64,000 bases of DNA. It comes from Yponomeuta sedellus (taxonomy: Eukaryota; Arthropoda; Insecta; Lepidoptera; Yponomeutidae). The position numbers and the translations under genes are program-made. Below are positions 1-64,000 of the stretch, piece by piece. The notes under the pieces were generated by a model. That model was not told the origin of the DNA and did no database searches. It saw only the letters and a program-made list of their open reading frames with translations. Each line of letters begins with the position of its first letter. Within the stretch, counting starts at the first letter, position 1. Location of the stretch: contig OW203724.1 in assembly GCA_934045075.1 (NCBI GenBank), positions 18,591,143 to 18,655,142 on the forward strand, read 5' to 3'.

Positions 1-3000
1 AATGTGTTACTCGAACCGGTCTGGGGTACTACTTTCCCTCTCATTATATTGCATGCATGCAGCGACTTATTAATGTCAGTGATTCGAAAAATGTCTGTCA
101 GGATTGTGGCAAGTGGCTACCCTCTGGGTTACAGGCGTGAGCATATGTAATGAATGAATGCATATGCCCTGAAAACCAATACATAATACTGCGCGCTTGC
201 CACCTTCCTATTATATCGATTTAATATTAATAATATGTAATTGTCCACATGAGCTTTGTTTATACAAGTATTATTTCACTTTGTAGACTTCTTTTGGTGA
301 TAAATCGTGGCTAGTATTAACCGTGAAATTGGAGCTTTGTCAATTAAACTATTCGTAACTTAGGTAAGGATTTATTAATTAAGTCTTTCTATGTCATCAG
401 ACGAAGTGCTCTGTGTACTGAACCTTATTCCTTGACTTTATTAATTAGGCGATAAAGTGTTTTCCCAATACAATCATGTATGTAAAGTACGACCTTTGGG
501 TCAAGATGCAGTTGATATTTTTAGATTAGTTTGTATTTATGTTTTTGAGATTATAATAATTATACTGCTAATGTCAGAATTAATCATATCGGAGAGATTA
601 GCGTATCGGTAAAATTTTGGCCTCAAATTCTAAATAGATAACGTTCGTTCGGATCCCGGCGTATACAAATTACTTTGTCTTTTCATATTAGTGAATGTGT
701 AGTTGCTATTCCACTCGCTAACTGCAAAAGGGTACTTACTTCCTGAGGAAACCCGAGATCAGAGGGAACGAACTGTCATAACCCTATTCTCTCTTTCTCT
801 CTCTCTTTCTTTCTCTCTTTCTAAGAGAGACAGAGACCTTCGTCTGTTGCGTGCAGTGGGACGTATATAGGTTGGTTATCCATAATATTAACGAACATGG
901 CACAGAGCTCATACTGAGCACTCCGTACTTATGATATAGAATGACATAAATACAGAGCACGATGAAAGTTACAAAATTGGCTAGGATATAGTTAAATGTA
1001 AAGAGAGGCGCGACGCGCACTTTTCGTAGGTGGGACATGAATGCAATACGGTTCTTAGTTGTATGAGTGTACTGATAACGTAACATGATAATTGATAAAT
1101 GTTTAACAATATAATTGGCTTTCGAATGATCTCAAAATCTAGTCGTTATAGAAATACGTATCTGGGTACCTAAACCTGGTTCCGTGTGAGGAGGGTACAG
1201 GGATAAAATTGTATGGTTTTTTTCATGCTTTACTAGGCTAGTCCACTGCTGGACATAGCCCTCCTCTAATAAGGGGATATGCCGTAACCAGCATCTGCCT
1301 GCAGTATTTCGCAGCTTCATGCTTTAATTAATTAACCCCTTTTCTTTTCTTACTTTATTAGGTGCTAACGATAGCAAACTGGGCCTTCCGTAAACGATTT
1401 TTTAGCAAAATCTTGACAGTAATTTATCTTATTGGCAAAAATTTATGATGTTATCGGAAATATTCCAAACCTAATAACAAACATCAGTATCAACGAACTG
1501 TAGTGCCATTTTTTAAATTAAGGAGTTACATTTGCACATACAGATTTCATTAATAGATGGTCATTACAAGTGGTGAAGTTGGATTTTTTTATCGGGGATT
1601 TATATTGCAAATGCAATTGAAGTTATAAAAATGCCAATGATACTCCTTCAAATGACCATTTTGCAATCCTATATATTATTGATTTGTTCAAATGACCATT
1701 TTGCAATCCTATATGTTATTGATTTGTTGATAACGTTAAAGCAAATATTCCCGTATTTATTTCAACGTATGTTCATCGATAATTCTTTACCATGTTATCT
1801 GATTGCGTACTATCTTTTTTTTGTTACAAAAGGGGTACCTCTAGGAGGAATTATTCACTGCATTTTGGTGAATCCATTTTTGCCTAATTCTCCGCTTCAT
1901 TTCAATGGCAGTCTGCCTTTCTTCTCTCATTCGTGTCCTTGCCGAGGTGTGATGTGTCAGGCTTCTATGGCTCTCATAGAAGCTTTTGTTGCGGTCTTAA
2001 AATTTGTCAGGCAACCTTGCTCAAAAGAGGTTTGAGAATACTGTTTTTACTTTCTATCCCAGTACTCTACCCACGCGGACCATAGGATATCTTAATTTAG
2101 CGTGTCTCGTTATTTTGCTTCGGGGAAAACCAAGTTGATTAGGTATATTGTTTTGTTGCGATTATTTTCAGTCGATTAGGGAAGTAGTTAGTTACATAAC
2201 TTTTTACATTAGAGACGGATAGTGGAAGATATAGATATATTGTAAATTAAATTATGAGATACTCTGTAGTCCACCGAAAGCAGCCTGACATTTATGTTAT
2301 TATTATCTTTTAAGGACTCGCGATGTGCATGAACATCGCTAGTTACATATAAAACGTGTCTCATCAACTTTGAATCTCGGGAATTAAGGTAATTACATGT
2401 TACTTTGTAATCGCAATTTAGGTACCTTAATTCCCGACGTTTCGGCAACGTTGCAGTTGCTGTGGTCGCGGGTACACTGGTCGTGGTAATTACGTTTTAC
2501 CTAATAAATAATCGCGGTTAGGTTTAATATATAACTGTATACAGTCTATTTATTCTTACTTGTCCAATTTAGTAAACAAGATTCTAACCTTAAAATTGAG
2601 ATTATATGCCTAAACTAGACATTTTCTCGCAATTTCGTGAACTATCATGAACTATGTTTATAAAATTGGCAGCGTGTTATCTAAAAGAGTGTTTCAGGTT
2701 ACTTCATTTATGGAAATATGGCAGTTTTGGACTAAACACAGGTTACAGTTTAAGGGTATCTTGTTTACTAAATTGGACAAGTAACATTAAATAGACTGTA
2801 CGAGCCTCGCGAGTCATTAAGAAATACAATGAAATGCAAATACAATTAATATATAACTTAATGTATTGTTGCAAAGTCGAACATAACATAGTAAGAGTGC
2901 ACGCTTGTAAAGGCCGATGTGCTGTCGACTGACAGCGTTTGATAGTTGGTATTTACTTTCCTGTTAATGAAAACTTCAGGGCCGACCTGGAGCTACCTTA

Positions 3001-4063
3001 AAAGTAGATATGTATATGTCCTCTTATAAAACGGTGTTGGAAAACAATTATTTGGATATCTATTTTTAAAATCCATTGACTATAAACTAGGGTAAAATCC
3101 TAGGACTGTAATGCGTTTCTCAATCAATTTTCAAATCTTTAAAGACCAAATGACCTTAGAGTCTAGGCCGTAGGTTCTACAAAAAACAAACACAATTAGT
3201 GTGAATTTATACCAAATAAATAAAGATATGATTTTTTCACTAGTTAGCTCAGGGTCTCTTAATACAAAGAAAAACATAACTTTAAAATATTGTAAAAACG
3301 TAGAGCAATAAATCTGACATCGCATATCGATAGACCTTTGCTACTCCAGAATTTGTAAAAAAAGAAATACCTATTGTAAAAAAAATGTAAAGCAGTAACA
3401 AGCTTTTGGATTAAAAAAGTGAAAACACGTTATATGTCTTTTCCTTCCTTGGTTGGATATCAAACATACAGACTACGGTTGACCCCCCTGCTGCAGTGAC
3501 TCTTATCCGCGCATCAAAAAAGCGATTACTGAACAAAAATTGGTAGATACTTCTGTTATATTATTACATACGCAAAGATAACATATTATATCTTTGCCAT
3601 TGAATAAATACAGCAAAGAACAAATATTTTACCTGGTTAAATTATGAACGATAAGAAAATTAATTTCCGGAGTCAATACCACAGGTCAAAACAGATTTTA
3701 ACTCCAGAGTGAAGCAAAGAGTTTAAAACATATAGAATCATCGACAAGTTGCAAATAATTTACGATCCAGATCACTGACAGCCAATCAGCCAATTTATTT
3801 CAGGTCTCGGACTACCTCTTTTCAAAGTCACGTTAACGTTTCTGTGTCGAATGCATGCTTGTAAAATAGAGTCAACACTCAACACTGAATCAATATATTG
3901 ATGACAGCGCAGTGATGGGACGAGCGGCTCTGCAATAGGCTGTCCAATCGAGACTGCTGGGGAAACGTAGGCACGATGATGGACAACTTTTTAATTTCAG
4001 TTCTCATCGGTCCGCGATTAGGCTGCAAAATCCACAGCACCACCGCGGCATTTGCGGATATCA
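1..4063. other. Intergenic region, no convincing gene
   Basis: I see no exon with good coding character here; the short open frames lack recognisable motifs. The region holds a CT-rich microsatellite near 785-830, a minus-strand remnant of an RTE-like LINE end at about 1225-1320 (the GGAGGGCTATGTCCAGCAGT signature in reverse), a direct duplication of about 40 bp at about 1636-1730, and one MITE at 2540-2800 listed separately. Confidence 0.5.
2540..2800. mobile_element. MITE with about 45-bp terminal inverted repeats
   Basis: The left end TACAGTCTATTTA and the following ACTTGTCCAATTTAGTAAAC recur as the reverse complement at the right end, ending with ATAGACTGTA at 2800. The interior of about 170 bp has no ORF. 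This is a short non-autonomous DNA element; I cannot assign a superfamily and see no clear target duplication. Confidence 0.7.
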
Positions 4064-4074
4064 CGTCTAAATGA

Positions 4075-6193
4075 TTACACCATTTTTATTTTTAATGCAC
4101 TAACCCGTGCTAAGGAACAAATTTAAAAACCTATTTAGAGGCTAAAAATTTCACCCATGCCGGGATTCGAACCCGCAACCTCTGGCTATACGTACCAGCG
4201 CTCTACCAATTGAGCCAATGGGCGACTCACGACATCAGTGAAATTTCGAACCTCTTTACAATATTCTCTGTATTACGTACAGGCAGCGACATCTGACTTA
4301 AGCAAATTGCATTATTTACAGCCCCGACTACCTACTTTGCAGTTAGGTTTAACATCGGAACGATATCACTGTACCCACATGATTACACCATTTTTATTTT
4401 TAATGCACTAACCCGTGCTAAGGAACAAATTTAAAAACCTATTTAGAGGCTAAAAATTTCACCCATGCCGGGATTCGAACCCGCAACCTCTGGCTATACG
4501 TACCAGCGCTCTACCAATTGAGCCAATGGGCGACTCACGACATCAGTGAAATTTCGAACCTCTTTACAATATTCTCTGTATTACGTACAGGCAGCGACAT
4601 CTGACTTAAGCAAATTGCATTATTTACAGCCCCGACTACCTACTTTGCAGTTAGGTTTAACTTAGCACGGGTTAGTGCATTAAAAATAAAAATGGTGTAA
4701 TCATGTGGGTACAGTGATATCGTTCCGATGTTAAACCTAACTGCAAAGTAGGTAGTCGGGGCTGTAAATAATGCAATTTGCTTAAGTCAGATGTCGCTGC
4801 CTGTACGTAATACAGAGAATATTGTAAAGAGGTTCGAAATTTCACTGATGTCGTGAGTCGCCCATTGGCTCAATTGGTAGAGCGCTGGTACGTATAGCCA
4901 GAGGTTGCGGGTTCGAATCCCGGCATGGGTGAAATTTTTAGCCTCTAAATAGGTTTTTAAATTTGTTCCTTAGCACGGGTTAGTGCATTAAAAATAAAAA
5001 TGGTGTAATCATGTGGGTACAGTGATATCGTTCCGATGTTAAACCTAACTGCAAAGTAGGTAGTCGGGGCTGTAAATAATGCAATTTGCTTAAGTCAGAT
5101 GTCGCTGCCTGTACGTAATACAGAGAATATTGTAAAGAGGTTCGAAATTTCACTGATGTCGTGAGTCGCCCATTGGCTCAATTGGTAGAGCGCTGGTACG
5201 TATAGCCAGAGGTTGCGGGTTCGAATCCCGGCATGGGTGAAATTTTTAGCCTCTAAATAGGTTTTTAAATTTGTTCCTTAGCACGGGTTAGTGCATTAAA
5301 AATAAAAATGGTGTAATCATGTGGGTACAGTGATATCGTTCCGATGTTAAACCTAACTGCAAAGTAGGTAGTCGGGGCTGTAAATAATGCAATTTGCTTA
5401 AGTCAGATGTCGCTGCCTGTACGTAATACAGAGAATATTGTAAAGAGGTTCGAAATTTCACTGATGTCGTGAGTCGCCCATTGGCTCAATTGGTAGAGCG
5501 CTGGTACGTATAGCCAGAGGTTGCGGGTTCGAATCCCGGCATGGGTGAAATTTTTAGCCTCTAAATAGGTTTTTAAATTTGTTCCTTAGCACGGGTTAGT
5601 GCATTAAAAATAAAAATGGTGTAATCATGTGGGTACAGTGATATCGTTCCGATGTTAAACCTAACTGCAAAGTAGGTAGTCGGGGCTGTAAATAATGCAA
5701 TTTGCTTAAGTCAGATGTCGCTGCCTGTACGTAATACAGAGAATATTGTAAAGAGGTTCGAAATTTCACTGATGTCGTGAGTCGCCCATTGGCTCAATTG
5801 GTAGAGCGCTGGTACGTATAGCCAGAGGTTGCGGGTTCGAATCCCGGCATGGGTGAAATTTTTAGCCTCTAAATAGGTTTTTAAATTTGTTCCTTAGCAC
5901 GGGTTAGTGCATTAAAAATAAAAATGGTGTAATCATGTGGGTACAGTGATATCGTTCCGATGTTAAACCTAACTGCAAAGTAGGTAGTCGGGGCTGTAAA
6001 TAATGCAATTTGCTTAAGTCAGATGTCGCTGCCTGTACGTAATACAGAGAATATTGTAAAGAGGTTCGAAATTTCACTGATGTCGTGAGTCGCCCATTGG
6101 CTCAATTGGTAGAGCGCTGGTACGTATAGCCAGAGGTTGCGGGTTCGAATCCCGGCATGGGTGAAATTTTTAGCCTCTAAATAGGTTTTTAAA
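4075..6193. repeat. Inverted array of seven 308-bp tRNA-like repeat units
   Basis: Two minus-strand units (tRNA-like cores at 4152-4223 and 4460-4531) are followed head-to-head by five plus-strand units (cores at 4860-4931, 5168-5239, 5476-5547, 5784-5855 and 6092-6163). Spacing is exactly 308 bp within each block, and the two blocks meet at about 4661/4662. Each 72-nt core has a pol III A-box-like TGGCTCAATTGG and a perfect B box GGTTCGAATCC. It resembles tRNA-Ile in its GCCCATTgGCTCA start but lacks a clean 7-bp acceptor stem, and has GTA at the anticodon position with C rather than U at position 33. I therefore call it tRNA-like, not a working tRNA. The array is bounded by the 11-bp direct repeat CGTCTAAATGA (4064-4074 and 6194-6204), as expected of one inserted unit. 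All seven copies share variants not seen in the other loci of this window (GTA versus GGA in the anticodon loop, GGTGTAATC versus AGTGTAATC, TAAATAATG versus TAAGTAATG). Confidence 0.9.
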
Positions 6194-6204
6194 CGTCTAA
6201 ATGA

Positions 6205-7557
6205 GTTGGGACATCATGGTCTATCCTGCCAACGCAGCGTGGGCCGACTGTCGCGTCATGCGTCCCTAATTGAACTAATCCCCAGGGTTTTTTCCAGCGT
6301 CGCCGTGCCGGTCACGCTTAAGCCTAACGGTATAGTTAATATTTAATTAAATTCAGTTTAATTAACATTTTATTAAACATTAAATTATGGGTGGAATTTT
6401 TAGCCTCTAAATAGGTTTTTAAACATTAAATTAGTTAAATATTTTATTAAATGGGTATTTAACATTACCATTGAATTAATTCAATGACATTACTACCATC
6501 TGACCTGAACCGGGGGGTGGGCAGCAGCGCCACCTGCAGTACAATTCCACCAAACTGCAATCCCCAACCCGCAAGCCCAGCGTGGGGATTATGGACATTA
6601 ACTCCTATGATAGCACAACGTAGCGCCCTTTAGGGGAGGGCTATGTCCAGCAGTGGACTATTATAGCCTGACGACGACGACCACCTGACCCCGCAAACAT
6701 TGTTTGACTTCCTATTCTCTGACCTACCAAATAAACACAAAAAAATATACAAATAATTCAAGAGAGTTCGATAACAAACACTGTTAGTTTATTACACGCA
6801 CTTCTTTTAAAAAAAACCTATATTAATCTGAGGTATGTATAGAGTCAATGATACTATTTTAATTATTTACGTCTGTGGATGCAACATAGAAGATTCGTTT
6901 AAATAATGGCACTATAAATGGTACTAAAAGAAAAAAAAAACTTTTCAACAAAACCATTGAGTACCGCCGCTGTCACATTGACAATGATTTTTTTATAATA
7001 ACACAATATTGGAGCAAATTCATCAAAATTTTCGGTAATACTATGATTTGACTTCTTATTATGATATAGTTATGTGGGAGAAGTAGGTGCATTTAAATTG
7101 TAAGGTAAGGAAATCGTAATTTCTCCTTTTCAGATGTTATAATAGGTCCGCATAGGTTTTATCAGATACGATGACAAACGTCGTTCAGCAAAATGATCCA
7201 CGCTCTGGGTCGTCCTAATGCTACTTAGAATGAGTTAAAATCTCATTCGAGTAAGGTAAATCCAACTTACACCACTAGCTATCTAGAGTTTAGAAAACCA
7301 AAAAACCTTATTAGGAATTTCTCGTAGGCTAGAATGACAATTTTAAGGGTCTTTATTTAGTTCAAGTTCAATCGTTTATTGCTTCATGTAGTACATTTTG
7401 GTCTTAATATAAATAGTAGTTCTCAACATGAGCCCTGGGCCCTGGTAGCTCGCGTTTAAACTTTACTTATAATTATTTTCGATTTTTATTTTATTTTTCA
7501 GTACATAAATCGTAATAACGGTTACAAATAGTCGTACCCCTGAGACGGTATCTGATC
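6205..7557. other. Intergenic / 5' flank of the 349-codon ORF
   Basis: This stretch contains a second short piece of the tRNA-like element's tail (about 6388-6422), AT-rich sequence, and a repeat at about 6500-6680 ending in the TATGTCCAGCAGTGGACTA signature of RTE-like LINE 3' ends. A plausible 3' splice site (polypyrimidine then CAG) lies at about 7500, followed by in-frame stops and then the ATG at 7558. The next gene may therefore have an upstream non-coding exon. Confidence 0.45.
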
Positions 7558-8607
7558 ATGAATCCAGCTTGTCTAAGCATAAAATTTAGACCGCTCGTGA
7601 AGACGGTTCACCAAAAGTCATTATGCTGTCTCGAAATTGTACCGGAAATATCAGGCCTGGACAGCCTAGACACTGTCAACTGGCTGGGTGACGAATTGGA
7701 GTACAGCATCCCGATGGTATACAAAGTTGTCCTCAAAAGACGAAACCTGAAATGCAACAGTCGTAAAAACATTCCTACGACAGATAGTTTCAAGACTTAC
7801 CACTCTTGCGTGGATCTGCTCAACACCGACTCAGCGTTAGATATCGCTTATTCTCAAGGCGATTGCTCGAAAAACATCAGCGACTCCTTTATTTTTGGCA
7901 AACTTCTCTCAGATATCCAAAACTTCAGTAAGTTCCTGAAGAAACTTGACAATTGCAACTCGTTGACTGCGCTACAGTATAAATATAAACAGAAAGATTG
8001 TTTCGAGACCAGTGCGAGAGACACTTCTAACACAGCACAAATCAGAAATGTTATTGAACTTCATGATATTGCCACAGAAGAAAGTATAGTAGACCAGAAG
8101 CCAAATGTTATAATGATAACGAATAACGATGATTTGATGAAGCCATCTGTGACGCCCATTTGTTCATTGAACACAAGCTTACTAAAAGACAAACGGTTGG
8201 ACGTATCAACCGATACCTACAGCTACCACATGACGTTTGAGCCCTTTATGTTGTGTACATCAGCAGAAAAACCACCTGGATATGGCGATAGTAACAATGT
8301 TAATGCTGCGGTAGATGGGTGCGACCTACCTAAATCAGAAAAATCTTTCATGAAACTAAAATTAAAACCCAATGCTTCGTCGCTCACAACTCAACAGGCA
8401 TTAGCTCAATGTCGAATTACACAATTTCGTGTCCAAATGGAAAAAGAGATCATGCCATTGAATGACATGCTAGACAAATTGATTGAAAAATGTGTCTACC
8501 TGGGCATTAAAAAGCAAATTATTGAAAACGATGCACCTGCCTGGAAATTGGGGAGTAGTCGATCAGCATCGAATCGTGTCGTCTATACCATTGTGTCCAA
8601 AGGCTAA
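7558..8607 (+). CDS. Uncharacterised 349-residue protein, possible relative of the adjacent giant protein
   Basis: This is an uninterrupted 349-codon frame starting at ATG 7558; the frame is closed by two consecutive stops just upstream. I recognise no catalytic domain, signal peptide or membrane segment. The composition is polar (Asn, Ser, Asp, Lys) with scattered Cys. Residues about 277-320 form a likely helical segment with the motif RVQMEKEIMPLNDMLDKL. That motif resembles HMVPLQDIIHHLKDDI in the last exon of the large gene downstream, in the same position relative to the C-terminus, which suggests shared ancestry. A CAG acceptor at about 7500 hints at a 5' non-coding exon. The gene ends only about 90 bp before a tRNA-like repeat. 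It could instead be the terminal exon of a longer gene whose upstream exons I cannot see. Confidence 0.6.
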   Translation: MNPACLSIKFRPLVKTVHQKSLCCLEIVPEISGLDSLDTVNWLGDELEYSIPMVYKVVLKRRNLKCNSRKNIPTTDSFKTYHSCVDLLNTDSALDIAYSQGDCSKNISDSFIFGKLLSDIQNFSKFLKKLDNCNSLTALQYKYKQKDCFETSARDTSNTAQIRNVIELHDIATEESIVDQKPNVIMITNNDDLMKPSVTPICSLNTSLLKDKRLDVSTDTYSYHMTFEPFMLCTSAEKPPGYGDSNNVNAAVDGCDLPKSEKSFMKLKLKPNASSLTTQQALAQCRITQFRVQMEKEIMPLNDMLDKLIEKCVYLGIKKQIIENDAPAWKLGSSRSASNRVVYTIVSKG

Positions 8608-8696
8608 AATGTTTTATAAATTATTTGTTTTTGTCTTAATACACAAGTTTATTTAAAATTCATTCTCTGTTTATATTCTTTGCTAGTTTTTATGCT

Positions 8697-8920
8697 TATA
8701 CTATTTTTATTTTTTAATGCACTAACCCGTGCTAAGGACAATTTTAAAAACCTATTTAGAGGCGTAAAATTCCACCCATGCCGGGACTCGAACCCGCGAC
8801 CTCTGGCGATATCGTTCCGATGTAAAAACCTAACTGCAAAGTAGGTAGTCGGGGCTGTAAGTGATGCAATCTATTTCAGCCAGATGTCGCTGCCTGTACG
8901 TAATACAGAGAATTGCAGAA
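8697..8920 (-). repeat. Partial tRNA-like element between two genes
   Basis: The element's AT-rich tail (TTTTTAATGCACTAACCCG), a truncated reverse tRNA-like core (8773 to about 8808) and the internal module (CTGCAAAGTAGGTAGTCGG ... CGCTGCCTGTACGTAATAC) lie between the 349-codon ORF and the start of the giant-protein gene. The core is cut short in the anticodon region and joined directly to a plus-strand module, so the copy is internally deleted. It contributes open frame just upstream of the ATG at 8975, but that frame is repeat-derived and I do not treat it as coding. Confidence 0.8.
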
Positions 8921-8974
8921 TTGTGCCAGTCTAAATTGACTCTCATAGGAAAAAAATTGTTTTCTAGGGCAATA

Positions 8975-9308
8975 ATGGCAAACCAAGAAGCAACAGATAA
9001 AATAACCAGAAGTATATCGTTTGAAGTAGAAGCTATACCGCAAGATAATACCATTCAACTGACTAGTACAGCCAACACAACCCCTCTGAATGTTAAAATT
9101 AAAGTTCGAAAGAAACAAAATGCTGGGGCCGCTCAAAATGCTGTTATATCAATACCGAAGTTGGACTCGCCTGGAGCGGCACCAGCGAGGGTTCGCTTAG
9201 TCAGCAGTGACCAGACCATAATGTCGTTCAATGTCTTCATGGAAAATGTAGAAGATGTCAAGGCGCCGCGAAAGGTTAAAAAAGGCTTCTTCGACTTCTT
9301 TAAATCTG
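8975..9308 (+). CDS. Exon 1 of the giant disordered-protein gene
   Basis: The proposed start is the ATG at 8975, 17 bases after a TTTTCTAG acceptor-like site, so a non-coding exon upstream is possible. It encodes about 111 residues beginning MANQEATDK, rich in Thr, Val and Asn, and ending in a basic/aromatic patch (KVKKGFFDFFKSG) split by the GTAAGA donor at 9309. Without splicing, the frame runs only to 9436 and becomes hydrophobic and repeat-like, which supports the donor. Confidence 0.55.
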
Positions 9309-12300
9309 GTAAGAAGGGTTGGATACGTAAAGGAAGCATGCAGATTCCAACGAAGAATATTCAATGCTTATCTTATTTACTTTTATATTTTATTTTTTTG
9401 ATCTCACTGGATTCTTGTGTGTACAAAATAAAGTAACACAATTATTATTTACCACTGAACCATACTGAAAATCTGATACCTCTAGTAGGTATCAGATTTT
9501 CTGAACCACTGAACCACTGATCCATACTGAAAATCGTATACCTCTAGTAGGTATCACATTTTCAGTATGGCTCAGTGGTTCAGTATTTCTGTGGTTAAAG
9601 TCACTTCCGATACAGCCACTCATGACGATGTTGAAGACGGAGGTCGTCCAAAATCACCCACTCCTCAAAAGACACACGGCAACGCGAGCATATCACCTGA
9701 TGAATTGTGCATCGATCCCTCAGTGCACGAGGAAAATATTAAACGAAAGGAAATCAAGAAAGGAATTTTGGGCAAATACAAGCCAGGTAATATTAAAAAC
9801 CGTATTTGGAGTACCGTTAAATTAGAGTCCCTTTTTGGTCAGCTAATTTTCATTAATCAATTTCAGGGGGGTGTCTAGATCCACCTTTTGATCAAGATAG
9901 ATATGTATATGACAAAAAGAAACGAACATCACCTGTCCAAAGTATGCCTGCAGCAGAATCATGCGATGAAGATCTTAAAATTGTTGGTGAAACCCCTACT
10001 TACATGTACAAAACAAATCTGTATACCAAAAAAAGAATAGACAGCGTTGACGATGTCATTAATATGAAGAATGGTCAATTTAAGGACGATATTCACTCTC
10101 TGTCTGATAACAGCTTACTTCAGGATGAAAATTATGCAGTAAAAGAAACATTTTCTAATTCTCTCATAACTTACCCTCCCGCTGTAACTATTAGTGAGCA
10201 GAAAATACACGATGCGATAAGTGAGAAAAATATGAAGAACAAAATCTCAAACGCCGAAAATTATTACAGAAGTTCTGTTCAAAGCTCTGCAGAGAAATAT
10301 TACTGTCCGAGCGATCGGAAAAGTAGTTCTCGAAACAACAATGAAAAAAGTAGACAAGATAGTATCTTTGGGACAGCTGCTTTAATAAATAAATCAAGTA
10401 GCACAGGGAGTGATAAGTTACTAACAACGAAAACTATGACCAGCTTGGAAACAAATCATGTGGCTACTCCATTAAGTATTAAACAACTAAAACTTGAAGG
10501 ACAACCATTGTTTCCTTCTAAGTCATCAGATCAAGTAACAGATTATTTTCGAACTATTGCTGAAGAATCACTGACTCAAGGTAAAATCAATCCAGTTTCA
10601 GATGCCCAAAAATATCTCCGCAGTGCCGGGAGCGAACACGAAGATTATGAAAACAAATATAAAGTTGCGTCTCAAATTCCCTCGCTCATCGGGCATAAAA
10701 TAATAACTACAGAATTTGTTGATAACGTCAACAGTAAAAATATGTTTCCACCAGAATCATTAGCAAAAACTAAACTTAGCTATGAAATGGCAAATAAAGA
10801 AGTTGTATTAGAATCTTCAATAGAAAAACAATCAAACTTTTTCGATGACAGTTATTTAATTCCAAATGTAATGATGACACAACTTAAATATGTTGAAGAT
10901 ATGAAAGGAAACCTAAAACATCCAGGTGAAGTAAATCTTGGAGTCACAGAATCAATCAATTCAGTGAAAAGTAAACCTACTTATATCGATTACAGTGAAC
11001 CGATCTCAAGTGAAATAATCCCAATCGCAGCTACGATTTCATCAGAATTGATTGCTGTAGTAAAAACTAACGATGCAGATGCCAGCAAAATTATCCCAAA
11101 TGAGATGTCAGCTTTAATTATGTCCTCCACTACTTGTTTAAAAAATGACCCTATTTATTTCGATAATGAATCCAACATTGATTCATTACGAAAATCTCTA
11201 GTGACTTCCAGTGCATCGATGAAAGCCATGAACGGACGAGCCATTTATGTCAATGAGGGTGATTTAGATTTAAATCACCAGACAACAGCAGGAATTGCAC
11301 CTAAGTTATTGGTAAAACGTAAAACTAGTCATGCAAGCGATTCTAGACCTGACGCAAAAATACCTATAGTTTTGTCGAAAACTGAAAATAGCTATGTCGA
11401 TAAAAGCATAATTATACAAAATGCAATGAAAGGCTCAGAAATTCTAATGCCCATAGGAGTAACATTGAAAACGTCTACAAAATGCCAGTTTTATTATGCT
11501 GACAGTACTGGATGTGACAAAAATAATTTAGATATTATAGCCTATACATCAAAGGGCGTTTCAATAAAATCATCACGAAGTCAATCGTACGACCCCAAAA
11601 ACTTGAATGAGTTACCTGATAAACCGCCAGCCGAAATACTCCTAACACAAGATATTTCCATAAAAACAACTACAGACTATAAACCTTTCTACGTTAATAA
11701 CAACGAAATACCTATTGAAATTACTACTATAGAGTCTACGGCTAAATCTGTATCCTCAAAAAGCTCTATTAAAATTAATTACATTTATCAAGATGATAAA
11801 GAGGCAGCCATAAAAAATGAGATACTAGAAAAAGTAACTACCATAGTTTTGGATAACCAATTGGCCAAAAAACCATATGCAGAAAAGGGCAAAGACGATA
11901 CAAAACATTGTTTTGCGAAAGGAAACAAAAGCTATAATGATGGCAGTGGGACAGTAATAAACAAGATGCAACCAGACACTCTTATGCGTAGAATAGTTTC
12001 ATCTGAAATATCTGCAAAAAATCTACTTGAAAATAAATCCATTCAAAATAATCACATGGCAAAACCCCTTTTATCAGATGAAATTACAATTAAATCATCT
12101 TCAAAATATCAACTTGACGATATCCATGACAGTAATAAACTTTTAACTGAGATACAGTCAGAAATTTCATCTGCTAAACCAGCTAAGTCGAAATCTTTTG
12201 TAAATGGAAAACTTGCTTACGGCGACGAAACTAATGCACTTGAGCAAAGTGAATTTTCAATACCATTCTCTTCAACAGCAAAATTTATACCAATACCATC

Positions 12301-15300
12301 TGATAAAAGCAGCCATAGTGACGCCGATGCCAGGGATTTAAGTTTAGCCAAGCTGGTACAAGTGCAAGATTTATTAAAAACTACAAAAAGACGTAAATCC
12401 ATCACAAAAGAAATACCAGACGAAGTACCTGCAGAGATTCCTCGACCTACACAAGACAGCACTGCGGAAAATAGGATGGATTCATCGCAAATTCCTAAAA
12501 ATACATCTAGTTACGTTACAACAGTTACAAGGGCACCGATAGAAGATACTTTAGCTACATCAAAATTAACTTCAAAAAGTAAATGGTCGTACTCAAGTGC
12601 CGATGAAATTTTACAAACTAACATTAATGAGGTCACAGAATGTTCGAACGAGGCCACTGTTAAAGAATCAACTGTACATAAAATGACTGATAATATTCAT
12701 ATATCTAAGGAAGTTTTAATGAAAACTTCTGCAATAGCAAAAATTACAGATGATATTTCTGAAATTTCTCTCATAGGAGAAATTATATCAATTGCATCGA
12801 AAAGGAAACCTAGCTGTAATTTTGACAATGAGCTTATTTTCGGTGAACTAATCGATAGCAAAGGATTTCCCATCATAATGAATCCGAATGATAATAATAA
12901 TGTAGTCAAAGAAGTAAACGAAATTTCTCCAATTACTGCTCGAGTAGAATCTAGCTACACAGAGACTATGATGCCAATCAGACATAATGAACTAACTTAT
13001 TCGAGTTTTGAAGTTTCATCTACATTATCAGACAAAACTAAACTAGATTATGACAGTGAACCGATGTCACAAGAGACCACAATAAATTCATCGAAAACTT
13101 CAATAATTATTAAACCTGCCTATGTTTATAGCGATAACGAAAGAATATTCACACCAACTGAAATTTCAATGAAAACTGAAAGCCCACGTTCCGCTGCTGA
13201 TTATAATAAGTTGATTCAAATGAATACTACACAACCATACATAAACAGTAAGCCTAGCAATACCAAAGATAACAAAATTATATCTGAGGAACCGATGGAC
13301 CCTTTAAAAATGGAAGAGAATACTGAAAACACTCTCGAAATTGAAAACAACTATACCTATGACAGTAAATCAATCCTAAATAAGGTGATCCCAGAAACCT
13401 CGTTTAATAAAAAGGTTTTATCGGAAGTGGCACTTGAATGTAAAGCTTGCTACTTGAATGCCAGTGACTTAGCACCAAATAAAGTAATTATTGAACCATT
13501 GTCATCGGTAGAAAATGTAAAGAAAACCTCAGAAATAGTTATTCCATGCCATATTGAGGCCATTAATTCAGTACAAAATGATAATCTTACACAAATCTGT
13601 TCAGTGATACCATCTAAAAGTCAATCTCATGAAGCTGCTACAAAAATATCTTCCAAAGGAGAAGTTTCATCGGAATCTTTTGCTGAACATAATCGAAGTC
13701 AATTGGAACGTCCTGAAATAATACAAACCAAGGATGCGAAAAAATTTCCTTCGACTTACGAAGTTTCTTCGATAGGTGAAACTAGTTTTGATACTGACAA
13801 TAATGCTATGTCTATTGAGTTGACTATTGAAAGTGCATTATCCAAAACTTCCCCAAAAAGTGACCATAGCTACGATAAATCCAGTGATACAAATAAAGTA
13901 AAGACAAGAAGTTTGCTATCGAAAACATCTTCTAAAAGTAAACCAAGCTACGCTAGTTACAGAAAATCAATAGACGAAACAAAACGAGATAAAAAAAGTG
14001 AGAAAATTAAGTTAGTGCGAGGCACAAAAAACGATTCTTCGAAATCATCTATAAAAAAAATATTCGGCTACGCCGATGCTCGTGATTCAATCCAAAATAA
14101 ATTGATGGCTTTGGTTTTATCAAAAAGTTCTGCAAAAAGTAAAAACAGTAACGCTGATGACAGAAATTCAATCCCAGAGATTTTAACTTCAAAACACCAT
14201 GTTTCTACGGATGATAATACTGTGAAAGATAGAGCCAAAGGTTCAGCTAAGGAATTTGTCAAATGTAAAGATAGCTTCTCTAATAAAAATAAATCCACAA
14301 TTGACCGATTGCCTCAGTCTAGAGAACTGTTTAGTTTTGATTTATGCGTTGAAAGAACGTTAGAAGGCAAGAACGGAGTACAGAAAGGTCGCTCTATATC
14401 TACACCATCTTTATGTTCAGGAAAATTAAACGACTCAGATGTAAAAGAAGTACGACAACATCAAGATTCGGAAATTTACATCGATGCCTTCCAGATAAAT
14501 GGAAGTGTAATAGAAGCAAATAAAGAAAGCCAAGATGCAAGAAGTATTGCATCAACAAACAATGAAATAGCTCCTTTTGAACCTAATATGCATGCAAATA
14601 TAATAAGTTCAAAATCAGACACTCCTAAATATCTAACAGATGCTATAAAAACACCAGTAGCTCAACCTTTGGTAATTTTAGCACAAGAATCTGGTTTGTT
14701 TAAGGATAAGACAATCCCTATAATCTTTAAAAAATCGCTAACATCGATCATAGCGTTTCCAAACGAGACTCTTTATAATGATATATATGACGTACATTAT
14801 ACAAGATCCCAACAATCCCAACTTATATTAGAACCCGAGATAAACTTAGTGCAATCATATTTGGATAATGGTGTTACTGGGTCCACCATTTCTGGCGAAA
14901 CATTTAAATTAGTACAAGGTGATTGGGAAAAGTCAAGAGAACTGATGCATGACTCACATAATATGCCAATAAATATATCAAAATCAGTTATGGACAAAGA
15001 AGAGACTAACGCAGCCATCGTCAACAATACACCTATTGTTTTGTCTCTTTCTGAATCTAAAACAACGTCAAAAACTGGGAGCTTCAAATCAGGAGATACT
15101 ACATCACAGTTCTCAAAAGATTCTAAGTATACGGAAGATAGAAAAATCTTGAAAACTGATGCCCGAACAATTGCTATTGTAAGGGAAAGAGAATCTGACC
15201 ATTTAATTGTTGTAGACGATGCTATTGTAAAAATAAAACATGAAACACCTAATAATGAATTTATACAAGGCGTTTTTGAAGATAACATAACGGGCACCGA

Positions 15301-18115
15301 GAATGTTGAAAAATGGTTCAAATCAAAAGATAATCTTCAGTCTTCATTTTTATTGAATCAAATAATATCAGATGGTGAAGATTCAGAAACACAATATGAG
15401 TCTGATTATTTTCAACGAGAAAAATCATGGGCTGCATCAAAAGAAGACCATTCTGCAGTAATCAAGGATAAAGATAAAGGACAAAATATGCCAACAACTG
15501 TTCCTGTTATGTTTGATAACGAAACAAGCAGAACTGATACTTCAGTACATACGTCTCTTTATGGTAAGGCTGCATCAAAAGTTATCAAAAAAAACATTAA
15601 ATCACTAGATTCGTATAATATTTCTAAGGTGAGTAAAGATTACACTAAGAACATAAACACTCTATCTGAAATGCAACAAAGTGACAAGAAACAGAATCCT
15701 GAGAATGAAATAAAACGAGAAGTTTCCAAAGACACAACTGATCCTCTTCAATATAAACCCAAGAATTTATATAACAAAAAAATTACTGAATTTGAAATAA
15801 AAAATTTGGAGCACGGCAGCAAAGAGCTAAGCCGTGACACCTTAAATCAAAATCCTAAGTTAAGTGCGGCGAAAATTGACGGCTTTTATTCAGAACACGT
15901 GACTGCATTACAAAGTACTAATTTTTTAAACTCTCTGAGAAAACCGGATGACTCGATCACATCTCTGTTCCTTAAAGAAGATGATAATAGTTTATTGTTC
16001 GAGTCTGCTAACAAAATCATATCAAATGAAACAGGAGATAACATGTTAGAAAATTACAAAGAAATTGCGCAACCAAATACTAGTTTCAGTGCACCATCAA
16101 CATATTTTATAGATAAAAGTGGTTCTTCAGTAGGAAAAGCCTTTATAAATTCCTCACAAGTTTATAATGACGCTGGATATGCTAAAACAATTTCTCTATC
16201 AGATGTTGTTTTAGACAATACTTACCACCCAAGCATACAATCGCAAGACCAAAACATAGATACAAGTATAGAGAACGAAGGAGATACCTACAAAACATCA
16301 GAAGTAAGATTGATTAAAAGTGGTTCAGCACTAAGCCCGCCACATTTCAAGATGGAGATGAAGAGTTTAAGGGGCGATAAAGAGAAATCATTTGATTATG
16401 AATCGCATAGAAGTGAAGAAATAAATGTACACAATCATAATAAGGCTAAAACGCCAGTTTCTGACCATGATAATAGTGTCAAACAAGAAACAAAAGAATC
16501 GCTTTCTTTAACCAAAATCAAATTAGATCATAGAGTTAAAAAAATACTGGCTCAACAAACGGAACAAGTACTAGAGATTTCCGAGGGTGAAAAACAATTT
16601 TCTTCACAAAATCAAGCAACTGATTTTGATTACTTAAATGTGTCTAGAAACACCGAAAGTCAGCTGATATTGTCGTTGTCTCCTACCCTTATATGTATCA
16701 AAGATGTTAAGATTGACGAAAAATTAGAACCTGAAAACGACGCCAGCAAAAGTAGAGCAGTAATTATAGATGTGGCCTTTCAAAGCTACCTCAATAGTAG
16801 AAGCAAACGAGTTATCAAAAGCTTAAACTCTGATGAACCTTTGCCTTATCAAGACGCCACGATATCGACTTTCCGATCCGCACTGCGGCCTTCTGATGCT
16901 CCAATAAAGATTGCCGTTGATTCCAGTACCGATTTAACAATAGCCATCGAGAAACGCGATTTACTACTCCGAGAATCAAAAGAAAAATACAACATGACGT
17001 CTAATAATCAAATACAAAGTTATGTTAACAAGGGTAAGTTCGAAACTAAGAATCACATTATAAAAGCTTAGTAGCACGATATTATTTAGATGGTCGCGTC
17101 GGCAAAACTGTGATTATGATGATACATTTTAATCATAGTACTCGATACAGCTATGTAAGGTAATTCTTCTTGAGGGGTAATTCTTCGATCCTTTAACATA
17201 GCGAGCAATATTTCTCTACAAGTTTTCTTAATTCGTGAGGGAAAATAAACGTGATAACGCCAGAACAATGACAGACAGCAGATTGTCCTAATGCAATGAT
17301 GCCCGTAATGTAACTGGGGTTATCTTACAAGGAAAGGCATGTAAGCATGGCTGCCTATACGCTTACGCGCTCTACATCTTGCTAACCATGTTTATTTGAC
17401 ATGTTACAAAATTGCTCACTCATTATTGGATAAGCACTGATACGTGTAAAACAGAATTTTTCCTAGCATAGGTATCGGAAGCACGCATCAAAAATGTATG
17501 TCACACTAATTTAACGTCTTACTATGTTACAACATAATGTAAATTTTGTTTTGTATGTGTTTTGTGTCAATAAAGATAATTATTATTAGTATTTTGCATA
17601 AAAAATCTATGAGTAATCGAAGGGTTAATCTGCAGTAGGCGTATAGTCGACAGTACATTATATTTAAAGAGCTAGAGTGCACATAGGTAAAAGTTGTTTT
17701 AAGTCAATTGTGCAACGTAGGTGGTGGTGGAGTGTGGCCTAACCTTCCTGCGATGCAGGAAGAGACCCGCGTGGCCTAGCAGTGGAGACATACAAGGGTT
17801 GATATCGTACAACGTAGTCATAAAATCCTAAATAATTATGCTCTTACAGCCCATGAAGATGTAAAACCAATAGAAACAGTATCAAAATTAACTGCAGGTA
17901 AAACTAGACAGGCAGACAAACTGCAAAGAGTTCTCTCAACGGTCTACAACAATCACATGGTGCCACTACAAGACATAATTCATCACCTGAAGGACGATAT
18001 CGACGCCTTGGCAACTCAACAGGAAATCTTCAGGCAAAAAATTATGATCAGCAAGAAGGCGAAGGCTATCAGAGTCAATCATACCGTCAAAAGATGTGGA
18101 TGTCTTCGAAAGTAA
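8975..18115 (+). CDS. Giant Ser/Lys/Asn/Glu-rich, probably disordered protein (four-exon model, about 2650 aa)
   Basis: I join four exons: 8975-9308, 9601-9786, 9867-17033 and 17850-18115. All internal junctions are phase 1, and the summed length (7953 nt) is a clean multiple of three. Donors are GTAAGA, GTAATA and GTAAGT. Acceptors are AAAG (weak), TTTCAG and CTTACAG. Exon 3 alone gives about 2389 codons without a stop. The protein has no domain I recognise, no signal peptide and no membrane span. It is dominated by Ser, Lys, Asn, Glu, Asp, Thr and Ile, as expected of an intrinsically disordered chain. Exon 3 contains a loose repeat of roughly 40-60 residues built on SSKSSxKxxYxxDDxxxIxxEI. 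The last 88 residues are different: basic and helical, ending in a Cys-containing tail. I do not know the function. Structural, nuclear or germline roles are all possible. Weak points are the first coding exon and the second acceptor. Confidence 0.65.
9451..9582. repeat. Two consecutive hairpin-forming repeats in intron 1 of the giant gene
   Basis: A near-perfect palindrome at 9510-9582 begins TGAACCACTGA and ends TCAGTGGTTCA, with ATACCTCTAGTAGGTAT at its centre. A shorter copy of the same hairpin lies directly upstream at about 9451-9505. The second copy ends about 18 bases before the proposed exon 2 start at 9601. This is probably a miniature inverted-repeat element duplicated in tandem. 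Confidence 0.75.
9601..9786 (+). CDS. Exon 2 of the giant disordered-protein gene
   Basis: It encodes about 62 polar residues (VTSDTATHDDVEDGG ... IKKGILGKYKPG). The downstream junction (CCA G | GG GGG TGT) is phase 1 and links cleanly to the long exon. The only upstream acceptor that keeps phase with exon 1 is TTAAAG|TC at 9600. It is non-canonical in its -3 base, so the exact start is uncertain. The clearer CAG at about 9582 does not keep phase with the 9308 donor. The IKKG..xxYKPG ending echoes the end of exon 1. Confidence 0.5.
9867..17033 (+). CDS. Long exon 3 of the giant disordered-protein gene
   Basis: This single exon of 7167 bases is continuously open. Its beginning (GCLDPPFDQDRYVYDKKKR) precedes the first internal ATG at 9944, so I place the exon start at the TTTCAG acceptor rather than at that ATG. 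Diverged repeats recur along the chain, for example around 11640-11850, 12060-12260, 13060-13200 and 13860-14190. Typical elements are runs of SSKS/KTSSKSK, then a Tyr, then a short acidic DD/DN stretch, then I..EI. The base composition is A-rich. A consensus GTAAGT donor lies at 17034, 38 bases before the in-frame stop at 17069-17071, so the stop is probably used only if the intron is retained. Confidence 0.85.
17721..17810 (+). repeat. 3' fragment of a 5S-like SINE
   Basis: It matches the 3' half of the 5S-like SINE family (GGAGTGTGGCCTAACCTTCC ... GACATACAAGGGTTGATA). It lies inside the last intron of the giant-protein gene, just before its terminal exon. Confidence 0.8.
17850..18115 (+). 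CDS. Terminal exon 4 of the giant disordered-protein gene
   Basis: After a good acceptor (CTCTTACAG), 88 codons stay open in the phase set by the 17033 donor and end with TAA at 18113-18115. The product is basic and largely helical, with the motif HMVPLQDIIHHLKDDI and a C-terminal tail containing two Cys (RCGCLRK). It differs in character from the disordered body and resembles the C-terminal segment of the 349-residue neighbour. Confidence 0.65.
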
Positions 18116-21100
18116 TATTGAAAATTATGTCATAAACAGAAAATTATCTAAGAACATAAATGAATATGAGACAGTAAAATCTTACCCGTTTCACTCCTGT
18201 TGCTTGCTTTAGTGCGAGAATTATTAAGTTTTGTTGGTCAGGTTAATTTCATTACAATACGATTATGTGCATTTTTGGATGTTAGGCTTATTTGGGTGGC
18301 ATAGCTATCCACTTTACAAAGAGGGGCGACGTGCTGTCAAGTTCTATCTAAAATAATCCGTAAATAGTTATGAAACTAATAATGCAGCCAATATAAATCT
18401 CATTGTAGGGCACAGGCACATTGGCACATTGCAGGCATATTGTAGGGATTCTCTCAGAGAGATATAGTATGGGCTTAATCACCCGAGTGCCCACACCATA
18501 GTGGCAATTTCAAGCGCTGAATTATGTGAACATCTTTCAGGTTTCCTCACGATGATTTCCTTCGCGAGTGGTAGGTATTGCTACTATACAATTTCTTAAA
18601 TATACGTAACATTATAAACAAAGTCATTTCCACATGCCGGGATTCAAACCTACGACCTCCAGAACGAGAAGCTGACGCTCTATCGATCCGCTACCACACA
18701 AGCGGCAGGCTCTCCAAAATTGTCTCCCCCAGGTTGGTTGGCACTATCGATCCGCTACCACACAAGCGGCAGGCTCTCCAAAATTGTCTCCCCCAGGTTG
18801 GTTGGCAAACCAATTGGTTTCCCCCAGGAATTTTAGTCACTGCAATAATGGTCTTTGTCACTGCAATAATAGGCATTGAGATCAATCCAATCTGAATTCC
18901 AATCATCCTCGATTGGAATTCAGTGCGGTAGGCGATCACTTTTCAGGTGTTGTCCCCACCTCGAAACAAACCATACGCTTGTAGTGATCTACGAGTAAGT
19001 ATAGTATACTTATTCCACCCATGATTGCTTGGCATACCTTCCTTAGGGAAGAGACCCGTGACCCTCGGTAGGGACATAATGGGTTGATAATGATGATTGC
19101 TTGGCAAGAGATAATATCGATTCTATTTTAACCGATTACGTCAAAACAGGTGTTTTTAGGGTTCCGTACCTCAAAAGGAAAAAACGGAACCCTTATAGGA
19201 TCACTTTGTTGTCCGTCTGTCCGTCCGTCCGTCCGTCTGTCAAGACCCTTTTTCTCGGGAACGCGTGGAGGTATGAAGCTGAAATTTATATCAATTACTC
19301 AAGTCTACTGTCCCTTGAAGCTGTGAAAAAATCAAACTTCTAAGCCAACGCAATCAAAAGATACAGCCGTTTATGCCGCAAATTTTCAACACTTGCAAGG
19401 GAATCAAAACCTACAGGGTGCTTCCCGTGAACTCAGAATCTTGAAATTTGGTACGAAGCAACGTCTTATAGCATAGATAAAGGAAAAATTACGAAAACCA
19501 TAAATTTTTAGTTACATCACATAATATTTTTTTTTTTAATAATTTTAAACTTACTACCCATTTCCTCATAAACGCGTAGAGGTATTAAATTGAAATTCAT
19601 ACCAAATACTCAGGTCTATAATACAGGTTTGTATGGAACCCTCGGTGCGCGAGTCTGACTCGCACTTGGCCGGTTTTATGTATGTTCCCCAGTTATTAGA
19701 AGACCCCTGGACAGAGAAATACATTTTTTTGTTTCAGAAGGTACGCTTCGCAGGAGGTTCAATGGACATCAAGTCAAAATCAAGAAGTCTTAAAATTTTA
19801 AAGACATACAGAAGCGATTTGTATGTTTTTATGACTCATGCATCTGCTTTCAGAAAACACAATTTAGTGGAGTCATAATGAAATAAAAAATTCACAAAAA
19901 AAACCGTGATTTTCAAAACATAGCCTAAAAGGTGCTAATCATATACCTGTAACTTGGTACCGGCTCCAAATCATACTTCAACAATACCTGCATGTCCTTA
20001 CGTACCTCAAATATAAAGGTCATATTCGTTGAAATTATTTCTGTATTTTGGCGCTGCAGAGTTTTGAAGTCAGTTTTTATCTAATTACCTTTCTAATTTT
20101 AACGCGCATGCCTTTAGACTAATGAGATACTTCTGGTGGCTAATCTTTTAAAACAACATTTCTTACCCAGTGTTTAGTATATTTTAACTTTGACATCAAT
20201 AGAGTATTCAGCTACAACTTCATTACCCACATATATATTCTGTAACAAGGTAACCAAGATAATTATTTAAATATCTACCTACTGACAGCCCGTTTGTTGC
20301 TCATTTTATTGCCAGTTAACTTCTATACCCAGCTCAAATGTTGGTTCTTTATTTCGCCAAGGGCCTACAATATCAACCCTTGTATATCCCCACTGCTGGG
20401 ACACGGGTCTCTTCCTGTATCGCAGGAACATACTCCACCACGGGGGCCAAGTCCGGGTTGATGGAGGATTGTAAAACAGTGGGGGGCGTTAATTTCAGAA
20501 GTTATCAAGCCGCCCATAAGGCCTCTTACATGGTTCAACGACTGCCATTACATCACAGCCGGCACCAACGGCTTAACATGCCTTGCGAAACAAAGAAGCG
20601 CTCCGAAAAATGCCACTAGCGGTAGTCACGGGACGGTCACCTATCCTGCACCTGACCGCGCTTGTTGTTGTTTAACTCAAGTGATTGACTTCAATCACTC
20701 GGTTTGACTAGGCCACGAGCGCTGGGCCCAATTATGCCCACCCAAATCCTGAGCAATTGTCATCGTCTGTCAATCTAATTTCCAATACTAATTTGACAGA
20801 CTATTGACAGGAATCGTTCGGGATTTGATAAGCGTAATATAAGAGTCCAACCAACCCGGACTTGGCCCCCGTGGTGGAGTATGGCCTAACCTTCCTGCGA
20901 TGCAGGAAGAGACCCATACCCCAGCAGTGGGGATATACAAGGGTTTGTAACGATGGATAACGAATATAAGAGTCAATCTTACTTGAGATAGATAGTAACT
21001 TGACGTTTAGAGAGACCTAAAATTCGCACTTAACCTCAAAATAAAGTTGGGCTGTTCAGTACGAATAGGGATGTTAACCTACTCTAGCCAGCCTATTATT

Positions 21101-21669
21101 TTCCGGAAAGACTGCCACGGTGGTCTATTCGATAAGGCGTGTGGGTACCAAGACAGAGGTCGTAGATTCGATACCTATTTGGGGTCGTGTAGGCCGTACG
21201 CGTGGTAATTAAGCCCGAACTTTCACATGTGCCCTGCAGTGGGTTATTTAAAAACTACATAATATAATAATCGGACAGTAAGGCCCGTCGCTTTCTTACA
21301 ATTGTCCGCCAACCCGGAATTGGCCCCCGTGGAGTATGGCCTAGCCATAATTTAACAATTTATAATAAAAAGATATTGATATTGCGTTATTAAGCATTTA
21401 TTGCATGACGCGTTTATGGACTTACTTATCTCTCTCTTATTACCGACATAGAGTCGGCTTAAATGCCTCTATCAGTGTCTTACTGCGGCTTAGACAGTAC
21501 AGTTGTCCGTAGTACCCACGAAAGTTTTTGTCGCGAGACCGTCTTAGCTTAATCAATAAGTCTGTTTCACCGGCTGTCGTACTTTTATCGAGTGCTATCT
21601 AATTTTGTGTATTTATAATTGGGCTGATAAGCGTTAATGCGTTTTAAGTGACAGTGTATGTGTTTGAAG
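18116..21669. other. Intergenic stretch filled with repeats, upstream of the transporter gene
   Basis: It holds a tRNA-derived SINE relic on the minus strand at about 18540-18720 (GGTTTCCTCACGATG body, GGGATTCAAACC box), including a 64-bp direct duplication (about 18681-18808). A widespread-type repeat at about 19150-19680 begins TAGGGTTCCGTACCTCAAAA, contains a (GTCC)n tract and ends near CGCACTTGGCCGG. There are also 5S-like SINE copies at 20371-20724 (minus) and 20848-20947 (plus, 3' part), and a tRNA-like SINE head near 21115-21195. I see no coding exon. Confidence 0.6.
20371..20724 (-). mobile_element. 5S-like SINE, nearly full length
   Basis: This minus-strand copy runs from the 3' terminus (TATCAACCCT in reverse) to the 5' GCGCTCGTGGCC start. 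It carries the family's 5S-like segment in mutated form. No clear target duplication was found. A 3' fragment in plus orientation follows at 20848-20947. Confidence 0.8.
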
Positions 21670-21754
21670 ATGGAAAATATAAAAACTGTCTCTCGTGAAG
21701 TTTCTCAAAAGGAGAGAAAATTGTACCAGTTGGACGAAGCGTTAGATATTGTAG
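21670..21754 (+). CDS. Transporter exon 1 (start codon)
   Basis: ATG at 21670 opens 28 codons (MENIKTVSREVSQ ... DEALDIVG), a polar cytosolic N-terminus ending in the DEAL-DIVG run typical just before helix 1 of SV2-like proteins. The donor is GTATGT, phase 1. No competing upstream in-frame start was identified. Confidence 0.85.
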
Positions 21755-24700
21755 GTATGTATAGCTTATTTATGTGAAGAAATGTAATTCCATTCAATTC
21801 TGCTTGATGCATAAACAAATATAAATATAATAAGATTTTACATCTATTTTAGGTGACTTATAATAAAGCTTAAAATTAAAGAAAAAATGTAGAGTTCCTT
21901 GTTAGCTTCGTAGTGCTATCCTATAAATAAAGTAAATCCTTAACTGTAGTGCTATCTCATTGAATTTCCCAGAAAAGAGCCTGACAGAATCTTACTTAAG
22001 TATTTACTTAGTGAAATTCTCAATTCAGAAACCGCCCCATATGCTAACTTTGACGTTCAAACATTTTGTTGCTTTTCTGGTTGTGAGTGTATAGAGAGTA
22101 CGGGCTTGATTACCAAGCGTGCCCACCAGGGATTAGCTGTTACAAGCGCTGAGGTATTGGCAGACCTCTTACACACGGATTACTTCACAATGTTTCCCTT
22201 CACGGTAAGCGAGTGGTATTGCAACTTTAAGTTCACAGTTGTACATAACATAGAATACAAAGTCATTGGAACATGTCCGCACGGGAATTGAACCTGCGTC
22301 TCCCGCTTAAGAGTCCACGATTTGTTCTTCACTGTCAATACCAAGTGCTAGTCCTGCTACAACTTCACAGATACACACAACTTAGAATTGGTACACGCCC
22401 GTACTGGGAATTGAACCTGCGTCTCTCGCTTAAGATTCCACGATTTTTTTCTTCACTGTCAATACCGGGTGCTAGTGCTACTATAACTTCACAGATACAC
22501 ACAACTTAGAATTGGTACACGCCCGTACTGGGAATGGAACCTGCGTCTCTCGCTTAAGAGTCCACGATTTTTTTCTTCACTGTCAATACCGAGTGCTAGT
22601 CCTACTACAACTTCACAGATACACACAACTTAGAATTAGTACATGCCCGCACTGGGAATTGAACCTGCGTCTCTCGCTTAAGAGTCCACGATTTTTTTTG
22701 TCACTGTCAATACCGGGTGCTACTCCTACTATAACTTCACAGAAACACACAACTTAGAATTGGTACACGCCCGTACTGGGAATTGAACCTGCGTCTCTCG
22801 CTTAAGATTCCACGATTTTTTTCTTCACTGTCAATACCGAGTGCTAGTCCTACTACAACTTCACAGATACACACAACTTAGAATTAGTACATGCCCGCAC
22901 GGGAATTGAACCTGCGTCTCCCGCTTAAGAGTCCACGATTTGTTCTTCACTGTCAATACCGGGTGCTAGTGCTACTATAACTTCACAGATACACACAACT
23001 TAGAATTGGTACACGCCCGTACTGGGAATGGAACCTGCGTCTCCCGCTTAAGAGTCCACGATTTGTTCTTCACTGTCAATACCGGGTGCTAGTGCTACTA
23101 TAACTTCACAGATACACACAACTTAGAATTGGTACACGCCCGTACTGGGAATGGAACCTGCGTCTCTCACTTAAGAGTCCACGATTTTTTTCTTCACTGT
23201 CAATACCGAGTGCTAGTCCTACTACAACTTCACAGATACACACAACTTAGAATTAGTACATGCCCGCACTGGGAATTGAACCTGCGTCTCTCGCTTAAGA
23301 GTCCACGATTTTTTTTGTCACTGTCAATACCGGGTGCTACTCCTACTATAACTTCACAGATACACACAACTTAGAATTGGTACACGCCCGTACTGGGAAT
23401 TGAACCTGCGTCTCTCGCTTAAGATTCCACGATTTTTTTCTTCACTGTCAATACCGAGTGCTAGTCCTACTACAACTTCACAGATACACACAACTTAGAA
23501 TTAGTACATGCCCGCACGGGAATTGAACCTGCGTCTCCCGCTTAAGAGTCCACGATTTGTTCTTCACTGTCAATACCGGGTGCTAGTGCTACTATAACTT
23601 CACAGATACACACAACTTAGAATTGGTACACGCCCGTACTGGGAATGGAACCTGCGTCTCTCACTTAAGAGTCCACGATTTTTTTCTTCACTGTCAATAC
23701 CGAGTGCTAGTCCTACTACAACTTCACAGATACACACAACTTAGAATTAGTACATGCCCGCACTGGGAATTGAACCTGCGTCTCTCGCTTAAGAGTCCAC
23801 GATTTTTTTTGTCACTGTCAATACCGGGTGCTACTCCTACTATAACTTCACAGATGCACACAACTTAGAATTGGTACATGCCCGCACTGGGAATTGAACC
23901 TGCGTCTCTCGCTTAAGAGTCCACGATTTTTTTCGTCACTGTCAATACCGGGTGCTAGTCCTACTATAACTTCACAGATGCACAAACAAAAGTAGAAACA
24001 AAGTCATTGGTACATGCCCGCACTGGGAATCAAACCTGGGGCTCTCGCTTCCGAGTCCATTGTTTCTACCCACTGAGCTACCGCCGCTATTTTTAAACGA
24101 ATAAAAATATTTGAATAGAGAAAATTTTAAAACGTAAAGTGGCGCTCAGACGCTGCAATATTTGGGACAGTGTTTAGTTTAGATGGTGTAGCCGTGCCCA
24201 GCTCATAATAACAACACCATTTCAATAGAGAAAATATTAATAGGTAAAGAGGCTCAGACGCTGCAATATTTGGGACAGTGTTTAGTTTAGATGGTGTAGC
24301 CGTGCCCAGCTCATAATAACAACACCATTTAAATAGAGAAAATATTAATAGGTAAAGAGGCTCAGACGCTGGAATATTTGGGACAGTGTTTAGTTTAGAT
24401 GGTGTAGCCGTGCCCAGCTCATAATAAGAACACCATTTGAATAGAGAAAATATTAATAGGTAAAGAGGCTCAGACGCTGGAATATTTGGGACAGTGTTTA
24501 GTTTAGATGGTATAGCCGTGCCCAGCTCATAATAACAACACCATTAGAATAGAGAAAATATTAATAGGTAAAGAGGCTCAGACGCTGCAATATTTGGGAC
24601 AGTGTTTAGTTTAGATGGTGTAGCCGTGCCCAGCTCATAATAACAACACCATTTCAATAGAGAAAATATTAATAGGTAAAGAGGCTCAGACGCTGCAATA

Positions 24701-27700
24701 TTTGGGACAGTGTTTAGTTTAGATGGTGTAGCCGTGCCCAGCTCAAAATAACTACACCATTTGAATAGAGAAAATTGTAAAAGGTAAAGTGGCGCTCAGA
24801 CGCTGCAATATTTGGGACAGTGTTTAGTTTAGATGGTGTAGCCGTGCCCAGCTCATAATAACAACAGCATTTGAATAGAGAAAATATTAATAGGTAAAGA
24901 GGCTCGGACACTGCAATATTTGGGACAGTGTTTAGTTCAGATGGTGTAGCCGTGCCCACTTCATAATATAAACACCCTCTCCACTTAATTGGCTTAATTC
25001 GCAGAAGAGACAACTTAGGTGCGGAGCCATCTAGGCCAAGGGTTCCACACGAGGTTTTCCTTCTCAGGTGGTGGCATTGCACACACACATACTCACGCCT
25101 GTATGTTGGAGGGGTAGTGTTGTATCACACACACACACACGCACGCACACAAACACACACATACACAAACGTACTCACTCCTGTAACCCGGAGGGGTAGA
25201 CAGAGACCAGGGACTGTCACATGCAAGATCCTGACATACTGGTCTTTCTCTTCATGATGAACATTCATGAGTAGTTGTAGCATTCACGAGTACATGCAGG
25301 TTTCGGGAGCTTTAGTTTGGTTTGAGGGGTATTGTCGTCATAAATAATAAGAATAAGAAAATACTTTATTGTACACTGGAAAAACAACAAAAACAAAATA
25401 ATTACAAATGTACATAGTACTTATTGCTAAGAGCAATTTCTTCCAGACAACCTTATAGGAAAGATTAAGCTCCATTTGTTACTGCTTTTCAGACTCTCTT
25501 AGGTTTGCTGGAAGAAATCTCGTACAGTAATAAGCTCGCATTTGTACAAGTTATTTATTATGTCATGCCATGTTATAAAAACAAATATACAACTTCCACA
25601 CAATACAGCGACTGGTACTGATCCCAATATAAGGCATACTAGGATATCCTGTGCTACGGTAAGGCGAGTACATCACAAACATGAAAATACATTCAGACTG
25701 AGGGCGTTTGTACAAATTTACGGCTACCCCGAGTGGGAATCGAAGCCACGACCTTCGGCGTGGTATCCAGGCGCGGTGCCGCTAGACCAACGAGGCAGTC
25801 AAGTTTTAATATTTCGTGTAGTTAAAAGAAACGTTTATGTGTGTATCACGCTAAAGCAGTTTTTTAAAGCTCTTTGTAGAAGTAGCTGTATTTCATTTTA
25901 ATCAGCTTTTTCTACAAGTCAACAAACCGTTCATATGAAATCATTTTACTTAATAAAGTTGTTTGCTCGTCCTCGGGTCCTAGGTCGTCCATTAATCTCA
26001 TTAATTCATGAAATATCACCAACTCCAACTCTATCAAGTTCTTAATAATATTAATAAGAATTGCTTACACCCAGAGAAGTGAAATACGGATACGGTAGAT
26101 TTCATTTTTTGAATGGCGAATTATACATTCGTAATTAGTATTTACTCCAGCTCCAGAAGCGCTCGTAGCCTAGTCGAACTGAGTTATTGGAATCAATCAT
26201 TTGAGTTAAGTAACAACAGGTGGCTGATGGGTGACCATCACGTCTGGCATTTTTCGGAGCGCTTCCGTGCTTCACAAGGCACGTTAAGCCGTTGGCAACG
26301 GCTGTCATGTAATGACAGTCGTTTAGCCATGTCAGAGCCCTTATGGGCGGCTTGATAATTTCTGACAGTAAGGCCCCCACCAACCTGGACTTGGCCCCCG
26401 TGGTGGAGTATGGCCTAACCTTCCTACGATGCAGGAAGAGACTGGTGGCCCAGCAATTGGGACATACATGAGTTGATATGGAATCAGTATTCACGGTCTG
26501 ATACCATTCGCAACCAGCGAGTCCCTGTAACCAGGCCCTAGATCATTCCACTGCATTGTAGTACAATGACGATTACAGGATCGTGGCGATTTCATTTCAT
26601 TGCTGACTAAGCCTTCCCTTCTAGGCCAATGGTATAAAAAAACGTCACGTGACGCGTCCATTTATCTATCATTGAAGTGTAATGCACTAACAGGATGAAG
26701 GCCTAGGTCGTCAGACCATCTGGGCCTCGATTCTGTTAGTGCATTCTAGTACCGTGACAGATACATGGTCGGTTCACGTGACGTGTTTTTTTCATACCAT
26801 TGACGCCTGGATGGTTTGATGTATGTACGCGCCTAGAATTGATGCAGCAACGAAATGAAATCGCCATGTTCATGCCATGGTCATTGTACTACAATGCGTT
26901 AACGAATCTAGGCCATGGTGGGGGCCTACATACGCTATGTCCGGTCCGTGGTCGCCAGGTCAGAACTTTTTCGCTCCAAAGGGCATCAGCATGGTTTTCC
27001 GTGAAGCTTGGAAAACCATGCTGGAGGCCTATGTCCTGCAGGCGGCGTCAAATGGCTGATGATGATACACAAAATAATGTTTTATGTGTTTTATACACAT
27101 GTGTGGCACGGACATTTGTTACTATTGTCACATAAAATGTCCGTGTCACACATGTGCACACTCATGTGATCACTTGAACTTCTGTCTGGCGCCGGCATTA
27201 GTAGGTATATAAGTGTAAGGCATCCGCTGCAAATCAGCGCCGTGGCTCAACCATGGCATAAATCTGAGCGGAGACCTTTTTGGTACATATACGTGTTAAG
27301 TTTTATGTGAAGTTTGTCTTATTGTCATTTTACGTGCCAAACAAAGATTATTCTATTCTATGATAATGAATATTATTATGTTCGTTATTATTCACTGATG
27401 CCGGTAGTCGCCCATTGGGAGAGTTCAGTTGGGAGAGCGCTGGCACGGTTAGCCAGAGGTCGCGGTTTCGAGTCCCGGCATGGGTGGAATTTTTAGCCTC
27501 TAAATAAGTTTTTAATTTAAAAACCTATTTAGAGGCTAAAAATTTCACCCATGCCGGGATTCGAACCCGCAACCTCTGGCTATCCGTACCAGCGCTCTAC
27601 CAATTGAGCCAATGGGCGACTCACGACATCAGTGAAATTTCGAACCTCTTTACAATATTCTCTGTATTACGTACAGGCAGCGACATCTGACTTAAGCAAA

Positions 27701-30700
27701 TTGCATTACTTACAGCCCCGACTACCTACTTTGCAGTTAGGTTTAACATCGGAACGATATCACTGTACCCACATGATTACACTATTTTTATTTTTAATGC
27801 ACTAACCCGTGCTAAGGAACAAATTTAAAAAACTATTTAGAGGCTAAAAATTTCACCCATGCCGGGATTCGAACCCGCAACCTCTGGCTATCCGTACCAG
27901 CGCTCTACCAATTGAGCCAATTTGTTCCTTAGCACGGGTTAGTGCATTAAAAATAAAAATAGTGTAAGTTTTTAATGTTAATTACGTCATTTGCGTTTTC
28001 GACTGTAGCTGCAGCTTACAGGGCTAACAGCTTACGACCTCATATGTTTTGAAAATAATATATTTCTGTAATATAAAATTACACATTTGATTTGTCATCA
28101 TGCTGACGCTGGCTCATTTTTGAGACAGCCTTATTTAAAAAACCCAATTACACTAAAAGACTCCTATAGGCGTTTTATTTAATCTGTGCTTACGTCTTTT
28201 CCTTGTAAAATCTCCAGACTATTTTTTAGTCGTTTTAAGCTTAAAGCATTGAATAGTATATTGAGATATCTGTGGTTTTAATACGTTTTGTAAATAAGGC
28301 CCGTTGAGGTAGTACTTGCTATAATGGGTTCTTCGGTATTGATCAATTTATATTAATTTTATTGTGTAAAATTGTTCTGTGTCCCAGACTTTATTGTTAG
28401 TGCTGATCCGTGAACTGTTATATAAATAAAAATAGACTGGATAATTATATAAAAACAAAAAAACAATCAAGTGCTGTCCTGTCAACAATAATAATAATGT
28501 TATCAACCCTTTGTATGTCTCCACTGCTGGGGCACGGGCCTCGTCCTGCAGTAAGCAGTAAGGCCATACTCCACCATGGGGGCCAAATCCGGGTTGGTGG
28601 AGGAATGTAAGACAGTGGCAGTCCTTACTGTCAGAAGTTATCAAGACCCCCATAAGTCCTCCGACTGGGCTTAACGACTGCCATTGCATGACAGGCGTAA
28701 AGTGCCTTACGAAGCACGGAATCGCTCGGAAAAAATACCACTAGCGGCAGTCACCGGATGGTCAGCAATCCATCACCTGACCGCGCCTGCTCATGCTTAA
28801 CTCAAGTGATTGATTCCAATCACTCGGTTCCACTAGGCCACGAGCGCTTCGAGCGAATAATAATAATACCTATCTACTTCCAGGTCTAGGCATCTGCAAC
28901 CTGAAGTACTGCCTACTGTTTGCGTGGTTCCTCATCGCGTCCATCATAGAAGCCATCGGGTACTCGTACATACTTCCTGCAGCGAGATGCGACTTGAACA
29001 TGAGCGACTCCCAACGTGGGCTTATAGGCTCATTGCCCTACATAGGTAAGGGGCCTTTGAAAGGACGGTAACTGTAATGTTTGACATTAGTAGATAATTT
29101 CTAAATATAACTCGTCAGCAAAGCAAGTGAATGCGGAATTATGTTCATCGTCAGGCTATACTAGTCCACTGCTGGACATAGCCCTCCCCTAAAGAGCGCC
29201 ACCTTGAGCTATCATAGGGGGTAATGCCCATAAAACCCATGCTGGGCATGCGGGTTGGGAATCGCAGTTCGGTGAAATTGTACTGCAGTGGGCGCTGCTG
29301 CCCACCCCCGGTTTGTGTCCCTTAGTCGCCTTTTACGACACACGCGGGAAGAATTGGGTTGGTACTACTATTCTCTAGGCCGACACCACACAGCAAGTTA
29401 CTTTTCAGCGGAATTATGTTACTTTTTTATTATATTATTTTAACGTTGACACCAGATGACGCAACCAAGGCAGGCCCTCCACCAGATGGTCTGTAGACCT
29501 GCTTACGGTGGCGGCAAGTCGTTGGTTGCGGACACAAGACCGTGGAGCATGGAAAACCATGAAGGAGACCTATACCCTGCGGTGGGCGTCAAATGGCTGA
29601 TGATGATGATGAACGTTGACACAACGTCAGCATAAAAAACTTTGGTCTTTCCATCTACCTAAAGAGAAGTTATAGCTATGGAGGAGTTATAGCCGGCAGA
29701 TATGACTGCCCTGTCATGTGGTCGATGGAACAGTGGCATCTCAAATAGTGGCTACGCAAAATATTTTATTTTATTTATTTGTTATTAAGTGTATTATTTA
29801 AAACCGTACTGGTTTCTTCATTTTAAGTTTAAAGTTATTTATTTACTTATTTATTATTATATATCACTATTGTAATTTATTTTGTTTCTTTTATTGTTAA
29901 TTAATTTTAATTTTAAAAAATATGGATTTAATGTCTGAAATAAATATATTGAATTGAATTGAATTTATACAGCGTCTAGCTTTCACTCACACTGGACGGG
30001 TGGAGGGACTACTCGGATGATGTAGTGACCGTGACTTTGTTCTTTAGATGGGGTAGGCTTGACCGGCACCTACACCATCAGCAAAGTCGGCCTAGTCCAG
30101 AGGAAAGCAAGTCAACAGGTGCAGAGTCAACTCAGCCACGGCTTTCCTCACGCTACTACCCCGCTACTACGAATTCGCATTTGTACTTTACACACATAAA
30201 AATATTCAGAAAACACAGACAAAATATAAATTAAATTATACTTTACTAGCTGTGTCCCGCGGTGTTACCCGCGGTTTATCGATTTTCCCATGGGAATAAG
30301 ATATTTTCGCAATCGCTTTAATCCATTAATCGGCGCTGAAGTATAAAAATCTCAGACACTTAGGTTTCCTCACGATATTTTCCTTCAGTTTATCGCGTGG
30401 CATTGCCACTACAACTATACAAATGTAGGTACTTAACTTCGAGAACAAAGTCATTGGTACATGCCAGGATTCGAACCCACTACCTCGCGAATTTGTGGCC
30501 GACGTTAAGGTTATCATGAGTAATTAATGGAAAATATTAGTCAATTTCTGCCTTCCTGGGTTGAGTAAGCAACAACACTTAAATTTATTAATAGCAGAAC
30601 GACATTATATTGAGTGAACAATGTAGAGTAAAAGTAATATTATTAATTCCTACTTTGAACAATTATTCTCTCGTTGATCTTGAACGCTATGATGTTGCAT

Positions 30701-33700
30701 GCACCACGCAATATCAAGGAGATAATCATGATTGTTCAAGATATACGTGACAACAAACAATCAAAACTCGTACCTACTTACCTAACAATAAGCATGAATA
30801 TTATTGTGTAGGTAAGTCAATTAGTTTATGTATTTATTCTTCTAATATAAATTTACACCTATCTACCCTCTTCATCTTTCAGTTCTATTCATCCTAAGGA
30901 TGTCTTGAAGAGATCTCCGTTAGCGATAATACCGGCAATTCTATACGACAAAACTTAGACAGTAAGGGCCTTTCACCCTGCCTGGTTATGATGACAAAAA
31001 TTAAGTCCACATTTCAGGCATCGTAGCGACGTCTTTTCCATGGGGCTACGCAGCCGACGTGCGCGGGCGCAAGCAAATGCTGATCCTCAGCGCACTGGTG
31101 GGTAGCGTCTTCAGCATTTCCGCCGCCTTCATGCCTGAGCTGATCAGCTTCGTGTTTTGCAAATTCATTGCTCATATTTGGTAAGGCATCACATTTTAAA
31201 GACCTATATTTGTGAAACTCTCGTGGCCTAATGGAACCGATTGATTGGAATCAATCACTTGGGTTAAGCAACAACAGACGCGGTTAGGTGCTGGATGGTG
31301 ACCATCACGTGACTACCGCTAGTCATAAAATGGCAGTCGCTAAGCCATGGCAAAGGGCGGCTTCATAACTTCTGACAGTAAGGCCCGCCACTGACTTAAA
31401 TTACAATCCTCCACCAACCCGGGCTTGGCGCCCGTGGAGTATGGCCTAACCTTCCTGCGATGCAGGAAGAGACCCGTGCGCCAGCATTGAGGACATACAA
31501 AGGGTTGATATTAATATAGTTATTTTTCACTCCATCTGCTCGAAATGACGTATTTTGATCCCTAAAGTTAGGGCCCAAAACAAGCTATTGCTATCCAATC
31601 AAACATGTATGGTAAGAAATCCAATTTTGAATTTATATACCTACGCAATCTCGTTTTATTCAGTATATCGAACCTCTCCTACCGTAGATCTACGTCTCCT
31701 ACATTCTTGAGGACTTGACCTATATCCGCTCTAAACAAGCAAGAAGTTTTAAACCAGAGTATGGAACTGCTTTGTGTCCCAAACTCGTTGCATTGAAACT
31801 TTTTGCTATCTTCTTGGAAATAAAAATATCAAAAAATTTTATTTGGAAGGCCAATTTTTCATTGGATAACGTTTGCAACAATTTCACTGGCGCACATTTA
31901 GTATGTTTAATTTCTTATTAATTGCATTCCTCACAGATGTACTGAAAAGCAGAGTGTTCGTCACGGGCGCAAAACGTTTTCGTTCTCGGTAGTGTTGAAT
32001 CCCTCGCTCCTCCGGGACTCTTAGTTGAAGCCTGATCGTCCTTCAGTTCGCTCAGGCTTCAATTTCACAACCTCGACACGAAAACTGTATTTGCGCCCTT
32101 GGCGAACAATCTACTATTATGGCAGGTTAAAACGAAAACTTTCTTGTAGGAAGGCGACATAAATAAGAATCTAAGTCACCTTCACCTTTAGGTATGAAGT
32201 GGTCGCGACAGACTGACCTTCACATTATTCTGTCACATCAGTGTGAAGGATAAGAAACTTTATTCCTATTCTTCACTTTTACACTATCACTGAACGTCGT
32301 CACACTAGTGTGAACGTTAGGAAAATATTATTCCTTACATTAACCTTTTGCTTCCACACTGTAAAAGAATATGACTAACGGACACATTGTTTTTTTTAAG
32401 TTATATTACTTAAGTATATCAGTCAGTTAATCGTTAGGTTGGTTGATTTTGCATCTGGCGAAAATCGAAAGAAATTGGATTAAAAACGAAAACTCTAAAA
32501 CGATTCGTTGGGTTAAGCACTGCACTTGCCTTGTTACCTCAAGACAAAATTCGAGATGGATGGACATATATATATCAAAGATTCAAGTGAAAACATTAAG
32601 AGTACCAAATTAGACAATTTTTTTAATTATATGGAAAGGACCTGGCTAAAAGCGACTCATGTATTGAGGAATGGTGTAGTTCCAACGAACGTCATCGAAC
32701 CAATAATGAATAATGTGTGTGAAAATTGGAATTCGCAAATCAATAAAAAAGTCAACAAGAAGCATGTTACAATTGCCAAATTATTAACGGCTTTAAAAGA
32801 AGATTCGACGACGAATAAAATAAAATTAAACTCACCTTCCAATAACAGACGACAAACCGAGCATGAAAAGGATGCTATTCTAATTGATACAAAACTACAA
32901 TTGATATATGGCGATATAACAATCGGGCATTTTTTGGAAATTCATCGTTAGAAGTATAACGATGAATTTCCAAATATTTAAGACATATTGCTGAAAAGGA
33001 AGTTTTATTAAATAATAGTAAACTGTTTTTTTTGAAGTTGCTGAACGAGTTATTTTGTTTGACGAGTAAAAATTTTTATGTTTTAATTTATTGCTTATGT
33101 ATTTTTCTTTCCGATATAACAAACTAATATTTAAAACGATCTCTACTATTAGGTACATTTAAAATTATAAAATTCGAAAGTGTGTGAGGTACCTACCTCT
33201 AAGTAACGCTTGCACCATTTAACCTTAGTCCATGTAACGTGCCATAAAGAACTTCGTTCTTATAATATTAGGAAAAGGTTATACTGTTCTTTTAGATAGT
33301 GTGACGGTTAAGAATTGATCTTCCGACAGGCCCACTGGTGTGATAGTGAGAAACACAAATTCTCCACCTTCACACCGCTCTGTCACACTAATGTGAAAGT
33401 AATTAGTTTCTTGACATACACACTGATGTGGCGGTTAATAATAAAAATATGACAGTTAGGAAATCGTTTGTCTGTCTAACACATTGGTAGTAAGGGTAGG
33501 ATTTTTATTTCCTTTCCTTCACACTGATGTGACAGAATAATGTCAGTGAAGGTCAGTCTGTCGCGTGAAGTGGTAAAGAAGGCCCCACAGATACTCTACT
33601 CTGGCCATCTTTCCTCAGATACGAGTACTTACGGTCTCTTTTTAAAAAAATACGACTCCTCTGAAGCACTCCTTAGAGGCAGTCTGTGGTTACGTTTTTT

Positions 33701-36700
33701 CCTTGTAAAACCTCTGTCCCTATCGTATTCAATGTTTCAAGGAATATTGTTTTTACAAATAACGTCGCTAATCTTTAGGTTATATATTAGAGTAAATCTG
33801 TAGCAAATATCTCGTATTAGTTCTGTAAAAATTTTATTCACCTAGGTGTTGACCCAACTAATAAAATTTATAACTACTTGCTACTTTTCAGCCTAGCCTG
33901 TCCCTCAGCGATCCCGTACGCATTCATTGGAGAGGTGCTCCCGCGCAGATATCGGGACATAGCCTTATCTCTCACCAATGCTTTGCAGATGTTTGGTTCC
34001 GTGCTACTTCCACGTGAGTTCCTTTCACACAATATGACCATCATTAACAATGATCGCAAGACAGGTAGATGTCAACATACACACAATATTTTATGTTCTA
34101 TAATAAATGAATCGCTCAATGTGTTGGTAAGCGCAAATCTCGAAAGCAGATGAACCGATTTCGCTAATTCTTTTTTTAGAATATTCCTTGAAGTACGAGA
34201 AAGGTTCTTACGATGAGAAAAAAAAATTAAAGAATCGACTGTTTGGCGCTACGAACTTCGCTGGTTCAGCTAGTTGTTAAATAGATAGACTATTCTTTAT
34301 TGTACACAAAAATTCTTAATCTCAAAAATTTATCGTTCTTCTATTGTTAAAAAATATTGCACTAAATGTAATTTTTATTTTATTCTACCTGGCGCTGGAA
34401 TAACAACACTGCGTCACGGTGGGAGCCTCTTAGTTTTCGTTCTGCTTAATTTATACCTGGGACCGTTGTTGGATGTGCCTTGACTGTTTTATCGTTCTAC
34501 TAGATTTCTTTGTTTTGCTATTAAGGACCTAGGACCGTTGTTGGATGTGCCTTGACTGTTTTATCTTTCTACTAGATTTCTTTGTTTTGCTATTAATTAG
34601 CCTACGACCTATTCTCAGTCCTAAGATATACACACAAAAAAATCCTGGAAATGGGTGATGCCGTTTTGAAGAAGTTCTATAATAAACACTGTGGCACTTG
34701 ATTTTTATATATTACATTAGACCGTAAAAAATATATTATTTAGGCTTCTTATTCCTGTGGTACTATCCCCTATCAGAGGTCAGTTATCAATTTATCAATG
34801 TGGCCACCATGAACCGTGATGTGGCGGTTCGGAACAAATGGATGGTGCCTACCAACCTGAAACCTTGACTAAAACAACTACAAAAAAAATATTTTAATTT
34901 GAGTTCTCATGGACATAAAAAAGGCTGTCGACCATAATGTTCTACCTCTGCAACACAGTAACAATATAGGATTACATGATTACAAATCGATATGATGGAA
35001 GGTAGATGCTGGATGCGGCAAGCTGAAGACAGGGCGCTATGGCGCTCATTAGGGGAGGGTTATGTCCAGGAGTGCATTAATATAGTCTGAAGAAGAAGAG
35101 AAGATGATGGAAGTGAAGACAGTGTCGAAAATACGTATTAATCTTCTAGTCCTGGCCTGGGCGATACTGCCTTTGGACCTCAACGCTAACTTCGGCTCCT
35201 ACCAATTCCGATCTTGGCGGCTGCTGACCATCGTGTTCTCGAGCTTCATGCCCATCGCTGGGTTCCTGATGATTCTCTGCCCGGAGAGCCCCAAGTACCT
35301 CGTGGCGCAGGGACGCCACGACGAAGCTCTGGAAGTCCTCAGAAACACGTACGCTCAGAACAAAGGCGAGTCGCCAGACGAATTCCCTGTGAGTATCTTC
35401 TTTTTCTTCTTTGATCCCTTTACTCCTGCGTGGAGTGTGGGGCGCACAGGGCTTTCAATGTATCTCTGTTCATGGCTAGGGATGGTAGCTTCAGCCAAGT
35501 TACTCCCTTCACCTTCGCTTTAGTATAAGTATTTATTTTTGGGTACCTATATATGTACATTGTCATTTATGTATATGTTGTTTGTATGTATTTAGTTGTA
35601 TAAGTATTTATTTTTAGGTATCTATGTATGAGATTATATAAATATATGTACTTTGTATCGTAGTAAGTACCTACGATATATTCGGTAAGTAATTATATTC
35701 TCGCATTTTTTTGCTATTTGGTATCAATACATTTTCGATTTCATTATTTATGTACATGCACGTACCGACTATATTCTTCATGCAATCCACTCCATTCAAA
35801 GGTTGTCTGGAAGAGATCGCTCTTAGCAATAAGACCGCCAATTGTATAACATCACTTAGATTTAAGAAATCATTGTTGTATCCCTTTTTTCTGGTTGTGC
35901 AATAAAGTGTTCCCTATCTATCTATCTTAGAGAGATCGGATCTTTTCAACGTCTGGGACGGTATTCCCGGTCTAGTATCTTGATACTTTGAATTGGCTGA
36001 TTGCAGACGCTTTCACCGGTACCTAATACGCGGTGGTAGCGAAGCAGTAGAATGCCGGTTTGTCATTCGGGAGGTCGTTGGTTCGAATTCCGGCATGTAC
36101 CAATGACTTTGTTTTCTCAGTTACGTACATTTGTGAAGTTATAGTACTCGCTAACTTTGAAGGAAAACATGGACGGAAAAATCCCGAGATACTAAACGTC
36201 GTAATTTAAATCGATTTAACATTTAAATACCATGCTAAATGACAGTCGTGTTGGTCGATGGATGACAGTTGACAAACAAAACCGCGTTTGTGGGTTCGAT
36301 TCCCACTCATGGCCGATTTGTACAAATAGCCTTAGTTTGGGTGTATTCCCATGTTTGTGATGTCGTGACCTGGTTACTATAGCACAGGGTATCCTAATTT
36401 GGGATCAGCGCAAGTGATTGTTTTGGATGAAAGTTATGTATTTTGTACGTATGTTACACATTCTTGCAAAGTAGCCAGTAACGAAATTGCCAAGAGTTTA
36501 CACATCTGCAGGTACACCTTTATAGATGTGTCTAGTAACTATACAACGACTGGACTCTCTAAGGTTTCCTGGAAGAAATCTCTTTCAGAGATAAGCTCGC
36601 CTTTGTACTTGTAATTTCCTGTTAAATGTTTCGTGTGCAATAAAGTGTAATCGACGACCTCTATGGCGCAACGGTAGCGCATCTGCCTAACATGCAAGAA

Positions 36701-39700
36701 GTCCTGGGTTCGAACCCCGGCTGGGGCAAAATGCATGTCTGTGATGTCGTTGTTCCTAGTTCCCACGACACAGGATACCCTAATGTATGTGCCTGTATGT
36801 CAATGTTCGTTCGTTCGTTATCAACCCTTGTATGTCCCCACTGCTAGGGCACGGGTCTCTTCCTGCATCGCAGAAAGGTTAGGCCATGCTCCACCACGGC
36901 GGCCAAGTCCGGGTTGGTGGAGGATTGTAAGACAGTGGCGGGCCTTACTGTCAGAAGTTATCAAGCCGCCCATAAGGCCTCTGACATGGCTTAACGACTG
37001 CCATTATATGATAGCCGGCACCAACGGCTTAACGTGCCTTGCGAAGCACGGAATCGCTCGGAAAAATGCCACTAGCGGTAGTAAATGTTATGTTATGTTA
37101 ATTAATACAGCTATTATATTATACTGTATGGAATCAGGCGTTACTTTGCGGAAATAATAGCATTAAAATGTGAAAATGACTTTGCTGAATTCCGCCAAAA
37201 ATCCCACAAGCACCACGCGGTGAGTTAATGCACCGCCCTCCCTCCCACATTTTCAAGCAGAAGCAAGAGATAAACACACCACCACCGACACCAATACTTC
37301 TGTGACAAAATACGCATATTTGCTTGTGCTTGGGGGATTTTTGGCGAAATTTAGCAAAGTAATTTTCACATTTTAATGCTATTTAATGTTATACATTTCA
37401 GGTAAAAGCCCTCATAATACCTGACAAAGACCCGACTAAGCCTTCGAGTTTCGTGTCGTCGCTAAAGAACCAAACTCTGCCAGTTTTGAGGCCTCCATAT
37501 TTGAAGTGGTTGTTGTTGAATGGAACTTTGCTGTTCGGAATATTTTCCACGTAAGTAGAAAAGGTCTCGACGACTGTCACCGCTGCCAATACTAGGTAAA
37601 TTTAAAAACCTATTTAGAGGCTAAAAATTTCACCCATGCCGGGATTCGAACCTGCAACCTCTGGATATCCGTGGATATCCTGGCACGGATATCCAGTCGG
37701 ACCGAGGCGACTGTAGAAAAAAAAATGTTTCCATTTTCTCTTTATAAATAGAATGTTCCAGGCACTTCAAATAAATTAAATAATACAAAATTTTACACCG
37801 TTGGAGTAAGCGTGTTCTTGAGTGGAGAACGCGACTCGGCAAACGTAGTGTAGGGCGACCTCCGACCAGGTGGGATGACGATCTGTGATTTCTGCGAAAA
37901 ACTGCAGGCAGATGCTGGATGCGGCAAGCTGAAGACAGGGCGCTATGCTCATTAGGGGAGGGCTATATAATATAGCCTGAAGTAGAAGAAATTTTACAAG
38001 AAAACTTTCCAAAGTCGTAGAATCATACACACATACATAACCACACGCCTGTATACCAGAGGGGTAGGCAGAGAACAGGGACTGCCACTTGCCGCAATCC
38101 TAACAGATCACCTTCGCTTCATCAACATTCATAAGTCGTTGCATGCACGCACGCCGGTCCCGGGTACTTTGTATCTAGAATACATTTTACTTCGTAGAAT
38201 CAGCCAGTGACAAACTATATTTATCGTGATTAGAGGTAACTCAGGCAAACTTGCGCCGCCGACTCTATATCTAGGACTATATATCTGCTTATCCTAGGGT
38301 AAGCCCTACTTTTGCACGGAGTCTCGAAGAGATCGCTTTTAGTGGTAAGACCGCAAGTGGTTGGCTATGAAACCTGAGAAGTTTCGTATGCTTTTAATAT
38401 GGTTTTAGTATGCATGATTCGCAATAAAGAGTTCTAATCACTTACTTTTTACTTAGTTCGTTTATAATGAGTTACTTTTGCGTTGCAGGGTCCATAATCA
38501 TGTCGAGGACTAATATTTGTATTGAGACTAAATATGGAGTATACATGAAACAATTTACGATTCAAGCTTTAACTAATGTAATCTTTATTCAGTAAATAGA
38601 TCCGATAACATCTTGCAAAGCCATCCATTAATTAAATAGATGACTGGCAACCTTGTCACTTAGCTATGTATTCGATTATGTTTGAATACGTATTTATCTC
38701 CTTACTTACAGTGACTTGACGCATGTCCCCTTAAGGGGCTCCATCCAGTAACACTAGCGCCACCAATGGAAAAAAAAACATATTATTTTTACGGATCGAT
38801 ATTGCAAAAAGTGCCAGACGAATCTCTCAATAATTTTAATAGTGATATTTAGCACGACCAACTGAAATATCTAAGTCGAAAAAATTTTATTCACTGTAAA
38901 ACAAAATGTTTACCTAATGAACGTCAAAGCCGTTAGTTTCACAATTAATAATCAACTATACTATTTTTATTTTTAATGCACTAACCCGTGCTAAGGACAA
39001 ATTTAAAAACCTATTTAGAGGCTAAAAATTTCACCCATGCCGGGATTCGAAATTTCACTGATGCCGGTGAGTCGCCCATTGGCTCAATTGGTAGAGCGCT
39101 GGCACGGATAGCCAGAGGTTGCGGGTTCGAATCCCGGCATGGGTGAAATTTTTAGCCTCTAAATAGGTTTTTAAATATGTCCTTAGCACGGAAGAAACTC
39201 TATATTTATTCTTCTCAAAACAGGTTTCCTAGGATCCTAGAATCTTGGATCAAGGTCGTTTTTTAGTGTTATTTCTTTCTAGTCCTGGACTTTTTGCCTC
39301 AGGTCATGGGTCTTAAAAATTACTATTGAAATGATTAGTAAATAAGTGGTTCAGAGATTGTGTGAGTGAGTGAGTACGTTATTTATTACTCACAGAGGTA
39401 TTAGAACACAACGTATGTACAATTTGAGTAATCAGGACTTATTTCTGTTGTTTCTTTTCATTTATGTTACTGGACGGAACCCCTTAAGCGAGCTAGTTAT
39501 TTAAGCGGAGGGTAACGCAATTAGTAAGCGTGTCTGATCGTTTTGATATAAATAGTATCAAATTAGTTGCCCAAAAAATCGTGGCATTGATTTCGACTCA
39601 AATACTGCCGCACTTTCGTCTCCGCCGTAACTTTAATATAAGTAATAAGTAAATCATAACAGGTTACGTGAGATGAAAGTTTTTGATTGACTTCTACTTA

Positions 39701-42700
39701 ATTCTTATACTTTTACTTAACTTGTACTAATAATATAATAATAGTAATAATTCGTTTATTTCAAGTATATAATACCAAGTATTTAATTATATTATTTTTA
39801 ATGCACTAACCCGTGCTAAGGACTATGTACCTACTATGTAAGTAATTATTAATTTATCTGAGTTTCCGATGTAGGTATCTGCACGCTTTTACCACCCTTG
39901 TTGATCTCAATCGGTGGTGATCGTGTAACCACGAATGTTACAAATTACAAAAAATAACCGTGTTTTCCGGATTCGGTGTGCTTAATAATTAGGCGCCTGA
40001 TTCCCAACTACTGTAACTGCTACCGGTCGAGGGCGCCATAAAATTTAATATACGCCTATACTGGCGCCCATATAAATTATGTAAATTCTGCCGGCCTCTG
40101 GTGTGAATCGAAACCACGACCTCTGTCTTCGTAGTCACGTATTAAACGATACATTTATATGTTTCAGGTTGAATGGACTAACAATGTGGGTGCCAGACGT
40201 ATTAAATCGAGTCCTGTCGGGCAGCTCCGATGATGCAATGACTGCATGTGCAATCATTAGGAACGGTCTCAACGAGGTACGAGTCACTGTATTAAACCCA
40301 TACTCTTAGAGAAAATGGGTTTAATACCCAATACATCACCTTGCGTGCCCACCGCGGATTATCAATTTTAGCGCTGAGGTATGTGACACCTCAACTACTC
40401 AGGTTTACTCACGATGTTTGCACATCATGCACATTCCCACTACAAATACAACTTCACATGTTGGGTTTCGAACGTATAGGCTGGAAAAAAAATTACAACA
40501 ATCATTACTGTTAAATTGGCTCAATGAGATAAACATCGCCAACCCTTTCTACTTTCTCTATTAATCTACATATTAATTAAACTACAATCTCATTAATAAG
40601 TATTTCTGTGAAATGCGTTTTGGATATCTTTTGAACGAACACCTACAGTACCGGCCACGACTGTGCAGGGGTAGAATATTTTTTAGTGATATTGTTTATT
40701 TTAAGCACTTGCTTAGCTCAAATGATTGAAACCAATCACTTGAGTTAAGCAACAACAGGCGCGGTCAGGTGCTGGATGGGCGACCGTCCCGTAACTACCG
40801 CTAGTGGCATTTATCCGAGCGCTTCCGTGCTTCGCAAGGCACGTTAAGCCGTCGGTACCGGCTGTCATGTAATAGCAGTCGTTAAACAATGTCAGAGGTC
40901 TTATGGGCGGCTTGATAACTTCTGACAGTAAGGCCCGCCTCTGTCTTATAATCCTCCACTTGGCCCCCGTGGTGGAGTATGGCGTAACCTTCATGTGATG
41001 CAGGAAGAGACCCGTGCCCCAGCAGTAGGGACATACAAGGGTTGATATTGTATTGTTTATTTTTCTTATATTAACTACCTGCTTACTACTAAACAACTGT
41101 ATCAAAGTAATTTGTTTTAAGTTATACTATTTTTATTTTTAATGCACTAACCCGTGCTAAGGAACAAATTTAAAAACCTATTTAGAGGCTAAAAATTTTC
41201 ACCCATGCCGGGATTCGAACCCGCAACCTCTGGCTATCCGTGCCAGCGCTCTACCAATTGAGCCAATGGGCGACTCACGGCATCAGTGAAATTTCGAACC
41301 TCTTTACACTATTCTCTGTATTACGTTTATTTTTAACTATTTTTATTTTTAATGCACTAACCCGTGCTAAGGAACAAATTTAAAAACCTATTTAGAGGCT
41401 AAAAATTAGTCGCCCATTGGCTCAATTGGTAGAGCGCTGCCACGGATAGCCAGAGGTTGCGGGTTCGAATCCCGGCATGGGTGAAATTTTTAGCCTCTAA
41501 ATAGGTTTTTAAATTTGTTCCTTAGCACGGGTTAGTGCATTAAAAATAAAAATAGTATAATCATGTGGGTACAGTGATATCGTTCCGATGTTGAACCTAA
41601 CTGCAAAGTAGGTAGTCGGGGCTGTAAGTAATGCAATTTGCTTAAGTCAGATGTCGCTGCCTGTACGTAATACAGAGAATAGTGTAAAGAGGTTCGAAAT
41701 TTCACTGATGCCGTGAGTCGCCCATTGGCTCAATTGGTAGAGCGCTGGCACGGATAGCCAGAGGTTGCGGGTTCGAATCCCGGCATGGGTGAAATTTTTA
41801 GCCTCTAAATAGGTTTTTAAATTGGTTTTAAGTTCCTTTTATGACTTGGTCGACTATGTATAATTTCGACAAATATCACGTCCAAAATACATTAGCATGA
41901 TTGTGAAATTGCGATTGAAGTACCTAGTTTCTTTTATCATTAAAAAAACTACATTTACATATATACTATAACAAATATAATATATTACAGGTAATCATTA
42001 ATGAATAGAATGATAACATTAATTCATAATAAAATTAAAATACGATAAAAAGGATGATGCTCAGCCGAAATGTACCTACCTAATCTGTGAGAGATCAATA
42101 CAACGCTGATTTTCAGCAAACCCCTATTATGGAGTCACCCCACATTCCTGAGCCTTTTCTGTTAATGCATTGTAGTACAACTATGTTTGAGCATCGCGAA
42201 TCAATAAGAAATACTAGGAGAACCACAGAACATAAAAAAAGAGTAGAAGTAGCGACATGACACATTAGTACGAAAACCAGTGTAACCAAACTGATACTTA
42301 TAAACCAAACGCACACTACGAATGCCGAGCTGCCATTGGTAAATAAATTAAATGCCGAAAAGGTGTACATCATAAAAGTTTCAATTACAATATGCACCTT
42401 TTCATAATGTTAACAATGATCAAAGTCAAATGACAATGATGAAATTAAGGTTGACATTTTGTAGTAACGCTACTCTACACTAGATGGAACTACCGCCGTG
42501 TCGGACCGAAAAGAACTTTTACCTACTAAGACATAAAGGTCAAAATTGAGAAACAAGTACATTCTCAGTATGGGATGGGACAATGCGAGTTCTAGATTGT
42601 CGATAGGGAGAACCTATCGACAAATTATACCCGTACAAACAGTTTAACACATTAATGGCCGAATACGAATACTGGTACTTAGAAGAATTTTTAGCTATTT

Positions 42701-45700
42701 CTTTTTTGCCTGCGGGTTGGCTGGTAGAAAATGCATCTTTTTCACATTATCTTTTTGTGCAATAAAGATTCAACACTAATAGGGTAAATAGATGCACAAA
42801 GAAAACAATGTGGTAGATTTCATATTTTAAAATGTTCTCTTATTTAAAACTACCTTTAACCCGCTGCTTCGCGGGCGTTAGAAAATATAACACGGGAAAT
42901 ATCATGTATTGTACGACTCAATTCAGATCTTTGTCTATCTGTACGCCATGTTTCATACGTTATACTAATTTTATTGATGATGGTACTAATATATTTCAAT
43001 TATACGCAAGAGTCTAACCTGGAAGTGAAGCACATTTTTTACTGGTATTGCTGCATAAGTGCCACCTTCCGCCTTTTTTTAGTTATTATGAAGTGTTCAT
43101 GAAAATGCTCTGAATATATTGTGCTCATCGTCGTTGTGAACCAATTTTGCCTTCCTATCGCTGCCATCCATTTTACTTTCGTATTCGGTTTCTTAGGAAA
43201 ACTAAACGAAAACTCACTTCCAAATTGTTTTGATTCCTTGAGGGTTGTTGTATCATTGCCACGGTTTTCTGTTGTATTTGATTAAAATTACTTTCATAGT
43301 TTCTTAGATATTTCAATCACTGATAAACTGGTGAAGAAAAACTATATCGCGATCTAGCTGTGCTCCAATGACAGTTTTCACATGCACAACGACCAGCCGG
43401 CGACAAGAGCTCATACATTACTACTTTACCCGGCCCGGCGACCGGACGGCGACCGGAAGCATTTGAAAAGGCACTTAGGAAGTAGGTATATAATAACAAT
43501 AATTATTTTATGCCACACCTGGCAATAAAGTGGTGTAAGTAATTATATTCTCGCACTCCCTTGCTGTTTGTTATCAATATATTTTCGATTTAATTATTTA
43601 TGTACATGCACCACGTACCGACTATATTCTTCATGCAATCCACTCCATCCAAATGTTGTCTGGAAGAGATCGCTCTAAGCGATAAGACCGCCAATTGTAT
43701 AAAATTACTTAGATTTATGAATCATGGTTGTAATATTTTTCTGGTTGTGCAATAAAGTGTTCTCTTCTATCTATCTAACTAAAGTGGCTTTTTCCGCACG
43801 CTGCGCGTACGGAACAAGTCGCTTTCTGGCCAAGTGTAGACATAAAAAGATGTACACAACACGGGAGGTAATAAAGAAAGCTTTCGATCGCATATTTACG
43901 TCCCTCGCTTGCAGCACGGGCCGCAAACTTCTGCGATCTCGGCCTTTCTTTGTATTACCACCCTAGTTGTGTAATGTACTATTACCTACTTAGACGAATT
44001 GGAATTTACAATACCTAAGTACCGTTAAGTATGTATGACTACTACGGTCATAGACAATTAATTATCGATAGATTTTTATCATGTGTGCCCCCATCCGTAA
44101 TTGAGTAGAATTCAAATTTTGACAGAAACTTCTAGAGAATGTACACTTTCTTCGATGAAAATTTAACTTTATTAACCAGTAAATAAAGGTGGTTTCACTT
44201 TCTCATTTTCGGATTGGTTTCCGTGTTCATGTCATTACAAATTTAATTAAAAATACAATGAAATACGTCTTACAGATGAAATGTTACGGCATGATCGGTA
44301 TATTTTGGTCCCCAACTTTTATTTTAGCTCTCTAACATAGCATAACAAGGCATTTTAATCAAGTTTTCACCATTTTTTCTTTACTAGAAGTGCACGGCAA
44401 CTGAAGTCACCAAAACTGTCACTGACTACGCATAGGCAATACATTGCTAATGTGAGGCACGCGGGCACCGCCCACTTACGACTTCTACTCTTTTTTTATG
44501 TTCTGTGAGGAGAACTGCATGAATGACGCGGTGCCTGTACTTTGCTATGCAAGGGCGAAGGGCGAATCGCCTTTTCACGCAGCCGGAGCTGTTTGTAGAA
44601 GTAAATTCAGTTCATTTACAAAGGTAATTCAGTAAGCGTGTTACAGAAGCGTGAGAAGTGAAAATGATGATTATGATTTCGAGTTATGACTCGAAAACTG
44701 TAGGTACCTATCCTGGAGAGGCGGCTTTAACCGGGAGACATCCCCACGCCGACTTCATCCCCCTAACCCCTCTACTTTACTGGAAATTCCCTATAGTGTA
44801 ACACAATAAGGCTTTCTCTATCTCTATATACCTATCTATCTTCTAGCTTTTGACGCTACTTCCTGCGTGTGGCCTACGAAAAAAAATTTAATTTCTTATA
44901 CTCGGAAAGTAGTGTTGTTTTGATCTGATTATTGGGTGGAAAATGCTGCTTGCTTCCCTCCCTAGAGAGAGAAAAACTCCTTTAAATTACTTCCCACCTA
45001 AGGGCCGGAATTAACTTTAAAAAAAGAACTACTATCAGCTGTGAAGCGTTTTATGTAAAAAAAAACTTAAAAAAAATGCTGCGGCCATGAGTTTCTAAAC
45101 AGCCAGTGAGAACTTAGCGCAAACTTCTTTGAGCGGAATAAACCGCAACAATCCGCTATTTGACACGTATCAAATTTGATGCGATAAATGAATATTTCCC
45201 GTAGCTCTACGATATTTCCTATAGTATTTAACGTAAGAAACCGAAATATTGATTTTGCTAAGTAAGTATGCAGGATGGCTGCAAAATTTGCAAAGTAAAA
45301 AAAATTTTTCCTCGTTTAATTCGTAACGGCGAAAACGCTATCCGTCATCTTGAAACTATCTAAAGTATGTAAACAAACATCTTTCAGCCAGAGCCAGTGG
45401 ACATTGATTATTATAGGACTTGCATCAAAGTGATCTTCCCATAAATATACCCGAGTTTCAATTGATAAAGAGTCGGGGTCTCTTTTGGCAAGTTTGAGCC
45501 AAGATTTTCGAATGTTAATTTCACTAAAGTAGAGCCAATTTAATAGGCCACATTTGCCATGTGTCAGTTTTAGCTTCATAGTGAGGTGAACTGCTAAAAA
45601 TCATTGATTAAATCGAATGATTCGATACGGACTTCAAACATTTATGAATCGAATGCAGTTATTGTGAAAGAGTACGTATAGGTACTGTAATTTTAATTGA

Positions 45701-48700
45701 GTTCCATCGAAAATCAAATCAAATAAACAATTATTAATCAAATCCCTGTCCCATCATTGTCTAACCAAAATTTATAAAACAAAATAAGACACGTATATAG
45801 TTTAACCAAGAAAAACTGCATTTATTCACTAGAACTAATAGAACTATAACGAGTGTTGTCATCGTCATCACTGCTGTCCGCTCCCACAAATATAATAAAT
45901 TCTTCTTCGATAATGTTGTCTATTCTCACATCTCGTTCAAAATCATCGAAAATTATTTTCTTTGTTTTCTCGACGACTTTTCTCCAGTCTTCTGAAGTGA
46001 CTTCTGCACATGCAGTTTGTAGCAGAACCATCATTTTTGCAGTACTGAAGGGTGGCTCAGTATGGTTACGCGCTGCATGACCCTTTTGTTTGTGCCCAAA
46101 TAAGCTCGATAGCGTTATACTGGCAGTGGTAAGGTGGCAATCGAATAACTTCGTGTCCATGCTCTAGTGCTATTTCATCAATTACATAGCAAGGCTTGGA
46201 TGGCTTGTTTGCTTTTACCAAATTCAACAACTCAGCTTTCAATAAAGTTGGACTTGCTTCCACATTTTTTTTCCAGCCACGAGACAATTTCTTGCTTTTT
46301 ATTTGCTTTAGTTGGTGGTTTATCAACTTGTACAAAGTTTGGACCTGGAACGAACATTATGGACAAGCTCTAGTGTTGCCAAGAACATCCTACGAGTTTT
46401 TTTTTGCCTAAAAGTGTAATAATATAATGAAACGAGAAACAAGAAAATATTTACAAGATAAATCGTCTAAAAATTAACACTCAAACGAAAAAGATATTTA
46501 TAAAACACAACAAATATTTGACTTTGACCTTATACAAAGAATTACCTGCGTTAACAAGTTGTCTTCGGATACATAAAATGAAAAAACGTTAGACCTGGCT
46601 GAACGGACGAAAGTCCTTTACCTATTCTGCTATCAGCAGAAAAACAAGATAAAAAAAATGAAACTGATTTTGTCTTTATTCAATTATTTTTGTATTTTTT
46701 ATATTATTGAAAGAATAATATAATAATGAAAACAAAACTCTTGACAAACATTACGCATAGGCCAAAAACAAAAAACTAAAGTTTTATTACGATACAGGTC
46801 TTGTATGGACACCTGTATAATAATATAACTTTTTAATCATAACGATACACCTATACAACCTCTAGCTGGACCAAGAAGGTTGAACCTCTACTTAAAAAAA
46901 AAGGTTTCAATGAACGAGTCCGCGCCGACACAACACGCATGCGCAATCGATGTTTGCGCCTTGGCGCCAATATTTAACATTTAAAAAAACTTTTCAATAT
47001 AAACAAAATTTGGTTCTATTTTTATGTAAGTATTATAGTATGAGAGTAGATAAAGTAGTGTATGACACTGTACATAACTTGGTCTTATAACAATCGTGTG
47101 ATACTATAAAAAAACTCGCCTACAGTTCATTTCTTTAAAATACACTAGTGTTATAAGAACCCTTATTATGCAACGGTATCTTAAACTACTATTTTCCCTT
47201 CTCATGCTATAAAAGTTCGTCTTTATGTGATGCATACTAGTTGTACAATCTACTAATAAAATAATCACAATATGGAATTATGTATGGCGATACATTCCTT
47301 TACTTAGGTAATCATTGCATTCAATACAACTTTTTCACTTATGATTCCTTTGATTTTTACGGTAACATCCCTAGTTTTTAAAAACAAAAAGGGTTGACCG
47401 ACATAACCTTGTGATGAAGTTCAGTTTTTTAGGACAAACATTGTTTATTAAGTTTAGAATGGTTTATTAGTCAAAGCAAATCGTAATAATGCCTTCTTTT
47501 GACATTATTACAATAAATTTGTATTATTAACTGAAGAAAGTGAAGCAATTGTGCAGTTATAATTTTGAAAAACTAAATAATATTGTGTGCCCTGCGTTAC
47601 AAGGTTACGTTGACGAATTTTGATGGAGTGTCAAATGTGACCTATTAAATTGGCTTTACTGTAGGTACACGAATCCACAACTTCCCGGGGGTCTTTATTG
47701 AGTTATTGACGTGTTTTTTTGATTCTCGAACAATGCAATGATGATAATTCGTATATTTTGGATGTAAATTCGATGAAATCATGGTTGCGTTAAATCACTT
47801 ACAGAAAATTGAATGTCAAACTTTGTTTACAATTTTTTGGACTTCAAACCATAGACAAAAATGGCTGACCGCATTTTTGGCTGTTTAGGAAAATAAAGTT
47901 TTAAAATATATTTTTATGTTGCTTTTAGGTCTTCAAAAAATATACTAAAATATTTTTTGGTCTAATGGAAGAGTTATTAACCGTTTAAGACTTACTTGAA
48001 AAGGGAGTCGATTACGCGGGGAGTTCCATATTTAAAATTTAAAAAATTTACATGAAATGGCGGGCTACTAATCTGTAATATGAATCTGTGACGGAATTAA
48101 AAAAAAAAATTGTAATCTTAAGCTAAGATTAAAGTGTTAAAAAATGAGTTTTTATTTTCCTCATATTCGAAATGAAAAGTAGACTTTTTAACACGGTAAA
48201 AGAATAAATTCCTACTCGGACTATAGCCTAAATACCTCGGGAATTGATTCTTTCCACCCTCGTTTATCAATCTACTATTTTGCCCGTGGAATTTACAGAT
48301 AAGTATTTTAATAGTTATTCTGCTATGCGGGACGGAGACAAATACAACAAATCGCAAAACAAACCCGACGTTGTTTTATACTATTCACATAAAGATAATA
48401 CTTAACACTAACTATTACAAAAAATACAAATATTATTAACTGTAGCTACTCTAGTAGGTACCTAAGTAACCTAACATCTAAGGTCGTGAACGATAAATAA
48501 GATGGACCGTTGTTGTACCTACCTACTTGGTTTTGATAATGTAACGATGTTATTTATAAAAGCACGATTTTTCTTAACCACTTCACGAATGTTTAAATAT
48601 TGTCGAATAGCAAACAACGCCGCCCAAGTCGTTTGATATACTATGAATCTCATTAGTTAAGCGCGAATCGATATACATGCTTATAATATTTAAAAGAGAA

Positions 48701-51700
48701 TATTGTTTTAATATTGTTAAAAGAAACTAACATCTTAACAGTTGCAGGTCAATACATTTATGAAAATATTATGTTTGCTACAAAAAATATCAAAAACTTC
48801 GACAATAACATAATCTTAATACTAGAAATTAACAAAGCTGTAATTTCCGAGATTTTTGCAGAAGTTAATACATCCTTTATGGGGCACTGTAACATAAGGT
48901 TCTACAACAAGATTCCTCAAGATTATATTAGACCGGTTATAAAAATGTGCTAAGCACACTCTATTTATTTAGAAGACAAAGATGTCTGGTATTAAACAGA
49001 CACAATACTATTAAAAGGCACAATCAGAGGTCGATTGTGTCTAGTGTTCAACACATTCATAAGTAATAATTTTTGAGTTGAAATCTCTGTTAAAGAAGAA
49101 CATTTGAAAAGAATAAATGTGGAGTTTCTTTGTTATTTTTTTCTTCACATAATATATTAATTGTGAAACTAGTGACTTTGACGTTTATTAAGTACCTAAA
49201 CATTGTAGGTCAATGAATAAAAATGATTGAATTGAATTATTCAAGATTTCAGACAAATCAGCGGCTGTTATTAAAAAATAAACTGAATTACAAAATAAAT
49301 AAGTACCCGAGGATGAACCTAAGTACCTACCTGGCAATGAGTTACATTGTCGTATTTGGGTCCCGCCGTCTTTGTAGTTAATACTCAGCAGTCAGGTTTT
49401 TGTTTAAATATTTATTTCAGTTTGCGATTATATATTGCCTATGACACTCACGCAAACAAGAGAAATCGATTGAGATATTATTAAAATTTGTCAATATCTT
49501 ACCTCTGGTTCTGGAGTTATCAGGGAACATACAATTGGACATACTTACATGCATATACACACACACACCCCCTCACACACACACACACACACACAAGCGA
49601 ACGAACGGACGTACGAAAGTACGGACGTACATACATACCGACATTATTTATGAATGTGTTATTAAAGGACGCCGCGTCTTTTCCGCGCCCTTGACCCACG
49701 TCCTTGTGCCCTCACGTCTGAAACCGTCCACCTCTCGGATTTGTTGAATTTTATTGATCTTTTTGTTTAATCTTATTCGCAGTCCAGCGGAGAAGAAACG
49801 GTGTGCCAAGACACGATAGAGACATCGACGTACGTGATCAATTCAGTAGCCAACACAACCTGTGCCGTTCTCACATTGCTCATAAGCGCCTCCCTTAAAG
49901 TCATGAGCAAAAAGATCCTGCTACATCTACTATTCTTCGTCCTAGGCACATGCAGCATTCTGATTAATTTCATAACGCAAGAGATCCTCTTTGCTGTACT
50001 TCTATTGGCGATGCAAATCACTGCGACTGGCATTGGACCAATCAATGCGTTCAGTGTGGATATATTCCCGACACATTTGAGGTAAGAACGAACAAAGTTC
50101 ACCTTCCAATCAATTTAGTATTCGTAAAAATTCTAGAATAATGCGTATTCTACACTTTTACACATACCATTCAGATATTCGAGACTTAATTATGCGCACC
50201 AAATCCTCAAGGGTTCCTAACGAGTAGCTGTCAAGTTCCATACTAATTGATGTCACAACATCAGGATTTCATCAATATTTGGTGCGGGTTATACAGAGGC
50301 TTTTGAGATTGAGGTAGCTAAAAAAATCAAATTCAGTTAAGACCACGTCCATGCAGCCAAACACTATGGTAATTAGACTTCTTCTTCCTGGGTACGCTCT
50401 TGACAATCCTTATGAAGACGTATTGTTGTCATGAATATGATATTCTGGTGTTTTCATGCAGCTGACTGCTCAATATGCACCTACGAGAATGTTGCCTAGT
50501 CCATCACATAGGATGCTGTACCGTGAGCTGTGATGCCGTCTACAATCCCCATCAATGGGGATTTTCAATGGGGATTAGTGGAACAACCCTACTTTTCCCT
50601 GTATCTACTACATACGTTACGATCAAGGGCGTTGTGACTTTGTGTGTGACACATGGGCAGAAAATCATAGGAATCGATCTTTCACTGGAGTTGATAGACG
50701 CTGCTTGATGCCACGCATTAGTGCGGAACTCTGTCTCTGATATTTGAAGCATTATACTCCAAAACCTGGATGATCCTGTCGATATTTCCGAAGCATCTAT
50801 TTTCTTTTTCTCGACTTCACGCAACGTCCATCACATCATTTTACAATCATCTTTTCAATTTTATAAGAACAAAAATCATTCAACAGAAACATTTTAAATC
50901 ATCGCGAGGCCATTTGTATAAACTACAGTACGGCTGCCTATAGTGGAAATCTAATCCACTACACCTGTGTTGGTGAACAGGGCTATTGCCGCTATAACAA
51001 CGGGGCACACAAACCTCGTAACAAACCGAGTGTACTGACGTTGATATGACGGCCTCGGTGGCGTAGCGGTTTGTCACGCTGACTGTAAAACCGAAGGTCT
51101 CGGGTTCCATCTGCGGCCGGGTCAGACTAGGAAACGAACTTTTCTAGTTTATCTCAGGTCTTGGATGTTATCTATGTATTTATTGTGTTAAATCTATCGT
51201 CGAGTTAGCACCTGTAACATTAGTGTTTTGGTTGCTTACTTGTACTTAGTAATAGGCCTAACGAGACCTGTGTAATATAACATGAAAAGGTTTTTTTACA
51301 GAGGAATGGCGGTAAGCCTTTCACTGATGATAGGAAGGACTGGATCAGTATTTGCAACGAATATCACCGGATTGCTCATCAACACAGCCTGTGAAGGGGT
51401 ATTCTACATGTTTGGCGGTCTACTGCTATGTGAGTTGCCGGGAAACGATAGCTTTGGCGCGGGAACTTCTAAATTATTACGGTTTTTGATTCAGTAGCCA
51501 AACTGGGCTCTCATATTTTTTAATACAATAAAACATTAAATTCTTCGTTATTCTTCTCAAGTTATCAAGAATAATCTTATTTAAACTGATTTGGGGCTGT
51601 AAGTCAAAAACTAACATTTGGCATGGTAGTAATATTTTTTTATTTGTAGTCAGTAGGATATCTTTATGTTACAACTAGCTGTACTGAGGATATTAATTAT

Positions 51701-51772
51701 AATGCATATTTTGTTTTATTTCCAGTTTGTGGCGTGCTGACGTTTCTTCTGCCGACATTAAAGAAAAAATAA
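21670..51772 (+). CDS. SV2-like major facilitator superfamily transporter, complete ten-exon gene (500 aa)
   Basis: Exons: 21670-21754, 28884-29045, 31018-31180, 33892-34013, 35150-35388, 37402-37550, 40168-40276, 49783-50081, 51302-51429 and 51726-51772. Every intron is GT-AG and every phase is compatible. The sum is 1503 nt, giving 500 residues plus TAA. The protein has the layout of 12-helix secondary transporters. There is a short polar N-terminus, a first helix at about 38-60, the MFS motif A GYAADVRGRK at 92-101 between helices 2 and 3, a GEVLPRRYR segment after helix 4, and PESPKY at 222-227 ahead of the central cytosolic loop. The C-terminal half includes DIFPTHLR and a GR.GSVFATN stretch. 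This pattern fits the insect synaptic vesicle glycoprotein 2-like branch of the organic-ion/sugar transporter families. The substrate is unknown, and SV2 is an analogy of family, not of role. An AATAAA lies at 51854-51859. Introns total about 28.6 kb and are mostly mobile DNA. No exon is broken, so the gene looks functional. Confidence 0.9.
22268..24090 (-). repeat. Tandem array of about 14 SINE-derived units (about 123 bp), intron 1
   Basis: Each unit contains, on the minus strand, an anticodon-arm-like GGACTCTTAAGCGAGAGA and a B-box-like GGTTCAATTCC, then a tail with TTGTGTGTATCTGTGAAGTT. The last unit (about 24000-24090) is different. It still carries the whole tRNA-like head with A box TAGCTCAGTGGG, so the array seems to have grown from the 3' half of one SINE. 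Longer periods are visible: blocks starting at about 22512, 23129 and 23623 are near-identical, so there is higher-order repetition of four or five monomers. Open frames of 81 codons recur in the array only because the unit repeats; I do not call them genes. Confidence 0.88.
24100..24965. repeat. Tandem array of eight 108-bp units, intron 1
   Basis: Eight units share GGTAAAGAGGCTCAGACGCT, TTTGGGACAGTGTTTAGTTT and GATGGTGTAGCCGTGCCCAG, spaced 108 bp apart with one interval of 110. Units differ by a few substitutions. There is no coding sign. The array begins immediately after the SINE-derived 123-bp array, but the monomers are unrelated by eye. Confidence 0.9.
24966..26153. other. Intron 1 sequence: microsatellite and LINE tail remnants
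   Basis: It contains a CA-rich microsatellite (about 25080-25165) and tail remnants of the TCTGGAAGAGAT family in both orientations (about 25430-25545). A reverse tRNA-like SINE head at about 25710-25800 is recognisable by GGGAATCGAAGCC and the TAGACCAACGAGG end. No exon was seen. Confidence 0.5.
26156..26478 (+). mobile_element. 5S-like SINE in intron 1
   Basis: A plus-strand copy starts at AGAAGCGCTCGTAGCC and ends at GAGTTGATAT. It retains GTTAAG..AACAACAGG, a GGTGACCATC segment in place of the 5S-like box, and the 3' module TGGAGTATGGCCTAACC. It is somewhat diverged, with no convincing target repeat. Confidence 0.8.
26537..26922. repeat. Nested palindromic elements
   Basis: The outer inverted repeat (CCTAGATCATT ... 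GCATTGTAGTACAATGAC at the left, its imperfect complement near 26880-26922) encloses an inner MITE (26627-26802). The inner MITE has ends CAATGGTATAAAAAAACGTCA and a central TAATGCACTAACAG/CTGTTAGTGCATT pair. No ORF is credible. Confidence 0.75.
26985..27065 (+). repeat. LINE 3' coding-end fragment (RTE-like)
   Basis: A short frame reads WKTMLEAYVLQAASNG then stop, followed by GATGATGATA. This resembles the C-terminus and tail of RTE-type non-LTR elements. A second, similar end lies at about 29530-29610. Confidence 0.45.
27096..27156. repeat. Short palindrome
   Basis: CACATGTGTGGCACGGACAT and its near-perfect complement are separated by about 18 bases. Probably a MITE or its remnant. Confidence 0.6.
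27405..27965. repeat. tRNA-like element cluster, intron 1
   Basis: One diverged plus-strand core (27410-27486, with extra bases in the D arm) is joined tail-to-tail to two minus-strand cores (27546-27617, and 27854-27920 truncated). These are bounded on the right by the AT-rich terminal module in plus orientation. The arrangement is more scrambled than at the other loci. The anticodon-loop variant is GGA-type, unlike the big array. Confidence 0.82.
28499..28855 (-). mobile_element. 5S-like SINE just upstream of transporter exon 2
   Basis: A full minus-strand copy between AATAATAATAAT repeats (28487-28498 and 28856-28867). The repeat is microsatellite-like, so it is weaker evidence for a target duplication. 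Its right border is 16 bases from exon 2. Confidence 0.85.
28884..29045 (+). CDS. Transporter exon 2 (helix 1 and start of helix 2)
   Basis: It begins after ACTTCCAG and encodes the first membrane helix (FAWFLIASIIEAIGYSYILP) and the CDLNMSDSQRGLIGS loop, characteristic of SV2-like transporters. The donor is GTAAGG, phase 1. A 5S-like SINE with its target repeat ends only 16 bases upstream. Confidence 0.92.
29100..31017. other. Intron 2 content: LINE tails and SINE relics
   Basis: It contains reverse and forward RTE-like LINE ends (about 29150-29390, 29440-29610), a LINE tail ending in (TTGAA)n at about 29930-29966, a Helitron-like motif at about 30245-30290 (CTAGCTGTGTCCCGCGG), and a minus-strand tRNA-derived SINE at about 30350-30500 (GGTTTCCTCACGAT, GGATTCGAACCCA). 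No exon was seen. Confidence 0.5.
31018..31180 (+). CDS. Transporter exon 3 (motif A, helices 2-4)
   Basis: It encodes the end of helix 2, the MFS motif A GYAADVRGRK, and helix 3 (LILSALVGSVFSISAAF). The donor is GTAAGG, phase 2. It is GC-richer than the flanking introns. Confidence 0.92.
31217..31510 (+). mobile_element. 5S-like SINE, intron 3
   Basis: A plus-strand copy with CTCGTGGCCTA at the 5' side, GGTTAAGCAACAACAG, the 3' module GGAGTATGGCCTAACCTTCC and the terminal AGGGTTGATA. Part of the middle is deleted relative to the 58.7-kb copy. Confidence 0.82.
31955..32108. mobile_element. MITE with about 30-bp inverted ends
   Basis: TGTTCGTCACGGGCGCAAAA at the left is matched by the complement of TTTGCGCCCTTGGCGAACA at the right, with an inner GAAGCCTGA/TCAGGCTTC pair. 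No ORF. Confidence 0.7.
32196..33575. mobile_element. Decayed Mutator-like DNA transposon with long inverted repeats
   Basis: The ends GCGACAGACTGACC...ATTATTCTGTCACATC (left) and the complementary sequence (right, about 33516-33575) form imperfect inverted repeats. Further GTCACACTxxTGTGA motifs lie internally on both sides. The interior holds one plus-strand coding remnant at 32526-32951. The element sits wholly in transporter intron 3. Confidence 0.65.
32526..32951 (+). pseudogene. Transposase C-terminal remnant (MULE-type)
   Basis: The frame of about 141 codons contains FFNYMERTWL, then an NNVCENWNSQINKKVNKKH stretch and IAKLLTALKED. This order (F..Y...TWL, then a WN.xIxxx..H.....KLL..L..D block) recalls the C-terminal region of MULE-type transposases of insect genomes. 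The catalytic core is missing, so I call it a remnant. Assignment is by motif memory only. Confidence 0.5.
33892..34013 (+). CDS. Transporter exon 4 (helix 4-5 region)
   Basis: It follows TTTTCAG and encodes ACPSAIPYAFIGEVLPRR and the RYRDIALSL stretch, matching the conserved SA..YA.IGEx segment after helix 4. The donor is GTGAGT, phase 1. Confidence 0.92.
34060..34285 (+). repeat. Helitron-like 3' end remnant, intron 4
   Basis: GAACCGATTTCGCTAATTCT followed by GAAGTACGAGAAAGGTTCTT and the end ACTTCGCTGGTTCAGCTAGTT resembles lepidopteran non-autonomous Helitron ends (CTAGT-type terminus). A second copy is at about 53960-54135. A 69-bp direct duplication follows at about 34456-34598. Confidence 0.5.
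34985..35100 (+). repeat. RTE-like LINE 3' end, intron 4
   Basis: GATGCGGCAAGCTGAAGACAG, CATTAGGGGAGGGTTATGTC and a GAAGAAGAAGAG tail are the signature of RTE-type 3' ends seen several times in this window (also about 37910-37990). It ends about 50 bases before exon 5. Confidence 0.6.
35150..35388 (+). CDS. Transporter exon 5 (helices 5-6, PESPKY)
   Basis: It encodes LAWAILPLDLN, the RSWRLLTIVFSSFMPIAGF helix, the CPESPKYLVAQGR signature at the membrane exit of helix 6, and the first part of the central loop. The acceptor is CTTCTAG; the donor is GTGAGT, phase 0. Confidence 0.92.
35660..35930 (+). repeat. LINE 3' UTR-type repeat, intron 5
   Basis: GTTGTCTGGAAGAGATCGCT, TAGCAATAAGACCGCC and the ending TTGTGCAATAAAGTGTTC are the tail of a family also found at about 38315-38440 and 43520-43770. 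Confidence 0.65.
36030..36200 (+). repeat. tRNA-derived SINE, intron 5
   Basis: A plus-strand element with B box TGGTTCGAATTCC, then GGCATGTACCAATGACTTTG and GTGAAGTTATAGTACTCGC. It belongs to the same family as the minus-strand copies near 18.6 and 30.4 kb. The head is diverged. Confidence 0.65.
36654..36728 (+). repeat. tRNA-Val-like SINE head, intron 5
   Basis: About 73 bases show a D-arm GGCGCAACGGTAGCGC, a CTAACAT anticodon loop (AAC at the anticodon position, U at position 33) and a B box GGTTCGAACCC. The acceptor ends pair poorly and a SINE body (ATGTCTGTGATGTCG) follows, so I take it as a SINE promoter rather than a working tRNA gene. Confidence 0.5.
36818..37083 (-). mobile_element. 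5S-like SINE, 5'-truncated, intron 5
   Basis: A minus-strand copy from the 3' end (TATCAACCCTTGTATG...) to the GCCACTAGCGGTAG position. It stops before the 5S-like segment. Confidence 0.8.
37156..37383. mobile_element. MITE next to transporter exon 6
   Basis: A terminal inverted repeat of about 60 bp (AATAGCATTAAAATGTGAAA at the left, its complement at the right end) flanks a short AC-rich core. There is no ORF. The right end is 18 bases from the first base of exon 6. Confidence 0.85.
37402..37550 (+). CDS. Transporter exon 6 (central loop to helix 7)
   Basis: It encodes the second half of the cytosolic loop (IPDKDPTKPSSF), QTLPVLRPPYLKW and the start of helix 7 (LLLNGTLLFGIFST). The QTLP.(L/F)RPPYLKW segment is a strong family match. 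The donor is GTAAGT, phase 2. Confidence 0.92.
37590..37690 (-). repeat. Partial tRNA-like element, intron 6
   Basis: AAATTTAAAAACCTATTTAG, the reverse B box GGATTCGAACC and a partly duplicated GGATATCC anticodon-arm segment lie about 40 bases after exon 6. The core is broken. Confidence 0.7.
38958..39190. repeat. Inverted pair of tRNA-like units, intron 6
   Basis: A truncated minus-strand unit (39032 to about 39050) is fused at the B box to a plus-strand unit with a complete core (39074-39145; loop ACGGATA). AT-rich terminal modules lie on both outer sides. A lone terminal module follows at about 39790-39822. I saw no clear target repeat. Confidence 0.82.
40168..40276 (+). CDS. Transporter exon 7 (helix 7 end and extracellular loop)
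   Basis: It encodes TLNGLTMWVPDVLNRV and a short loop with DDAMTACAIIRNGLNE. The MWVPD motif matches the LWFP/MWVP position of SV2-like proteins. The acceptor is GTTTCAG; the donor is GTACGA, phase 0. The following intron is the largest (about 9.5 kb). Confidence 0.9.
40703..41050 (+). mobile_element. 5S-like SINE, intron 7
   Basis: A plus-strand copy with the GTTAAGCAACAACAGGCGCG and CTGGATGGGCGACCGTC segments, ending AGGGTTGATATTG. It is bounded by the 13-bp direct repeat TATTGTTTATTTT (40690-40702 and 41051-41063). Confidence 0.9.
41124..41824. repeat. Inverted tRNA-like element, intron 7
   Basis: One minus-strand core (41200-41271) is followed, after a short second terminal module, by two plus-strand cores (41412-41483 and 41720-41791). 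All have GGA-type loops. The whole is bounded by the 10-bp direct repeat GTTTTAAGTT (41114-41123 and 41825-41834). The two plus cores are 308 bases apart, the same period as in the 4-6 kb array. Confidence 0.9.
41841..45300. other. Intron 7 sequence without exons
   Basis: AT-rich sequence with a Helitron-like remnant at about 42850-42885 (ACCCGCTGCTTCGCGGGCG) and a LINE 3' tail at about 43520-43770. A 36-base inverted match lies between about 42217-42252 and 44483-44518. Short frames have no recognisable domain. Confidence 0.45.
45316..45579 (-). pseudogene. THAP-type zinc finger relic
   Basis: On the minus strand the frame reads RKSWLKLAKRDPDSLS and then RVYLWEDHFD. This matches the second half of a THAP domain in an insect THAP family (W..LAKRDP.SLS ... 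Y.CEDHFD). The conserved Cys before EDHF is Trp, so zinc binding would be lost. The N-terminal CxxxxC half is not recognisable. It lies inside transporter intron 7 in antisense orientation. Most likely a decayed transposon or retrocopy piece. Confidence 0.6.
45822..46335 (-). pseudogene. DDE transposase C-terminal relic, frameshifted
   Basis: Minus strand. The first frame (46335-46066) contains KAELLNLVKANKP, YVIDEIALEHGHEVIRLPPY and IELIWAQTKG. The second (to 45822) continues in another frame with GHAARNH and EDWRKVVEKTKKII, then an acidic tail. Together they match the C-terminal part of insect DDE_3/IS630-Tc1-like transposases, whose LPPYHC..N.IEL.W motif carries the last catalytic region. 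A single frameshift near 46080 and the lack of the N-terminal half make it a pseudogene. Confidence 0.75.
46400..48700. other. Intron 7, no recognisable feature
   Basis: AT-rich sequence of about 2.3 kb. I found no exon with splice borders and coding character, no repeat shared with the rest of the window and no microsatellite. Confidence 0.5.
48714..48955 (+). pseudogene. LINE reverse-transcriptase 3'-end fragment
   Basis: The short frame ILTVAGQYIYENIMFATKNI ... IRFYNKIPQDY resembles the region near the C-terminus of Jockey/CR1-like ORF2 proteins (ILTV...YI.E...F.K.NI ... YNKLP). The tail at about 49215-49240 (AATAAAAATGATTGAATTGAA) is a typical end for such elements. Heavily 5'-truncated. 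Confidence 0.5.
49555..49605. repeat. CA microsatellite
   Basis: A run of CA dinucleotides with minor interruptions, about 180 bases before transporter exon 8. Confidence 0.85.
49783..50081 (+). CDS. Transporter exon 8 (helices 8-11)
   Basis: The longest coding exon. It begins with a Cys-containing loop (SSGEETVCQDTIETS), followed by hydrophobic helices (YVINSVANTTCAVLTLLIS; LLHLLFFVLGTCSILINF; ILFAVLLLAMQITATGIGP) and the DIFPTHLR signature before helix 11. The donor is GTAAGA, phase 2. Confidence 0.92.
51055..51125 (+). repeat. tRNA-like SINE head, intron 8
   Basis: CGGTGGCGTAGCGGTTTGTC (A-box-like) and TCGGGTTCCATCTG (degenerate B box), followed by GGGTCAGACTAGG. Probably the promoter head of another SINE family. 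Confidence 0.5.
51302..51429 (+). CDS. Transporter exon 9 (helix 11 and part of 12)
   Basis: It encodes RGMAVSLSLMIGRTGSVFAT and the loop/helix leading to FYMFGGLLL. The MAVSLSLM.GR.G.VF.TN stretch is strongly conserved in the family. The donor is GTGAGT, phase 1. Confidence 0.92.
51726..51772 (+). CDS. Transporter exon 10 (end of helix 12, stop)
   Basis: Fifteen residues finish helix 12 (FCGVLTFLLPTLKKK) and TAA closes the frame at 51770-51772. The acceptor is ATTTCCAG. A lysine tail is normal for the cytosolic C-terminus. The polyadenylation hexamer lies 82 bases downstream. Confidence 0.9.
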
Positions 51773-51853
51773 AAAAAACCTGTAACTACTTAATTAATAC
51801 TTAATATTAATATGTAAGTACCACTGGCAACAATATGACCCGAAAAAAATTAT

Positions 51854-51859
51854 AATAAA
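51854..51859 (+). promoter_or_regulatory. Candidate polyadenylation signal of the transporter gene
   Basis: AATAAA lies 82 bases after the transporter stop codon, followed by a T-rich stretch. This is typical spacing for an insect 3' UTR. Confidence 0.6.
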
Positions 51860-52321
51860 TTCTTTTTTTGTTCTACAAAGAAATTAATTATCTCATTTCA
51901 CAACCCACTTGTCAGTCTAAAGGTTCTTTCTTTCTTTCTTTGTGGAGACCTAAGTCGATCTTAATGAAAATCGGCGAAGTACGTGTCGGCACACGCGCAA
52001 TAAATTGCGCTCCAAGGACCAAAAAACTATTTTGTAGTATTTTTCTGGCCCTTTTGTCATTAAAAAATGTATTTTCCAAAAACCAGATATTAATTAATTA
52101 CAGGTTTTGTGACAAGAGCACACAAAAAATCCTTCTTTATCATCGGCGAAATGCGTGGGCTGAGCCACAGCTACATAACTAAACAGAACAATTCATAATT
52201 ATCTATTAAGACAACATAAAGATTTACTATTTAATTGGAAAATACCGTTGCTAAAAATGCTGTGGCTTTACTTCTACGCAAAACCCCTTTTTTACTTTTG
52301 GTTTTTTTTTTCATTAAAAAT
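51860..52321. other. Downstream flank of the transporter gene
   Basis: AT-rich sequence with a TTTC microsatellite near 51925. No coding feature I can support. Confidence 0.5.
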
Positions 52322-52330
52322 TCTTATGAT

Positions 52331-53936
52331 TTTAAAAACCTATAATAATATCCACCCATGCCGGGATTCGAACCCGCGACCTCTGGCTATCCGTGCCAGC
52401 GCTCCTACCAACTGAGCTAATGTTGTAAGGGCTGCAAGTGATACAAATTACTTCAGCCAGATGTCACTGCCTGTACGTAATACAGAGAATGTTGTAAAGA
52501 GGTTCGAAATTTCACTGATGCCGGTGACTCGCCCATTAGCTCAGTTGGTAAGAGCGCTGGCACGGATAGCCAGAGGTCGCGGGTTCGAATCCCGGCATGG
52601 GTGGAATTTTTAGCCTCTAAATAGGTTTTTAAAAGGGTTCTTCCACGTAGTCAAACTATTTTGTCAAACTGATTTGACCACGTGGAAAATTCGTTCCTCG
52701 TAGTCAAATTAAAGTAATGATCCTTCCTGTATAAGATTTTAAATGCCAAAAAGTACAGTCAAACTATTTTGTCAAACTGATTTGACCACGTGGAATTATC
52801 TTTCCGCATAGTCAAATTAGTAAAATGCCCTTATTCCGTACCGACCAACTAAACGAATCAACTAGTTGTTCCGATCGAAACTCAATAGGTGGTTTTATTC
52901 CTGTCGGACTTCTCAAATCAACCATATTAAGCTTATATAAGAGTTCCCAACGGAAACACTATGAAGTTTTATCTTCACGGAACAACTCGTTAAAAAAACA
53001 ACAAAATAATAAACTTCATGCTTACGTATCTATTTAAATAAAAAAATATCAACTTAACTAAACTTAAATCTTTGTGGCGTACTAAATTCAGTACATAGGT
53101 ATTGGCGGGCATTCACTACAAGTAAAAAAAATCAAACATGTACCTACTTATTGGGTTGTTTTCTCGTGGTCCCATTATTTTGTCCCGTTAACGGGTCCAC
53201 GAGGCATGGTTATCCCTCGTGGTCCCGTTAGTAAAAATGATGACTCCTGTGTAAGAATTTTCACTTGTCTGTCGCGTTTCTCTCCTCATCCCGATACTCA
53301 CTTTCCTGAATATTATTTGTTTAATTGTTACTGTTTCATTTTAGAAATGAAGTACTGGGATTGCATGAAGTCATGGGTAGATATTGTATATTTGATTAGT
53401 CCGAGTCGAGTTTCGATGTTGGATAAAGTACTAGGCTCTCACGAAAATGTAGGAGTTAATTTTTATAAATAGTTTATCTATCCTAGAATTTAAAAGTAAT
53501 TTTCTTAATGATTCGCGATGCTCAGTTATACTCACGCATGCCCATCGTGGGGATTATGGGCATTACCCCATATAAAGAATAAGACTTTATAGTTGTTCCG
53601 TTGGGAACTCTTATATAAGCTTAATATGGTTGATTTGAGCTCCGATCGGAACAACTAGTTGATCAGTTTAGTTGGTCGGCACGGAATAAGGGCATTTTAC
53701 TAGTTTGACTACCTACGCGGAACATAATTCCACGTGGTCAAATCAGTTCGACAAAATAGTTTGACTGTACTTTTTGGCATTTAGAATCTTATACAGGAAG
53801 GCTCATTACTTTAATTTGACCACGAGGAACGAATTTTCCACGTGGTCAAATCAGTTTGACAAAATAGTTTGACTACGTGAAAGAACCCTTTTAAAATTGA
53901 CCTTAGAACGGGTTAGTGCATTAAAAATAATATAAG
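52331..53936. repeat. tRNA-like element interrupted by a DNA transposon
   Basis: The left part has a minus-strand core (52353-52422) and a plus-strand core (52531-52603). The latter is the best match to tRNA-Ile seen here (GCCCATTAGCTCAGTTGG, GAGGTCGCGGGTTCGAATCC). The element's AT-rich tail resumes only at about 53894-53930, after the nested element. The direct repeat TCTTATGAT at 52322-52330 and 53937-53945 brackets the whole, showing that the DNA transposon came second. Confidence 0.85.
52634..53893. mobile_element. DNA element with inverted repeats of about 300 bp
   Basis: The left end GGGTTCTTCCACGTAGTC and the following TCAAACTATTTTGTCAAACT recur inverted at the right end (AGTTTGACTACGTGAAAGAA). 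Homology extends over roughly 300 bases on each side, to the GATCGGAACAACTAGTTG region. It is flanked by TTTTAAAA on both sides, a candidate 8-bp palindromic target duplication within the host tRNA-like tail. Two short internal frames (52825-53037, 53206-53472) have no transposase motif I recognise, so it is probably non-autonomous. Confidence 0.82.
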
Positions 53937-53954
53937 TCTTATGATGATATTTGT

Positions 53955-54943
53955 GCGTCTATAACATAAAAATTAATCGCTGAATATGTTGGTAAGAGCA
54001 AATCTCGAGAGCAGCTGCACCGATTTCGCTGATACTTTTTTTAGAATATTTCTTGATGTACGAGGATGGTTCTTATGGAGAGATTTAGTAAAAAAAAAAT
54101 TAAGAATCGACTATTAGGCGGTACGAAGTTCGCTGCAGTGGCGAACTAACAGGGGGCGAAAGGGGCGTCCCGCCCCGGGCCTCCGGTCTTGGGGGGCCCC
54201 AAATGCATCCGCGTTCCTCTGATTAAATCCTAAACAAGATTTTTTTAAATGTACTTAGTACCTTCAGTCAGACCCGGGTTCACCAGTACCGGACTGCCAG
54301 TCACAACTGCCAACTCCGGCCAGTCACTGGTATCAAACCCAATAGTATCAATTTAAAAATCAATATTAACTTGGCCACAGGCCCAGGACTTTACGTTATT
54401 AAGGGCTTTTCAAAGCGTCATCGTCATTAGCAAAAATAGTACCGCAACTTACCGATAGATGGTGTTGACGTCACATAATAGGCCAAAATTGACATGACAT
54501 GAACTGTACTTTCTCTGTAGATTCTGTCACGTTGTTTGCCTGTTAGTTGCTTGAATCTTAGTAGGTGGTAATGAATTGCCAAGATGCCTAAATGTATGAT
54601 GGGTGACATTTGTTCTCCTTGGAGCGCCATCTATTTTTTTTTTTTAAATTAAACTACTGACAGCTGTCATTAAAAAGCCTTCATTATGAAAAGTAGGTAA
54701 TCGATAGCTTATATAAAAAAAAAGTGTTTTTATCGGTTTTATCAAAACAGATTTACGTCGCTAGAGACTCTTGGAAAACTTATCAGCATAGCATAACATA
54801 GCATTCCACTGTATCGAGTGAACCATCTAGACACCTCTTAAGTGTAAAAAAATGTATGCATTTGACAGCCGGAGTAGCTTAAAAAAAGTAAAAATCAACG
54901 TCACGCACACGCAATGACGCAACTCAGTGGAATTCAGTGGATA
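53955..54943. other. Intergenic: Helitron-like and hAT-like ends, then nothing recognised
   Basis: About 53960-54135 repeats the Helitron-like end of intron 4. Directly after it, CAGTGGCGAACTAACAGGGG (54134 on) looks like the start of a hAT-type inverted end, with no partner found. The rest is AT-rich with no exon. Confidence 0.45.
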
Positions 54944-54957
54944 CACGGATGTCAAAA

Positions 54958-57900
54958 TCCGTAAGTGGATATTTTTAGATAATGCCGCAGAACAATAACT
55001 ATTGTATTAGGAAGAAATGGATAACTATCTGTCAATAACATGCCATGCGCTTGATTCTCCAGAATCGTGTCGAGATATTCCCATCTTCAAACAAAAAGAA
55101 AACTTTAAAATATTAACTCAAAACATTAGAAGTTTAGGCCGAAACATAGATTCATTTACAGCTTTTTTACAGCGCTTGGAACTTTCATTTGATTTAATTG
55201 CACTCACAGAGTGCTGGCTCACTAGTACTCATATTCAAAAAATTCCCGGCTATAACTCATACTCCAGCTCAAAATTTGTTAACAAATCAGGTGGAGTAGT
55301 GGTATATGTAAAAGAATGTTGGAACGTTAATGTTTCTGAACCGCCCCTAGATGACGCCCAATGTCTTTTAATTAATTTTCCCAACAAAACTACTGTCCTC
55401 TCAATTTACAGATCCCCGTCATTTGAAAATACCACTCGATTCATGACATCACTAGACTCTATACTGACATCTCAAAGTGGAGTTCAGAATCTATTTATAA
55501 CAGGTGATCTAAACATAGATACCCTTAAAGACTCTACTCAGAGTTCAGAATACCTCTGCTTACTGGCCGAACACGGACTAGTGCCAGCAATTAACAAACC
55601 GACCCGTAAAAAAACATGTCTGGACCACATATTTGCCAAATCGAAACTCCATCTGGAGACTATAGTTTGTAACTCATCCATTACAGACCATGATATAGTT
55701 ATGTGCTCTATCGCGCATGGCTCTACACACAGGGCAGAAAAATCTAATATTAAGGTCGATTTCCCGGCAATTCTCAACGAGCTCCAGGCGACAGACTGGT
55801 CAGATGTTTATACTGATAATTCTGCAGAATCGGCAGCCTCTACCTTCTCTCAAAGAGTCAGCAACGCACTAGAAAATAACACAAAAATTACTAAAATTAG
55901 TCACTCGAAACGAATCCTAAAACCATGGATCACGCCGGGGCTTTTGAGATGCATGAAACACAGAGACCGACTGCACGCTAAGCTCCGGAAAAATCCCACT
56001 GATCAGTTTGATAGAATTATGTATACTCGCTACAGGAACTTCTGCAACAAGCTATTGAAAAAAACTAAAGCATCCTACTTTAACCAGCAATTCGCAATTA
56101 ATAAGCATAATTCTAAAGGATTATGGAAGACTATAAAGATATTATGCAATAAATCTGAAAATAGGACTTCCGCTATAGATTTACTAACAACCGATACTAC
56201 GGTAAAAATGTCACTGAATAAATGCAATTCTACCTTCGTATCAGTGGGCCCTAAGCTAGCTGAAAATACTCTTAAGAAACTAAAAACAACCCAGGAACAC
56301 TTAGCAAGTCAAATTAATATCTCGAACACACATCACTCTTTCTATATGGATCCAACTGATGAGATGGAAGTAGCTGCTCTCATAAACTCTTTAAATGACA
56401 ACAGTGCTCCTGGAATAGACGGCATAGGTAATCGACTGGTAAAGCACTGTATAAATACCATTATAAAGCCGCTCACCTACATATTTAATTTAAGCCTATC
56501 AACCGGAGTCTTTCCTAAGTGCTGGAAACTTGCCGCGGTAATCCCCATATATAAATCAGGATGCAAAAAAATCGTAACTAATTACCGCCCTATCTCCCTT
56601 TTAAATGTCTTTTCAAAAATATTAGAAAAAACTGTAAATAAGCGGTTAGTAAATTATTTAGAATCAAAATCGATACTCTCCCCTTACCAATATGGCTTCA
56701 GAAGTGGTAAGTCTACGGATGATGCAGTAGCAGCTCTTGTGGAAACGGTGTCGAATAATCTTGATCGGGGAAAACCATGTATAGGTATTTTCCTCGACTT
56801 GGCAAAAGCTTTCGATACCGTTTCAACAAGCTTACTCTTGGAAAAACTTGCTAGGTATGGTGTTAGAGGAATTGCAAATGACTGGTTCACTAGCTACCTA
56901 TCTGTAAGAAAATAGATACTAAGGGTCGGTGATTTTTACAGTGATCCTGCTGAAAATACGTACGGTATCCAACAAGGCAGCACGCTGGGCCCAACCCTGT
57001 TTATAGTTTATGTTAATGACGTCCTCAACTGTATCGATGATAACACAAACACAAAAATACTCTCCTATGCTGACGATACAGCTTTAGTTTTCAGCGACGT
57101 TTCTTGGAATACAGTACAATCCAGAGCCGAGACAGGCCTAGCTAAAATAAACTCCTGGCTCTCCCATAATCTTCTTACACTAAACCCTGTCAAAACAAAT
57201 TTCCTATGTTTCCATAAAACCAAAAAGACGGATTCGGTCACACCTCAGCAACTATTATTACACAACTGTCTCAAGAACTACACATCCAGACCCTCTAACT
57301 GCACATGTGCTGACTCCATAACTAGGGTTAGCTCAATAAAGTATTTGGGAGTACGCATTGACGAAAAGTTAAATTTCAATGACCATATTTCTGTAGTTTC
57401 AGCTCGTGCTAGGAAATTAATCTCTCTCATGAAAATGATGCGGGATGTAACGGACGTTACAATACGCAAACTAGTGTATACTAGTCTTTGCGAATCGGTT
57501 TTGTCATACTGCATATCTTCTTGGGGAGGCGCTGCAAAGACACACATTATTAAGCTAGAGAGGGCCCAGAGATCAATATTAAAAGTCCTATATAATAAAT
57601 CATATAGACATTCCACCCAACTACTCTATGCAGAGTGCAAAGTGCTGACAGTACGACAACTGTTTATACTCAGGTCGGTTCTGTCAGCACATCGTAGACT
57701 CCACACTTCGCCTGATTACGAGATAATTAGAAGTAAACGTGTCTGTCGTCTTCCCACTCCAGCTATGCATACCACATTTGGCCAACGTTTTGCCCCATTT
57801 CTTCAACCATTCCTATTTAATAAAATAACTCTTAATTGCGATATAATAGAGTCCACAGTAGCTTGTGCTAAACAAAAACTCAAACTGTATCTCAATAGCT

Positions 57901-58550
57901 TAAACTACTCCGAAACTGAAAAACTATTAAATACTATTATGTAGGTGATTCCTATAGAAAAATAAAAATAAAAAATGCTCATCTTATAAAAATACAATTA
58001 ATAAAAAATATACTTGAAAAGACTATAATTATGTATGTGTGTATATGTATATATATATGTATGTATGTATATGTACTTGTACATGTATGTGTTAATATAC
58101 TATAATATATATTCATAAATATACATATATCTATAAGAATATTATTATCTCATCTTGCGTATATATATTTATGTGCATGCATTTGTATGTATATATATGT
58201 GTATAAATATAGATTATATATTATTAAATATATCTAAAATAAGTCATAGTATAATATACATTTTTACCCTATTTATCAACGTTATATTACATACACACTT
58301 TCTGTTAGTACTATACTATGTTACTAGAGTTAAGCAAAATAAATCTTTGAATAAATTGAAAATGTAAAATGTGTATAAAACAAACCATAAACGGTAAGCG
58401 CCAACTAATCTTAATGTTAAGCCTTCCTCTGATTACCACCGCACAGACTTACATCTAGTGTGGTAACCAACGTAAAACAAGCTTGTAATCCTTTTCTTTT
58501 AAATAAAACATTTTGTATTTTTTTTTTGTATTTTTGTATTGAACCACGGT
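54958..58550 (+). mobile_element. Near-intact LINE (non-LTR retrotransposon, CR1-like group)
   Basis: The element lies between the 14-bp direct repeats CACGGATGTCAAAA (54944-54957 and 58551-58564), a candidate target duplication. A short 5' leader precedes the endonuclease/reverse transcriptase ORF (55017-57944). The 3' region has TATG-type microsatellite sequence (about 58025-58210) and ends in a T-rich (TTTTTGTAT) tail. No gag-like ORF1 is visible, so the 5' end is probably truncated or this subfamily has only one ORF. Low decay suggests a fairly recent insertion. Confidence 0.8.
55017..57944 (+). pseudogene. LINE endonuclease/reverse transcriptase ORF with one in-frame stop
   Basis: The product is an APE-type endonuclease followed by a reverse transcriptase. 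Endonuclease landmarks are TQNIRSLGRN, TECWL, a GDLNID motif and SITDHDIV. RT landmarks include NSAPGIDGIGN, YRPISLLNVFSKILEK, FLDLAKAFDTVS (first catalytic Asp), IQQGSTLGP and SYADDT (catalytic pair, about 57068), then an SSIKYLGV block and a C-terminal region. The frame stays open from 55017 to a TAG at 56913-56915 (residue 633). It then continues in the same frame to TAG 57942-57944, so one nonsense codon inside the RT domain is the only visible lesion. The first 632 codons alone would lack YADD. Group assignment (CR1/Daphne-like versus other Jockey-clade groups) is tentative. Confidence 0.85.
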
Positions 58551-58716
58551 CACGGATGTCAAAAAAAGACCGATGCCATCTCGCATTGAAAGGGTGTGAA
58601 GCACCCCTAGTCCGACACTTTCGTGTGCATACACGAGCTAACTCACACAGATACCAAGTCGATCACTCTGCCAGGGATGATATACGTGCCATAATTATGG
58701 TACATGTACCATAATT

Positions 58717-59081
58717 AGAAGCGCTCGTGGCCTAGGCGAACCGAGTGATAGGAATCAATCACTTGGTTAAGCAACAACAGGCGCAATCAGGTACGGGATG
58801 GGTGAGCGTCCCGTGACTACCGCTAGTGGCATTTTTCCGAGCGCTTCCGTGCTTCGCAAGGCACGTTAAGCCGTTGGTGCCGGCTGTCATATAATGACAG
58901 TTCTTAAGCCATGTCAGAGGCCTTATGGGGGGCTTGATAACTTCTGACAGTAAGGCCCGCCACTGTGTTACAATCCTCCACCAACCCGGACTTGGCCCCC
59001 GTGGTGGAGTATGGCCTAACCTTCCTGCGATGCAGGAAGAGACCCGTGCCCCGGCAGTGGGGACATACAAGGGTTGATAAC
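58717..59081 (+). mobile_element. 5S-like SINE, reference copy
   Basis: The best-preserved copy of the family. It starts AGAAGCGCTCGTGGCCTA. Next comes a segment resembling the internal promoter half of 5S rRNA (GTTAAGCAACAACAGGCGC, then GGATGGGTGAGCGTCCCG). An unrelated 3' module follows (GTCAGAGGCCTTATGGGG, TGGAGTATGGCCTAACC, GACATACAAGGGTTGATA). It is bounded by the 11-bp direct repeat GTACCATAATT (58706-58716 and 59082-59092). The 5S similarity makes this a SINE3-like element. Other copies in this window are at about 17.7, 20.4, 20.9, 21.3, 26.2, 28.5, 31.2, 36.8 and 40.7 kb. Confidence 0.9.
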
Positions 59082-59860
59082 GTACCATAATTCAGTTGTT
59101 CGTACCATGTACCATGATACATCCATTATGGTACGCGAAAGCACCATAATTTTGTCATTTTTACATCACAAACACTTTTGCATCACATATTTTCATCTTT
59201 CGCTTTTGCTGTTGACGAGTTTTTTTTATATACCGATATCTAGCAACAGTAAAAAATCATTCATTCATTTCGTTGCTGATAATCGTTGATAAGAACGTTC
59301 ATATCTGAGATAGTTTTTGTAGTCTGGATTGTAAGTGAACTTCACAGGTGAACTTTGAGTAGCTTTATCGGTAATTTTTGTTCAAAAAGTTGAACTTAGT
59401 CAAAAGTAGCGAATAGCACAGATTAAAAAGAAAAAAGCGAGTAGTGTTCGTTTGAAGAATTTATGAAAATTCGACATAATTTTAATACTTTAAATAATAG
59501 TAACCTACCTAATTTATTAAATCCGTAAGAGTTTTCCCACCCGTACCTTATTTTGTCAAAATTACCATAATTTTGAGCATCTGGTGCCATAATTCAAGAG
59601 TTGGCATCTAGCACTCTGCCGCCATTACGCTCCAGCATAGATACAGTGCGTTCACATTAACTTGACGCGTGAGAGAATTGGTAGCACTGAGATGTTTACT
59701 GTTACCATGTTAAATAAGAAATCATTCCCATTACTTGGGGAAAATAAAAGGATTGAGGGCTTGTTTTACCATCTTCCGATTAGGTCCAAAAGCAAATTCA
59801 CATGTTATGTCCTTGTTACCAACAGTGTTGTTTGTTTGACACAAAAGAAAATTTTAAGAA

Positions 59861-59937
59861 ATGTCGTCTTGTGTGGTACGGTGGTGTAAACACTTCTCGA
59901 AAAAATGCAATAAGTCTCATGGGAGCACCTACCATGC
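59861..59937 (+). CDS. First exon of a THAP-domain protein
   Basis: ATG at 59861 opens 25 codons starting MSSCVVRWCKHFSKKC and ending near HGSTYHA. This is the N-terminal half of a THAP zinc finger with both Cys of the C-x4-C pair in place. A consensus GTAAGT donor follows at 59938 in phase 2. No matching second exon is found downstream on this strand. A fitting one is present on the opposite strand at about 61985-62111. This may be an active gene fragment, a gene split by inversion, or a domesticated or transposon-borne THAP exon. Confidence 0.65.
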
Positions 59938-60964
59938 GTAAGTAATGTTTTAAGTTACTGATTCGTGATATTTTTTCTTATTAGGTTTTGTTTACTTTTC
60001 TTTATTTACTTACAAATTGGGATGTCAAATACCGCAGTGATACTAGTTTTTTTTTTCGGGAAAAATTCCCGAAAAGTGGAGAAATATGTATTTGTTGCAT
60101 TTATAGTGTTTTTATATGGAGTTATGGAAATATGCAACCGTAACCCTTATAAAATAACATGTCTTTATTATCTTTAAATATTTAATTGTATGAAATTTGC
60201 CGCCTCATTTCTGTACAAGCCGTGCTGTGTGTGGACATCTAACAACGTTGTGCATGAGCCGTCTATTTCTTTTTATAGTGCCAATGGCTATACCACAAAC
60301 ATAAAAAACAAGAGATAACCTACAATAATTATTGACAGCTGACATCCAGCTGATATTAGTTAAGTTGTCAAACACCCACCACCGTCGTAGGTGGCAGTGA
60401 TATTACTTAGATATTTTGTATCCTAAACTTTCCACTTATTCGTCACATGTGATAATGTGAGTAAATTGAGCGCGTGAGTCAGTTGGTGACGCTGTTTCAC
60501 GTTAATTTGTAAATGTAATTAGTTTCTCTTTCTAGTTCTTGTTTCTTATTCGTTTTTATCAATGTTTTAAAAATTGAAGAAAAAATAAGAGGCAGTTTTT
60601 ATAGGTATCTGCTACAAAAACACTAAATTTGTCGATTTCAAAACTCCAAGTTTTTCTCAAAGTTTTTTTATACAAAACTTCACTCCATATTAGCACCTTG
60701 TAATAAGTAAATATAGTTACACCCGATTTGATTCCATAGTAACAAACTTAAAGAAAGTGCTATCAATGCTAGCTAACATCTCAACTTTATGCAAATATGC
60801 ATCCGATTATCCGATCTCTAGTCATAACCAATCCCTCAATCGAGGCCCCACTTCCTTCATAAAAGCCTTTTAAGTCACTCAGTAATGTATGATAAAAGTG
60901 AAACCTTCACTAGCTTAGGTAAGTTTACTTTTCTGATAACATGATTTAAGGCGATTCGGAGCAA

Positions 60965-61248
60965 ATCATAACTTTTTTACAGAACGTTTTTATCTAAAAG
61001 CGAACATGATAAATCTTAACAACTGTGATAACTATTTTTCAAACTTACAGTCTAGAACATATGATCAATAGATTAGAACTTTAATGGGTTTCCGTTAAAC
61101 CGGCTGTTTTTGGCGGAAAGTGATTGAAGTCCTTGGTTGTTGATTGTAGTTTCTAGACTGTATGTTTAAAAAATAGTTGTCACAGTTGTTAAGATTTTTC
61201 ATGTTCACTTTTAAAATAAAACGTATTATAACACAACTTATGACTTTT
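60965..61248. mobile_element. MITE with about 95-bp inverted repeats
   Basis: The left arm contains GCGAACATGATAAATCTTAA and CAACTGTGATAACTATTTTT; the right arm carries the complement, ending near AGTTATGATTTG-type sequence. The arms are separated by about 90 bases. Confidence 0.75.
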
Positions 61249-61984
61249 TTCCATTGGTGACGCTAGTTAGCACCCTGAAGCACCTTGATTCTCTTGATTT
61301 GAAAAAGTGGGCAAAGTGATATTAATCTGGCAACACCGATGGCACGCATACATAAAGAGACGGCGGCCATTTGTCTGCTTCACTCGTGATTATAGAAGGT
61401 TCCAGCCGTTTTTTTTTTTGACATCCGAGACCACGGTGTATTGAACTCACGAACTCACCAGGGATGTTATACGTGCCATAATTATGGTACATGTATGAGT
61501 GGTCCCTTTCTGGCACAAAGAATCATCGTAAGAGTAATAAGGAAAGCTATTCAATAATTACTTTTTATTTTACGGCTCCTTCTATGCTTTAGTCCTTATT
61601 CTGAGGAAATTAATTAAATAATTTATTGCACAACCAGCATTACACTCACATTGTTTAAAATTCCTGGTTCCTGAAGAAGGGTAACCTGTGTATTAGGAAC
61701 CAGAGCAGTGCCTTTAAATTACACAGGGAATTACAAAAAGCAAGAAGAACACGTCAAATAAAATAATAGGAAAAATTGAAAAACATTTAATGTTTGTCCT
61801 TCTAATACAGCGATAGTCTTGGTGAGTACTACTAGGAAGGAGTATGGAAATATAAACATTACAATTCTGGCTATTTATAAACATACTTATAAATCAGTAG
61901 AGAACTTATACAAATTAATTTGTTTATATGAAATTATTGCTCGTTAAATAACAGTCTTTGTTAAAAAATAAAGTCCTAACCTAA

Positions 61985-62111
61985 TCTTGTAAATGAAGTC
62001 ATCTTCTTCAAAATGTCTGCTGCAAACGTACGTGATTTTGTTCAATACCAATTTGACCGTAAAGCCATGCCGTCTATCCACATTTTTTGCATTGTGCTAT
62101 CTTCGGGTAAC
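61985..62111 (-). pseudogene. THAP-domain second exon, opposite strand, frameshifted
   Basis: On the minus strand a good acceptor (TATTTATTTCAG) is followed by LPEDSTMQKMWIDGMALR and, in a frame shifted by one, ITYVCSRHFEEDDF. These are the middle and end of a THAP zinc finger, with the W of the core and the C-x2-H pair present. One indel near 62045-62060 breaks the frame. The exon starts in the phase (one base, then codons) that would fit the donor at 59937, which lies on the other strand. Confidence 0.65.
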
Positions 62112-62114
62112 CTG

Positions 62115-62582
62115 AAATAAATAATTATTAATTAAAAACCACTATAATCAGTCCAAACGTTAATTTTATCTATGACAGATCGACACCCTTGAATTTCTTT
62201 ATTAATTTGACAGCAAACCGTATATATAAAATCCAGTACTGGACACCTTTTTTCACAATAGTGATGCGATTTGTTCGCTACATTATTATTATATTACTAC
62301 ACGTAGATTGTGCAGTGAAAACTCTTCAAGTTCATTTTCTATGAGATATATGAACCTATCTTATTACAAGTTCTAAATTTTATGAAAATAGGTGGAATTA
62401 TTGTTAATAAAAATAATATCAAAACCCCTTTTGGTAGTTTTTTAATTTATCATGCTGAATCTATAAATATATCAATGCAATGAATAGATTCAAACAGGAA
62501 AAATATTAGTCAATAATCATCAACAATCAAATTGGTAACTTCATAGAACGTTACTGAATCGAGCTTTTAAAAGTTAATTAAC
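62115..62582. other. AT-rich intergenic sequence
   Basis: No exon, RNA or shared repeat recognised. Confidence 0.45.
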
Positions 62583-62594
62583 ATATATAATGGA

Positions 62595-63521
62595 TTACAC
62601 TATTTTTATTTTTAATGCACTAACCCGTGCTAAGGAACAAATTTAAAAACATATTTAGAGGCTAAAAATTTCACCCATGCCGGGATTCGAACCCGCAACC
62701 TCTGGCTATCCGCACCAGCGCTCTACCAATTGAGCCAATTGGCGACTCACGACATCAGTGAATTTTCGAACCTCTTTACAATATTCTCTGTATTACGTAC
62801 AGGCAGCGACATCTGACTTAAGCAAATTGCATTACTTACAGCCCAGACTACCTACTTTGCAGTTAGGTTTAACATCGGAACGATATCACTGTACCCACAT
62901 AATTACACTATTTTTATTTTTAATGCACTAACCCGTGCTAAGGAACAAATTTAAAAACCTATTTAGAGGCTAAAAATTTCACCCATGCCGGGATTCGAAC
63001 CCGCAACCTCTGGCTATCCGTACCAGCGCTCTACCAATTGAGCCAATGGGCGACTACTACATACAGAGAATATTGTAAAGAGGTTCGAAATTTCACTGAT
63101 GTCGTGAGTCGCCCATTGGCTCAATTGGTAGAGCGCTGGTACGGATAGCCAGAGGTTGCGGGTTCGAATCCCGGCATGGGTGAAATTTTTAGCCTCTAAA
63201 TAGGTTTTTAAATTTGTTCCTTAGCACGGGTTAGTGCATTAAAAATAAAAATAGTGTAATCATGTGGGTACAGTGATATCGTTCCGATGTTAAACCTAAC
63301 TGCAAAGTAGGTAGTCGGGGCTGTAAGTAATGCAATTTGCTAAAGTCAGATGTCGCTGCCTGTACGTAATACAGAGAATATTGTAAAGAGGTTCGAAATT
63401 TCACTGATGTCGTGAGTCGCCCATTGGCTCAATTGGTAGAGCACTGGTACGGATAGCCAGAGGTTGCGGGTTCGAATCCCGGCATGGGTGAAATTTTTAG
63501 CCTCTAAATAGGTTTTTAAAA
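62595..63521. repeat. Inverted tRNA-like element with two divergent pairs of cores
   Basis: Two minus-strand cores (62672-62743 and 62980-63051, 308 bases apart) are followed by two plus-strand cores (63111-63182 and 63419-63490, again 308 apart). The 12-bp direct repeat ATATATAATGGA at 62583-62594 and 63522-63533 borders the whole. The loops are GGA-type. The last core has GAGCACTGG for GAGCGCTGG, and the first has CGCACC in place of CGTACC. Confidence 0.92.
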
Positions 63522-63533
63522 ATATATAATGGA

Positions 63534-64000
63534 ATTAACACAAGAAATAAAAAAAACTTCTTTACTAAGTATCGATAACTTTTTCACTGAGGGAGTGGAA
63601 ACGTCCATCCCTAACGCCCTAAAATAAACAACAAACTTGTTACTGTGATTAAATTGATTATACTCATGATTTATTACTTTGAAACACTATTCTCAAATGA
63701 TATTAAACCTATGTTGCAATTCCCGTAGGTCATAGTTAAAATTCAAGGGAAAAAACCACTATAAAGTACACAAAATTGAGTCATACCGATGGAAGCTGAT
63801 GAAGGCGGTTTTGATTTCTCTTCTCCCGAATGGGTTTTACATCCCAATATCACACACGCCATTCCGATGTATTACGTATACACCATACCACGAATATCCA
63901 CTGAAATCAACTTCAGATTGTCTTAAAACCACCCAAAAATTCGGTAGCATAATGGTAACCAAAGGTAACCAACTTGACAATCGAGGGTAGTACGTTTTGA
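63534..64000. other. Window end, no recognisable feature
   Basis: AT-rich sequence. The short frame at 63799-63990 has no domain or splice support. Confidence 0.45.

Follow-up and report, generated by a model that had tools for sequence, protein, structure and literature searches.

Introduction

Inserted copies of Penelope-like elements (PLEs), in the portions of the literature cited here, contain direct and inverted pLTRs and partial tandems, and a 31-bp tail is optional on one inverted pLTR (PMC3846280). The copies are flanked by duplications of 8 or 10 bp, some having none, and in rotifer PLEs palindromes are common at the inverted junction (PMC3846280). In vitro data for the anole PLE protein showed that it cuts and extends both target strands and prefers AT-rich DNA (PMC11167929). 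In the portion of that work cited here, reverse transcription starts at two adjacent internal RNA sites, the interval between them constituting the tail, and the start site shows no apparent difference between strands; the cut site of the hammerhead ribozyme, which is typical of PLEs, lies upstream of the start sites (PMC11167929). The second-strand synthesis and the head-to-head inserts of Penelope elements are still an open question.

Short non-autonomous Penelope elements were mentioned in heliconiine butterflies (PMC6685494). Metazoan retrozymes are described, in the cited portion of their account, as non-coding repeats of 150–450 bp with a GC content below 50%, for which PLEs were proposed as helper (PMC7229834). 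Helenus, a TRIM, carries tRNA-like sequences in its LTRs, has a PBS and a PPT between two LTRs, and is flanked by 4–5 bp duplications, again according to part of its description (PMC10886601). Here, we describe a 308-bp repeat family of a 64-kb window (the whole stretch of DNA analyzed), which is probably a non-autonomous retroposon mobilized by PLE machinery, with a tRNA-like core at the place where PLEs carry a ribozyme.

The 308-bp Unit and Its tRNA-Like Core

BLAST searches located pieces of the 308-bp unit, which has a tRNA-like core, at ten loci, lettered A to J; all counts given here come from the single 64-kb window, and unit coordinates are counted from window position 4969. An eleventh match (30460–30486), covering 27 nt of the B-box region, was excluded as too short. 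Each of the 15 tRNAs predicted in the window by ARAGORN (seven Tyr, eight Ser) falls inside the family, and among 20 matches to the Rfam tRNA family just one (36657–36728) lies outside it. The core occupies approximately unit positions 197–273. With a loose consensus, an A box and a B box 44–45 nt apart were found in 19 of the 20 cores checked, and in 19 of 20 the core is followed on its 3′ side by two runs of at least five T, the second of which directly precedes the arm end named end1 below. One example is the plus-strand core at 63109–63184 (A box TGGCTCAATTGG, B box GGTTCGAATCC), recognized by ARAGORN and Rfam and by the box pattern. Folding of the tRNA-like core gave a z-score of −1.60 against shuffled sequences, and the region around the tail folded no more stably than its shuffled counterparts (z −0.14 to −0.32). 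It is possible that hairpin transcripts arise from the back-to-back putative pol III-type promoters of the inverted copies. Comparison of unit copies revealed no obvious sparing of the tRNA part by substitutions in old copies.

The unit has a GC content of 0.42 and contains no ORF, with stop-free stretches of the tandem unit reaching at most 34 codons in the sense and 65 codons in the antisense orientation. A telomerase-like RT/GIY-YIG ORF is thus absent from it, and neither a PLE protein nor an autonomous relative was seen in the window. No hammerhead was found in the unit on either strand by the core pattern, although minimal PLE hammerheads could slip past both this pattern and Rfam, and a search of positions 4600–5600 against Rfam at E values of up to 10 yielded no ribozyme. 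Apart from tRNA, the highest-scoring Rfam hit was to a microRNA precursor family and covered the inverted center of locus A; its 37.1 bits fall below the gathering score of 94, and it was taken as chance. Since tests of the unit revealed neither the enzyme nor the ribozyme, the family is left outside PLEs proper and is at best a non-autonomous derivative. Pattern scans of viral and bacterial/archaeal contigs found no relatives of the unit, which carries little weight for an animal repeat.

Other tandem repeats occur in the same window. Approximately 14 tandem copies of a 124-bp unit at 22265–23984 include a tRNA B-box-like half (reverse complement CGCAGGTTCAATTCCC, by eye). This array is adjoined by a fuller tRNA-like stretch at ~23997–24090, for which there is no ARAGORN call, and by eight tandem copies of a 108-bp unit at 24109–24976.

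Architecture of the Insertions

Most arms of the inserted blocks stop at one of two positions. The first, end1, reads ...GGTTTTTAA(A) or close variants and lies at unit position ~300–304; the second, end2, reads ...AAATAGTGTAA or variants and lies at ~36–44 of the next unit, so that the two are ~47 nt apart. The interval is referred to as the tail.

The original prediction described two minus-strand and two plus-strand tRNA-like units in one inverted block at 62595–63520 (locus I), flanked by a 12-bp repeat, and this was confirmed. The repeat ATATATAATGGA is present at 62583–62594 and 63522–63533 and encloses a minus-strand arm of 1.5 units with its outer end at end2 (62595–63055) and a plus-strand arm, also of 1.5 units, with its outer end at end1 (63061–63520). 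The inverted repeat has arms of 414 bp that are 98% complementary. The three further loci predicted to have direct repeats of their own do have them. At locus A, CGTCTAAATGA (4064–4074 and 6194–6204) flanks an inverted minus-strand arm of 1.9 units that includes the tail and ends at end2 (4075–4661), followed by a direct plus-strand arm of five 308-bp units ending at end1, without the tail (4661–6193). These 2 + 5 units show zero differences across their overlaps, and for this reason locus A is considered young on sequence grounds. At locus G, GTTTTAAGTT (41114–41123 and 41825–41834) flanks two successive inverted arms on the minus strand, each from end2 (41124–41407), and a plus-strand direct arm of 1.35 units that stops at end1 or at most 4 nt off (41408–41824). 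The second inverted arm thus restarts at end2 within the block, a pattern to be expected of a template jump.

At locus H, TCTTATGAT (52322–52330 and 53937–53945) flanks a minus-strand inverted arm ending at end1 (52331–52422) and a plus-strand direct arm (52429–52633), whose remainder with the tail (53889–53936) reaches an older variant of end2 that is 6 nt shorter. The block at 52.3–53.9 kb has the duplicated flanks that were predicted, but it is not one continuous insert, being split by an inverted-repeat element without match to the unit. This MITE-like element (52627–53896) sits, by eye, at a TTAA/TTTAAA site, and its 176-bp arms (52627–52802 and 53721–53896) are 97% complementary.

All four predicted duplicated loci are real; the list was incomplete, and a fifth block (27517–27966) and a single-headed copy (6388–6422) were added. 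The fifth block, locus C, consists of a 1.3-unit minus-strand arm that stops at end1 and, on the plus strand, an arm of 48 bp that stops at end2; its duplication TAAGTTTTTAAT occurs at 27505 and 27965, overlapping the right element end. It inserted into an older plus-strand copy of the family (27391–27516) at that copy's own end1, hinting at a preference for the AT-rich end of the family itself. The single-headed copy, locus J, is strongly 5′-truncated, lies on the plus strand and ends at end1; its duplication TTAAACATTAAATTA at 6373 and 6419 is 15 bp long, of which 4 bp are shared with the element end and 11 bp are unambiguous. Two head-to-head copies are without a duplication detectable by the same repeat test: the old locus B (8697–8913), with its left arm running to end2 and its right arm to unit position 160, and locus E (38957–39185), with its left arm running to end2 and its right arm passing end1 and stopping elsewhere. 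The remaining two are minus-strand pieces, a truncated copy ending at end1 (locus D, 37602–37672) and a tail-only fragment ending at the older, 6-nt shorter variant of end2 (locus F, 39787–39822). Partial tandem repeats in both direct and inverted (head-to-head) orientation are present at loci A, C, G, and I; loci H, B, and E also have head-to-head arms, all of them below one unit.

Long inverted repeats with perfect arms are well known to cause rearrangement and mis-assembly, and this favors explaining the blocks by local duplication, inversion or an assembly artefact of a tRNA cluster. Against it, the ten loci differ in length, divergence, and flanks, six of them have a target duplication, and one is nested in an older copy; we regard such an origin as highly improbable.

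Target Duplications and the Majority Form

Target duplications of 9–15 bp at AT-rich sites were found in six of the eight loci tested (A, C, G, H, I, and J), with element boundaries set by the analyst and the truncated pieces D and F left out. Within the head-to-head blocks they measure 12 bp (A), 12 bp (C), 10 bp (G), 9 bp (H), and 12 bp (I), the repeat of locus A being 11 bp if the base common to the element end is subtracted. By chance, with equal slack, a repeat of at least 9 bp appeared in 0.4% of 20,000 random position pairs from the window. The original prediction preferred target-primed retrotransposition to a DNA transposase, and the former is indeed the better fit. It had also been set beforehand, as a test, whether head-to-head is the common form. 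This turned out to be so for five of the six copies that carry a target duplication in the window; the sixth, locus J, is single-headed and likewise has a duplication of its own, but single-headed copies are not the common form there.

The duplications bear on the relation to Helenus as well. If the family were a Helenus-type non-autonomous LTR element, with the tRNA-like sequence in its LTR, the presence of a tRNA-like sequence within a repeated terminal unit would be accounted for, as tRNA-like sequences are reported in the LTRs of Helenus in the cited portion of its description (PMC10886601). However, the 4–5 bp duplications given there contradict the 9–15 bp found here, and instead of the internal region with PBS and PPT expected of LTR machinery, the units abut at 308-bp spacing, as judged from the layout. 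An origin of this kind is hardly credible.

Arm Ends and Block Centers

Among 19 arm ends, placed by the analyst, eight lie at end1 (one reading AAGTTTTTAAT) and nine at end2, which gives 17 of 19 at either position; the two exceptions are the right arms of E and B. The right arm of H and locus F align directly only to unit position 29, and we assign them to an older end2 variant because they have an identical 6-nt gap before the same TATAA end; if they are subtracted, 15 of 19 ends remain. Under a uniform null model (18 ends, ±5 window), no more than 10 ends ever fell at the best two positions in 20,000 draws. In each of the five duplicated blocks, one arm ends at end1 and the other at end2. 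The probability of such a pattern is 1/32 under a fair coin and 120/945 (~0.13) when five ends of each kind are fixed, so it is suggestive and not proven.

The blocks had been predicted to be symmetric, which they are not strictly, given the unequal arm lengths and the two different arm ends. At the centers, the left and right arms start at unit positions 70/1 (A), 204/300 (C), 252/173 (E), 273/196 (G), and 196/150 (I). As the starts differ between the sides, a plain fold-back origin of the inverted arm is rejected for these five blocks, all but H and B, whose centers were resolved. The junctions show an overlap of 1, 3, and 6 bp (A, C, and E, respectively), no overlap (G), or a 5-nt filler (I). 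A palindrome, TTCGAA, is present at the junction of locus E, and none is otherwise evident on inspection of the junctions.

Arms longer than one unit occur in four of the five duplicated blocks (A, C, G, and I); neither arm of H exceeds one unit. A pol III transcript reaching from the tRNA to the T run therefore cannot be the template, and the RNA that was copied must, we infer, have been longer, whether multimeric or circular. Locus A has 34G and 108A in all units covering these positions, and both are absent from the other loci that cover them; its units also have 233T, which is found elsewhere only as the junction base of B, equally assignable to the other arm of B. Similarly, 162G is present in both arms of locus G and absent from the other loci covering the position. 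Because these locus-private variants are common to both arms, it is probable, judging from the sequences, that a single RNA, sister RNAs or one source copy gave rise to both arms of a block.

These features can be confronted with the possibility of a conventional tRNA-derived SINE, mobilized by a LINE, in which the inversions would result from twin priming. The lepidopteran tRNA SINEs HaSE, PxSE, and Metulj resemble the 308-bp family in having a tRNA-related region, with pol III boxes in Metulj, but they combine a tRNA head with a distinct 3′ tail or body, and head-to-head multi-unit blocks are unmentioned in the cited portions of their descriptions. Compatible with this explanation are the loose-consensus A and B boxes of 19 of the 20 cores, the duplications, whose lengths are LINE-like, and a LINE with EEP endonuclease and RT domains (55011–57944, with one in-frame stop) in the window. 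However, BLAST did not match that LINE to the unit, no single copy with a 5′ tRNA head and a 3′ tail was found, and no poly-A, A-rich or simple-repeat tail was seen at the arm ends. In addition, the arms extend upstream beyond the tRNA, over more than one unit in four of the five duplicated blocks, and so the template did not start at the tRNA. In twin priming, the two pieces do not overlap, and the inverted one begins upstream of the other at no fixed point, whereas the arms described here overlap in sequence and their ends are mostly fixed. The SINE/LINE explanation is accordingly quite unlikely.

A further alternative is a retrozyme-like element propagated via a circular RNA monomer, its ribozyme undetected or lost, and mobilized by a PLE or another RT. 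The unit size, the tandem layout, and the GC content of 0.42 match the non-coding tandem units of metazoan non-LTR retrozymes, as given in the cited portion of their account (PMC7229834), and the seven unit copies of locus A, which do not differ where they overlap, are in line with it. However, metazoan retrozymes are defined, in the portion cited, by a type I hammerhead, and the unit yielded neither this motif by core pattern on both strands nor an Rfam ribozyme in the interval searched; moreover, a tandem source transcript would explain the units as well. We consider the retrozyme-like element unlikely.

Proposed Integration by PLE Machinery

The mobilization by PLE machinery remains the reading that best joins these observations. 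The original prediction knew of no named family with such a structure; the layout in fact largely matches the published anatomy of PLEs. As in Penelope/Poseidon-type PLEs, head-to-head and direct repeats and partial tandems occur in one insert, the duplications are short and the targets AT-rich, a tail is optional on one inverted arm, and two adjacent internal sites are indicated for the start of reverse transcription. The differences from this group are that the 308-bp unit has no RT/GIY-YIG ORF and no detected hammerhead and has a tRNA-like core, that its tail is ~47 nt compared to 30–40 in PLEs, and that each of the five duplicated blocks has one arm end of each kind. Junction palindromes, common in rotifer PLEs, are not evident here except for the one at locus E. 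With the heliconiine Penelope elements the family has in common that it is short and non-autonomous, a comparison by mention alone, as the cited portion gives no structure.

It was proposed that the mobile unit is itself a divergent composite, which is not supported; the observations best fit a mobile monomer of 308 bp that would acquire its divergent form at insertion. A sense RNA of the unit, multimeric or circular, would be bound by a PLE protein dimer, which would cut both strands of an AT-rich target 9–12 bp apart. Each 3′ end of the target could then prime one cDNA at one of the two internal start sites, and the two cDNAs would extend 5′-ward over varied lengths, sometimes beyond one unit, to be joined via microhomology or a short filler. 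The tRNA-like core lies ~30 nt upstream of end1, and we infer that it parallels the hammerhead situated upstream of the start sites in the anole PLE. Most likely, the core would serve as an internal pol III-type promoter or an RNA-processing element, in the place that the hammerhead has in PLEs and retrozymes.

A narrower proposal is that the family is SINE-like and combines a tRNA-type pol III core with PLE-type integration, the tRNA replacing the hammerhead and each target strand being primed at its own start site. As a whole it is put forward tentatively, as a possibility. The strict one-of-each pattern is either an addition to PLE anatomy or a small-sample accident; since the anole PLE shows no apparent strand difference in the cited portion of the study, the pattern is not predicted by it (PMC11167929). 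If each strand were indeed primed at a fixed site, the presence of the PLE tail on one inverted arm only would follow, and if the rule holds genome-wide, a PLE dimer would be predicted to prime the two strands at separate RNA sites. The tRNA core, if the proposal is true, would widen SINE-like parasitism from LINEs to the third class of eukaryotic retroelements and account for spurious 'tRNA-Ser/Tyr' predictions. The block architecture has a precedent, and the interest lies in the combination of tRNA and PLE; neither a tRNA-bearing PLE nor a PLE-mobilized SINE is among the literature matches listed, which are mainly open-access and cited in part. With its exact ends and duplications, its lack of an ORF, and one or more very young copies, this tiny family offers a natural minimal substrate for the Penelope question.

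Other Open Frames in the Window

A stop-free frame of 2404 codons extends over 9857–17071 and has no Pfam match. Four other open frames (26135–26542, 36678–37157, 40713–41126, and 58759–59091) have similar translations around LLSEVIKPPIRPLTWLNDCHYM, and this likeness suggests that they may represent another dispersed repeat family.
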